From Lepraria neglecta (Eukaryota > Ascomycota > Lecanoromycetes > Lecanorales > Stereocaulaceae): a stretch of DNA of 64,000 bases. Positions 1 through 64,000 of this stretch are shown piece after piece. A program made the translations under genes and the position numbers. Location: the NCBI GenBank assembly GCA_033220425.1, contig CM065647.1, positions 3,658,001-3,722,000 on the forward strand. The letters are read 5' to 3'. Position 1 is the first letter of the stretch. Each line of letters opens with the position of its first letter. The notes beneath the pieces were generated by a model that had not been told where the DNA came from, ran no database searches, and saw nothing but the letters and a program-made list of their open reading frames with translations.

Positions 1-361
1 TAGTCTCTTTCCCAGGTGTGTGGGCAGTAGATAAGCCTGGCCGACTACCGATAAAAGGAACGATATAACTATGATTAGTGTACATTTACCATTCCAATGT
101 GTAAAAGCGCTCTCATAGCTTCTTTAACAAACGTGGGGTGATTTAAATTGACAAAGTCTAATGATTCGTAGCTCCTGCAGCTTTTGTGTTTCGTGGCTTC
201 CTTTGAGGGGAGACTGCATAGTGGGGCAATCACACACGTAAGGAACGTACCTCAGCCGCACAAATCAACAAACAACATCCCTGTGCTGTGAAGCAATAAT
301 CGGTGTTCAAAAACTTCTTCACAACAGCATCATCATCATCATCATCATACTGCACAATCAT
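1..361. other. 5' flank of the OMP decarboxylase gene
   Basis: No gene is seen here. The stretch is the probable promoter and leader of the gene starting at 362. A short CAT trinucleotide run (about 326-350) lies just upstream of the start codon. Confidence 0.5.
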
Positions 362-1309
362 ATGGCATCTAAATCATTCCTCACCTATGCCGCGCGTGCT
401 AAACAGCATCCGAACCCAATCGCAAGGAGGCTTCTCGAACTTGCGGAGGAGAAGAAGTCCAACGTCGTCGTATCAGCTGATTTGACCACGACAAAAGAGC
501 TCCTCTATCTAGCTGACCGTAAGTACACGTCTTCGTAATCGTCACCCTCAATCCGAGAGATGACTACCCTTTACAGTCTCATACGAACGCCCATACAAAC
601 TGGGGGAGCCTACTAACAAAACCCAGGTCTTGGCCCCTACATCGCCCTCTTCAAAACCCACATCGACATCATCTCCGACTTCAGCAATGAAACAGTAGAA
701 GGACTCAAATCACTCTCCGAAAAACACAACTTCCTAATCTTCGAAGACCGCAAATTCGTGGACATAGGCCACACAGTGCAAATGCAATACGACGGTGGCG
801 CCCTTCGTATCTCTGAATGGGCTCATATCGTCAACGCCAGCATCCTCGCAGGCGACGGCATAGTCGAAGCTTTGGCCTCAATCGGAACTGCTGACACCGT
901 TGAGCATAAAGGGCAGAGGGGTCTGCTCATGCTCGCACACATGACCACCAAAGGCTCTCTCGCCACTGGAGCATACACTCAAGCATCAATTGAATCAGCT
1001 CGACTGCACAAGGACTTCGTGGTCGGGTTTGTGGCCAATCATGCACTGACTGAAGTGGCGGACCCGACGACAGCTACAGAGGACGAAGACTTCGTGGTTT
1101 TTACTACGGGTGTCAATCGTGCTACGAAAGATGGTCCGCTGGGCCAGCAGTATCAGACTCCTAAGAAGGCGATTGCGAGGGGAGCGGATTTCATTATTTC
1201 TGGAAGGGGAATCTATGCTACTGAGAATCCGATTGAGACTGTGCAGTTGTATCAGAAGGAGGGGTGGGAGGCTTATTTGGATAGGGTCGGAGGGGAACCT
1301 GAGGCGTGA
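362..1309 (+). CDS. pyrG: Orotidine-5'-phosphate decarboxylase, 279 aa, two exons
   Basis: This cytosolic enzyme decarboxylates OMP to UMP, the last step of de novo pyrimidine synthesis. Exons are 362-518 and 627-1309. The intron 519-626 has a GTAAGT donor, a TACTAAC branch point at 611-617 and a CAG acceptor. The protein begins [19 protein letters not shown] and continues across the splice as [18 protein letters not shown]. The family signature around the catalytic Asp/Lys pair is present ([13 protein letters not shown]). The phosphate-binding C-terminal part is also visible ([12 protein letters not shown]). The length is normal for fungal URA3/pyrG proteins and no break is seen. Homologues are called ura3 in yeasts and pyrG or pyr4 in moulds. 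The gene is a housekeeping anchor and is not part of the cluster to the right. Confidence 0.97.
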
Positions 1310-2081
1310 GGATAGATTTGAGGCGGTAGATTGGGATCGGAGCGGAGGTGTTTAAAGGGGTGAGATGCTTCTGGAGGATGGGCTAGGTAACAACGATATG
1401 CTCAACACTTCTGGATACATCCCATGAAATTGAGGATATGCTGAATGGCCTGAATCACGTGCAAGACCTACAATACAGTTCTGTTTGAGCGGTTTTGGAA
1501 GTTTGTCTGTCGACCGTCGACCATTCTCGCAACTTAGCGTGCCTTGCATACACCACTATTCGTATTCGAGAGGTTTCTAGAGATTCGGTTGTTGGATTTC
1601 GGAACAACCATTTGACTGATGATTCTCCCCAAAGGTGCTCGCTAAATCTTTTCGAGACCTTGAGAGTCTGGCTGTTGAGCGTCGTGTATTCCCACCTTGT
1701 AGTGCCTTACTATAGTAGAGTTAGCACTGTTCGAGGTTTCAAAGACTCTGTTTGTTGGAATAAGGTAAGTGATATTTTGATAGGTCTAGTGCAAGTTTGA
1801 GATTTTGCACATCTACACCAAAGATAACTCACATGTCTTGTTTGGAGTTGGCGAGACTCGGGCTGTTGGGCGCGAACTACGTGTTGACTGGCACTAGTCC
1901 TGATTGATGTTCTTAGAGTCTGGCTGTTGGATTACGGAACATCCATATGACCTGAATTTCTTCCCAAAAGTACTCACTAGTACTACTTGAGAAGCTCCCA
2001 AAGAAAGAGATCGCAAAGAGTGCCATTCCAGCATTTCTTCTCTCTGCGAGCGGGGCTATAGATCCAAAAAAAACCACAAGC
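1310..2081. other. Intergenic stretch with degenerate repeats, no gene seen
   Basis: No credible coding region is visible on either strand. The stretch lies between the OMP decarboxylase gene and the 3' end of a decayed kinase gene. Its main content is a set of diverged repeats described separately (1569-1978). Confidence 0.5.
1569..1978 (+). repeat. Degenerate direct repeats with CTGGCTGTTGGA core
   Basis: Two about 74 bp copies (about 1569-1642 and 1904-1978) align along most of their length at roughly three quarters identity by eye. The shared pattern is TTGGATT.CGGAACA.CCAT.TGAC, followed by CCCAAA.GT.CTC. Shorter related pieces with a CTGTTG core occur near 1663, 1745 and 1849. There is no coding potential and no known repeat family was recognised. 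Confidence 0.55.
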
Positions 2082-3166
2082 TCACTGAATACCCCCTAGC
2101 CACTCGTCTCCTAGTACCTCGTCAACAGCCGGCCTCCTTCCAGGACCTAAACTCAGCATTCTTCCCACTATGTACCTCGATTCCCTTGGTAAACGATTCA
2201 ACAAATTCTCTCTACTCAAAACCCATTCACTTCTGAAGTCATGGAGACCATGTAACTCTGGTCCTTCTACGGTGACCTTATTTCCACGATCCCTATCTCC
2301 AACAGCATTATTCGCCTCCTCTACACCATCAACGTTCCCAAGAAATCCAGCAAATGCTCGATCCTCCATAGCCGAGAAACCCAAGGCATCTCGTAATCAT
2401 TAAGTGCTATCTGTACAAATGATATTCCAAGAGCCCAAACATCGGCCTTCCGAGCATCATATTTCGCTTCACCGTACGCTTCAGGCGGCATATACGGCTC
2501 CGAGCCCATCACGCCGTGCATCAGCATTTGACATTTCGTAACATTACATGAGGATGGAGTGGAGAGAAGGGACGACCAGAGGATCTCGGAAGACCCGAAA
2601 TCTATGATCTTTGGTACACTATCCCTTGTGAGCAGAATGTTCTCAGGCTTGAGGTCAAGACGTGCGATGCCTCGGCTGTGCGTGTATGATACACCTTGGA
2701 ATATCTGCTTGAAGATACGATGTAGGGCTTCGCGACTGGCATGGAATGCGTTTCTTTAAGTTGGTAGGTCGTACGGTAGATACTCCACGAGTTTGTGGTA
2801 TGTGATGTGGGTGCCGTTGTTCGTACTCTGAAGGCTAAAAGTGCGTATCATATTTTCATGGTCGAGCGAGCTGGCGATGAAAAACTCGCGTCGGATATCG
2901 CGGATCGAATTAGATTCTGAGAATGTTTTGATGACGAGTTCAGAAGTGTGGGTTTCGTTGTAGGGACTTTGGACGAGGTAGATGGAGCTAGTAGCCCCTT
3001 CCCCGACAGTTTTAAGTCTTTCGAGGACTGTAGTGCTCGCGCAAAACGATGGTGTTGGTATTTCGGTAAGGTTGAGAATGTCGTGCCCGCTGGCTACTCT
3101 TGAAAGTCTGAGGTAGTCTTGTTCTTGATACGAATAACGAATACAGTGGCATGTGGGGATGAGCAA
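2082..3166 (-). pseudogene. Decayed Ser/Thr protein kinase gene
   Basis: The minus strand encodes a recognisable kinase domain in order. There is a glycine-rich loop (VGEGATSSIYLV), a VAIK-type lysine (ELVIKTF), a catalytic loop reading ARLDLKPENILL, DFG (KIIDFG) and an APE-like segment (SEPYMPPEAY). The C-lobe has KADVWALGI, and the end RRPAVDEVLGDEWLGGIQ resembles fungal HAL5/NPR-type kinases. The catalytic-loop HRD is changed to ARLD. The frame is not continuous: there is one in-frame TAA after the hinge (about 2757-2759) and one frame change in the C-lobe near 2375-2395. The 5' start is not defined because 3166 is only where the open frame begins. A family-level call to an NPR/HAL-like kinase is inference. 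A functional product is unlikely unless unusual introns remove both lesions. Confidence 0.75.
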
Positions 3167-4043
3167 ATTATGAAGACAGATTCGTGAGAAGAGTAAGGCT
3201 TCATAGTTTGAGATGGCAGAGCCGCTGCTTCAATTCCCAATCACGCCTTGGAAAGGATACGAGAGCGCAATTCTAGATCCAAAATCAGATTATGCGCCTG
3301 AACATGAGAGAGGTGGCGAGTATGATCCCTGTTCTACAAAGAATGAACAGAACAATCCTGCTGATATTCAGGGACCATTGGGCATCGGCCAACTCCAGGC
3401 CAAGCATTGCTGTTCCCTCGAGCGATAGTCAGTAATACAAAGAAGAAGATCCAGTAGAACGTCTAAGAAAGCGTAGAATAAGGTTATTGTTGACGTGAGG
3501 TATTGGATGATCGTGACCAATATCCTATCTGAGATAATGCTGAACCCTTGGAGTTAGCCTATGCCAAGAGGCCATAGCCTCGGTGACTTTAATTTAGAGG
3601 ACTGACAAAGACCCCAAATCCAAGACTATACCTGATGAGGCCTTTCTCCGCGTGTTCGAAAGAGAAGTTGGCCATGGCACGAGACCACAGTCGCACCGGG
3701 ACTGTGAAGTGGCGATTAAGTGGAGACTTTTTGGACGACTGTGCCTGTGAAAGATAAGAGTCTTCATGCGATCCAACGATAGTCGCACAAACCCCTGATA
3801 TGCGCTTAGACAGTCATAAAGCCATAAGCAAAGAGACTGTAACAGGATGTTGGTCAGTAAATGGCAAGAATTGGAGCATCGAGGTGTGGCAAGAGTTCGA
3901 AGGGATCGAGAACAAACACATATAAAGGAGACTCATTTCCCATTCCTCCCTTATCGACACCGCATCAGACAGATATTCAACAGACAAAGGATCATCATTC
4001 CACATCTTAGCAAGCATCAAATACTTTCCAAGCACTATTTATC
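3167..4043. other. Intergenic region; promoter of the small secreted precursor at its right end
   Basis: No supported gene is present. The 71-codon open stretch at 3213-3428 (+) has no recognisable features and was not called. The right part carries a TATA box ahead of the precursor gene. Confidence 0.45.
3921..3927 (+). promoter_or_regulatory. TATA box of the small secreted precursor gene
   Basis: A TATAAAG element lies about 120 bases upstream of the ATG at 4044, followed by a pyrimidine/CAT-rich leader. Position and sequence fit a class II promoter; this is inference from sequence only. Confidence 0.5.
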
Positions 4044-4310
4044 ATGAAGCTCCTCCACATGATTTCCTTCCTGGCTCTTGCCAACGGACTCGCGTCTGCC
4101 CTCGCAGTCCGCGTCCCAGAACCCAACATCGAAGCCGTTGCCAAAAGCTAAGAGGACATAGTCGAACGAAGCACAGAGGCTTCCTCGCCCCATAAAACCG
4201 CACTATTCAAGCTTGAGGCCGAGGCTTCCCGACCCCACAAGACGGCACCATTCAAGCGTTCGCCACTTCACAAGACTGCTCCATTCAAGCGTTCAGCTAA
4301 TGTGGAGTAG
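4044..4310 (+). pseudogene. Small secreted precursor with Kex2-type HKTAPFKR repeats, interrupted
   Basis: The frame opened by the ATG at 4044 starts with a clear signal peptide (MKLLHMISFLALANGLASALA). It leads, in the same frame, to three spaced repeat units: PHKTALFK (from 4188), PHKTAPFKR (4233-4259) and SPLHKTAPFKR (4260-4292). The end is at 4310. The last two units finish with Lys-Arg, the cleavage dipeptide of the Golgi protease Kex2. Signal peptide, acidic spacer and KR-bounded repeats match fungal Kex2-processed repeat proteins, the class that includes pheromone and dikaritin-type RiPP precursors. The core HKTAPF is not one I recognise. Reading is interrupted once between signal and repeats, so it is either a decayed gene or has an undetected intron. 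A TATA box lies upstream. No UstYa-like or tyrosinase gene is seen nearby. Confidence 0.6.
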
Positions 4311-4825
4311 GTAGCTGGCGCACGCAATGATCCCTGAAATTAACGTAGATCTTTGATTTCCGCATGCCTGCTTAGTTTTGACGATTGCCAGAGACCTTGG
4401 CTTAGATATCGATTTCCCGCCAAAAGGTCCTCGGTTGTGGGATGGGATAGCTGCACGAAGTTGCCGATCTTTGAGCGTTGGAAGTTTTGTGTCGAACTTA
4501 GAGTACTAGAGGTTGCTATTCAACATAGCCAATGACATCTCTCATTTAATTCTGTCACATCTGCACTCATAGCTTATTGATTTAAGCACTAGAGGCGTCA
4601 TGTGCGACGGAAAAGAGTGCATGTCATGTCGTGTCAGCCGAGAAATAGCGGACTATTATTGCGGGGCTGCAATACCACTTTTGCACAAGCCCAGCATATT
4701 TTCTCAGATCCTACGATCAAACTCTGCTTCTCTGCAAGAAGAATGGCGGAAAAGGCAAGACGGGCGACCCAATTGCCGCGTGCTCTTATGATTGCGGCAC
4801 CTTGAGGGCGATCCAGATACTCATA
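4311..4825. other. Intergenic, nothing recognised
   Basis: The stretch lies between the precursor gene and the 3' end of the decayed minus-strand gene at 4826. Short open frames near 4600-4800 overlap in two frames and show no features. Confidence 0.45.
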
Positions 4826-6176
4826 CTAATTGTCTATGGATGTCATTCCGTTGAGGCCTGATGTGTCTCGTTTGGTAGCCTCATCATGCGAACACGTAGC
4901 TCCAAGATAGAAAACTGCGCCGTTCACAAGATGTAGCAAGTCGAGGTCTGCAACCCAAGCTCCCTTGTCATATGCTGATATCACTGCTTCGAGATAGCAG
5001 GCCTCTTTGTCGCGCGCACCGTGATTTTGAGTATTCAGTGGTTGTTCGTAACGGATGAGAGAAAGGTGCAAGGATGTAGATCTGAAGTTGTCCTCAAATT
5101 TTCCATCGAATCTAGAATGACTGATAAGCTCCCAGGTGTCGAGGTCTGGCTCGCGCATTAATGTGTTCCGTGGTGAGAGTAATAGTGCTAGACCGGTTTT
5201 GCCGACGTTGCCGGCGAACGCCACTAGCCCGCGGGTGGCCATGTGGGTCAGAGGATAGTAGCGCGGATGTGTAGAGACTGTTGGCCGATGAAATTGATAA
5301 GACATCTGCAAAATCTTCTACTCTGATGTCGAGGTGACCCGTGTCGAAAAGGGACACACAAGACATCGCAATGTCCCTAGTCATCTCTAGTACTTCCGAG
5401 CTTCTGATCTGCTGAGCCCACTGTGCTTGGCACAGTGGCCGAGAGGCTACCCCAAGATCAACCTTAGCATGCGGTAATGTAGCGTACAGTCTGTGCACTT
5501 GCGCTAGAGTAAGTAAGGACTGAAAGTATTCGCATTCTTCAGGCTTCGCCACTAGTAGGGCCTCTAGTAAACGTAAAGCGCTAAGATATCTCGATATAAG
5601 CCAAGCTATTACATGGTCTATCAGCAAGCAAAAAGCAAAGTCTCCCCATCTGGTACTGGAATTGAAAACTGCTGCACTAGTAAAGTCTCCAAAGCAATAG
5701 TAATACGGCAAGCCATCATAGCTGTGGTTGGAATCTCCAACCTGCCATCCAGGGTCTCTCTGATGTCACGGCGTAAGCTTGTCAGCCCATGGTGAAGAAC
5801 TGATGTTGAGGTCTTCTATAGACTCAGGACCTTTTTCATATGCCCAAGTGGAGCTCACGCGAAGGCCTCGATCTTGTGAATCAACATCTGGTAGAGGTTT
5901 GAGGAGTCCACAGGGCTCACCAAAGAGCTTCAAGATCTCTATCGAGCGTTTGATCACTGTCAACTGACACTGTGGAAATACTTCATTGTCATTGTCAGTT
6001 GGAAGCACAATCCACCTTCGATGTTTTTTGTGTTGGGATCCAGGAATTGTTTGTGGAAAGAGACTGGCGTACTCCAAAATCCGATATTCCTTTGAGAAAC
6101 TGTTGGCGGAAAGGAATGACTCATCCACAAGTCCGACGCAAGACGAATCGCCACCACTCGAGTGGTAAAGCGTGGT
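4826..6176 (-). pseudogene. Decayed gene for an uncharacterised fungal protein
   Basis: The minus strand keeps long collinear coding-like segments. One runs from about 6176 to 5240 and includes WIVLPTDNDNEVFPQCQL and LTLAQVHRLYATLPHAK. The other runs from about 5250 to 4826 and includes FDGKFEDNFRSTSLHLSL, GARDKEACYLEAVISAYDKG and VADLDLLHLV. They read like one uncharacterised protein of a type common in filamentous ascomycetes (FDGK.EDN..TSLHLS and WVADLDLL patterns, recalled from memory). The first segment has an in-frame TGA near 5767, and a frame change separates the two segments near 5240. No domain of known function was recognised. The upstream start is not defined. Decay resembles that of the neighbouring kinase gene. 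Confidence 0.55.
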
Positions 6177-6265
6177 CTATGTCGTGTGGTGAGTATGGTC
6201 GGGGATGGGGTGGAGACGGGTCCATCAAGCTTTTGAATCTTCAGATTTCAAGCACTCATACAGGT

Positions 6266-6370
6266 GACGCGCCAGATAAAGGTCCTCGGATCATAATCAG
6301 GCTCGCTGTCGACCATTAGTTGAGGCGCCAGGTAAGGGTCTTCGGATCAGAACTCGGCTCGCTCTCAACT
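6266..6370 (+). repeat. Tandem pair of 49 bp repeats
   Basis: Units 6266-6314 and 6322-6370 align without gaps, with about 10 differences. Both begin GA.GCGCCAG.TAA.GGTC and contain TCGGATCA followed by GGCTCGCT. The spacing is 56 bases. No function was recognised. Confidence 0.75.
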
Positions 6371-9300
6371 GTATTTGAGGGTAGTTCATCTTTTATAAGT
6401 AAATAGATTTGAAGGCTGGACACATCTTGAGACGGAGACAGTCGAGAATGGTATTGAATGAGTCTTTGTTTGTGGCGGGCTTTGCCCACTTCAAGGGACG
6501 ATCGTTACCCGAGGGAGTCAGTGTATCAAATGATTGTACTATTTATTTGTTGAGATTCGATGGGAATGATAAGAGAGCTCGGAACAAAATACACAGTACT
6601 CCATCAATTCAACTTCCTGTCCCAACATTGAGAGCTGAAGAAACTAGTTATGGCCTGGACGGACAATGCCAAGGAGGGACGGTTATCACCCGGTCTGACT
6701 CAATACGACCTTAGCGTGACATCCGCTTAAACTTTCACTCGATCTCAGAGCATCAATTATATGAGATTAAACATGGTTTAAGTATATACATTGGTGGTCA
6801 AGGACAGAAAGTAAAACCACGTCATCTGTGAATTCCTCTTCTGAAGACTCAGTGCTCTCGGAGACAACATCAGCAATTTCAGAGATAAGACACGACTAGG
6901 ACAGAGCAGAGGTTGTAGCAATTGCTCGTTGTCTTCCCTTCAAGTGGAGTCTTTACGTAGCACGCAGATTATTGAGAAGACTGGCTATTGAGCAGAGACC
7001 GACGGAAGTAAAGTGTATCTTTCTTTCCGCGAGAACAGAGCTATTCCACTACCGATTGAAGAGATATTGACTCTTGAGTAGAACAGGAGGAGAGAAAAAC
7101 GCCGAAGAAGATCGAAGAATGGATGATCTATTGCTGAACCGTCTTTTGAGCTCAACCAAACCAGAAACCCTTCAAGAACCCTTCTGCTGCAACCAATGCA
7201 AATGCCACGAGGTTTCTATCAGAAAATGCCGCCACAATTTAAGGATGGGAGAGTTGAGGGACGGGACGATTTCCCCGGGATAAGTCAATTCGTAGTGTCC
7301 GGCAGTAAGACCGTAAAGAAGGCCCTATACATAGACAATGAAAATGTCTCCCGATCCTGGTATGGCAAAGATATGCGGCTGGCCTGGATTGGTCCCATAG
7401 CCATGAAGTCCAAGGACATATCGGATGACGTATCCAACCTGGTGCGGCTGATATGCTCGGTTGAGTGCCCGCCGTGTATGGAATGGGTTAAAGCCACTCG
7501 AACCTGCTTTCCTCCATGAGGAATATGAAGTGGACCGGGTTGAAAAGTTGCGGCTGCTGCTGTAGAAGCAAGAGCCTAGCTAGACTCAACGCTTCGTTGT
7601 GGCCGAGAAAAAGGCTTGACGGTTGCCCGCGGTCCGGAAATCTCTGCTTGCGCGTCAGCAAGTTCTTATCGACGCATTTCGGTAATGAATTGGATACGCT
7701 CGTTGCCTGACCTCTCTGATCCAATCTTGCTGTTGCCGCCCGGCTGCATGGTGAAGAATGAAGGTTGATGTATGCTGGCTGCGAGTTGGGTAAATAGAAA
7801 CATCGCTAGCAGATGAAGACTCTTGAGCGACTGGTATAGCCGTGTACAGATTGGCCCTGCAATTATTTGCCCTTCCAAACGGTGTCCAACCTTCCAAACC
7901 GCCATTTGTAAAGAGCATTAAACCCTGAGATGAACGCTACGCTGAAAGTCTGTCGTTTGAAACCCCCATTCGTGGAAACGTTTGGACTATCAAACAGGCA
8001 TCTGTGGGGGTCAGCATGCCAGTATTGTTGCATTTGTAGCATATCCTGTAGGACTTGTTACCAACCAAGATGCTTAAATTGAACATTGAAGTCAGTAGCT
8101 CGCCGCCGCCGAAAAACCCCAAGAACTATACCCGTTTAAGGTTTTGAGATTTCTACCTTTCAACGTCGTCAAAAAAACTGGCCTGTTTTGTATTGAATCC
8201 GTATTGCTTTAGTGGTGTAACCACCTTTATGTACTCCAGAATACTAGCCAAGTATACAGGCAGACTATCTGATTAGTAGTACTAATTAGAAGTACTAATT
8301 ACTGGTAGTGAGGTTCCAATTATTAACAGATGCTGAGGCGAATCTTGATATTACACTAGCAACTAGTGCCTATGCGGTGAAGGACGGCTAATATCGGATG
8401 ATAGTGTGCATCTCCGGAATGGTCGGTAAATACTTGATGTGTTGTGAATATATAACATTTATTGGTAAAGTATTTCAATATGTATTTTATTATATTGAGT
8501 CTTGGCATCCGATATCTCAGCCTTATCACAGCCTGTGAAAGCTCTTATCTGCTTTTCGAAAGCTTGTTTTGAGTTTGCGAAATTTGATTCCTAGTCCTCA
8601 CAAGCTTCTTTCTCCTTTGTAAAAGCTTACGTTGGGTGTGTAGAAGGTGTGGTGAAGGTTGTAGAGGTATGGCCCAAACCGGACAGTCAGGTCCGGATAT
8701 TTGGAGGAATTAAGCTTCTGACTGCCACCGGCGATGCTGTCTTCGTAGTTGCCGGCCATCTTGCTGAGATAGTGCGGAATCGGGTTCTGTAGCAGGAATT
8801 ATGCTCGCAGTGGTCGCCAGAGAAGAACACCATTATCATACGATTGAAATGTCAATGCTAGGTTTGGAAAACATTCAGGGCCATGGTGGTCGTGGTGATT
8901 TGGAAGGGCCTATCTCCCGCCCTATTCTGACCTTGCACTCTTCTCTTCGGTCTCACTGCAGCTCTCCTTCCGCTCGTCAATGGTAGAGGCATGTTCGGAG
9001 AGACATTGGAGGTTTTGCAGGGAGCTTATGTGAAGACACATCTTTGAGCTTCTTCCCGATATCGTATGTCTATGCCGAGTTCTCTGTTCAGAATGTGAAG
9101 TTTCAGACTGTCCATTGCACCCAGAATATAAGACGCGAAAATGAGCAGATACACCGAATTTATTCCACATGGCGCTGGTAAGTTCGCCACCATTGATCAT
9201 TTTGTTGTGTCGAAATGGCGACTAGATCCAGAATAGCAGAAGCGAATATAACACTCTGAAAATGACGTCCCAACACCTCAATTAACCCAGCCAACCCCGC

Positions 9301-9424
9301 CTCACCACATCGTGATGATGGATACTGCTAGCCACGATCAGCCCACCATGAACAGGCAAGAACGACCCAACAACCTCACCTGCGCGTTAGGCGTATCCAT
9401 CACACCCTCCATCCACAATCAACC
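6371..9424. other. Long stretch without a supported gene
   Basis: About 3 kb without a recognisable gene. Open frames at 7196-7519 (+) and 7488-7918 (-, two overlapping frames) are the longest. They show no motif, no clear start context and no supported splice structure, so they are not called. An AT-rich stretch at 8280-8500 contains short AGTACTAATTA repeats. The region is probably decayed or intergenic DNA, like the rest of the left third of the window. Confidence 0.4.
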
Positions 9425-10568
9425 ATGGCGGAACCACCAACCCCCAAACGTCCCCACATGGACCCATTCTTCACCGCAAAACTCAGAAACTACATCAATG
9501 TATGCACCTCAGACTCGAGCGAGACACCGCCTGCCGCTTCAACACCCGAAGAGCTCTCCACTCAAGTCAAACAAGCCAACCAAGCCCTAGACGTTTCTCA
9601 AGTCCCCACAAATCTGAGTTCTCTCAAGCCGGGATCACGCATGAAGAAAGCCAAGGAAGAGGAAGATTCAGCAGTGCAGTAGTACGTGTCGAAGAAGCTC
9701 AAGCTTGATTACCCTGGGACTGGCTTGCACAAGAAAGCGGCGGTGGTCAAGAGCGCGCTGTCGCAGTACAACATCCCGGATCTTGACCCTCAAATGAGCG
9801 AAAGCAAGGGCGAGGGACCCTTTGATGACACCGATTCTGAGGTCGAGGAGCCCAAAGTGAGCAAAGGAAGGGCAAAGAACCCGCCGATGTCGCCGTCGCC
9901 TGGCTCGATCAAGCAACCAATGACGCCGATTCTGGAGCCCTGAGCCTGAAGCAGACAAGAACAAGGGGAAGGAGCCCACCATTCTTACCAATATTGAGGA
10001 AGAGGACCCAGTTGCATGGCTTGACAAGAGGGTAGAGGCCCTCAAAGTGAGCAACACCAGCTCGACTGGCATCGAAAGTAACGATTCGGCCGCTCCAATA
10101 CCGAAGAACTGGCCTCCTCCCAGCTTCATCAACGATATGATAGCAAAGTACGCCGGGCAGCAAACCCATCCTCCGCCCAAATTCGCGCTCCGACCCCTTC
10201 CAATCGAACAGGTTACCAGCTCCTCCACCCTCCCAATTGAGTCAGCTAGTAGCTCCCCGCCCACCCCAAGTGACCTGCTCCCCGGGTTCGATCCCCTTGC
10301 TCTGCCCCAAATCCCACTCCCCGCCGCCGATCTTGCGGCCGAAAACGCCCGCCTCAAAGCCCGTATCGCCCAAGCCGACGCTCTACCAGCCCTAAACACC
10401 ATCCAACGTGCGCTCTCTCAGCCGCCGATTCGTCGAACAAGAAACTCTCGCACCTTCGAGATCAGCGCCTGGACCGCTTTCCGCCTTGGAAGAATTATGG
10501 CGGGGCACGCCGGTCGTGGGGTGCAGCAGAATCCGTTCCAGGGGGATGCGATGGTGAGAGGTTTGTGA
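9425..10568 (+). pseudogene. Interrupted gene for a disordered, coiled-coil hypothetical protein
   Basis: The ATG at 9425 (CAACC ATG G, good context) opens a frame with MAEPPTPKRPHMDPFF at its start. The same frame continues past an in-frame TAG near 9680 through VSKKLKLDYPGTGLHKKAAV. One frame change near 9940 leads to the segment DPVAWLDKRVEALKV through ENARLKARIAQADALPALN, which has short coiled-coil character, ending at 10568. The composition is rich in Pro, Ser, Glu and Lys and probably mostly disordered. No known domain was recognised. The coding signal is strong because codon use and composition stay consistent across both breaks. Two breaks suggest a young pseudogene; sequencing error is the alternative. 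The true C-terminus may lie a little further on in another frame (to about 10614). Confidence 0.55.
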
Positions 10569-11684
10569 AAGAGTACGAGGGACATGGTGGCGGTAACCCA
10601 GAGTGGGGAAGATAGGGAGGTAATGGAGCAGGCGGAGGGGTTTACTGACCACGTTACTGGGGAAATAATGGAGGATAAGCGTGTTTGAAGAAGTAGTGTG
10701 GTATTTCTTGCTGTAGTCGTGAAGCTGGTTGATTGGTTAGACAGAGACACGTCGTGCCCGACGAGGGAGATAAATAATTGATATTCGTCGCTCGCAGTAC
10801 CGCTGAAATGACATGAGAGAAGCCTACTAGAGCCAAATTTTTGGGACCACTTTCCATTGGCGTCGACTACCAATCGCTTAAAACCATAGTCAACGTCCCT
10901 TCTGCTGTCCAATCCTGCGCTCCAAGGGGCAAATCGTTAGCTCATCGGTATCATTTGTTTTTCCGTTCCTGTTGTCGTCTACCTATCCAGGGTCTTCATA
11001 CGAGAACCACTGGGGTGAGAGATTATAAGACTAAAGCAAAGCTATCAAACTCATCCAGCCAAAAAAGGACTTCAGCTCTGCAGAGAGCGCCATCGAATCG
11101 AGCCAACCCCACATATTCTCCACGCTAACATCACGCCACTGGCATACCTGTAGTAGTGACATCGACTTGAGTTGCTATTTGTGAAAATGCTTAGCCGCAA
11201 GGAGTATGGTCATGATGATAAACAGTGACCTGCATGAAAGGCAGAAAAATTTACGATGAGCAGCTTTCTCATGTTGATGGATTTTGGCCTAAGAAGAAAT
11301 GGATTTTTGAGCATTGTAGTTGTATATACCTCGCCGTACTATGAATGAAGATGTAGGAAGACGGAGAAAGGATCACTCGGGAAAATCCCCGCGGGTTCGT
11401 TTGAGTCGTTTGAGTCCTTACTCCTTTTGGACTAGTTTAAGACTGATTTATGGAAGGACGGGATCAGCATGACGAGTTGCACCTGCCAACCGGGACGCAT
11501 GCCACCAAGTTAGACTTTCGATTTCTCCACCTCTTAAACTTGAACCACTTCCACACTCTCTTCTTAAGGTCCACCATCACATTCAAACACTCTACTACCC
11601 GTCCAATTTAGCCACAGTCCTTGCGTGCTATACAACACCCCCATAGCCTCGTAAAGCTACTAGCTGTCAACAACTAACCACAAG
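10569..11684. other. Intergenic, 5' flank of the GLC8-like gene
   Basis: No gene is recognised. The right end, with pyrimidine-rich stretches around 11520-11620, is the probable promoter and leader of the gene at 11685. Confidence 0.45.
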
Positions 11685-12672
11685 ATGACACAAGTCTCAC
11701 CAACCACAATGCAGCCAATCAGCAGCATCTCACCCTCTCAGCGGCCGAAAGGTAACCCTTCCCATCACCCTCAAATGCTACTCTATCCTCTAACCACCCC
11801 ACCAGGCATACTCAAGAACTCATTCCGCGGCTCACCCCGGACCCGCCCTTCCATCCCCCCCACCACCTCCTCAACCGAAGAAGCCATCCCGACCTCCCCC
11901 ATGCCCACCACCAACCCTGAAGCAGACAAAGACATCACGCTAAAAAATACACTACAAAACGCCGGCCATCGACGTGAATCCTCGCAAAACCACCGCGCCT
12001 CAATTTCTCGCCGCCAGTCTAGCAACCCGAATTTCAACGAGAATGCTGAGGCCGGCGAGAGTGTGAGGTTGAAATGGGATGAGGCGAATTTGTATTTGAC
12101 GGAACAGGAGAAGAGCTCAACTATGAAGATTGATGAGCCGAAGACGCCGTATGCGATGCGGTATGATCCTGAGGAAGACGATGAGGAGATGTGTACACTT
12201 GATGCGCAGGACTTACAAGTGGATGAGCTTGACAAACTTCGTGAAGGCAGGTCAGCTCGGCGAACGAGGGAGGCGGAGATTCCGGGACTGGATATTGGAG
12301 AGCCGGAGGAGGATGTGAGTTATGTTGGACGGGATGAGGCAGACAGGATCCAGCAGAGTGATAGTGGGAGTGGGTTGGGGAGGAGTGGGAGTGTGAAGGG
12401 GGAGAAGACTGTAGTTGTGGATCCTGAGGCGCCGGATGGGAAGGGACACGATGGGACTGTTAGGCATAGGGATTTTGAGGAGATGAGGAAGAAACATTAT
12501 GAGATGAAGGATGTCAAGGGGTTACTTGGGTGTGTCCCTTTCATGTCGTAGTTGGCATGTTTGCTAATGGTTTGACAGGCACTCTGCTGAAGAGCTCGAG
12601 GCGATGGATGAGGACGAGGACGGTCCGCCACCTATGCCGAAGCTCAACGATACGATGGTAAACGGTGCATAG
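11685..12672 (+). CDS. glc8: Protein phosphatase 1 regulator, GLC8/inhibitor-2 family, 294 aa, three exons
   Basis: Inhibitor-2/GLC8 proteins bind and modulate the type 1 protein phosphatase catalytic subunit (Glc7 in yeast). Exons are 11685-11751, 11806-12529 and 12579-12672. The introns are 54 and 49 bases, with GTAACC...CAG and GTGTGT...CAG borders and GCTAATG as a likely branch point in the second. Family motifs are all present: KGILKNSFR across the first splice, LKWDEANLYLTEQEKSS (the conserved WDE.N block), MKIDEPKTPY (the PP1-binding region), ELDKLREGRSARR and FEEMRKKHYEMKDVK. The acidic tail EELEAMDEDEDGPPPMPKL follows the second splice. The reading frame is intact, unlike its neighbours. 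It is probably cytosolic or nuclear and constitutively expressed. A degraded copy of its 3' end lies 3 kb downstream. Confidence 0.93.
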
Positions 12673-13408
12673 GGAAAGGATGTTCCATAACGGCTGGCTA
12701 TATGTTCCGCGCTCGGAACTCTTACGTACTGTATGATGATGTCGCTTTAGCGTAGCTCCTTCAAATTGTATCAGCATCAATTCCGGGCTTCTTCTTTCTG
12801 ACTTATTTCTATTTTGAGCGTGCCAAGGGTTGCTTGTCCGTCTGAAATGTTCCACTATCGAAATTCCTTCGTGTGATTTTCACTGCATGTATGCCTATTT
12901 GCTGCATAGTAATGCTGTCCGATGGCGATAACTTGAGTATGAACTAAGAAGAAAAGGCTTTTCTTTACTGGTATCTTCCACCTGGTGAACGCATAGAAGG
13001 CAATTTCTACTATCTTGGAGTGCGCACCCTTGTTTCTCGGTACTGCGCGGTGATCTAAATGTTGATATCCGCACATGGTATTCTCTTACATACACGAGTC
13101 ATCCCCCACCTGTAAAAATGTCAGAATGGTCATAAATCATAATTTCACATACACGTTGACCGTACCAAGTCGTCAACATCTCCTGGCACTGAGACAGCGA
13201 TAAATCGAAACAAGAAACTCAGAAGCGCTCGCTCTTTTTTATAGTGTGCCCCTGCATTATACTAATCTCCAAGCGGATGAGGTATTATTTGTATTGAGGT
13301 CGTCGTGAGGAGTGGATGTCCTAATTTACAGTGGTCTCCTTGCGGGCATTGGTCGGACGAGGCTTGAATTTACCATGCTCAGCACCCGGGTCCGGTCGCA
13401 TATTCTCC
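12673..13408. other. 3' flank of the GLC8-like gene, nothing else recognised
   Basis: The stretch between two gene ends. Minus-strand open frames at 12541-13095 overlap one another and have no features. Confidence 0.45.
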
Positions 13409-15306
13409 TCACTGCAGCGGCTTTCGTAAGTCTCGGTAGACCTTAGATAGCCCGGAGACTCCTGATGATATTGACGTTCGTTCCGCTGTTCGTCGTGAGG
13501 TAGTCTTTACCTTAGAGGGCCCGGAGACTTTTGTTCGTGGTAGGGTAGTTTTTTCCTTAGGTAGCCCGGAGACTCGCGGTGACAAAGGTCGTTCTGTTGT
13601 TCGTGGTTGTAGTGTTGGTGGTGGTGGCGGCGGCGGCGGGGGTATACACTCTCCAGAGTGCCCATCAAGAAAAACAGACCAGTGCCTCTGTGGCCGTGTC
13701 TTGCAGCGACCAGGCCAAGCATCCCGATCTAGCTCCTCGGTTCCCCCACTCGAATCTGGAGGGGTATGTTGACGGCTCTTGAAGCGACTAGTCCGAGCGT
13801 CATCAGCTTTCTCGTACTGGTACGTCATTTCTATTTCTGAATCTGTATCACTGTAAGCAAGGTCGGAGGGGGGGTCCATATTTTTGAGATCCGATGACGT
13901 TAGAGGCCTTGACTCACCTCGTTGCATACAGTCTACTGGCATGGTTTCCGATCGCTGCAGAGGTTTGGGTCTGAAGTTGGCAGTGTGTTTATAAGTAGCC
14001 GAGCTTTGGGGAACGCTTCTCGAAGGCACCGAGAAAGCATCGGAGTTCGCGTCGCTACTGTCACTTGAGATTTTTGGCGTAGCTATTCTGTCTAAGTGTC
14101 TCAAGGGTCGCGGTTCTGGAGCTTGGTTGACACTGCTACTCGAAACACGGATTCTCCGAGCACAATAGTCACACCCCGAGCGGTCACGACTAGTAATGAG
14201 ACGTCCGGCATGATCTATTTCCAGTATCACACCTGACGTCAGTCCACTTGCCTCTGGGGAAGTTTTCCTCCGTTTATCCTTCCAATTCCCTTTCCAACCG
14301 CTCTTGATCAGAGCCAGGCCTAATGACATAGCTCTTACGTCTTTCATGAGCTCCAAGACACGCGATTGGATTACTCCTTTAGCTTTTGTCTCCAGAGGAA
14401 TCAGTCGCGGAAAAATGTCACCGAACCTGTTCGATAACCATACGTATTGTATCGTCCTCATTGATTTTCGTAGACCAAATGGCTTTCGATCCAGCGCCCA
14501 CTCAATGCACAGAGGCGCAATCTGTTGGTGGTAGGTGTGCCAGAGCTTGCAAACTAGCCGAGCGGTTGAATTGCGTTCAGCCTCTTCTACATCTGCCAGC
14601 CAACCCTGGGCTTCCTGAACAAGCTCCTTCCTTTGTGTCCTCACTCTCTCATCTCCTTCAGCTTTGACCTCGTCAAGTTTGAGAATGGCTTTGCCAAGAA
14701 TGCTCCCACTCAGATGACTATAAGGTACTTAATTGGGATTCGCATCCGAAGGTGTGTTTCAATGAAACCCTGACATTTTGGTACAATTTCGGATTGCATT
14801 AGTAGGCGTATGTCTTGAATCTTCTCAAGTGGCGTCATCGGTAGAAGCTTGTGGTTCCATGCGGAGTCTGGTTGATCTGCGATTGGTGTCTTGCCACTGG
14901 CGTCCACGAGGGAGTTAGGTTCTGCTTTGTCGATATTACCTGGAGGGCCCGACCGTGAATGGGCATCCTCGTCGTGCAACCGTACTTTCTGCCATGATTT
15001 CTTCATCCAACTTTCTCGGCCCCCAAGACCGTTCTATTTCTCCAAGAGTTTATCAAGCGTGCTAAGCACATTCTCACAACCGCTAACAAGAACTCCGAGT
15101 TCATCCTTATATATGCCCCTGCTCTTATTAATTAGACTCTCCGGCTTTCCCAGCTCTTTCTCTAAGCGCTGTAGGACGACATGTAGGCCTGAAGCTTCTC
15201 GTGTGAGCTCATCGTATTCGCCGCACGCTTTGCGAGAGTTCTGAACCGTCTTCCAGGCTAAGCTAACGAGTACAATCGCGTCGCTGACAGAGTACCCGAA
15301 GGACAT
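13409..15306 (-). pseudogene. Paralogue A: protein with STAND-like N-terminal helical domain, probably decayed
   Basis: The ATG at 15306 starts MSFGYSVSDAIVLVSLAWKT. The following helical region (CGEYDELTREASGLH, LQRLEKELGKPESLINKS) resembles the N-terminal domain found on many fungal STAND/NLR-like and related proteins. The same frame has a TAG at about 15034-15036, where the paralogue has Tyr, then continues through MKKSWQKVRLHDEDAHSR to 14710. After a frame change or intron, 14644-13409 codes a second region (HQQIAPLCIEWALDRK, GCDYC), a disordered Ser/Arg-rich part, a polyproline run and a repeat-rich tail. The paralogue at 16439-21736 shares both the N-terminal domain and the IAPLC-I-W region. 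The function is unknown. The call as pseudogene rests on the in-frame stop; a spliced active gene is the alternative. Confidence 0.5.
13436..13609 (-). repeat. Three degenerate repeats in the tail of paralogue A
   Basis: The motif CCTTAG..AG.CCGGAGACT recurs three times on the + strand, at about 13440, 13510 and 13556, each followed by a GTTCGT-rich part. On the coding strand this gives three related protein units, RVSGLPKEK, KVSGPSKVK and GVSGLSKV. Confidence 0.65.
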
Positions 15307-15672
15307 CTTGAGTGGGAATAGGATGGGCGCATATCCGAAGAGTGCAGTGAGGCACGGATCGAGACTGGCGTACAGGACGGGAAGATCAGCGTAGTTTGTA
15401 AACACGGATCGGGCAAGGCTGAAGCCCAAAAAATCCTGGGAGTACTATGCTGAGATGTGAACAGGAGAATTGCGAGCGGTTGTTCTCTTCTGCGACATGA
15501 GGCTAGAGGTAGATATGTGAGAGTCTGTTGTAGGGTCATTCAGCTGGCGACGGATCACAGCAACAACGCGTTGAGAGGTTGAGCCTCAGTGGCCGAGGGG
15601 TGGCTTCTAGCCGTAGGGCCAATGTGGGGCGAGTTTGGGGCCAAAAAGTGGCCATAGGTTGGTTCGAAAATG
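15307..15672. other. 5' flank of paralogue A, nothing else recognised
   Basis: Probable promoter of the minus-strand gene A. Open frames reading through 15429 and 15539 on the minus strand lie upstream of the conserved MSFG start and show no conservation with paralogue B, so they were not included. Confidence 0.4.
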
Positions 15673-15931
15673 GATTAACGTTTTGAGGAGATAATGAAGA
15701 AGTAAAATATTGAGAGATGAAGGATATCAAGGGATCAACAAAGTGTATGGTTCTCTTTAGTATCAAGGCATTCGTCGAGAACCGTCGGGTTGTTACTAAA
15801 GGTACTACAGAAATCCAGCTGAAGTGCTTGAGGCGATAGACAAGTCTAAGGTCAGCCTGTTACTTATGCTCAAGCTCAATAAGACGATGGCTAGTAGAAC
15901 GTAGTGAGGAAACTTAAGAACGGCTGGCTAT
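15673..15931 (+). pseudogene. Displaced, degraded copy of the GLC8-like gene 3' end
   Basis: DNA-level similarity to 12470-12700 is plain. TTTTGAGGAGAT.A.GAAGAA and GAGATGAAGGAT.TCAAGG are followed by an intron-like spacer ending in a CAG. Next come GCTGAAG..CT.GAGGCGAT, ATGC..AAGCTCAA.A.GACGATGG and finally AACGGCTGGCTAT, which in the true gene lies just after the stop codon. The copy therefore spans the end of exon 2, intron 2, exon 3 and the beginning of the 3' flank. It is a genomic duplication and not a retrocopy. It is too diverged to be read and lacks the 5' two thirds of the gene. It sits between the two paralogous genes A and B. Confidence 0.8.
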
Positions 15932-16438
15932 GAGGGAAGTATCGTGCTGTAAAAGCCACCTAAAAGCGCACTTTTTGCTCTGATCAATTCACTGCTCCCG
16001 AGACATGTCGTTTGGCAAGAACCCTACTTCCAATAAGGTTTCTGTCCCCTTTCCTATACTCGGAGGATCTATCCACCACCACAAACCCTGCTCTCAAACG
16101 GTCTTTTACTTCCCGTTTTCTGCCGCTGAGACTTGTCTTTGGGCAAGGCTTCTGCTCCTAGACAAGTCTTCTCCCCCTTTCCCTACTCTTAGATTTGTCT
16201 TTTGGCTTGAATTCCTTCCTCCGAAAGATAATGCTGCGTTGGAGGTCTGCACCATAATTAGAGTTCTCCTCTGGCCTAGGTGTTGTCTATACTTACGATG
16301 TCTTCGGCTCTTGGGGTTGTTAACAGTGCAGAATCACCCATTGTGCTACGTCAGGTTCATACACGATATAGCCGGCTCAAGTTCGTATCCGGCCGATGAT
16401 ACGCTCGAATAAGAAAATCTTTTCGGATGTGCGGCTTC
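15932..16438. other. Intergenic, nothing recognised
   Basis: The stretch contains loosely repeated TTGTCTTTTGGC/AAGTCTTCTCCCCCTTTCC phrases between 16000 and 16210 and no supported gene. The open frame 16005-16412 (+) has no features. Confidence 0.4.
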
Positions 16439-17844
16439 TCAGGAAGGTGGGTGACAATAGGAGCACCGATCGCCTGCACGGCTGATGATTCTTTGGGCGC
16501 GCGGGTCGAATGCTACGACTATCCTTGAACCAATTTGGCTGGCCTTCTTCCAGCGTTGATGCCACTTCCACATAACTGCCGCGCGCAGAGTGCGAAGACC
16601 TTTACGCATAGAGTTTGCATCCTCTTTGAGCTCATCACTCCTTGCGTTCATTCCGTCTGTTCCATCTGTGCTCGAGTTAACAGCCTGCAATCTCTTTACT
16701 TGCAACTCCATTATTGTGATTAACTCAAATCGCCCCGAGTGTTTGGTACCTGACTGGCGGGTATCTAATCCTGCAATCCAGTCGATACATAGCGGCGCGA
16801 TTCGTTCGTGATAATCGTGCCAAATTTGATCCAGGAGCTCAGCAAGTGGCTTGCCAGGAGGCGTATTGAGCCACTCAGCTTTGAGCAAGTCAATTGGTTT
16901 GCAAACAGCGAATAAGGAAGCCACGGGTGTAGTTAGACAAACTTCGCAGTCATAGCTGTAGATTTTTGTAACGCAGTCATGAATTCAGAGTACCTTGATA
17001 CCTTCATGAACATGTCCTTCTTCCGATGCAACAACGGTTTGTCCTCTGTTTGCAATTCGCCAACTTCCCGCATTGTATACGTGAATGCCCGATATATTCC
17101 AAGATAATCCTGCTGCCATGCGCTTTGGCCTCGAGAAAGCTGAAACTGAGTCGATGAAGCCAAAGTAACGCATGCCGGTACCAAAATAGTGTAGAAATCG
17201 GACGAGATTTTGTCGAGTGTATCGCCCACTGACTTATCGCTTTGTAAGTGGCCTGGATGTTTATCGATCGCAGGACCTGGCTCAGGGGGAGTGCCTAGTT
17301 TAGGAGGACTCAAGCAATCTTCAAGGGTATCGAATGCTTTCTTGTCGTTGATTAAAGGACTATCAGCGTTCGGTGGAGACACTGTTTGATCGTCTCCAAT
17401 TTTCGAGTTTTCCGCTGCAAGTGACCCGTTGACTAGCTCGTCCGGCCCAATTGTCTCGACATCAGATAACGGTCCAGCATGCCTCCGTCCAACGTCAGCA
17501 TCTCTTTTCGTGGCAGGATGGGGAAAGGAGGCGATCAGTGTAATAACCGAGACCTTGCAACCGGGGCCGACAGCTTCTAGGATCTCTGAATTAATGGAAC
17601 GTCGGTGATCAGTAGAGCAAATGAGGCCATTTGATTGCTCCATACCATCTGCCCCTCTAACTTTGGACGAGCCCTTTGGACTCGTTTCATCGATCTGGGT
17701 ACAGCTATCGTAGATTCTCTCGGAGTACGATGCGTTTTTATTTGCCAGGCTTGAGGTCCGTTCGTTGATTGGTGCTCTGTCAGAGAAAGCTTCGAATGAC
17801 TCGGTCAGACTTGGCTCATCACGTTGCGTACTCTTATTGGAAAT
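16439..17844 (-). pseudogene. Paralogue B, 3' part, cut off from its 5' part by a Copia insertion
   Basis: Two coding-like stretches lie on the minus strand. 17840-16933 is a disordered region followed by DKISSDFYTILVPACVTLAS. 16924-16439 contains ELLDQIWHDYHERIAPLCID, KWHQRWKKASQIGSRI and a C-terminal CSYC. The second stretch matches the same region of paralogue A (WHTYHQQIAPLCIEW...CDYC), so the two genes are paralogues. The change of frame between the stretches lies near 16930. A GTTTGT donor with a CTAAC is visible there, so a normal intron is possible. The upstream end is truncated by the LTR at 17845-18007, and the N-terminal domain of the same gene lies beyond the element at 20951-21736. 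The function is unknown. Confidence 0.6.
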
Positions 17845-18007
17845 TGTTGCAATGGCAGAAAACACTCAAATGACTGACTAGCTAAGAGATAGGAATCTAT
17901 GGAGTACTAATAGACATCTCTGTCTATTTGCTAACAATTCTGCCTGTGACTAGCGGAGAAAGACAATGGAATCGCATAAAGAGCAATCAGGCAACCAGAT
18001 TGCAACA
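17845..18007 (-). repeat. 3' LTR of the Copia element
   Basis: On the minus strand it begins TGTTGCAAT and ends ATTGCAACA, a 9 bp inverted terminal pair with TG...CA borders. It is preceded by the purine tract. It is 163 bp long, and no second copy is found in the window. Confidence 0.85.
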
Positions 18008-20950
18008 CTCCCCTCGAGTCCATTTATGACGTAGCCTTGGTGTTTCTACATGCCCATATTCTCAACGGACTTCTGAAAGCTCGCCGCCGGCAGGGGCTTG
18101 GTGAGACCGTCCGAAAGCATATCCTCAGTGCTAATATATTCGATCCTGACCTTCCCATCCACCGCGACCTCTCTGACGTAATGCCACGCCACATCTATAT
18201 GCTTCGTTCGGCGGTGAAACTCAGGGTTCGTAGAGAGAGCAATAGCGCCCTGGTTATCTGCATAGAGAAGAACGGGATCTTTCTCTTTCCTTAGTCCAAG
18301 CTCGCTGAGCAAGCGGTAGATCCAGATAGCTTCTTTTACAGCCTCCGTTATTACTATATATTCAGACTCAGTGGAAGACGTGGCAACTGCAGTCTGGCGC
18401 TTAGAAGACCATGAGATGGGACCCCCATTCAGTATGTAGATATAGCCTCCGGTGGATTTTCTTCCGTCGATGACCCCTGCATGGTCCGCATCAGAATATC
18501 TAACTAAGCCCTCATTCCCAGCTCTTGAGTATGTGATGCCTCGTCTAAGCGTGCCTTTAATGTACCGAAAAATGCGGTCCAGGGCTTACATTTGTAGAGG
18601 ACCTGGATTGGAATAGTAACGACTGAGGACAGAGACGGCGTAGGCAAGATCAGGTCTTGTTTCTACCATAGCGTATATAAGGTATCCAACAGCCGATTGG
18701 TAGCGCTTGATGGTGGCTTTGGACGCTTGTATGAGAGGAGGTATCATGAATCCTGGGACTCCGGCATCTATGGGAGTGGCGGTAGGGTGATAATTATCTA
18801 TCTTAAAACGCTGCAACACCGTTATCAAATATGAACGCTGATGTAGTGTAATTCCAGTAGGATGACGTTCGATCTCAATGCCCAAATAGTGAGTAGCTGG
18901 ACCTATATCAGTCATTCTGAATTTGGCACTAAGTTGCTGTTTAAGCTTATTGACTTTTGTGATCTCTGTACCGACTATAAGCAGATCATCGACGTAAAGG
19001 GCGATGTAGATGGTCTTGTCTATAGACACAAATACGCAGTGGTCCGGAGTTGTTCTCATAAAGCCCAGTTGGGAGAGGAAGCCCTGAATAGTTGCGTACC
19101 AGACACAAGGAGATTGCTTCAGCCTATAGAGAGCTTTTCGTAGCTTGCAGACCTTATTCGTCCCGTCTTCGAACTCCGTAGGCTGAATGACGTAGACAAG
19201 CTCATCGAGAAGACCGTATAGGAAGGCGGTGACGACATCCATTTACTCCATATAAAGATCTCCTTTAGCGGCAGTTGAGATTATTGATCTATAAGAGACT
19301 GCCTTGACAACAGAGGCAAAAGTCTCCTTATAGTTAATACCCTGTTCTTATCGATAGCTATAGACTACCTACCGAGCCTTCCGCTTAATAGAGCTATCTT
19401 CCTTCTTCTTGATACGGAAGACCTATTTCCTAGTAAGAGGCTTATAGGATAGGGTACCTGTAGGAGGATGGACGAGGTCCCATGTAGAGTTCTCCATCAG
19501 AGAATCACATTCTGACTGCATAGCTTCTTTCAAAAGTTCCAAAGAGACTATCAGCCTCCTTTATAGCCTGCCGAATAGCCTGCCGAAGAGTCTGCGGTTC
19601 CTGAGGCTGAGGGTCAAGAGTCTCCCCTTTAGATAAGGCGCTGAGAGCTTTCACTATATGGATATGAGACTTTGGCGTTGGTCCTTCCAAAATGTCGTCA
19701 TCGCCAAATGGACGAACGACCGTGTCCAGGAAATTAGCATGATGCTCCCTGAATTTAGTGCCTTTAGATCTAGTGGTGTCTCTGGGCTTGAAGCCATCAG
19801 GGATCCGGTTCTTTGGATTGCGAGGTTTCTTTTCAGGTAGATCACTATCTTCCTCGCTAGCTTTATCAGAAGAAGGCTCCCCTGAAGGTGGTAGAGAAAT
19901 GTCACTTGATTCCGCAGAAGAAAGGTCTGTAGTAGGGACTGTAAGTGATGGTGAATCCTCGCGTTCTAAACCTGCAAGGAGCAAATCATCTTGCTCAGTC
20001 TATGGTAATAGCGTGATTTCAGACTCCCCCGGTTGGTAGACAGTATCCTCATCAATTTTGACATCTCGATGGGCGGTAACCTTCCTAGTCTTAGGGTTGT
20101 AGACACGATAATTTGTTCCCTCGTATCCAACAAAGATACCTTGCCAGGAGCGCTTATCAAGTTTGCCTCTTGATGTAGTCTTAGGAATAAGCACCCAAGC
20201 CCTACTCCCAAGGACCTTGAAATAGGAGACATCAGGCATTTCGCCATTGAGAGCAAAGTAGGGAACAGCATTGTTATCGAGGACTCTCGTAGGACATCTA
20301 TTCCGCACATGGCAGACAGCAGAGACGATCTCGTACCATAGGTGTTTTCCCAGGTGCTTCTCAGCCATAATCGACTGAGTGGGTCCCATGAGAGTATAGT
20401 TCTTCCGCTCAACCTTGCCATTCTGGGCGTGTGTATAAGCGGCGGAGTGTTCCCATTGGATACCCTTCTTAGCACAGTAAGCCGAGAAACGGTGATTATA
20501 GAATTCAGTCCCAAGGTCCGTTCTCCACACCTTAACCTTCCGTCCTGACTGAGTCTCCATTCTTGTGACCCAGTCCACCGTCTTCTCGAAAGTCTCGTCC
20601 TTAGAGACTAATGGCTCAGTCCATGTAGCCCCTGTGGAGTCATCGGTGACAGTCCACATGTACTTCTCTCCATGAATTCCTGGTGGAAAAGGTCCTTCAA
20701 GGTCAGAATGTAGCTTGTCCAGGAAATTGATAGCACGCCTCATTGGCTTGCGGGAAACTTGTTCCTGTTGCCTCCCCTTCATGCATTCACCACATATTTC
20801 TGTTGGGGGATGCCCATAAAGACATAGCCCTTGGACGAGATGTTGGACTTTCTGCAGACTACCATATGCGAGGTGAGCAAACCGCCGGTGCCAAAGCACG
20901 TATTCATTATTGCTTGCAGAGGTGACTTGAGCGTACGTTTGAGGAGGCGT
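17845..20950 (-). mobile_element. Ty1/Copia LTR retrotransposon, 5'-truncated fossil
   Basis: The minus-strand order is integrase, reverse transcriptase, RNase H, 3' LTR. The GAG-pre-integrase region (LWHRRFAHL, CGECMKGRQQ) and integrase core lie at about 20000-20950. A linker follows at about 19500-19990, the reverse transcriptase at about 18350-19490 (YVDDLLIVG present) and RNase H at about 18046-18312 (ADNQGAIAL, TKHIDV). A purine-rich tract (GAGGGGAG) abuts the 163 bp LTR. No 5' LTR, gag or protease is found before the host gene B sequence at the other end, so the 5' third is missing. The element is broken at several points and moderately decayed. It inserted into host paralogue B. Confidence 0.88.
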
Positions 20951-21736
20951 AGTGGCGACATTGAGCGACTCATCGGGTGAAAGATGTTGTGGTACATCGT
21001 CAGCATCATGCCAATGCTCGTGCCTGTCCACTTCTTCCTCATCTAAGAGACCTCGATCCCCAAGCTCCTTGATATAGTCCATAATCAACCGCTTATGCTG
21101 ATGAATGGTCGAGCTTGAGAAGCCTTCATGTCGCAATTCTCTGCGGAACTCCCTCCAGACCGCCTTATCATCATCCGCGTAGGTGGTGAATATCGAGCCC
21201 TCGTAGTTGTTTCCGGAGATGAAATGCGTCGTAATTGTATTCACGGCGAGCTGAATGTCCTTTAAGATCCCCCCACTCCTATTGATCTCTTGTTCTACTC
21301 TCCCAACAGCTCCCATCGACACCATATTCAGGTTAAATGATATCATGGTCGTGTAAAATACCATTTTTGACCGAAGATCGCCTAGATCTGCCATCTCGCC
21401 GTTCCCAAACCGAATCCTTTGCCATAATTTGCGAGCACCGCGTTCCTGGTCATTTAGAGCATTGTACTTGTCCAAGATCCTGTTGAGCACCCGGAGCACT
21501 TTTCTGCAATCCCCTGATATCCGCCGAAGTTCAGTCCCACTTATATCGCCTGGCCGATTGATGGGGCTCTCGGGGGTCGCAACCTCTTCATCCAGTCGTC
21601 TCAGGGCGGTGTGCAAGGCCGAAACCTCACGAGTGAGTTCGTCATGTTCTCCACATGCCTTCTTAGAGTTCTGGAAGGCTTGGTAGGCTAATTGGCCTAG
21701 AAGCATTCCATCGCTGAGTGAGGTTCCGAAATTCAT
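20951..21736 (-). pseudogene. Paralogue B, 5' part, running in frame into Copia integrase
   Basis: The ATG at 21736 starts MNFGTSLSDGMLLGQLAYQA, followed by CGEHDELTREVSALH, NALNDQERGARKLWQRIRFG and FTTYADDDKAVWREFRRELR. This is the STAND-like N-terminal helical domain shared with paralogue A. The open frame continues without a stop across the junction (about 20930-21000) into the Copia GAG-pre-integrase and integrase and ends at 20000. As it stands the DNA holds a 578-codon chimeric frame, host domain plus integrase. The exact junction cannot be set without an undisrupted relative. The host C-terminal part lies at 16439-17844. Whether the chimera is expressed is unknown. Confidence 0.7.
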
Positions 21737-22742
21737 AGCTAGAGACGCAGTTGAGCTGCCTGACAGGTCATGCTCTCATAGAGGTGGATTTGGAGCTGGA
21801 CATGGGATGAGCAAGTCAAATTGTAGCAGCGTAGGAAGGCAACACAATTGCAAAGCATAAAAAGCACACGGGCAAGCCGAGGGAGAATTCAGGCGTAATT
21901 GCTCCAGCCGTATACCGCAATGCTGAAGAACAGTGATCACGATGGTTGCCAAATTTCGCTTCTTGGCGGCAGCAAGGCCGCTCAAAAGCGCAAAGAGCAG
22001 ATATTGTCTTTCTCGCTGTCCTTGTGGCATAGAGTTGTCTGTGGGATAAGGAACGGTGCTTTAAGGAAGGAGGGCAGAAGGCCGCCCTTAGGGCTCAATG
22101 CTTTTAGCGTGGGCGGGGTGTTCTAGGCCATGCAGAGCGACGCAACTAGGACTTACCTGCATCATCGTCCAAATACAATCTACAGATATGACACAGTCTA
22201 ATGGCAGAACAGAGAGGACAACATGAGGCCTAAGCATGCCTCCGAGGGCGCCAATGATACTACAGCTGCCTACTGTCATGGGAGTCGATTTCCAAACCTG
22301 CTTAGTCATATCCCAACATGTAATATGCAGCTGTATTGGCTGTATTGGCAACACGTCCTAGGGCGAAGGAGCTTGAGAAGGCTGTCTGACCTGCCATGGA
22401 TGTTTGGGAGACAGAGTAAAATTTGGAGCAGCTGGTCAGCGCGGAGGCTGCGCATAGGCCATTTTGCAGGGCTTTGCTAACTGTGTATCAAGCAGGTCAT
22501 CACTCCATGCTACAAACTTTTTCAGACCCATCAACTCTGTTTCCAGGTGTAGGGAACGACTAGTCGTATCCATATATTGATCATGCGTGTCAACCGTCAG
22601 CCATAATTTTACAAACGTTGCTCTGGAGCATATCGTCTACCTCTCTCATTGATGGGCTGCATCAGGTACTGCTGGATGACAGTTACACACAGGGGCCCAG
22701 CATAACTGACTATAGTGCCTTTAGCACTTTCATTCTCCACAA
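21737..22742. other. 5' flank of paralogue B and unassigned DNA
   Basis: No supported gene. A minus-strand stretch around 22100-22480 shows short collinear coding-like pieces, but too little for a call. Confidence 0.4.
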
Positions 22743-23790
22743 CATCGCGAAAACGCTTCTTTTACTTATAACTTTTGCGCTTATAGACCGATTTTAATAA
22801 TTTTGACGGCGTTGGAAAGCGCATACTTGGTTCCAAAACTTGTGAAATTACCTTGATATTATATAACGTATATGGCGCGGGGCATTGCTGCGAAGAAGTT
22901 ACGATGTAGATTCAACTTTCAATATTTGTAATAAGATCCACCCGGGACGCACCCTATAAGGGCCCTAATAAGGGCCGTACGGGTAGCGGGTCAAGCATTC
23001 TTGACTTTTGGCCCCTGTGGCTTAGGGGGAGCTCTGGCCCGTAGCACAACCTTTACAATTATGCTTGGCCCGCTACCCGTACTGTCACGGCTTGGCCTTT
23101 GCTTATTGCTTATGCCGATATGCGTAGTATGGAGCATGGTTATCGAACGTTCGATCATCGCTCATGGCTAGCGGCTTGGCGCGTCTCCAAGACGCGCAGG
23201 CTTCATGTATCTATCTTCTCTCCTTAGATATGTTCTCCTAGACATACTTCACCCCTATCGACTCGCTCTAGGTAGGCCCCTGACACGTATGGCCCTTATT
23301 AGGGCCCTTATAGGGTGCGTCCCGGGTGGATCTTATCTTTCTTCTAATAACAGATTATGAGGAAATTCGGAGCAATTCCGCACTTGCAGCCAATCAGATT
23401 GGCCCTATATTCTGCATTCCCTCTCTCGGCTAGCGCCTTCAACCACCAAAAGTTGAATTCGCATCGCAACTTCTTCGCACTACTTCTCCGCGCCACATAC
23501 GTCATATGATATCGAGATGATTTCATATGTTTTGGAGTCAATCATTAGCTTGCTTGCGCATCAAGAATTTTTAGAATCGGTCCATTTACGCAATAGTTAT
23601 GAGCAAAAGAAGCGTTTTCGCCATATTCTGCATGTACCGCGAGCTCGGTGGCAAATACCAAGCATTGAGCTGAATACGCACCGTAACTTCTTTGCAGTAC
23701 TTCCCCGCGCCACATACGTCATATGATGTCGAAATGATTTCATAAGTTTTGGAACCAAGCATGCGCTTTCCAACGCCGTTCGAATTTTGA
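22743..23790. repeat. Inverted-repeat block carrying a TIR element in its centre
   Basis: A unit of about 180 bp appears three times. 22743-22925 is one copy; 23450-23630 and about 23665-23790 are its reverse complements. Shared phrases are GCGAAAACGCTTCTTTT, TTGGAACCAAG.ATGCGCTTTCCAACGCCGT and CGCGCCA.ATACGT.ATAT.AT. The first two copies flank the 400 bp TIR element symmetrically. The block may be one larger nonautonomous element into which the smaller one inserted. Family unknown. Confidence 0.65.
22934..23333. mobile_element. 400 bp nonautonomous TIR element (MITE) with TA target duplication
   Basis: A perfect 43 bp terminal inverted repeat begins AGATCCACCCGGGACGCACC and ends TAATAAGGGCC. 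Both ends are flanked by TA, which suggests a Tc1/mariner/Fot1-type element. Just inside, a second inverted pair (22977-22997 and 23062-23082, one mismatch in 21) forms an inner hairpin. There is no coding capacity. The unmutated, GC-rich TIRs suggest a young or RIP-escaped copy. Confidence 0.85.
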
Positions 23791-24320
23791 AATTTGGCTA
23801 AGGTTTGGCTAAGGAAAGCTCAAAAAACATGTTTTTGCCTGCGGACTTCCCTGAGGCTACCCCCGCAGCCGCCCCCGACGCACTAATATACTAAATCCTT
23901 AATAACTTTTGCACTATTAGGATTAGGGCTTAACTTTATATATATAAAATATACTACAAATAGAGGGCTTTCTAATTAGGCTTAAATTTTTAAAATCGAG
24001 TATTAAATAAGCGAGATATAGTAGTTTTTACGGTAATCTTCTGTGAAGATTACGGGCACTAACTTGTTACAATTTATAATATTCTATTTAATTCTAGAAA
24101 ATAGAATAATTTATATAATTTTTCTTAAAGAAACTCTAGACGTATTTCTAAATATGTCGAACTACTTTTAGAAGTATTAAAAGATAGTATTTATTAGAGA
24201 TTATTATTTTAAAAGTAGAACGAATAAAGATACGAAATAGTTACTATATAGTAGGACCTGGCTAAGCCGCTAAGGTACTAGACTCAACAGGAGTATCCGA
24301 GCCCTTCCCGCTCAACGCGC
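23791..24320. other. AT-rich, RIP-like patch
   Basis: The stretch at about 23880-24250 is markedly AT/TA-rich with no coding potential, like the large island to the right. It is probably a mutated relic of a repeat. It begins after the inverted-repeat block and ends at the short TIR element. Confidence 0.5.
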
Positions 24321-24547
24321 CCTCGCGGGGGACAAAAAAGCCCGTACCCCCTAATACTAAGTTGCGGATGTGTAGCGTCAACGAGCAGCTTTGATATAAA
24401 TTTTTTGCATACAGAGTTGTAGATCTGGAAATTCTAAGCAACTTTCGTCTAGAAATTGAATTTCTAAAATTGCTCCTCGAGGATTTGTGTTGTCGTGAAA
24501 GCCAGCTCAAATTTTGATGGGTGCGGGGTTTTTTGTCCCCCGCGAGG
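24321..24547. mobile_element. 227 bp TIR element in the promoter of the first regulator gene
   Basis: The left end CCTCGCGGGGGACAAAAAAG and the right end, read in reverse as CCTCGCGGGGGACAAAAAAC, form a 29 bp inverted repeat with about two mismatches. No clear target-site duplication was found. The element ends 83 bases before the ATG of the Zn2Cys6 gene, so it may supply part of that gene's leader or promoter. No coding capacity. Confidence 0.65.
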
Positions 24548-24630
24548 TACCATCGGACAAAATCAGATTCTAGCGCGTCATCTCAACGTCGACTGCGTCA
24601 GACAACTGATAGACTGTAACATCACCAAAA

Positions 24631-27205
24631 ATGCCTACGCTTACCCTCTCAAAGGACCAAGAAGTGCAGCTCGGGGAAATGAAGGGCGGGCAGCAAGATC
24701 AGGGACTCGACAGAATGGATCTGCAAGACAATACGATGCATACTCAAGATGGCTTTGCCGAGAGCCTGGGATTGCACTCACCACAATGTCTTCTACCTCC
24801 ACAAGCATTCATGGATGCCCCTGCTGGAAACCCATCAAATCAGATACTATCCTCAAATCGTAACGCCGTCCAACGTCCTTCTGCTAGGAGGAACCAGTAC
24901 AGTCAAACCTCAGCAAGCTGCACGCTCTGCCGCCGCCGTAAAGTGAAATGTGACCGCGGCGTTCCTTGTGGCAGTTGCACGCGCGCGGGAGTAGAATGTG
25001 TGCCATCTATTCCTTCCCAGGCGCCTCGGGGAAGACAAGGGGGAAGAAAACGAAGGACGGATGGTGAATTATTGGAGCGAATCGCCAAGTTGGAGGGATT
25101 GATAAAAAATGTTGAAGGGAACTCGGATGAGCACTGGATGACGCCACGGCGCATGAACAGTACCCCTACAGTCGGTGTGAGGGAAGGGTCCTCGCAAGCT
25201 GTTGTCTCTGATAGTCACGACCGATCGAAAGGGAGCAGCAAGGGAGCTACCGGTTATCGAAGTCACAATCCTGGGTTAGGGCTGGATCGGTATTTGGGAA
25301 CTTCATTTTGGGTGACGCTAAGCGAGGAGATTAATGGACTAAAAGACGTGTTGAATAGTTCGTCGGATGAGGAAGACGAAGCTGAGGATGGGCAGACTCC
25401 GGCATCGAGCCTCTCGAGTTCAGGACGACAGCAGCTACAGCAGGTCAACGATTCTTGGTTTGTAATTTCTCCAACGACTCCTGTAGAGAGTCCTGGCAAT
25501 CCGACGCCCCACCAGCTCTACACTTTCTGTGAAATTTACCTAGCCAATGTCGACCCGGTCTTCAAGATTCTACATGCACCATCCTTGCGCAGATATTTAC
25601 AAGAAGGGGCAGCGGAGCTTGATTGCAGTCCCGGTTCCAGAGGACTCGAAGCGCTGAAGTTTGCTATCTGCTATGCCGCCACAGTAAGTATGACGGATGG
25701 AGAATGCAGACATCGGATTGGCGAAGATAGGGTAGTCCTGATGGCGAAATACCGAGCGGGAACAGAGCTAGCGTTAGCTAAGGCAGACTTCGTGAATACA
25801 GTCGAGATGTCGACTTTGCAGGCAATGACCATCTATCTGGTAATTACGTGCCTCCAATGTCTTTCACGTTGCAGTTTTGTTGATCATGCTGACTGATGAG
25901 GACTAGGCCTCAGTTCGCGTCAACGATACTCGCCGCCTTATGTGGACGCTCACAAGTCTGGCGGTGCGAATCGCTCAAGCCATAGGTCTGCACCATGAAA
26001 ATTCTTCATCTTCACTTCGACCTTTCGGAAAGGAAATGCGCCGACGCTTGTGGTGGCAGATATGTCTTCTCGATTCCCACGCGGCCGAAGACCGTGCTAC
26101 AAACCCTGTGGTCTACGCCGACTCCTTCAGTACCAAGTTACCCTTACAAATCAACGATGAGGATCTACATGTCGATTCATGTGAGGAAGTGGAGGAACGG
26201 CAGGGCTTCACTGATATGACATTCTGCCTGATCTGTCACGAAATAATGGACACAGTGAGGCAGCTAAACTATGTACCTGTGAAGGAACTTGGTCAACCCC
26301 AGAGTGATTCTCAAGAGAAATGGACCCAAAGGATCGACGCGGTTATCAACCTGCAACGGCGTATTGAAGAGAGATATCTGCGTCATCTCAACCTAGCTCG
26401 TCCTCTCCACTGGGCGACAAGAATAGTTGCGGACATTATCACTGCCATCATGTGGCTTATCGTGTACCGCCCTCTACAACAACGCCCAGACAGTAGTTTT
26501 TCTTCTCAGTTCGCGGATCCAGGCATTCTTGGTCTCTCGGTCGAGGTTCTTGAGAGGGCTCACCAATTGAACACAGACCCAGCAGCGAGCCCGTATAGAT
26601 GGCTCTCTCAAACTTATGTGCAATGGCATGCTTTAGCAGTGACAATTGCAGAGTTGTGTGTCAAAATTGAAGGTCCAATGGTCGAAAGAGCGTGGGCTGT
26701 CCTTATGCCCGTGTTCAGGGAAGCTTCGCAGCACGTAGCAGACTCCAACGAGGGCATGCTATGGCGTCCAATCAAGAAGTTGATGAACAGGGCCCAGGGA
26801 CTGAGACAGGAGTATCTCGATTCACGCTCAGTAAGGGCTGACTTATCAGCAAGAATGGCGGACTGGAATGTATCTGATCATGGCAGTCATCGGGCTGACA
26901 CCGGAGATCCAATGTTTGGTATGATTGAAAACGTACAAGAAGCGGTGGAGGGTGTCGCGCCACCTATGGAAGGACTCCAATTGGCCCCTTCCATTTCAGG
27001 TTCAGCTCCTTTCGACTGGGATCCCTGGCTGGCTGCGGCATCGACGTCGATGGAGTCGTCAATGCGAAGCCAAGACAATGACGACATGAATCAAATGGCA
27101 TGGACCAACTGGGAGAATTTCGTTAATGGTTTTCAAGGACAGGATGAAGTAGTGATGTCTGAGCCAAATGGCGAAGCACCGGGATATTCGAGCATTTGGC
27201 TCTAG
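24631..27205 (+). CDS. Zn2Cys6 transcription factor with fungal-specific regulatory domain, 835 aa
   Basis: This is probably a nuclear pathway regulator. Exons are 24631-25839 and 25907-27205. The 67 bp intron has GTAATT...TAG borders and joins MTIYL to ASVRVNDTRRLMW. The DNA-binding domain is CTLCRRRKVKCDRGVPCGSC plus C123. The ligands are Cys97, 100, 107, 113, 116 and 123, spaced Cx2Cx6Cx5Cx2Cx6C and followed by a basic stretch (GRQGGRKRR). A fungal-specific transcription factor domain follows (LYTFCEIYLANVDPVFKILH, RRLWWQICLLDSHAAEDR). The ATG at 24631 (CAAAAATGCC) is the first in frame and precedes the zinc cluster by about 95 residues. The gene is intact. It lies at the left edge of the metabolite cluster, upstream of the MFS gene on the same strand, so control of the cluster is a reasonable inference. 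A TIR element sits in its promoter. Confidence 0.92.
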
Positions 27206-28470
27206 CTCAAGTCTCATTGGACGCGTTAACCAAACGTACAAACTAGACTCTACGATCCCGCTGGAAGACAGAGAGACGTGGGCGGTGTAGCACGCTGGGC
27301 GAGATGCAGTGAGAAAACGCGTCTTTCTTTACTCCACTCCTCCAGATAGCAATAGCGCTGTCAACAGATTTGGTAAAGACGAATTATGTCTGCTGGTCAA
27401 ACGGTGGGAATGGAGATAGACTTCTATAGGAGGAACACAGTGACTGCTGGGAGATGATAAGTTGTGCCTCCACGACATTCTGCAAGATGTGTGGGATCCC
27501 GTTCTGATCATGGCCAACTATCCACACTTTCGTTATCTCAACCAATGGGCAGTTTCTTCAACTTACAATCCCTATCACCATCACGTCCGACGCAGTCTGC
27601 TCACCAGCCCAGTATTCTGATTCACTAGCACTAAGCCTCCCCGACCACGCTAACCACTACTCCTCTAGTGTGTAAAGTTGGCCGGAGTACATGCAACCGC
27701 GAGTCACTGCACCAAGTCTCCTATACTTCCCCTATAGCGTGTTGGTAAGGCGGCATCTGCCAAGACATCAAGGCCCTTCGGCAAGGTTCACATCTGACAC
27801 CGGCTCATGGAACTACTGCAAGGTGAAACGGTAATTTAAATTATGCCCTAGCTAGGCGATCTGGAGATTTGGCGTGATCTGCATTGATCGGCCTGTCGGT
27901 ACTTGATTTTCGGTCCCGAAAGCTAAAATAAATCAAATGCCTAGTGTCATTCTCGCGTCTTGATTCTGCACGCCATTCCGATTGGCTTTAAATAGCCTTG
28001 GCATGGAGAAAATGAGCCAGGCAGATATGCGCTAATAACATCTAGCCCGATCTCGCGCTCGCAGTAGCTGCATGACTCACCAGCCACCAGACGCGCCTCT
28101 CAGCTCTTAGGAATGTCAGATCTACCTTTGTATCAACAATTCATCTCTAAACAAGATGTAACAAATTACAGATCCATTTGCTGAAATTGTCGTATCAAAC
28201 CGTTTCGAGCATCTGCATTGGCTGACACGTGCTCGGAGCCCGGAGCCCTTTATGTATGCCGAAAAGAGTAAAGTTTGTTTGCAAAAGTCTGTCGCATATC
28301 TCATTGCAGTCCTAGAAGTGTGATCCTTGCCTCTCTACAAACAAAATGCTGTGCTCCATTTCCATCTCCTGATCCATTCTTCGCAGGCTATCCATTCCAG
28401 AAAAACAGCTCTTCTTTCTCTTTCCCTACCTCGTTGAAATTAATCACAGTTAATAACTAAGTCACGCTCG
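27206..28470. other. Intergenic region, promoter of the MFS gene
   Basis: About 1.27 kb with no supported gene. The pyrimidine-rich stretch at 28340-28440 immediately precedes the MFS start codon and looks like a transcription start/leader region. Confidence 0.5.
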
Positions 28471-30227
28471 ATGAAGGACCTCTTGCGTGAAACCGTCTTT
28501 GGACGGCTAGTCCGTCTGGCATCAGGAGGAAAGCTATTCGCCTACGACGAGGAACTAGATCCATCGACCCTACAGAAATACCAGCCCATCGACTCGGAAT
28601 CATCATCAACATCACTCAACGTTGATGTCAAGCAAACCCACCAAGAAGATGGCAAACCCGCAGACCCAGAGAAACCCCCATTCGCAGACCAAGAAAGACC
28701 CATTCCAATCGACCAAGAAAAAGGCGCAGACCACCTCCTCGTCGCCTGGGCCCCCAACGACCCGGGTAACCCGCGAAATTGGTCCACCCCCAAAAAACTT
28801 TTCGTCACATTCCAAATCTGCCTCCTCACAACCTCTGTATACATCGGCTCCGCAATCTACACTGCTGGCCTCCAGGGTGTCGAAGCCGAATTCCACATCT
28901 CTCCCGTCAAAGCCCTCCTCGGGCTCACCCTCTTCGTCGTCGGCTATGCGCTCGGTCCTATGGTTTGGGTATGTCCCTTCTCCCTCCCCTTTGGCTGCCC
29001 TCCTCACACAAGAAACACCCACTTGTTGATTTTTGCTGATCCTCTTTTTTTTCGCAGGCACCCATGTCCGAAATACCTTACATAGGCCGCAACCCAGTCT
29101 ACGTTGGCACTCTCTTCGCCTTTGTCCTCCTCCAACTCCCTGTCATCTACGCATCCAACAGCAGCATGCTCCTCGCCTTCCGCTTCCTCACTGGCCTTGT
29201 CGGCAGTCCCGTGCTCGCTACCGGCGGCGCCACCGTCGCCGATATCTATGAGCCTAAGAAACAGGCCTATGGCATCGGTGTGTGGGGCATAGCGGCCGTT
29301 TTTGGGCCGGCTATGGGTCCGCTTATTGGGGGATTTGCGGCAGAGAGTGAGGGGTGGAAGTGGACGATTTGGGAATTGATGTGGTTGTCGGGGTTTTGCT
29401 TTGTCGTCTTGTTCTTCTTTCTGCCCGAGACAAGCAGTAGTAACATTCTTTATCGACGGACAGTGAGAATTAGGGCGTTGACGAATAATCCGCGGGTGAA
29501 GTGCGAGCCGGAGATTGAGGCGGAGGGAATGTCAGGAAAAGAGATTGGGATGATGGTTTTCATCCGGCCGTTTACCCTCTCTTTCACAGAGCCGATTTGC
29601 TTTCTCCTTAATCTCTACCTGGCGCTGATCTATGGATTGCTCTACCTCTGGTTCGAGAGCTTCCCGATAGTGTTCCTCGACATTTACCATTTCACTCTCG
29701 GAACCGAAGGTCTCGCTTTTCTTGGTATTCTCATAGGATCATTCATCATCATGATCCCCTTCTTCTATTACAACTACAAGTACGTCGAACCGCAATTCAA
29801 CGAGGAAGGTCGACTACGCCCCGAAATCCGCCTTCAGCCCGCCTTCGTTGGCGCATTCCTCATCCCCATCTGCCTCTTCTGGTTTGGCTGGTCGGCACGC
29901 CCCTCGATCAACTGGATCATGCCAGTCATAGGCAGTTCATTCTTCAGCATGGGGAGTTTCCTGCTTTTTATGGCTGTGCTAGCTTACCTCGGAGACGCAT
30001 ATCCTAAATACATCGCGTCGGTGTTTGCAGGGAATGACCTGATGAGGAGTTCGTTTGGGGCGGCATTTCCGCTCTTTGCGGATGCCATGTATCACAAGTT
30101 GGGGGTGGGGTGGGCAAGCAGCTTGCTGGGCTTTCTCAGTATTGTTTTCATTCCGATTCCATTTGTGTTGTATTTCTATGGCAGGAAGATTCGTGGAGCA
30201 AGTAAGATGGCCACTCATGATCTGTAG
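28471..30227 (+). CDS. Major facilitator superfamily exporter, 555 aa, two exons
   Basis: A plasma-membrane proton-coupled drug/metabolite antiporter type protein (DHA1-like). Exons are 28471-28968 and 29058-30227. The 89 bp intron has GTATGT and TTCGCAG borders and joins MVW to APMSEIPYIGRNPVYVG. The N-terminus has about 110 mostly hydrophilic residues ending in WAPNDPGNPRNWSTPKK, the usual entry to the first helix in fungal drug exporters. Family motifs include the loop APMSEIPYIGRNPVY and helix-5 sequence AAVFGPAMGPLIGG. About twelve hydrophobic segments can be counted by eye. The closing part (SSFGAAFPLFADAMYHKLGV, FYGRKIRGAS) is also typical. Its place in the cluster suggests export of the polyketide product or self-protection. 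The frame is intact. Confidence 0.93.
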
Positions 30228-30542
30228 GGAGGGGAGATGGACGACATAAGAAGTTTGACAAGAGGAATAAGAGGAGAGAAGCAGTAACACAAACAATGGG
30301 TGCCTTTATTGGTCAAAATCCCGCTCTAAGGGCATGAATAGACAATTAGATTCCTTCTTAATATCCCACAAGAATTTCAATACCTTCATATCATCCATTT
30401 GGTGCTTCTGCGCGAAGTACCTAGGCGATCTAGTTATATTCTTCTTACAACTTGAGTCAGAGTGACATAGTCTACTGTCATCTATCTTAACCACCAATGT
30501 CCACAATTCCAACGTCTCCTCTCGCCACGCACACACATCTCA
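30228..30542. other. Convergent 3' region between MFS and monooxygenase genes
   Basis: 315 bases between two converging gene ends, probably holding both 3' untranslated regions. Nothing else is seen. Confidence 0.55.
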
Positions 30543-32382
30543 TCAGTGCGCAGCAATGTCAATCTTCCCCACCGCCTCCTCCTCCCTCTTCATCTGCACC
30601 TCACCATGCTCACTCACCACCCTTTCTTCCACCTTCTTCGCCTCCGCATCATCATGGCCCGTCATCGGCTTGAAGCCATTCCTAAACACGGGGCTCTCCA
30701 GCACTTTTTGCCAGTCATGAAGCATGAATCCGTTCTCGACTGAGCATTTCACTTCTTCGCCGCCGCGGGGGACGATTTCTTCGTCATAGGCGGTTATGGC
30801 GCTAGAGAGTGTTGACTTGTTGGTTAGGATGGAGTCGAGGGCCGAAAGGACGTGGGATACGTCGCAGATGCAATGGTTGAGGCCTTGACCGCGGTCTGTT
30901 TGTGGGGGAGGAGGGTTAGAGGGAGGTTAGAAAGGGATGGAGAGGTTGGAGAAGGGGGGGGGAATGGGGGTGCTTTGGGGGAGGGGGGGGCTGCTTATTC
31001 CCTTCTGGATTATGTTCTGAAGAGAATATTGAAAGTGGGGCCAAGTGATTGAATACATCAGACTCACATGGCGGCATTGGATGCGCGGCGTCTCCTACCA
31101 GCGTCATTCTTCCTCCATGATTATCCCACGGTTGGGTGATCCAGTAACTGATATCTGCCTTGTGCACGGGTGTGTCCGGCGGGATCCATGTGAAGGCTGA
31201 GCGGGCCGGCTCGCCTAGCTCCTCTGCGCGTTCCTTGATCATAGCAAGGCGCTCTTTGTAGCTGAGCGAATGGTCGGGGTTCCCGAGCCAGGCCATTGCG
31301 AGATGAAATACCCATGTTTCCGGGTGGTTTGGGCCATCAGGCATACTGGAGACTAGAGATTTGGAAGGCTTTAGCGAGTAGTTACGTGATTTAAGGGTTG
31401 GTAAAGCCCCTCTTTGGCCGGATAGATAGAGGTGGAGAGGATAAAAGAGAGAACTGACTTGACTGGAAAGCATGGAATGACCGCTGGCTCAAAGCCAAGT
31501 AGCTTGTTGGAAATTGCTGCCTCAAGTACCTGGCTTTGTCTGCATCCCCATAGCAAACAGTCATGTTGTGATGCCAAATAGGGAACTTGCTCACTGACGC
31601 CTTGTCTGCCCCAGACATGGCGAATTCTCGAACTTTGGAGCGTGGACCATCGGCGCCAAGAACAATGGATGCAGGGATAATTGTGCCATCGCTGAAGGTG
31701 ACGATTACGCCGTTGCCGCTTTCGTTGAATGCTATATCGGAGAGATCCTTGCCATACTGATAGAACGGAAGATGACATCGTTAGCCCAATTCGTGTATCT
31801 CTTCTTCGGTCTTTTCACCTATCCATGTTCTTTTTGTGTATGGGAAAACACCAGTTTATGTGGCAGTAACTTACCTGAACATCGATCCCTTCAGCGCACA
31901 AAGCCCGCATCTTACTCCTCGGAACCCTCAATCCCTTTGCATAGGGTACGCCTGCAAGCATAGCCCCCGTCTCACCATTGATAATAGGGTAATTACCACC
32001 CGCTTCCATGGGAACGGAGGGATTGCAAGAAGTCTCTGCGAGCTTTGCCCACAGCTCGGGTGGGAGAAGCTTCTCGAGGCGGTCGAGGGACCAGTGGATG
32101 GCCATTGTCCATTCATTGCTCCGGTAATTGAGCTTCACCTCCTTTTCTACAATTGTGTGGCGAATTCCCGCCTAGGTGCATATATATTAGCTGTGATGCT
32201 TCCAATGAAGATAGTGGCTTAACCCTCGACAAGACGAACTTTCTTAAGACCCTGAGCAAGTACAAGGCCAGTGATGCCTGATCTGTGATTAGATGTTACG
32301 CATTGGTAGCCTTGCCGAAAGGCTGCTTACCAGCGCCGATTATGAGAACATGAAAGTTCTCCATGTTGTTCTGGTCAGCCAT
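30543..32382 (-). CDS. FAD-dependent monooxygenase, 440 aa, six exons
   Basis: A group A flavin monooxygenase (salicylate/p-hydroxybenzoate hydroxylase type) using NAD(P)H and O2 to hydroxylate, often an aromatic ring. Exons on the minus strand are 32331-32382, 32240-32277, 31875-32171, 31459-31756, 31068-31352 and 30543-30895, and the phases fit throughout. Motifs are the FAD-binding Rossmann loop VLIIGAGITGLVLAQGL (GxGxxG at residues 16-21), then VLGADGPRSKVR (the DG motif) and TLVGDAAHPMPP (the GD motif), followed by RGQGLNH. The fourth and fifth exons were joined on the basis of the family pattern FHAFQSISSMPDGPNHPET. The internal splice sites are inferred; the 32330 and 31874 donors are strong GTAAGC/GTAAGT. 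The gene is intact and converges on the MFS gene. A role in oxidising the PKS product is inference. Confidence 0.9.
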
Positions 32383-33785
32383 GTTCGCGGCTTTAGGCTT
32401 ATGTTTCTGAGTAATCAGAATAGAACGGGAGGTTTTCGATGCGGAGGTGACGAGTTGCTTTGCTTTTGCCTTTTCTTCGACCTTTAGAATTTCACTGGTC
32501 GAGGGTAGGTTGTTCGATTGTCTTTTGTATTCCCTCGGATGGCCGCATATTTGTTGGATCTGCGAGATCTCACGTGAAGCGCGGTTCGTGTTCTGGAGCC
32601 CGCCATGGTCGCCTAAGATCAGAATATTCCTTATTGTCGTCGCAATTGGCTCCGAAAGGTCTACTATGAAATGAAATGTCGAGAGCTTCGGAGGCCGGCG
32701 CGCCGTTCCGTTCCGTTACGTTACGTTACGGTAGGCTGTCGTTTGGTGTGTAAGGTACCTTAAATTCGGGTACCTTGACAGGAGGCCCGGAGGCTCGGAG
32801 GCCCGGCGACAATCGGAAATGGCTGAGGCATAAAGCAGCGTTCCCGACGCCACCCTCATGCATTGCATTGCATGGCCAATGTTGCATTTTGCGGCTTGGT
32901 CATGGTGCATTCTGCATGCTGATCCCACTTGATCTACCCCGCCAGCTAAGTCAAATTCATGATGCGTGGAATCCCTGCTCTCTCCACAGAAGCTTCATTA
33001 AAGGAAGCCTGAAAAGATTGACAAGCGCTGATTGTGATATTCTAGTATCAACGGCTCTGATTACGAAAAAGCGTGTCTATCAAAAGCGGCACACTATCAG
33101 TGCCGTGTGATTCTCGAACACATATACACGAATCACCGTCTTGCTCGACAGACCACGCCATGGCGCTACATGCCTTCCTGTCGTTTACTTCCGCTCGTCT
33201 CGAACAGGAATCTGGGTAACGCCAGCTGGTGGCGTGATCTCAACGGTGTTTCCCGTCTTACCGTCGCCTGGCCAACTTCTAGGTGCCGTCCGCTTCCTAG
33301 GATTAGGTCTTCAACTAGACCGCCGGAAGGCTGAGTACTTTCCAGGTCCGGTATAGACTGATCACATTGAGGGATCTGTAGCTTCCTGAGAGGAGCTGGA
33401 AGTCTTGGCCAATCTTGGTATCGAAGAAGCGAGGTCTTGGAATGATAAGACTTTAGCATCGAATTATGCTGGTGAGCGTGCCTTAGCCCTTCCTCGCCGA
33501 GTTTACGTATTCGATTAAGAAACTGGGACTGAATGTTCAATTGAGGAACACTGTTTCAGACTAGATCCTGAGACTACCACTTTTAGAAGAGTCTAGTTCA
33601 CATGCCACTTTACTCGTGGTGGAAGGTAGAACTTGGAACTTGGCCGTTGAACGCGTTAATTCTAATGAGACGATGTCGCTTTCTATGAAGATTTTTGTCT
33701 ATAAGAGTCTACTGCGTAGACATAGTCTAATCGCGCGGGACAAAGCAACGCCCGAATCTAAGAACCAACAGTAATGTTGGTCACT
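32383..33785. other. Intergenic region, promoter of the monooxygenase gene
   Basis: No gene is recognised. Near 32700-32730 there is a short ACGTT/CCGTT pentamer run, and at 32780-32805 a GGAGGCCCGG/GGAGGCTCGG repeat; both are small. The open frame 33166-33540 (-) shows no features. Confidence 0.45.
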
Positions 33786-36453
33786 CTACGGTGTGCTATC
33801 AAACGACAGGAAGGGATTTGTTGCCAGATATTCGGAAAGTAGCCTGGAATCGGCATAATCATCCATGGACACGTCTGACTCACTCGTGTGTTGGCGATTT
33901 AAGCTTGGCGGTCGCATGATCTGCTGCTGCATATGAGGGAAAATGAGGTTTTGCCGAAGTGGATCATAAGGTTGACATTGTGAGTCCATTGGGGTAAGCA
34001 ATCCAGTTGAAGCACCGGCACTCGGGCTCTCTGGCGTTGTTGTTGAGGTGTTTTTGTTCGAGAAACTTTCCCAAGATATGGGAGGTTTCGAAGAAGCTGA
34101 TGGACTTGGCAGGTTGCTGAACTCAGAGAGTCGATGCTGCTCACCGAAAGGATTACTCGTGCTTGGTGTATTGTGGGCGTTGTTGCTCTGCTGCATCCCA
34201 TAGTGTGGCGATTCGAGTTGTTGAGAAGTCTTGATGAGGTTGACGACCTCGAGAAGACTCTCGAAGGCCCGCCCGACTTTACGGGTGTGGTTGTTTGCTT
34301 GAGTTCTCGCATCAAGTTCTTTATAACAGGCGCACGTCCTCTGCAGTAGATTGAGATCTTCTTCTGCTTTAGACTCATCGTATGCTGAAGATGGCCATAT
34401 CACATTTGTTGCCAGTAAGAAGAATGCAGGCACCGAAAACGTATCGAGAAGACTGTGGAACCGTGACGGGACAGATTCGCTCGTGTTACGTTTCGGAGAC
34501 TCGGACGAGGAGGCTTTGCCGCTTTTGCTCGATCTTCCAGAAGTTTTCCTGCCAAGTGATTTCGTTGGGCTCTTTGAAAGTAAGAGAACGTCAAGCTGCT
34601 CAATCATGGATGGTTCATGCTTGCCACACGAGATCACAACCCACAAGCAGCTTGCTCTCGAGTCACTTAAGGCTCGACGGACATGGCTTGGTTCGGGGCT
34701 TTTACGGAGGACACAGATACGGGCTGCTAGAAATTCAAGCTGCAGGTCGACGTCACGAGTACTAGCATATGGTGAGCTGAACACTTCATTGGCATTAGCC
34801 CAATGTTCGAGGCCTTGCTCAATACGTATCAGGGCGCTCTTATATTTGGCTGAAGATCGCGTCGGTGAATCTGCTGAGTGGAATAACCGGTAGCTCTCGT
34901 CTTCCAGCCTAGCAAGCTGGATTCGAACGGCAAACTTAGACTCGGCAGGGCCACTTTCGCCAAGCTCTGAGGAGAGACTGCAATCAAAGCTGGGTAGCCA
35001 GCAAATAGACCCTCGCGAGATTGAGAAGCTTTTGTCTCGAAGGTATAACGACCTGAAAACCTTGAAGCGTTCTTGCGCTTCCTCTGAACTGACGCCCGCT
35101 GGTGCAGAGCGAGCTTGATGAAGACCCATCGTCCTAGCGAGTACACAAGCTTGCGCGAAGATTGATTCAGCAAAACCTAATGGATAATACTTTTGAGCAG
35201 CAATGCTCTTCGGAGAAGTGTTAGTCACTATAGTAGCGAAGCATACATTTTGATAATGCAAGGAGTACTCACCAGAAGTGCCAAAGCTTGGACGTTGACT
35301 ATTTTAGCTGCCATCAAGACTCGAGGATTGCTAAGAGCAGAGCGGACGGTCAAAAGAAATGGTCGAACGAATTGTGAGCCAATCAGAGAATCACAATCTT
35401 GGGTTGAGCTTTCCGGCCCAAGGACAAGAAGGATTATAGTGTTGAAGCAGATAGCCCAAGCTTCGTCAGCAGGTGTGAATGGTCTACTATACACTCTTTC
35501 CACGTTGGACCAAAAACAGGATTGGACAAATATGTCTGTCGCATAGTCGGCTTGCTGGAAGAATTGCGTTTGGGCCATCAATAGGAACTGCTTGGGAGGA
35601 AGTCGAATAGGGATGGGATCCGCTTGAAGATCAACGGACTCTTCAATACCCGCCTCGAGACAGATGCGATCGAGAAGATCTTTGGTTGCATCATTTATAG
35701 CCGGCCTGTTGTGCTTTTTGCTTCGTTGGGATGCATCTTTGGTAGAAATCGGAGTCTGCATCGGTTGTACCGATAGTAGGGTGTCGCAGAATTCGTTGCA
35801 AAGGGCAAATAAAGTACAAGGGCCATGGTAACGATCTGTAAGATTCGATGAACTGCGGACGATGTGGCGGTCTGTTGGCGGCAGACATGGACTGTCCTCG
35901 CCGAGCGGATCATTGGCGGACAATCCGCCTGAGCACTCGTCTTCTGTTGCTGTTTCAATGAACAGTCTTTGATTCCCGTTCGTCTTGAGTAAGGTATTCA
36001 TGAAGGAGAGCTCTGCCTCGATGTTGCTCAAGCGATCCTCGAGACCGCCAACATTATTGCATCTGCGATTGGGCATACGTCAGATACATGATGCCATTCA
36101 TCGAGGAAAAGAGCGAGTCGGAGAGAGACAGTAGATGGGATAGAGCTTACAACAGCTTGATGTGATTCACCCTCTTTCCTGGGGTAGAATATCCACACTC
36201 GGCGCCATCACGCTTGCAATTCGCACACCGTGGTCTCTCGCGCCCACAGCGAATCTTCCTTTCGCGACAATGGGTACAAGCATTGTCGTGAGTAGACCAT
36301 GATGTTGTCTAAGGTATCGCGAGGGTGTCAGCTCGAGCAAAGGCGCGGGGAAAGGTACAGCAATGCAGCAAGACCGAAAGCTTGCAGCTGGGTTCGATCG
36401 ACTGTGGGGGTGCATATGCATACCGCTTTATCCGTTTTCTCCGGAGGTGCCAT
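33786..36453 (-). CDS. Second Zn2Cys6 transcription factor, 799 aa, four exons
   Basis: Exons on the minus strand are 36424-36453, 36151-36308, 35273-36062 and 33786-35207. Introns of 115, 88 and 65 bp have GTATGC, GTAAGC and GTGAGT donors. The zinc cluster CTHCRERKIRCGRERPRCAN plus CKRDGAEC has Cys21, 24, 31, 38, 41 and 48, spaced Cx2Cx6Cx6Cx2Cx6C. The coiled-coil linker GGLEDRLSNIEAELSFMNTLL follows. The middle homology region carries NVQALALLSIAAQKYYPLGF and ARTMGLHQARSAP, as expected for the fungal-specific regulatory domain. The long C-terminal tail is Ser/Pro/Gln-rich and probably activating. It is intact. The first exon is only ten codons; the ATG at 36453 is chosen because it splices in phase to the zinc cluster. 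It is divergent from the O-methyltransferase gene, with which it shares a 789 bp promoter region. Confidence 0.88.
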
Positions 36454-37242
36454 GCCAGTCAAGATGCAGTGAAAGCTTCTAGATGGTGTCGTAAATAAAT
36501 GGGTCTACTTAGGTCTTCTTAAAGCACGGACGGATTCGCCTGCTTGCAAATACTTGATAGGATCTAACTATCTAGTCCGAAGGAGCAACGTCAAAGCGAT
36601 CTTGTCTGATATACCTATTGACCCCACAACCCGGCTGAGGAATGCCAATGCAACCTACAGCATGGGAAAGTAAGCAGGCTAATCATACGTGTAAAAAACG
36701 GCGAGTAAGCTTACGGTCCATCGCTTACGACCAAGACTGACCCGTCTTGATCCACACTGACCGTTTTTCGTCTGTTCCTACAGGTACCTGTCCCGATTGG
36801 CTGGGATTGCCATGTGGGGGTGCTTATCTCAGTCTCGTATCTACAAATTATCCTTCAGATCTTCATTCGACTACGCTAGCCATCTTGAGATTAGGCCGTG
36901 CATCGTTCGTTCGTGGCCCGCTCAACAAAATTTTAGCGAGCATACGTTAGTCAAACTAGTACATGTTTAAGTATCCGCAGGGTGATTCGACCTCTCCACA
37001 TGGCTGCAGATCGTCGCCCAAGACACTCGGAACCCGAACTTGCTCGGGAAGCTCCAGTTAGTGAAGGATACTCGGTGTACCAAACCTCACGGGAAAGGTG
37101 GTCGTAATTAACAGCCTGCTGCGTCAGGCCCACTCACGCTGGAGTAAATCCATAATGCGACAGACCGAGACCCTCAGGGTTTTCGCAAGACAGACTCAAT
37201 TATTACGCAGACAATCAAGTTGGATGGAAGCCAGTCGCAACA
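36454..37242. promoter_or_regulatory. Divergent promoter region, regulator and O-methyltransferase
   Basis: 789 bases separate the start codons of the minus-strand Zn2Cys6 gene and the plus-strand O-methyltransferase gene. It contains a GTAAGCTTAC palindrome near 36706 and paired CGTCTT/CGG phrases near 36715-36770. I cannot assign specific binding sites. Confidence 0.4.
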
Positions 37243-38753
37243 ATGGCACAGGCATCTGACTCCACTACTATGCTTGCACTGGCTGAGAAGATACTTGGAC
37301 AAGTCTACCGTTTGGACAACCACCTAAAACAGAATTCCATCTCACAACCGTGCCTCGCAGTTGGTGCCTCCACAGGGCTATGGTCGTCGCACTCAACCGA
37401 CATTGAATCTGCGCGAAGCAGCATTTTTGGCTTGACCAAACAGCTCACAAAACTGCTCGTTGGCCCTCACGAGTTCCTGCATGAATACGTCTCGTCAAAC
37501 TGGGAGCATGGGGCTCTGTACACCCTTCTGGAGTTCAACATCCTGGAAAAAATACCCTTGGATGGGAAGGTTCATGTTTCATTGCTGGCTTCGCAGTCTG
37601 GCCTTCCCGAGAAGAAGCTCCTGAGCGTATTACGCTTGATATCTTGCGAGGGAATCTTAGATGAAGTCTCCGAAGGTGTCTTCGGCCATACCGCTATATC
37701 CGAGGAGTTGGTGAGGGACGAAAAGTTCAAGGCCTTTATTGGATTCCAGTACGTATCGTCTATCAAGCTATCCTTCCTGGTCAATCGAGAGGTATTTATG
37801 AATTGAATCTTACCAGGCTGTTTGAGACGCGTGTTGCAAGCGCACACCTGGCAGACTCCATGAAGGTGGAAGCCAGTGATTATCAGACAGGACAATCTGC
37901 GTTCAAATATGCGTAAGTCTATGGTCTTGTAGCAATTATTGTGTCAATGATAGACTCATTCAAATGGCTTCAGCTGGGGAGCTTCAATGTACGATTGGCA
38001 CAAGACTCACCCCGAAAAATCGACTCGTTTTCGAATGGCCATGGAAGGAGTCACGCAATGTAGGTTTAGACACAGGAGATTTCTTTGGTGGTACCCTACT
38101 CTTACTGACGACACACTCGAAAAGCCCTCGACCCTGGGAACGCACTTTTCTTCGATTGGTTTAAAAGCAATCAGAACGGAGACCGCATTTTAGTTGTGGA
38201 TGTGGAGGGAAGGAATACCGCGTTCCTTGCCGATCAATTTCCAGCATTGTCTTTTGAAACTCAGGTCGACAAGTTCAAGCCGCAGCCCACTGGAGGCCCC
38301 GATAAAGTACTACTTGTGTATTTGGTAAGGAATATCCTTTGGAACTGTTCCGACGAAGATTGCGTCAAGATTCTCCAGACATTTGTTCCTGCGATGGAAA
38401 AGTACCCTGATACGGTTCTCCTCGTCAACGAAATGATGTCTCCCGCCAGGGGGACATTAGAGCGTCACGTAGAGAAAGGATACCGACGACGGGATGTCAC
38501 TGTCATGACTATGCACAATGCAAAACAAAGGACGGAGGATGAGTGGAAGGCGTTGTTCGCAAAGGCGAGCCCAAACTTCACGGTGGGTGCAAATCCGCCT
38601 TTTCACCCTATAGAGCAAGACTTGCTGAAACATTGTAGTTCAACCTTCAAACAGCCTCTACACCTCACAGCTATAGAGGCCTTTGGGAGGTGCATTCGGG
38701 TCTCGCTGAGTAGGTTCGCACGGGCAAGAATGTTAATCTTTGATTGGGCCTGA
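37243..38753 (+). CDS. SAM-dependent O-methyltransferase, 438 aa, four exons
   Basis: Probably methylates a hydroxyl of the polyketide product. Exons are 37243-37748, 37817-37912, 37974-38059 and 38125-38753. The donors are GTACGT, GTAAGT and GTAGGT. The N-terminal dimerisation/winged-helix part (LYTLLEFNILEKIPLDGKVH, LPEKKLLSVLRLISCEGIL) is of the plant/fungal O-methyltransferase family 2. Then come FMAMEGVTQ-like FRMAMEGVTQ, the SAM domain (DRILVVDVEGRNTAFLADQF) and VLLVYLVRNILWNCSDEDC, where H/RN-L-H-x-W is typical. VLLVNEMMSP follows. The usual DVGGGxG SAM loop reads DVEGRNTA, which is degenerate. The last 50 residues after KASPNFT do not look like the family's end, so a final intron starting at GTGGGT near 38581 is possible. 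Confidence 0.82.
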
Positions 38754-41223
38754 TGGAGTATGGTGAAAAGCCCGTAGCCATGATAGATTACGATAGAACA
38801 CACTGCGCCTCGGCCAGTCCGAAATCCTTGTATGACAACCGGTTTTTTACCTCAGATTGTACAGTGGACACTAGAATGGATAAATTCTGTAGAATCATTA
38901 TATCCTCGCCAGTAGGATGGCTCTTCCACCAAGATGTGCCCAATCTTACAGCTGTGAGTCGATCAAACGCATAGCAGGCACTATGATTGTGGAGCGTGAA
39001 TTCCTTCGTCGGATCGCTACGGGTTCAGTGGGTTACACGTACGCTCAGTCGGCCTTTGTGAGCCAGCAATTGAGGTTGACCGGCCCTGGAACGGCCCGTA
39101 AGAGCAAGCCTTCCAGGGAACCTTTGAAGGGGCTCGTCATCGCCAAAATAAAATTTGACGAGGACATAATACGTATTCTTATAAGTCCATAATTAGTGGC
39201 TTGATAGTAAAACTTCCGGTGCAAAAGTTATTCAGCCTGGCTATATGAATAACTTTGCGGCCAAAATTTTAAGCACAGCTTGGATCGTTGTGGAGTTATT
39301 TGTTTTGAAGCTCGCCCTCATTGAATTTTACTTTGGCGACGACGAGAAGGTAGGTTGGCTCTATGGTTTGGTGGGAGCTTAGTCACTTTAGGGTGCAGGC
39401 TAACCGTTGCGTTTTATTGGGCCGGGCCACCTAAAACTTGGTGGATGCGTGAAGCTGACGTACGATTGATGAGCGAACTTTTATATGTCGGACATGACAC
39501 ACGCCAGGTACATGCCAGAAGCGAAGCCAGAGGTACGCAATCCCAAGAGCTAGTTGGACTCGGTCTTTTCATATCGCGGTCAGGTCTACATGAAATTCCT
39601 ATCCGGACAGGAAGATACTACCTTCGCCCATCATTAATATTTCCAACGCGGTGTGCGTGATAGCAAAGGGAGTATGGGAAAGTGGTTTCCAAGGCTTATC
39701 ACCGCCATGGTTGGAATCGAGTATTTGAATCCTAGTGACGAAGGGATTGAAATGTTCCATGGCAGGCTTCCCGGCCTATTCAAGAACCTGTACTATGCCT
39801 GCAGTAAGCAGTGAAGAGAAGCGAATCATTCGGGATGTTCGAACACTATTGTCTATGAGAATGATCGAGTGGGACTTTGTGTGGGCATGTAGAAGTCAGC
39901 ATGGGCCCAATCTACGAATGTCAATGCATCAACCGAAATACAAACCTCGTCGCCGGACCAAGACATGTACGATTACACTGATTGGAACACTACACACGGT
40001 ATTCTTTACAGTATCCGGAAAGGGCCGCTCCCGCGCCAGCCTCTCGGATTCGTACTAAGGTATCCGGCAGTGGGGGACCGGAAGGGGATTACAACCTGTC
40101 ATGGCTGTCGGTCGTGAGACACCGTAGCAGCTCAGGACCCTGCATCCTCGAGGTTCCCCAGACTCGGTAGACCCGGCCCTTTGGTAGCTTTTTGGGTCGT
40201 GGGGTAGCATTCCTCTCCTTGCCTGGCGCCACCGATCATGAAATCATCAGTAAGGTAGTCTCTAATGCCAGCACCCGTCACTCGTCACCCGACACGCCCC
40301 ACCTCGCCAATAGCAGCTGATCTTGTGGTCCGAGCTCGTCCTGCAAACGATTGGCTAACCAAGCTCGGTCTTGTTTTAAGGCCGAGGCCCGCTCGTAATC
40401 ATTCTGCTGCCATGGCTCGCTTTTCCAGAGGAACAGGAACAATTGACATGCTGAACCAGTGATTTTGGGCGAAGAGTTGCTGGTAAGGGTGCGGCGAGGC
40501 TTGGTCTGCGGTATCCAGGCTGCTAATGAGCGCATCTTTCTCATAGGATCTGATGTAGCTGCAGAGTATTGACGGAGTTGAAAGAGGAGGAAAAAGGAAA
40601 AATGAGGAATCCTCATCAACGCCTGGAAGTGTCACGCGCGCTGGCCGGGACAATGTAGCGGCGGGTTCTCAAGTTAGATTCCTCTTTACCTTCTCCAGAT
40701 ATCCTCTTCCTCTAGATAGACTTGTTTGAGCCAAATATATCTATACATGTTGAGGTGTGTAGTATTCGCATATAAAAGTAGGATGAAAGCTGAGAGCAAA
40801 GGGCTGAGTGCTTGGGCGAAGATTGAGCCGAAATTTGGCAATCTTTTCACCGTAGACGTGAAGGATTCCGGTTCGGCTTTCTTCCTTGAGCAGCTTAGTC
40901 TCGAGGCCTGGCTTCGTTAGGTCAGCTGAAAGATGGCCTTTGACAGTGCGTCAAAACCGAGCGTGTGATATACACCAAGTGTTATTACATTGCGTCTGCT
41001 TCTGACCCGTTTTCCAGCATTATGCAGCGTTGGCGAAGCGGTTACAGCGAGCGCTACAGGTCATGGTACTCGGGCATATCTACATTCATGTTGGCACAAC
41101 AGGCTTTCTGACAGAGCTGAAGGGACATTGGGATTTGTTCAGTAAGTTTGAGATTTGAAAGAACTTGGTACTACAATGTCTCTAGAAAATGTCTATTCAT
41201 GAGAGGGTAATGGCATCTTGCCT
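38754..41223. other. 2.5 kb without a supported gene
   Basis: The longest open frames (39355-39660, 39735-40058) show no motif. A short open run at about 39674-39815 reads MGKWFPRLITAMVGIEYLNP and may be a remnant of an unidentified gene. A hairpin lies at 39221-39258. No RNA gene was recognised. Likely intergenic and decayed cluster DNA. Confidence 0.4.
39221..39258. repeat. Perfect inverted repeat, hairpin
   Basis: AAGTTATTCA and TGAATAACTT are separated by an 11-base loop, extended by GCAAA/TTTGC with one unpaired base. The AACTTTTGCA phrase is shared with the repeat block near 22770 and 23925, so it may be the end of the same repeat family. Confidence 0.6.
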
Positions 41224-42551
41224 CTAATACAGCCCCTCTACTAAATGCGTCACAGCGTCATACACTGGGCCTTCTTTCATGCCACCGGTTGCCCTTCCTA
41301 CGATGATCGGGACCTGGTCTTTGCCAACCCCTCTTTCAGTAAGGTTTTGGCGCAATCCCAACGTGGCTACCAACTCAATGATCCTACTTCCAACCTCTCG
41401 AGCGTCTTCCCGCGCATTGCCACTTACTTTGCCACCAGTTGCAGGCAAGAGTCTGGCAATCTGTTTTGCATCCTCTGTTTCCGCCTTGAGCTTGACCACG
41501 TCGCCGAGAGTGAGGCAGCTGGTCTCGCCATCTATGCTTGGATTAGCGTTCCATTTCCTTGAAGAGGAGTTCTTCGCGAAGTGACGACGACGGCGACGAC
41601 GACAACCATAGCTGGCTGAAGGTAAAAGACAATGAAGTGCCTTAGCGACTGCTTGGCATGAAACATTGTTTGTCCTGCAATGATGCTGTGGACGTAAAGA
41701 ACCCGAGAGTACTTACGAGGTATTCCGTACGGACTGCCCAACCCATATCCCAAGCTGTGCGACAACCCCATGCCTCCTTTCACATTCTTCCCACGGAGGC
41801 CCGAGCTCGCAAATGCAGCAAGCATCAATCTCGTCATCACATCCTCGTCATTCGGATGCGATGACTTGGCATTTGGTAGGCAATCAAACAAGACCCCTAG
41901 TGCCCAAATCGACAGCGCCTTCCAAGGCATCTCGGTCGCGTAAGGATGGTAAAATGTTTCCACGGCATGATCTACGGCCCGCACGCCCGTAGCCAACCAG
42001 AGCTTCGTCGGCGTATACTTGGCATAACAGGGATCATAAAAGATTGCGCTAACGCCCATTTCCGGCGCCATGAATCCAGTCTTCACGCCGTCTGCCTTCG
42101 TGTAACCCCCACCCGCTGTGCATTCGGCCGCACTAAGCGTTGTCGGTATCGTAAGATGGATCAGGTAATGTCCGGTCTTCTCATTGGTGCGAAATGAGAT
42201 AGTTTTCGCCGCGTCGATTGGAGAGCCGCCGCCTACGGATATGATGGTATCGATGGAGGGATCGCGAACGACTAGATCCATGGCTTGGTCGACTTCAGCG
42301 ACGGGGCCGTGCTGCTTTATGTGCGAGAAGGTACCGGCGTGGTGGGTCCCAAGTAGGTTTTCTAATTGCTGTATGAGGGGAGTCTTGGTCGCGATTGAAC
42401 GGCCCGTGATGACAAAGGCTTTGGAAGATTGCGAGGGCAGTGTGCTGAGCAAATGTTTCTGGACGCAAGATGGACCGTAGTAGAGATTTTTCAGGTGAGA
42501 TTGGGGCTGCCAAAGGCCAGAGAGCGGCGATGAGGATGCTTCCACAGCCAT
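41224..42551 (-). CDS. Iron-type alcohol dehydrogenase / maleylacetate reductase-like, 380 aa
   Basis: A cytosolic NAD(P)H-dependent reductase of the group III (iron-containing) alcohol dehydrogenase family. Exons on the minus strand are 41717-42551 and 41224-41531. The 185 bp intron has GTAAGT...TAG borders and joins GSPYGIP to HGETSCLTLGDVVKL, restoring a conserved metal-ligand His. Motifs are the nucleotide-binding TIISVGGGSPIDAAKTIS, then IPTTLSAAECT, TGVRAVDHAVETFYHP (Asp/His ligand region) and GGMGLSHSLGYGLGSPYGI. The start MAVEASSSPLSGLWQPQSHL at 42551 matches where the family begins. An ATG 24 codons upstream (42623) is also in frame but looks like leader. The fungal members are often annotated as maleylacetate reductases. 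In this cluster it may reduce an oxidised polyketide intermediate, which is inference. Confidence 0.9.
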
Positions 42552-43083
42552 TTTTAGTGAATAGGAGAAATGATGGAAGATCTGAGGCGGAAAATGTTGG
42601 GCTGGCTTCCGGTCAAGAAGCATGGTCGACGGTGAGCAAGCTTCAAGTAATTATATGACATTTGGACACTCAGAATCGGAAGCCGAGACCCGCTAGTTTG
42701 AGAAGAAAGGCTTCATTGCGCCCGAGCTGAAGCTTACGAGGCAGGTAGGACTGTAGAGGGACTGTAGATGACTTACGGTTTTGGTAGTGTCATGGCCACC
42801 GCGTGACCGCTGTTATACTACACTTGAGGCCGAATGTTCACTCCTATACGTTGTGAAAAGTCCTATCATCAAAATCACCTATTTTCTGCGTTACTTTCTC
42901 AAATGTTTGTGTATTGACATTGATGATATTTACGGAGTTGAATCCTTTTCTTTGGAGCTCGCTAGGCCTCCACTCTCTAGATTCCTGTCCTAAAACATCT
43001 AAAAGTAACAGTACTCGAGACAAGGTCCGCCAGCAAATACAACGCAATAGCCTAAGTACAGCGATGAACTTGTCACCATTACT
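42552..43083. other. Intergenic, promoter of the dehydrogenase gene
   Basis: 532 bases between two minus-strand genes. Nothing beyond likely promoter and 3' flank is seen. Confidence 0.5.
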
Positions 43084-44759
43084 CTAAGCAAACTGTTTTG
43101 CCTGGAATGCATGCTTCTCTTGGAGTTGGATGTCACGGATACCGTCAAGTAAGACGTCAACATTCTTCTCCGCGTCATTCCATTCCCTCTTCATGATCTC
43201 TTCTGCCTCCGCGCTTCGGACGGAGAACTGGGCCTTAAATCGTAACGGACCCGAGTTGAAACCGTTCGTGAAGGCGAATGAATCGACTTCGCACCTGACC
43301 TTTCGACCATGATGCTCTTCGTAAGCGTGCCCGATGTCATATGCCCAGAGTATTCTCGCAACATTGATGAGTAGAGAGTTAGTTCCAACGTACTGACCTG
43401 CGGGCTTTGTTATTATCTGCTTGGCTAAGAAGTCGATCGATCGCTCAAAGTGCGGGATAAGTATGCGACTCCAATAGAGCACTTTGACTTACCGACGCAT
43501 TTTCGCCTGCCAAAACCAAAACCTGCAAGTGGTAAATCTGGATGCTCTATCCACCGGTCCGGATTGAAGTCCATGGGTTTCTCGTAGACGTCCGGATCTA
43601 AGTGTATCGCCCAATGATTTCCAAGGACCACAGCACCCTTCGGAATGTGGTAACCCATGTACTCATCATCCTCGTCAACAGCGTGTGGAACGCCGCCAGG
43701 AATCACGGGTCGCCATCGGTGAGTCTCTTTAACAATCGCGTGCACATAAGGAAGTCTATCAAGGTCGGCGAATGTAGGAAGACGTCCACGACCAATAACC
43801 CTGTCAAGCTCCTCATGCGCCTTCTGTACCACGGCTGGGTGCAGCACTGCCGCCATCACAAAAGTTTCCAGCACCATTGAAACAATGTCGCTGCCAGCTT
43901 CGTAGACAACACCAAGAATGTAGGCGAGCTCAGTATGACACAAGTTGTCGCTTTCTTTCATAGACTGTAGTTCTTTTGACCAGTTCCAGGATGGCTTCGT
44001 CCGTGCACGATCCATAACATCTTTAAAGAAGTCGGCTTCGATCTTATGCAAGTTCTCACCGTGTTTCTTCCAAGGCGCAAGAAACCCAGGTAATGCGTTG
44101 AGAAATGGAAATACATCCACAATCCACTGGCTCGCAAGGGCTGCATTAAGGGGGACCATGATCTCATCAACTGATTTGATTTCGGATTCGTCGCCACGAG
44201 GCATCCTCTTGCCATACGCAAGGCTAAGGATAACACTGGAAGCATAGCGATGGAAGCGATCTGAGAAGTCGCTCCGTGTCAGCAACTCTGCGATCAGCTG
44301 TTTGCTCTCCAGGTCCTGCATATCATGGTACGTCTGAGCGATGCGTTGGTTTAGGACAGAAGCGTGGAGCCGATGGTGAATACGCCACCTCTGACCGTAC
44401 GGTAGGAGGAGAGTGCGAAATCCTTTGCTGATGATCTCGCCTACCATGAACAATTTAGGGCGCGAACTGTAGATGTTGCTGCGCTTATCCAGAAGGTCCC
44501 GAGCAGCATCATGTGTGCCGAGCATGATAAGCGTGGTGGGACCAAATTGAAGGCTGTAGATTGGCCCATACTTCTTGTGCCAATCCGCAAAGGTGCGCCA
44601 GGGATACTTTGAAGGGGCCTGATGAAGGTTTCCAATGATTGGCAAGCCGCGTGGGCCAGGAGGCATTCGGTATCTAAAAGCATAATATCGATAACTGACG
44701 AAGAGCGCCAGAACCACAACGCTCATCGCAAGAAGACGGCTCGTTTCCATGACTGGCAT
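43084..44759 (-). CDS. Cytochrome P450 monooxygenase, 526 aa, two exons
   Basis: A microsomal class II P450 that oxidises a small molecule, needing the P450 reductase. Exons on the minus strand are 43493-44759 and 43084-43397, with a 95 bp intron (GTAAGT...CAG) just after the haem-binding Cys. The N-terminus MPVMETSRLLAMSVVVLALF is a membrane anchor, followed by the proline hinge RMPPGPRGLPIIGNLHQAP. The I-helix region is LGVVYEAGSDIVSMVLETF, in which the usual A/G-G-x-D/E-T-T reads AGSDIVS. The ExxR motif is VKETHRWRP and the PERF-like segment FNPDRW. The haem loop is FGFGRRKCVG with Cys421. It resembles O-methylsterigmatocystin oxidoreductase-like fungal P450s, a substrate-neutral label. 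The gene is intact. It is the last tailoring gene before the transposon island. Confidence 0.94.
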
Positions 44760-45250
44760 TTCTGGGTAGACCTTTTCACAACACCAGGCAGAGAGAGAAG
44801 GTTATTCCGTTGATGTAAGTAAGAGAAGCTTGGAAATACGCTTCCCTGAACGTGGGCTTACTCCCGGGTGGGAGGGCATGCTAAGGCGAGAATGGCCATG
44901 TAGCGCTTCCTAGAGGATCCAATCTTGGAGACGACATTGCTAAATCAGTAGGGCCATGGGACAGCCATACGGACCTTGCAATGGCGATATACATTCTGTG
45001 GACCCGGCTTCCGCCATGAAAAAGCAGAATTCCGAGAAATTCCCAGGCGGAAGCCGATTTTTCGGGCCCCGGAACGCGACACGGTCAAACACCAAGGGTT
45101 TCTGGGCCAGGCATCGGTGTTCAGATGGCGTGACGAGGTAGAGCCTTGTTAGGGATCGAGATAGGACCTGAATGGTGTTGAATAATCGATATGAATGAGA
45201 ATTTTAACTAGGAAGGATATTTGGTGTTCCGTATGCAAGTTCTATGAGTA
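44760..45250. other. 5' flank of the P450 gene up to the DNA transposon
   Basis: 491 bases, not visibly RIP-mutated, with no gene. It contains the probable P450 promoter and ends in TA, the target duplication of the Fot1/Pogo element. Confidence 0.5.
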
Positions 45251-47392
45251 AAAGATATCCCGGCCCGACCGCCACTCCGGCTCAACCGCCACTTTTTTCT
45301 ACCAATTCGAACATCTTCAAATATGGCCCAATCCACCCACAACGCTCGAATGGAGCTCGCAATGGCAGATCTAGCCAATCAGGACAAGCTGAATTACAAG
45401 GCGACAGCAGAAAAGTACTCAGTGGGCCGTACGACCCTGCGCCAGCGATATCTCGGCCAAACGCTCTCTATCCAAGCTGCAGCTTCTAAATATCGCTAAC
45501 GACTCACTTTCATACAAGAAGAGACCCTTATCAAGTATATCAATAGCTTGACCAATCGCGGATTACCTCCCACAAGCCGAATTGTATGTAATCTAGCAGA
45601 AGAGATAATTGGTGGCCCTGTAGGGAAGAACTGGACTGGAGATTTTGTCAAACGCTACGAAAATAGGCTTACAAGCATACATCTTCGCAATATCGATAGC
45701 CAGTATATAAAATCAGAGTACGCTCCATTATTCAAGCAGTTCTATGACTTAGTAACGTGGATTAAACGTTTGATAATATTGAATTAGATCAAATAGCTAA
45801 TATTTTGACTAGTTGATCGCTGCAGTCGAAAAATACAATATCACTACTGAAAACATCTACAATTGGGACGAGAAGGGCTTTGTAATTGGTCAAGCAACAG
45901 CTACCCAGCGTATAATGAACAGGGAAGCCCTCGAATCAGGCCGGATCACTCGTGCTTCTCAAGATGGTAGCCGGGAGTTCATTAGCTTGCTCGCATGCAT
46001 CAGCGCTATTAGAGCTGTTCTACCGCCCGCATTGATATATAAGGGTGACTCTTCTCTTTATAATACATGGCTAGAGGACTGGGTACCTAGAGATATTGCT
46101 TACTTCGCTGTCTTATCTAATAGGTAGAGTTCGAATACCTTCGGTCTGCATTAGCTAGAAACCATCTTCTAACACTATACTAGTAAGATAGTAAAGAGAA
46201 GTCGCCGTTTACTAATAGTTGACGGCCATTCGAGCTATATTAACTTGTAGTTTATTGAATCATGCGATCGATTACGAATTCTGCTATTGATTTTACCTCC
46301 TTATTCTACGCATCGATTGTAGCCGCTCGATATATCACTATTCGCACCTCTAGCACGGTTCTATATAAACAACCTCAATAGTTTGATGGCTAATAGCTTA
46401 GGTATGACCTCACTATCTAAACGGAGCTTCTAGGGCGTATTTTGGCCTGCTTGGCAACAGGCCTTCGTACCAATGAACATTATATCTGGATTTACTAAAA
46501 CAGGTATATGGCTATTTAACCCTGCATTAGTCCTTTCGAAAATCATATAGCTACCCTTACAGGAAGCTCCTCTTCCTTATTAAGGACTAAGAACACTAAT
46601 AACAAGCTATACTGCTCGCCGCATTTAATAGTAGTACCGTAAGGCCCCGAGCTCGCTATTAATAGCTAAAGTCTTCCGAGCCAATGAACGCCTCGTGTCA
46701 CAATATTCTATTAACTAATATATACTTAAAGGCTTAGTTAATACCTTAAAAGATAAGAAGAAGAAGAGGCGACGAGGTAAATGCTTAAACTTAGTAGGGG
46801 ATAAGGATATAGGGCCTTAATTCTTCTCCCTAGCCCGAGTAGAAGCTGCTTGGGCTTAGCAAGTAGTCAAAGATAGTGAAGAAGTACAGCGGCAGCAAGG
46901 GATATAAGATAGGAAGGCTATAGCAGCTATAAAGAAGGCTTAGAAGGAAGAAGAGAAGGTACAGAAGCAGTAAATCACTATCGAACGAAGAATACAGAAA
47001 GTAGCCAATTAGTAGGTCTAGAAAGCCCTTAAGGAATCACTTAAAGCAGCCAATAAGAAGCAAGTAGCTATTCGAAAGCAATTAACGAAGCTTCCGAAAG
47101 CCCAGAGTAAGCGCAATAAGTAGCTAATCAGGCCTCATGATATATTAGCAATAAATCGAGGAGAAGGAGTGATTTCGGCTACTTCGAGCGGAAGGAGGGT
47201 CCAACGCCCTAGGCGCTTTGCGTATTGAGTTTATGACATATATAGCTTGTTAATATAGTACTAATTAATTATCCTTATGAGTTTTAGAGCTTCAATTAAT
47301 ATTATAGTGGTATAATAAGCTAGATAAGTAATTTGTACGATGTTTAAAAAGTGGCGGTTGAGCCGGAGTGGCGGTCGGGCCGGGATATCTTT
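45251..47392 (+). mobile_element. Fot1/Pogo-type DNA transposon, 2.14 kb, RIP-mutated
   Basis: Perfect 47 bp terminal inverted repeats (45251-45297 and 47346-47392, beginning AAAGATATCCCGGCCCGACC) are flanked by TA duplications. The transposase reads from the ATG at 45323. There is a psq-type helix-turn-helix (NYKATAEKYSVGRTTLRQRY), a CENP-B-like second half (RGLPPTSRIVCNLAEEIIGG, WTGDFVKRYENRL) and a DDE domain with NWDEKGFVIG (near 45860), VDGHSSYINL (near 46220) and FTKTGIWLFNPAL (near 46500). The C-terminus is basic (GRRVQRPRRFAY, near 47220). Stops include one at 45497-45499, one frame change near 45760-45812 and many TA-type stops after 46120. The 3' half is much more mutated than the 5' half. 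It is not active. Confidence 0.92.
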
Positions 47393-48076
47393 TATGTATG
47401 CCGAAGAATAGCCGGCTAACTGTCGCGAACTCCTCCCGCGGACCACTGCCGATTATACAATTCTACGGAGAATGAGACCAAAAGTCTTGAATCCGTGCTA
47501 TACTAGTTAAGTCATTTCTGTCTACTCCGCACTTAGTACCTTTAGTTTAATATATTACGAATATAATATACAAGATATTTTTTGCAAGCTTTATAGTAAC
47601 TCCAATAACTCTAACTTCTTTAGCTAATAGTAACTATCTATTTAGATACTAATACTAGTATTTAAGCTCCTATTGTAACTACTATTAGGACTATAGCCTT
47701 GCTTCTAACCCTTATACCGCTACTAATACTCCGTAGGGATATATAGACGTATATTAGACTATTCGCCTTCCTCTCTTCCTTCTCTATATTTATTTCTATT
47801 GTATAATTCTATAACCTTAGTAATATAACGTAGGAGGCGTTCAATCTATAATTGGATACACTTCTAGCTAAGTTCTTTTTCCTGATAGCGTGTCTAGACT
47901 TTAGTTAGAATCGCCCTGGTCCGCGAGTAGCCTTTGTAAGTTATATATCTCTTTGTCTACTACTAATATAGTTCTATAGTATTTAAATCCGAGGAATTAC
48001 TATACTATATAAGACGGAGGACGTTAGCGTCTAGGAATATCTTATTTTAGTATTTAGACGTATATAAAGGAGCCTT
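47393..48076. other. TA-rich relic DNA between the DNA transposon and the LTR nest
   Basis: The first about 130 bases (47395-47520) look unmutated. The rest is strongly TA-rich and RIP-like, with no recognisable protein similarity. It is probably an unidentified old repeat. Confidence 0.45.
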
Positions 48077-48403
48077 TGTTACGAACCGTATATACTAGTA
48101 TTATATATAGACTATTCTTAATAGAGATAGAGGTATAAGATATATTTAGCGTCTAGTATAAGATCTATTATATATAGTATATAAATAAGTAGGAAGTAAG
48201 TTAAATATAATACTCTAAATAGTAATAGTACTCTATATATATAGAAAATATTATACTAAGCTCTTATTTAAACTATTCGATAACTAATTAACTTAAATAC
48301 TAAGACTATATTTAAACTATTTAATAACTAATTAATTTGAATACTAAGACTATACTAAGTATTATATCTATATATTACCTTAGTTATAGTCCGGGTTATA
48401 ATA
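48077..48403 (-). repeat. LTR of an older element, left copy
   Basis: It begins TGTTACGA and ends GGTTATAATA. It pairs with 61595-61943 (TATTACGA...GGTTGTAACA), with shared phrases such as CGTATATACTAGTATTAT and AGTATAAGATCTATTATATAT. The left copy carries an internal duplication of about 45 bp (TTAAACTATT..ATAACTAATTAA). Heavily mutated. Confidence 0.7.
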
Positions 48404-48446
48404 TTAGCTCCCTCTTCTAGAATTCTTATTCTAAGAATTACTATCT

Positions 48447-48860
48447 TGTTACGACCCACGTCCGGCCGTTAACCTAACGGTGCGATAACCGACGTAGGGG
48501 TGTCGTGTGTCTTATACTTCTGTAGGAGAGGAGTCACTCAGGTAGAATGGCAGTCTTCTTAGGTGGAGGTAATCAATACATTCTATATTAATAACTAGTA
48601 AAGTATAGTGCAAGGAATACCAGGAAGATTAACCAAGTTGAACACGCTGTTCCAAACAGTGGGCAGAGCCCCGTATATATAGACATAAGAAATTCTGCCA
48701 AGCATTCCATGAGCGTTATGAGCGCACGGCGCTCATCGCGCTCATCATTCTTGAGCGCTATGAGCGCACAGCGCTCGTCGCGCTCATCGCTACAGCTACT
48801 AGTCCTATCTGTAGTACCTTGTCCTACAGGACAGTCCTGTCAGAACCACCGGTTCTAACA
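48447..48860 (-). repeat. 3' LTR of the outer Gypsy element
   Basis: 414 bp, TGTTACGACC...GGTTCTAACA. It contains GAGCGC-rich palindromes (ATGAGCGCACGGCGCTCAT). Near-identical to 61128-61541. Confidence 0.92.
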
Positions 48861-48899
48861 CTAGCCCCCTCCCCTAGATTTCTCGTCCCGAGAAACCAT

Positions 48900-49435
48900 C
48901 TATCCTTCATGCCTCCTCGTCGAAATATCCGTTCTAAAGATCCCCTCGTCCGTCGCAAAGAGCTGTCCGGTAAATTATCCAGATTCGTGATACGTCCTTA
49001 TACTCTCTGTACGAAGGGTAATAAGTAATGCTTGGTAGGCGTTCGTTCGGACCGTTGTTCCAACTGTGTTACTGCGGGCAAGAAGTATGACCTAGTTATA
49101 TCCGTCGACGAGATGCGTCATATTAAGAAAGTACGCGACAATACTTAGTTAGAGATAAAAGAAACGCAGGCGAAACTTATACGCCTTCAATCGCAATTCG
49201 ATCGAGTCTAGGATAAAGAGAAAAAGTTAGTTAAGCGCGAGTTATAGAATATAGAAGAGTTAGAGAAGGATAAAGATCTTCCCTCCAATACTCCTGACGG
49301 TCTAATATTCAACGTCGGCTCCGAGCAGTTCAACCTCCTCCCCGGCCTAGAGGGCCCCGAGAGCTTCGACTAGTCTTCCCTTGTCTCTGATGAAACTCTT
49401 GTAGGCATTCCCCGCAATTCCCCGCAAGGTTCCTA
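48900..49435 (+). other. Opposite-strand coding-like stretch in the outer Gypsy element
   Basis: The plus strand beside the 3' LTR, antisense to the pol genes, has protein-like composition. It shows a Cys-containing segment (DRCSNCVTAGKKYDLV), a Lys/Glu-rich probable coiled coil and an acidic end (IFNVGSEQFNLLPGLEGPES). The same stretch is conserved at the protein level in the inner copy (53608-54140). It is broken in several places. It resembles small Cys-rich accessory proteins annotated beside fungal Gypsy elements; function unknown. Confidence 0.5.
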
Positions 49436-52400
49436 AGAGGTTCCCAGGTACTTTCCGTTTCGTCGTACCCCTTCTATTTAACTAGATAGAACTGATTCCT
49501 TCTATCTAGGATCCTCTCGACCTCGTACTCTATTTCTTCCTTAACATTATAATAAAACATTTCTTAGAGTAGTATATTAGAGTCCGCTGGCTCTAGAAGT
49601 GAAATATAGAATACCGGATATACTTTAGCGTTAGGTAGAAGCTCGAGTTTATAGTTAATAGCCCCCTTTACCTTCTTAATCAAGAATAGTCCGACCTTAA
49701 TATAATCTAGTTTCTTACTTGGTCTCGTTATCTTTATATTTTTTATTAGGAGGTATACTTTATCCCCCTCTTTAAGTTAAGGTATATTCTTTCTTTTACT
49801 ATTAACCTATCCCTTTAACTTATTATTTGAGCTTTTAATAGTCCTTTATATATCTTTATATAAATTCAGCTCTTCTACCTTAACTAAGGCTTCTTCTATA
49901 TTAAGTCCGTCCCTAGGTTATAGAAATATATTCGTATTCTTTCCGTGGTTGGTAAAGAATGGTATCAGGCCTATTATATCTAACCTCTTATTATTATACG
50001 CCAGTTATACTATTAGAAGTAGTAAAACCCAATTATCTTGTTTCTGGTTCATATAATGTCTTAAGTAAGCTTCTATTATTTGGTTTACACGTTCCGTTTA
50101 TCCATTAGTCTATAGATAGTATACCGTTAATATCCGAAGTTTAGTTCCAATTGCTGCAATCAGCGTTCTCTAATAGTTAGAAGTGAATAACTTATCTCTA
50201 TCGGATATTATTGACTTGGGTATACTATAATCCCTTATCAGCTTGTCGAGTAGTATAAAAGCTAATTGGTCTGCTTTGTATATCTCTTTAAATAGTATTA
50301 TAATCGTATACTTCGTTAGTTTATCTATAATAACTATAATTGAATTAAAGGTGTCTTATATAGCTGGATCCTTCGAAGGTAGTAGTTTAACTATAAAGTC
50401 CATTATAACATTATCCTATAGTAATTCCGGTATAGGCACAAACTAAATTTGCCCGTACTTAGCGTATCATACAGACTTGTTCTACTAGCATTGAATACAT
50501 TCCTTAATATATTGTTCAACGCGCGTCCGAAGCTTCGGCGCTGCGTATCCTCGTCCTAGGAGTTCTATAGTTTTAGATACTCTAGGGTAACCTTGTAAAG
50601 GGTCATCGTAGTAATCCCTGATTACTTCTTTAATATATACATCAGGTAAGTAGGTTTTTTCCTAATATCTGAGCAATACTAAATCTAGTTAATCCTATCG
50701 TAGCTTTGTTACAAATACATCGTTATTATAGGCCTTTACGATCTTATTAGTTATATCAGGTCCTGATATATAAAGGGTCATTGCCAATGCCTAATATAGC
50801 ACTAATGATCCATCGGCTTCTCGTTTTAGGATTAGTTATTCCGTAACGTTCTTTTCTTCTATATAGTCCGACCGCCTACTAAGCACATCTGCTTGACTAT
50901 TATCTTTCCCTAGGGTATAGGTTATCTTGAACTTATATTATCTAAGTAGTTCTAACTATCTAACTTGTCTTCTATTTAACTCTTTCGTTGTTATAAAGTT
51001 AAGAAGATTCTTATAATCCGTGAAGATGGTTAGGTCCGAGTAGCTTTCTACGTATACTCTCCAATTTTAAAGTATATATACTACGGCAAGTAGTTCTTTA
51101 TCGTATATATCGTAGTTTTATTCTACTACTAACATCTTTCGTAAAAAGTAGGCAACGGGATACTACTTTTAGTCCTTCATTTAACAAAGGCATACTCCTA
51201 TTACGAGATCCGAGGTATCTATTTCGATACGAGCCGGTTCGTTAGCTTAAAAGGTACAGAGTACTAGTAGATTCGCACATGCTTTTTTCAATATATTAAA
51301 CAACTTCTATTATTCTTGTCCCTATATAAATCTAATATCCTTTTTAGTAATATCTATAAGTAGAAGTACTTTCTTTAAGTAGCCCTCGATAAACTTCCTG
51401 TTAAAGTTAGCAAATCCTAAGAAACTTTGTACTACTTTAACGTCCTGTAGTATAGGCTATTCCGCTATAGCTTTAATCTTTTCTAGGCTTATACTAATAC
51501 CTTTTATACTAACTATAAATCCTAGGAACTTAATAGAGTCCCTGTAAAACTTGTACTTTTCCGGTTTAAAGAGAAGTCCCGCTTGCGACAGGTATTCGAT
51601 AACGTCCTATATATACTTAACGTATTCTTCCTTATTCTTAGAGTAAATCAAGATATTATCGAGGTACGCTATCGCTGTTCGATCTAAGTGTGCTTATACG
51701 ATATTATTAACAAGTGCTTAGCAGGTTACTAGTACGTTAGTAAGTCTAAACGGTATTACTAGATACTCGTAGTAGCTATATCTAGTCCGAAAGGTAGTTT
51801 TCTATTCTTCGCCTTCTTTTATCTAGATTAGATTATATATACCTCTAAGATCTAGTTTCGTAAATATCTTTGCCTTACTAAGCCGATCCTATAGCTCGCT
51901 AATATTTGGCAAAGGGTAACGATTCTTAATAGTAATATTGTTTAACTTTCGATAGTCGACGTATAGTCTTAAGCTTCTATCCTTCTTCAGCGCGAAGAGG
52001 ATTAGATAACCTACTAGTAATTTGGATTCCCGAATAAATCCCTTCTTAAGGTTCTTATCGATATACCCGCGAAGTATAGTAAGTTCCTTTTCTAATAATA
52101 TATAGATAGGTCCAAATATTAGCGCCTTGCTAGGTTCGAGTTCGATCTTATAATCCTATAGTTAGTACTTAGGTAACGCTTTTACGCTCGTCTCTTCCTC
52201 GAATAGGTATACCTACTATTTATATTCTCGAGGGATCGTAGAAGGTTCGTCCTTTCCTTTAATAGCTCTCTCTTTAGTATCCTACTAACCTTTACTAGTA
52301 ACTAAGGAGTTAAGCCTTCTCTCTTAGAAGTCGCTCTTATTATTTAAGAATAAAGTAATATATACTTCGACCGGTCTTCGGTTCTTTCTCTTATCTATTA

Positions 52401-53152
52401 TTGTCTACTATTAACTAATAGGTCTAATACTAGTAATATTTCCAGATTATCCGAATTTAAGTACTTTTATCTTCTAGTTAATTTCTAGGTTATATTTATT
52501 TAACTAAGGTATTCCTAAAATAATATTATAAGTAGCTATCCTAACTATATCGAATATAATTTCCTTGTAGTATTACTGAATTATTACTAGTAGGGAGCGA
52601 GTTTCCTCCTCTACTTTTCCTATTAAAAATACTAACCTGTTAGCCAGGCGTAGCTCGTAAGACAATTTCTTCTTTCTAGTTAGTAGGCCGCTCGAGTCTA
52701 CTAAGTTCCTCGAAATAAAATTTCCTGTAGCTCCGCTGTCTATCATCGCTATAGTCCGCTATCTATCAATATTCACTGGTATAATAATATAAGTGTGGTA
52801 CTAGGCAGAATACAATTGTTATTTGGGGAATAACGCGTTAATCTCCTTATACTTCCCCGTAGTATAAGAGATTACTCTTTTCCCTGTAATAGTAGGAAGC
52901 CGTATACTTCCTTTATCCCCTTATACGGAATATATTTATTATATAAGCAGCTATACTATAGTACTTAGTTATAAGCTCCTCTCTTAAAGACTTTAAGTAA
53001 GCTGTTTCTTTCTTTTTCCTACTTCTCTATAAAGTATAGGAAGTAGTAATACTTCCTCTTGCTTACAAGATGCCACTAGTACCTGTCTTCCTTATACTTA
53101 TACTACTATATCTCCCTATAGTAAGATTTCTTAAGTAGAGGTACCGTGCGTT

Positions 53153-53568
53153 TGTTACGACCCTCACGTCCGATCGTTAACCTAACGGTGCGATAACCGA
53201 ACGTATAGGGGTATATACGTCTTATGCTTCTATGGGAGAGGAGTCACTTAGGTAGAATGGCAGTCTTCGTAGTAGTAGGTAGTCAATACATTCTATATTA
53301 ATAACTAGTAAAGTATAGTGCAAGGAGTACCAGGAAGATTAACCAAGTTAAACACGCTATTCCAAGTAGTGGGCAAAGCCCCGTATATGTAGATATAAGA
53401 AATCCTGCCAAGCACTCTATGAGCGTTATGAGCGCTGGCGCTCATTACGCTTATCATTCTTGAGCGCTATAAGCGCTGGCGCTCGTCGCGCTCATCGCTT
53501 CAGCTACTAGTCCTATCTATAGTACTTTGTCCTATAGGATAGTCCTGTTAGAACCACTGGTTCTAATA
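53153..53568 (-). repeat. 3' LTR of the inner Gypsy element
   Basis: 416 bp, begins TGTTACGACCCTCACG. It pairs with 59284-59699 with few, mostly transition, differences. Confidence 0.92.
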
Positions 53569-53607
53569 CTAGCCCCCTCCTCCAGATTTCTCGTCCCGAG
53601 AAACCAT

Positions 53608-54140
53608 CTATCCTTCATACCTCCTCGTCGAACCATCTGTTCTAAAGATCCCCTCATCCGTTGCAAAGAACTCTCTAGCGAACTATCCAGGTTTATAATA
53701 TATCCTTATACTTTCTATACGAAGGGTAATAAGTAATACTTGGTAGGCGTCCGTTCAGATCATTATTCTAACTGTATAGCTGTAGGCAAGAAGTGCGACC
53801 TTGTCGTGTCTGTTAATAAGATACGTCGCATCAAGAAAGTTCGTAACGATACTTGGTCTAAAATAAAGGAAACGCAGGCGAAACTTATACGCCTTCAATC
53901 GCAATTCGATTATATCTAGGATGAAGAGAAAAAGTTAATTGAGCGCGAGTTATAGAATATCGAGGAGTTAGAGAAGGATAACCTTCCTTCTGACACTCCT
54001 GACGGCTTAATATTCAACGTCGGCTCTGAGCAGTTCGACCTCCCCCCCGGCCTAGAGGGCCCCGAGAGTTTCGACTGGTCTTCTCTTATCTCCGATGAAA
54101 CTCTTATAGGCGTTCCCCGCAATTCCCCGCAAGGTTCCTA
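53608..54140 (+). other. Opposite-strand coding-like stretch in the inner Gypsy element
   Basis: The counterpart of 48900-49435, with the same Cys-rich, Lys/Glu-rich and acidic segments (LIFNVGSEQFDLPPGLEGPE). Protein-level agreement between the two copies, despite different mutations, supports it as a real part of the element. Broken. Confidence 0.5.
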
Positions 54141-57100
54141 AGAGGTTCCTAGGTACTTTCCGTTTCGTTATACCCTTTCTATTTAACTAGATAGAACTGA
54201 TTTCTTCTGTCTAGGATCCTCTCGACCTTATATTCTATTTCTTCCTTAACATTATAATAAAACGTCTCTTAGAGTAGTATATTAGAGTCCGCTGGCTCTA
54301 GAAGTAAGATATAGAATACTAGATATACTTTGGCGTCAGGTAGAAGCTCGAGTTTATAGTTAACGGCCCCCTTTACCTTCTTGATTAAGAATAGTCCGAC
54401 TTTAATATAATCCAGTTTCTTGCTTGGTCTCGTTATCTTCATATTTTTTATTAGGAGGTATACTTTATCCCCCTCTTTAAGCTAAGGAATATTCTTTCTT
54501 TTATTATTGACCTGCTCCTTTAACCTCTTATTTAAGCTTTTAATTATCTTTTATATATCTCCGTATAAGCTCTTTAGCTCTTCTACCTTAACTAAGGCTT
54601 TTTCTGCGTTAGGTCCTTCCCTAGCTTACAGAAATATATTCGTATTCTTTCTGTAGTTGGCAAAGAATGGTATTAGACCTATCGTGTCTAACCTCTTGTT
54701 ATTATACGCTAGTTATACTATCGGAAGTAGTAAAACCTAGTTATCTTGCTTTAGGTTTATATAGTATCTTAGGTATACTTCTATTATTTAGTTTGCACGT
54801 TCCGTTTATCTATTAGTCTATAGATAGTACGCCGTTAATATCCGAAGTTTAGTTCCAATTACTACTATCAGCGTTCTCTAGTAGTTAGAAGTGAATAACT
54901 TATCTCTATCGGATATTATCGACTTGGGTATACTATAATCTCTTATTAGCTTGTCGAGTAGTATAAAGGCTAATTGGTCTACTTTGTATATTTCCTTGAA
55001 CGGTATTATAATTGTATACTTTGTGAGCTTGTCTATAATGACTATAATTAAGTCGAAGGTATCCTATATAGCTGGGTCCTTTGAAGGTGGTAGTTTAACT
55101 ATAAAGTCTATTATAATATCATCCTATAGTAATTCTAGTACAGGCGCAAACTGAATTTACCCGTACTTGGCGTGTCGTATAGACTTGTTCTGCTGATATT
55201 GAATACACTCTTTAATATATTGTTCAACGCGTATCCGAAGTTTCGGCGCCGCGTATCCTCGTCCTAGGAGTTCTATAGTCTTGGATACTCCAGGGTAACC
55301 TTGTAAAGGGTCATCGTGGTAATCCCTAATTACTTCTTCAACGTATATATCAGGTAAGTAAGTCTTTTCCTGATATCTAAGCAATACTAAACCCGGTTAA
55401 TCCTGTCGTAGCTTTGTTGCGAACGCATTATTATTATAGGCCTTTACGATCCTGTCAGTTATATCAGGTTCTAATATACAAAGGGTCATTACTAATACCT
55501 GATGTAGCACCAATGATCCATCGGCTTCTCGTTTTAGGATTAGTCGTTCTGTAACGTTCTTTTCTTCTATATAGTCCGATCGCCTACTAAGCGTATCTAC
55601 TTAACCATTATCTTTTCCTAGGGTATAGGTTATCTTGAACTTATATTATCTAAGTAGTTCTAACTATCTAACTTATCTTCTATTTAACTCTTTCGTTATT
55701 ATAAAGTTAAGAAGATTCTTATAATCCGTAAAGATAGTTAGGTCCGAGTAGCTCTCTACGTATACTCTCCAATTCTAAAGTATATATACTACAGCAAGTA
55801 GTTCTTTATCGTGTATATTATAGTTTTGTTCTACTACTAACATCTTTCGTGAAAAATAGGCAACTAGATACCATTTTTAGTCCTTCATCTAACAAAGGCA
55901 TACCCCTATTACGAGATCCGAGGCATCTATTTCGATACAAGCCGGTTCGTTAGCTTAAAAGGTATAGAGTACTGGAGGATCTGCGTATACTTTTTTCAAT
56001 ATGTCAAACGATTTTTATTATTCTTATCCCCATTTGAATCCGATATCTTTCTTAGTAATATCTATAAGTAGAAGTACTTTCTTTAAGTAGCCCTCGATAA
56101 ACTTCCTATTAAAGTTAGCAAATCCTAAGAAACTTTGCACTGCTTTAACGTCTTGTAGTATAGGCTATTCCGCTATAGCTTTGATCTTTTCTAGGCTTAT
56201 ACTAATACCTTTTATACTGACTATAAATCCTAGGAACTTAATAGAGTCCCTATAAAATTCGCACTTTTCTGGTTTAAGGAGAAGTCCCGCTTATGATAGG
56301 CATTCGATAATATCCTGTATATACTTGACGTATTCTTCCTTTTTCTTAGAATAGATCAAGATATCGTCAAGGTACGCTATCGCTATTCGATCTAAGTATA
56401 CTCGTATAACGTTATTAATAAGTGCTTAGCAGGTTGCTGGTGCGTTAGTAAGTCCAAACGGTATCACTAGATACTCGTAGTAGCTATATCTAGTCCGAAA
56501 GGTAGTTTTCCATTCTTCGCCTTCTTTTATTCGGATTAGATTATATATACCTCTAAGGTCTAACTTTATAAATATCTTTGCCTTACCGAGCCGATCCTAT
56601 AGCTCGCTGATATTTAGTAAAGGGTAACGATTCTTGATAGTAATATCGTTTAACTTTCGATAGTCGATATATAGTCTTAAGCTTCCGTCCTTCTTCAGTG
56701 CGAAGAGGATTAGATAACCTACTAGTAATTTAGATTCCCGAATAAATCCCTTCTTAAGGTTCTTATCGATATACCCGCGAAGTATAGTAAGTTCCCTTTC
56801 CGATAATATATAGATAGGTCTAAATATTAGCGCCTTACTAGGTTCGAGTTCGATCTTATAATCCTATAGTTAGTACTTAGGTAACACTTTTACGCTTATC
56901 TCTTCCTCAAATAGGTATACCTACTATTTATATTCCCGAGGGATTATAGAAGGTTCGTCTTTTCCTTTAATAGCTCTCTCTTTAGTATCCTACTAACCTT
57001 TACTAGTAACTAAGGAGTCGAGCCTTCTCTCTTAGAAGTCGCTCTTATTATTTAAGAATAAAGTAATATATACTTCGACCGGTCTTCGGTTCCTTCTCTT

Positions 57101-59283
57101 ATCTATTATCGTCTACTATTAACTAATAGGCCTAATACTAGTAATATTTCCAGATCATCCGAATTTAAGTACTTTTATCTTCCAGTTAATTTCTAGGTTA
57201 TATTTATTTAACTAAGGCATTCCCAAAATAACATTATAAGTAGCTATCCTAACTATATCAAATGTAATCTCCTCGTAGTATTACTAAATTATTACTAGTA
57301 GGGAGTATATCTCCTCCTCTACTTTTCCTATTGAGAATACTAACCTGTTAGCCAGGCGTAGCTCGTAAGACAATTTCTTCCTTCGGGTTAGTAGACCGCT
57401 TAAGTCCACCAAGTTCCTCGAGATAAAATTTCCTGTAGCCCCGCTGTCTATCATCGCCATGGTCCGCTATCTATTAATATTTACTAGTACAATAATATAA
57501 GTATGATACTGGGCGGAACACAATTATTACTTAGGGAATAACGTATTAATCTCCTTATACTTCCCTATAGTATAAGAGATTATTCTTTTCCCTATAATAG
57601 TAGGAAGCCGTATACTTCCTTTATACCCTTATACGGAATGTAATTATCGTATAAGTAGCTATACTATAGTACCTGGTTACAAGCTCCGTTCTTAAAGATC
57701 TTAAGCGAGTTATTTCTTTCCTTTTCCCACTTTTCGGTAAAGTATAGGAAGTAGTAATACTTCCTCTTACTTACAAGATACTATTAACATCTGTCTTCCT
57801 TACACTTGTGCCACCATATTTCTCTATAGTGAGCTTTCTTAAGTAAGGGTACCGTACGCTCTTTCGCTAGACGGCCCCGTTCTTCTCTATATACTAAATA
57901 GTCGGGTAATACACACTTAGTACATAGAACCTCGCCATATTACTAATATTCCCTATCGCTTCGATAGTCTCGTATAGGTTCTTCCCATTCGGGTTTTGCA
58001 GATAATTACTTCCTTAGTATACCTCGTACTTTTCCTTCAATTTCGTCGAAGAGTTTATTTTTATCTTCGTCCGATTAAGGTTCCCTAATCTCTGGCAATT
58101 TTCCTTCTACTTGGGATGTGGTAGATCCAGGTTCGGGTATCGATACTGGTCTCTCTAGACTAGCTTTCCGCTGTTCCTGATCCGTCTCATATTATTAAGA
58201 TTTATCACCATCCCTATAGTAGTATCTCTATACTTCTTTATTGAATTCTAATTCGAAGATATCGTCTTCCGAATCCTGATCTAATTCTTCTATATCGTAG
58301 AGTTACTATGTATCTTCAGAGTTTTCCTCGTTATCTAGAGGTCCTCCTTCTATTACGTTAATCTGCGGTCGGTGTACCATATTCTTCGACCTGTAGTCTC
58401 TAGCTATATAGCCCAGTTTGCTATAGCTATAGTAAGTAATTACTTTCTTTCCCCCGTGCTGCTTTTTCCCTTTAAAGTTTCCTTTCTTCTTTCCTATCTA
58501 GATAAAGTTAATCTCTATTAGTACTATACCACGGTAAGTATTACATTCTCTGTAATCTTATCGGTAATTCCTTGTTTTTGAGAAGAATCCCTTGTGTCGG
58601 GTTCCGCTAACTCCTCCGTCATGCCGCTTCTCTATAGATTATTCGAATAGTTTATTATCGATCTCGATCGTATTTTCTATAAGTCCGTCTAGAGTATTAA
58701 TTACTCCTCCGAATCTTATAAGCTCGTCTTTAATATTATCTTTAAGGCCCCGATAATATATCGTTATCAGCGTATCATCATCCTAGCCTATTTTGGTCGC
58801 GTACGTTTGAAATTAAGTTAAAAACTCTGACGCCGACTTCTTCTACTTTATATACTAAATGATGCGTATTACTACGTTTACCTTGTTAGAAGGTCCGAAT
58901 ATATAGCGGATTTCGACTATAAACTTTAGTATACTCTCTATCCAAGATTTAATATCGCTGTCCTCGTCGTCGTCTTCTATATACTTCTTTAGGAAAGGTT
59001 CGACCTACTTTTAGGCCCGTCCTCGTAGGTACGATATAGCGAAGGTAGTATATCTAGTTACTAGGAGCAAGTCTCCCTGGAATAGAAGGTACAGTTATAC
59101 TTGTGTAAGCTATGGCTCAAGCTTATCCCTGTCTCCGAAGTACAGGTCTGGTACTGTAACCTTGATCCTTTTTCCAGATCCTTCGTCTATAGTATAGTAT
59201 CTCTAGCCAGTAACCGTTAAGGTGCTTGGGGTAGGGTTTCTGCCTGAAGTTGTTGAAGAACTCATCCCTTAGGGTATTCAAAG

Positions 59284-59699
59284 TATTACGACCCTTACGT
59301 CCGATCGTTAACCTAACGGTGCGATAACCGAACGTATAGGGGTATATACGTCTTATGCTTCTGTGGGAGAGGAGTCACTCAGGTAGAATGGCAGTCTTCG
59401 TAGTAGTAGGTAGTCAATACATTCTATATTAATAACTAGTAAAGTATAGTACAAGGAGTACTAGGAAGATTAACCAAGTTGAACACGCTGTTCCAAGTAG
59501 TAGGCAAAGCCCCGTATATATAGACATAAGAAATCCTGCCAAGTACTCCATGAGCGTTATGAGCGCTGGCGCTCATTGCGCTTATCATTCTTAAGCGCCA
59601 TGAGCGCTGGCGCTCGTCGCGCTCATCGCTTCAGCTGCTAGTCCTGTCTGTAGTACTTTGTCCTACAGGATAGTCCTATTAGAACTACTGGTTCTAATA
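59284..59699 (-). repeat. 5' LTR of the inner Gypsy element
   Basis: 416 bp. It starts TATTACGACC, where the usual TG is altered, and carries the same palindromic GAGCGCTGGCGCTC motif as its partner at 53153-53568. Confidence 0.92.
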
Positions 59700-61127
59700 G
59701 CGTTCTTCCGCCAGACGGCCTCTTTCCTCCCTATATATCGAATAGTCGGGCAATATATATTTAGTATATAGAATCTCGCTATACTACTAATATTCCCTAT
59801 CGCATCGATAGTCTCGCGTAGGTTCGTCCCATTTGGGTTTTATAGATAATTATTTATTCAATATACCTCGTACTTTGCTTTCGATTTCGTCGAAGAGTTT
59901 ATATTCGTCTTCGTCCGATTGAGGTTCTTTAATTTCTAGTAATTTTCCTTCTGCTTGGGATATAGTGGATCCAGGTTCGGGTATCGACGCTAGTCTCTTT
60001 AGACTAGCTTTCCGCTGTTCCTGATCCGTCTTATATTATTAAGATCTATTACTATCCCTATAGTAATATCTCTATACTTCTTTATTGAATTCTAATTCGA
60101 AGATATCGTCTTCCGAATCCTGACTAGATTCTTCTTTATCGTGTAATTACTATGTTTCCTTAGAGTTTTCCTCGTTATCTAGAGGTCCTCCTTCTATTGC
60201 GTTAATCTGCGGTCGGTATACCATATTCTTCGACCTGTAGTCTCTAGCCATATAGCCCAGTTTGCTATAGCTATAGTAAGTAATTACTTTCTTTCCCCCG
60301 TGCTGCTTTTTCCCTTTAAAGTTTCCTTTCTTCTTTCCTATCTAAATAAAGTCAATCTCTATTAGTACTGTACTATAGTAGGTGTTATATTCCCTATAGT
60401 CTTGTCGGTAATTCCTTATCTTTGAAAAGAATCCCTCGTATCGGGTTCCGCTGACTCCTCTGTTATACTGTTTCTCTATAGATTATTCGAATAGCTTGTC
60501 GTCGATTTCGATCGCATTTTCTATAAGTCCGTCTAGAGTATTAATTACCCCTCCGAATCTTATGAGCTCGTCTTTGACATTGTCTTTAAGGCCTCGACGA
60601 TATATCGTTATCAGCGTATTATCATCCTAGCCTGTTTTAGTAGCGTATATTTGAAATTAAGTTGAAAACTCTAACGCTGACTTCTTCTGCTTCATATACT
60701 AAATGATACGTATTACTACGTTTGCCTCGTTGGAAGGTCCGAACATACGGCGGATTTCGACTATAAACTTTGGTATACTCTCTATCTAAGATTTAATATC
60801 GCTGTCCTCGTCGTTATCTTCTATATACTTCTTTAGGAAAGGTTCGACCCACTTCTAGGCCTGTCCTCGTAGGTATAATATGGCGAAGGTAGTATATCTA
60901 GTTACTAGGAGCAAGTCTCCCTGAAATAAGAGGTATAGTTATACTTGTGTAAGCTATGGCTCAAGCTTGTCCCTATCTCTATAGTACAGGTCTGGTACTG
61001 TAACCTTGATCCTTTTTCCAGATCCTTCGTCTATAGTATAGCGTCTCTGGCCAGTAACCGTTAAGGTGCTTAGGGTAGGGTTTCTGCCTGAAGTTATTGA
61101 AGAACTTATCCCTTAGGGTATTCAAAG

Positions 61128-61541
61128 TGTTACGACCTACGTCCGGCTGTTAACCTAACGGTGCGATAACCGACGTAGGGGTATCGTGTGTCTTATGCTT
61201 CTGTAGGAGAGGAGTCACTCAGGTAGAATGGCAGTCTTCTTAGGTGGAGGTAATCAATGCGTTCTATATTAATAACTAGTAAAGTATAGTACAAGGAATA
61301 CCAGGAAGATTAACCAAGTTGAACACGCTGTTCCAAACAGTGGGCAGAGCCCCGTATATATAGACATAAGAAATTCTGCCAAGCATTCCATGAGCGTTAT
61401 GAGCGCACGGCGCTCATTGCGCTCATCATTCTTGAGCGCCATGAGCGCACAGCGCTCGTCGCGCTCATCGCTACAGCTGCTAGTCCTATCTGTAGTACCT
61501 TGTCCTACAGGACAGTCCTGTCAGAACCACCGGTTCTAACA
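61128..61541 (-). repeat. 5' LTR of the outer Gypsy element
   Basis: 414 bp, TGTTACGACC...GGTTCTAACA, followed by the target duplication TATCT. Pairs with 48447-48860. Confidence 0.92.
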
Positions 61542-61594
61542 TATCTATTCTCTATACTACTAATATATTCTAGTAATTCTAAAGTAAACGTCTA

Positions 61595-61943
61595 TATTAC
61601 GAATCGTATATACTAGTATTATTTATATATATATATTATTCTTAATAGGAATAGAGATACTATATATATAAGAGAGTAAAGTAGATTTTAAGTATTACTA
61701 GACTAGTCTAGTATATAATAAGATATATTTAGTATCTAGTATAAGATCTATTATATATAATAAATAAGTAGAAAGTTAAGTATAATACTCTAAATAGTAA
61801 GTAGTACTCTATATATATAGATATAGGAAATCTTATACCAAGCCTTTATTCGAACCATTCGATAACTAGTCGATTCGAACGCCAAGACCATGCCGAGCAT
61901 TGCGCCAGCGCGCGTTACTATGATTATGGTCCGGGTTGTAACA
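61595..61943 (-). repeat. LTR of the older element, right copy
   Basis: Pairs with 48077-48403. It starts TATTACGA and ends GGGTTGTAACA. Its last 110 bases are much less mutated than the left copy. No matching target duplication is found outside the pair (GCCTT versus GTAAC). Confidence 0.7.
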
Positions 61944-62366
61944 GTAACTATTATAATTATAGCTGCTCGTCGGTAGTCGATAGCGCTTAGCTACGACTAT
62001 AATCCCTTATACGCGGTGCGGGCGTAGTTCTACTTCTACTGCAGGGCAATTAGTAATAGGCCTTTAAAGGGTAAGTTTAAGATAGGTATTTCGAACGTAT
62101 TATTCGAGAATTTAACAGGTTAAGATGTTACTAGTATAGTCAATGCCTCAACAGAACTACTGCCAATTTGGAAAGTCATTTGGAAACTAGAGGTAGTAAC
62201 GTAGGGAATATTTCCACCTGTAAAACATTGTTCAAATTAATGTTCTTTACTTTACCTGGGCTCAACACAATTCATTGCAAAGAAACCTTTGAAGACTTCC
62301 AAAGGTGATATCATAATCATTATCTAGTTCCATAATCCATTTCTAAGCTACATTCTGAAAATCAAT
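61944..62366. other. 3' flank of the PKS gene
   Basis: The first about 180 bases are TA-rich like the island. The remainder up to the PKS stop codon looks unmutated and probably holds the PKS 3' untranslated region. No gene is seen. Confidence 0.5.
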
Positions 62367-63974
62367 TTACTGTATAGCACGCTTAATGAAAGCACTAAGC
62401 TCTTGAATCTTGGGGCCAGGCCCCACCATTGAAAAGTGATTGACCTCGTCCAGCACGTGAATCTTCAAATTTTCCATCCCTACCAGAGAACCCCAGCCAC
62501 CTCCACTGAAGTCGGTGCGATTGTTGAGGAGCCAGATCATCTCCCTAGGGTCATCGGGTCGAATCTCCGGTCTCGGATCGCTTGGGTGCTTGCAGATACC
62601 ATCTCGGGCGTAGACAATATGAGTTTGAAGCGGTGGACCAGCAAATGGTCTCACCTTGTAGTCGTCCAGCGTAGTTAAGAAGGCATTGAAGTGAGGCCGT
62701 AGCCAGCTTGGGGGCGCTTTCCCCTTCGTGCCGAAAAAGTCTAGGGTGTCGAAGAAGTCGTACATACGCTCTGGTGGATTTTCCAGACCAAATGGATTTG
62801 GTGAATCGATGAGTATGAGACGAGCTGTCTCTTCACCTTCGCGTACCAGCTGTTGTGCGGTTTCGTAGGCACAAATACCCCCTGCTGACCAGCCGCCAAA
62901 ATAATAGGGGCCTCTAGGCTGTCGGCGACGGATCTCGAGTAGATATTTGGTTGACGCAAATTCGAAAGAGCATTTCATGTCCTGCGGCGTCTTCTGCCAA
63001 GGACAATTTAAGCCATATACAGCGATATCGGATGATACCTTGGGAAGCGATGCGTAAGAAGCAGCAGATCCAGAGCCATCCGGGAACAGAAACAATGTCT
63101 TTTTCGCAGCTTGAGGATTCCCCTGGAGCAAGATAGAAGTTGCATGAGGTGGCAAATCAGGTTCAGCTTCGACGACTTGACGTGCTGCACCAATAAGGGT
63201 CCTGTTGCCGCTTGGTCCCTTCGGCGTTAGGCCTAATGCCTTTTCGACCTCGTTTAGAGTGTCGTTGTCTGCGAGAAGAGTCTGGGGGAGCTCCATCTCC
63301 AATTCTTCACTGAGCTTGCCCATGATAGTGAGTGTGAGTAGGGAATCCATGCCAAGCTCCGAGAAGCTCGTCGAAGGTTTCAGATCTGCAATAGCGACAC
63401 CGGTCTCTTCAGCAATAGTGGCACGAATAGATTCAAGAATGTTGTCGGGGCCTGTGACCGATGATGAACTTGTGTCGTAGCTTTCAGACGAAGCATCGGT
63501 CGCTGGCGTTGAAACTGGCTCATCATCGCTCGAAGAGGCTGGGGACGCTGGCTCATTTTCGCTCCCACCGAGAAAATTTGTGAGGTCCTTGACAGTTGGA
63601 TAATCTGCGAAGAGCGTTGGGGATAAGTCGAGTCTCATTTCTTCTTGTATCCTACCAGATATCGTCAAGGACAGAAGAGAGTCAATGCCCTGGTCGGCAA
63701 ACTCTGAGTTCGGTGCAAGCTCTGCCAAATCAAGGCCGGCTTCTTCTGAGATGATCTTCATGACACGGGGTACGATGCTATTAGCCGATGGCGAATTGAC
63801 AGGCTTTGCTGCTGGTTTTGAAATCGAGACGGCCTTGGCTGCTGGCTGCGACTTCGACTGCGTAGGCAGATGGGGTTTCCCTGCTGCGGGGTTCGAGGGT
63901 TTCGGTGCACTCTTTGCGGGCCCGGATTTCGAAGGGAGTAGTTGATCCAGAACTTGGCGGGGTACACCTTGGAA
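62367..63974 (-). CDS. Non-reducing polyketide synthase, C-terminal exon: ACP-ACP-thioesterase (partial)
   Basis: The last exon of a multidomain iterative type I PKS, 535 residues plus stop; the KS, AT and product-template domains lie beyond the right edge. The order is FQGVPRQVLDQLLPS, then a Pro/Ala/Lys-rich linker. ACP1 follows with its phosphopantetheine Ser in DQGIDSLLSLTI, then a Ser/Asp-rich linker and ACP2 (ELGMDSLLTLTI). The thioesterase has nucleophile Ser in GGWSAGGICAYET, an acid in ILIDSPNPFG and a His in EVNHFSMVGP. The exon top is set at 63974 by a TAG acceptor with a GCTAAC branch point a few bases before it. Tandem ACPs plus TE are typical of conidial-pigment, melanin and orsellinate/depside-type synthases. 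TE release suggests an aromatic acid or cyclised product. The frame is intact. It is transcribed like the P450 and dehydrogenase genes. Confidence 0.93.
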   Translation of the reverse strand, partial: FQGVPRQVLDQLLPSKSGPAKSAPKPSNPAAGKPHLPTQSKSQPAAKAVSISKPAAKPVNSPSANSIVPRVMKIISEEAGLDLAELAPNSEFADQGIDSLLSLTISGRIQEEMRLDLSPTLFADYPTVKDLTNFLGGSENEPASPASSSDDEPVSTPATDASSESYDTSSSSVTGPDNILESIRATIAEETGVAIADLKPSTSFSELGMDSLLTLTIMGKLSEELEMELPQTLLADNDTLNEVEKALGLTPKGPSGNRTLIGAARQVVEAEPDLPPHATSILLQGNPQAAKKTLFLFPDGSGSAASYASLPKVSSDIAVYGLNCPWQKTPQDMKCSFEFASTKYLLEIRRRQPRGPYYFGGWSAGGICAYETAQQLVREGEETARLILIDSPNPFGLENPPERMYDFFDTLDFFGTKGKAPPSWLRPHFNAFLTTLDDYKVRPFAGPPLQTHIVYARDGICKHPSDPRPEIRPDDPREMIWLLNNRTDFSGGGWGSLVGMENLKIHVLDEVNHFSMVGPGPKIQELSAFIKRAIQ

Positions 63975-64000
63975 CTATTTGCGGTTAGCCATCGCCTTGT
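63975..64000 (-). other. 3' end of a PKS intron (partial)
   Basis: On the minus strand the sequence GCTAACCGCAAATAG has a branch-point-like GCTAAC and a TAG acceptor directly before the exon. Without an intron here the frame would hit a stop. The donor is outside the window. Confidence 0.65.

What the first reader, a model, noticed from the sequence alone, without database searches (positions are those of the whole stretch)
4044..4310. Kex2-type repeat peptide precursor with unfamiliar HKTAPF core
A 21-residue signal peptide in frame with three HKTA(P/L)FK units, two ending in Lys-Arg, is the layout of fungal Kex2-processed repeat proteins. These are the precursors of pheromones and of dikaritin-type RiPPs. 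The core is not one I can match and lacks the Tyr common in dikaritin cores. One interruption separates signal and repeats, so this may be a relic, but the repeats are well conserved and the promoter has a TATA box.
Basis: partly seen in the sequence, partly recalled or inferred. Interest (0 to 1): 0.8.

Follow-up and report, generated by a model that had tools for sequence, protein, structure and literature searches.

The report
Broken fungal SPPHKT-like repeat-peptide gene
This looks like a stop-interrupted fungal gene for a small secreted protein that would be cut into short repeated peptides; its supposedly unfamiliar core closely resembles a peptide type (SPPHKT) already listed in a published fungal survey, so it is a minor find.

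Summary
ATG 4044 opens a signal-peptide-like frame that ends at TAA 4149-4151; the same frame then stays open to TAG 4308-4310 and holds HKTALFK, HKTAPFK and HKTAPFK, the last two followed by Arg (Lys-Arg sites). The repeats differ mostly at third codon positions, and no comparable triple repeat arose in 60 shuffles, so they were very probably once translated. [quoted passage not shown] No UstYa/DUF3328 hit was found in 1-45 kb and the core has no Tyr or Cys, so neither a dikaritin nor a mating pheromone is supported. Both Lys-Arg sites are followed by Ser-Pro or Ser-Ala, a Ste13-type signature. I read it as the relic of a gene for a linear, Kex2/Kex1/Ste13-trimmed secreted peptide of SPPHKT-like type. 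As it stands it fails the formal KEP definitions (stop; only two dibasic sites). The species is unknown, no fungal genome could be searched, and expression is untested.

The parts
3921..3926 (+). TATAAA box-like hexamer about 120 bases before the ATG
   Evidence: function inferred
4044..4106 (+). 21-residue signal-peptide-like start (likely cut after Ala-Leu-Ala)
   Evidence: hydropathy only
4107..4148 (+). short pro-region up to the stop
4149..4151 (+). in-frame stop TAA that separates signal peptide and repeats
4152..4310 (+). continuation of the same frame, 52 residues and TAG; no in-frame ATG between the stop and the end of the frame
4191..4211 (+). unit 1, HKTALFK, preceded by SSP; not followed by a dibasic site
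4236..4256 (+). unit 2, HKTAPFK, preceded by SRP, followed by Arg (Lys-Arg site, then Ser-Pro)
4269..4289 (+). unit 3, HKTAPFK, preceded by SPL directly behind Lys-Arg, followed by Arg (Lys-Arg site, then Ser-Ala)

Best explanation
The locus is a degraded, probably non-functional copy of a gene for a small secreted precursor akin to the published SPPHKT type of Kex2-processed repeat proteins. In its working form (inferred) the precursor would enter the ER by its signal peptide, be cut by Kex2 after Lys-Arg, lose Lys-Arg to Kex1 and the leading Ser-Pro dipeptide to a Ste13-like aminopeptidase, and be secreted as short linear peptides around (P/L)HKTAPF. In this sequence the in-frame stop cuts the repeats off from the signal peptide, and unit 1 lacks a dibasic site. 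Shown: anatomy, codon-level constraint, near match to the published core, no detectable UstYa gene in 1-45 kb. Inferred: processing, linear product, former function as a signalling or host- or microbe-directed peptide, loss of function.
For: Same-frame signal peptide and repeats. Mostly synonymous differences between units. Repeats beyond chance. Each unit matches SPPHKT at 5 of 6 (SSPHKT, SRPHKT, SPLHKT); 0 of 200,000 residue shuffles gave three such matches and 329 gave at least one; 0 of 127,966 six-frame 6-mers elsewhere in the window reach 5 of 6. SPPHKT is named as a conserved Pezizomycotina KEP core. Both Lys-Arg sites are followed by Ser-Pro or Ser-Ala, the XP/XA Ste13 signature of that paper. 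No UstYa/DUF3328 in six frames of 1-45 kb. None of the four GT donors available to remove the stop looks good (consensus recalled).
Against: Only text of the paper was seen, not its Figure 8 or tables, so the match is to a six-residue core, exact in no unit, and to no full precursor; whether the published core stands directly behind Lys-Arg was not seen. I met the core while reading, among several listed cores, so the shuffle figures are post hoc. Only two dibasic sites are present, fewer than either KEP survey demands. The stop could be a sequencing error or a rare splice, in which case it is no relic. Third-position clustering alone is weak (P = 0.025), and the looser KEP-like test was met by 1 of 60 shuffles.
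Confidence: 0.7

Rival explanations
1. The gene is intact and works: the stop is a sequencing or assembly error, or lies in an unusual intron.
For: Apart from the stop the frame is open from 4044 to 4307; the locus has no RIP signature; 6 of 41 candidate GT-AG introns of 30-150 bases over the stop would keep all three repeats in frame.
Against: The four possible donors (GTCTGC, GTCCGC, GTCCCA, GTTGCC) do not resemble the usual fungal GTRNGT donor (consensus recalled); unit 1 lacks a dibasic site. No reads or second strain could be seen.
Confidence: 0.22
2. It is a dikaritin-type (UstYa-modified, cyclic) RiPP precursor or its relic.
For: Signal peptide plus Kex2 repeats is the dikaritin layout; three of the seven abundant DUF3328-linked KEP types are marked by di-His or Trp rather than Tyr.
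Against: No UstYa/DUF3328 or tyrosinase hit at E 0.01 in six frames of 1-45 kb; where present, DUF3328 genes lie 3.09 genes from the KEP gene on average; no Tyr. Only 4 kb upstream is visible, so an upstream cluster gene is not excluded.
Confidence: 0.05
3. It is an alpha-type mating pheromone precursor or its relic.
For: Ste13-like spacers (Glu-Ala-Glu-Ala before unit 2, Ser-Pro and Ser-Ala behind Lys-Arg) are typical of alpha-pheromone precursors.
Against: The core lacks the paired Cys and the PYGxPxG of the two Dothideomycete alpha-pheromone groups; no MF_alpha Pfam hit.
Confidence: 0.05
4. A chance tandem repeat in non-coding DNA beside an unrelated short frame.
For: The two parts are separated by a stop; no homologue could be shown by alignment; the looser KEP-like test was met by 1 of 60 shuffles.
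Against: Codon pattern of the differences, 0 of 60 shuffles in the stricter test, and the near match to a published core.
Confidence: 0.03

Closest known systems
SPPHKT-core KEX2-processed repeat proteins of Pezizomycotina (Le Marquer et al. 2019, PMC6339444; one of motifs 3 to 6 of Fig. 8; text seen, figure and tables not)
   Same: Core matches at 5 of 6 in each of three units; signal-peptide-like start and Lys-Arg sites
   Different: Interrupted by a stop; only two dibasic sites; exact core in no unit; full published precursors not compared
Ascomycete alpha-pheromone precursors
   Same: Signal peptide, tandem cores, Lys-Arg followed by XA/XP dipeptides
   Different: No Cys pair, no PYGxPxG; core unrelated
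Dikaritin precursors (ustiloxin, phomopsin, asperipin-2a; victorin recalled)
   Same: Signal peptide and Kex2-spaced short cores
   Different: No Tyr, no UstYa/DUF3328 neighbour detected in 1-45 kb

Membership tests
Kex2-processed repeat protein (KEP), formal survey criteria | Signal peptide on the same open precursor as the repeats | tested here: not met
   Signal-peptide-like start present but TAA 4149-4151 separates it from the repeats
Kex2-processed repeat protein (KEP), formal survey criteria | At least three repeats of at least 8 aa between KR, KK, RK or RR sites (Umemura 2020), or at least four fragments after cutting at KR/RR, or else at KK (Le Marquer 2019) | tested here: not met
   Three units but only two KR sites in 4152-4307 and no dibasic site in the 35-residue first piece
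SPPHKT-type KEP | Core SPPHKT | tested here: inconclusive
   5 of 6 in each of three units, 6 of 6 in none; short core
SPPHKT-type KEP | Similarity over the whole precursor | not testable with these tools
   No fungal proteome and no supplementary tables available
Dikaritin RiPP | UstYa/DUF3328 oxidase gene nearby | tested here: not met
   None in six frames of 1-45 kb at E 0.01. The region left of the window is unseen, 45-60 kb was not scanned with Pfam, and weak hits split by introns could be missed
Alpha-type mating pheromone | Paired-Cys or PYGxPxG core | tested here: not met
   Translation against the description
Alpha-type mating pheromone | Ste13-type XA/XP dipeptides behind Kex2 sites | tested here: met
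   KR-SP and KR-SA, 2 of 2 sites

The most novel reading that the evidence does not exclude
SPPHKT-type genes make a non-sexual, Ste13-trimmed linear peptide hormone of filamentous ascomycetes, and this locus marks a lineage that has recently lost it, or that still makes it through an unusual splice.
Probability: 0.12. Interest if true: 0.5.

Novelty: new member of a known kind. Interest (0 to 1): 0.2.

Why it matters
It ties an apparently orphan repeat to a published peptide type for which the passages I read give no function, adds Ste13-like spacers and the lack of a UstYa neighbour in view as hints that the product is linear, and suggests that such a gene is decaying here. By their stated criteria the two KEP surveys would miss it, because it is interrupted and has too few dibasic sites.

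Tried and rejected
Literature strings (library of 5.39 million CC0/CC BY/CC BY-SA PMC papers only): HKTAPF, HKTAPFKR, KTAPFKR, HKTALF in 0 papers. Of SPPHKT, PPHKT, PHKTAPF, PHKTAP, LHKTAP, PHKTALF: 12 papers, of which PMC6339444 alone holds SPPHKT; the other 11 hold only PPHKT and are plant papers, most on HKT transporters or salt stress. HKTA together with KEX2: 0 papers. HKT strings in the main text of the Trichoderma and lichen RiPP papers: none. In the Venturia effector paper (PMC9632046, passages only) nine dikaritin clusters are reported; I did not search it for HKT. The Aureobasidium paper (PMC8329847, passages only) has no PHKT in its main text. Two broader KEP searches served to find the surveys; beyond the papers named here I saw only their listings.

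A back-translated core was sought in prokaryote genomes and in viral contigs: 3 contigs, all bacterial, one match each, taken as chance and not followed; 0 viral contigs. Neither collection is meant to hold fungi, so this says nothing about relatives. No NCBIfam (E up to 1; models for prokaryotes) or Pfam (E up to 0.1) family for either piece.

RIP as a cause was considered: the signature is strong at 46-62 kb and absent at the locus, so no cause for the stop is claimed. An intron ending at AG 4161 behind a branch-point-like CTAAG was considered, but with each of the three donors listed for it (4094, 4107, 4113) the repeats fall out of frame.

Full report
Observation. The described feature is present at the stated place. 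ATG 4044 starts a frame that reads as a 21-residue signal-peptide-like start followed by a short pro-region, and stops at TAA 4149-4151. The same frame is then open to TAG 4308-4310 and holds three units, HKTALFK (4191), HKTAPFK (4236) and HKTAPFK (4269). Units 2 and 3 are followed by Arg, so they end in Lys-Arg; unit 1 is followed by Leu and has no dibasic site. There is no in-frame ATG between the stop and the repeats, so the repeats cannot be translated alone from an ATG. A TATAAA lies at 3921.

More than chance. In 64 kb and six frames, only this stretch met a KEP-like test. On 60 dinucleotide shuffles that test was met in 1, and a test for three near-identical 7-residue repeats within about 60 residues in none, against 1 hit in the window. 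Among the three 21-base units 5 columns vary, 4 of them third codon positions (P = 0.025, weak), and a simulation with as many random changes from unit 2 gives at most one amino-acid change with P = 0.0015. These units were therefore very probably under selection as protein in this frame. The signal-peptide judgement rests on hydropathy (3 of 580 open ATG starts are as good, this one included), not on SignalP.

What it is. The exact core was in no paper of the library. But a survey of 250 fungal secretomes, PMC6339444 (abstract and outline, the results section, sections 17 and 24 and passages read; figures and supplements not seen), names SPPHKT among new conserved cores of Kex2-processed repeat proteins in Pezizomycotina, and says that only conserved peptides found in at least four species were considered. 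The three units here read SSPHKT, SRPHKT and SPLHKT, each 5 of 6 identical to SPPHKT, none 6 of 6. In unit 3 the Ser-Pro stands directly behind Lys-Arg; whether the published core does so I could not see. In 200,000 shuffles of the 52 residues, 329 gave at least one such match and none gave three; none of 127,966 six-frame 6-mers elsewhere in the window reached 5 of 6. The comparison is post hoc, since I met the core while reading, but even with several listed cores chance is unlikely.

How it would work. Both Lys-Arg sites are followed by Ser-Pro or Ser-Ala, and unit 2 is preceded by Glu-Ala-Glu-Ala. The survey describes XA or XP behind the Kex2 site as the Ste13 signature. The likely scheme of the working ancestor is: signal peptide, Kex2 cut, Kex1 trimming of Lys-Arg, Ste13-like removal of Ser-Pro, secretion of a linear (P/L)HKTAPF-like peptide. 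This is inferred; nothing here shows processing or expression.

Neighbours. Pfam scans of six frames with X at every stop covered 1-45 kb (E up to 0.01) and 60-64 kb (E up to 0.1); 45-60 kb was not scanned. Found: an orotidine 5'-phosphate decarboxylase (about 0.6-1.3 kb), a protein kinase on the minus strand (about 2.4-3.0 kb), an IPP-2 domain (about 12.1-12.5 kb), a BAG domain (about 14.6-14.8 kb), a Copia-like element (about 18-22 kb), a Zn2Cys6 factor and an MFS transporter (about 25-30 kb), a second Zn2Cys6 domain, an O-methyltransferase, an iron alcohol dehydrogenase and a P450 (about 36-45 kb), and a retrotransposon gag domain and polyketide-synthase-like ACP and thioesterase domains at the right end. 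That the window is fungal is inferred from the fungal-type transcription-factor domains and the RIP-type block. No UstYa/DUF3328 and no tyrosinase was listed. A motif search for HxxHC-like sites gave four scattered hits and no convincing pair. In the fungal-wide survey PMC7329392 (abstract and outline, sections 6, 7, 8 and 11 read), 22% of KEP genes have a DUF3328 gene among the 15 nearest genes, at 3.09 genes on average. Only 4 kb upstream is visible here, so an upstream cluster gene is not excluded.

The interruption. Of 41 GT-AG pairs of 30-150 bases that would remove the stop, 6 keep all three repeats in frame, but their donors are poor (consensus recalled). The locus carries no RIP signature, unlike 46-62 kb. 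The stop may be a recent loss, an assembly error or a rare splice; reads and RNA-seq would tell. I favour a relic because unit 1 also lacks a dibasic site; this is a judgement, not a test.

Membership. By the formal survey definitions this is not a KEP: the frame is interrupted and there are only two dibasic sites. It resembles one and probably derives from one. It is not supported as a dikaritin (no UstYa in view, no Tyr) nor as an alpha pheromone (no Cys pair, no PYGxPxG).

Verdict. A real, very probably once translated sequence whose core is close to a published type; probably a decaying copy; modest interest. What remains open is the function of SPPHKT peptides as a whole.

Noticed in passing
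46001-62000: AT-rich block (GC 34-40%) with a strong RIP signature (TA/AT 1.36-1.58, composite index 0.80-1.13 in each of eight 2-kb steps), flanked by steps with negative index.
   Followed up: partly
18046-21775, minus strand: Copia-like retroelement: reverse transcriptase, integrase core, GAG-pre-integrase and SH3-like domains (integrase and GAG-pre-integrase below Pfam's cut-off) in different frames, in DNA without RIP signature.
   Followed up: no
24613-45000 and 62367-63974: Zn2Cys6 factors, MFS transporter, O-methyltransferase, iron alcohol dehydrogenase and P450, and beyond the RIP block two ACP stretches and a thioesterase as in polyketide synthases: possibly one secondary-metabolite cluster split by a RIP-affected insert.
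   Followed up: no
60585-60887, minus strand: Retrotransposon gag domain (E 1.7e-05) at the right edge of the RIP-affected block, a hint that the block is a retroelement insert.
   Followed up: no
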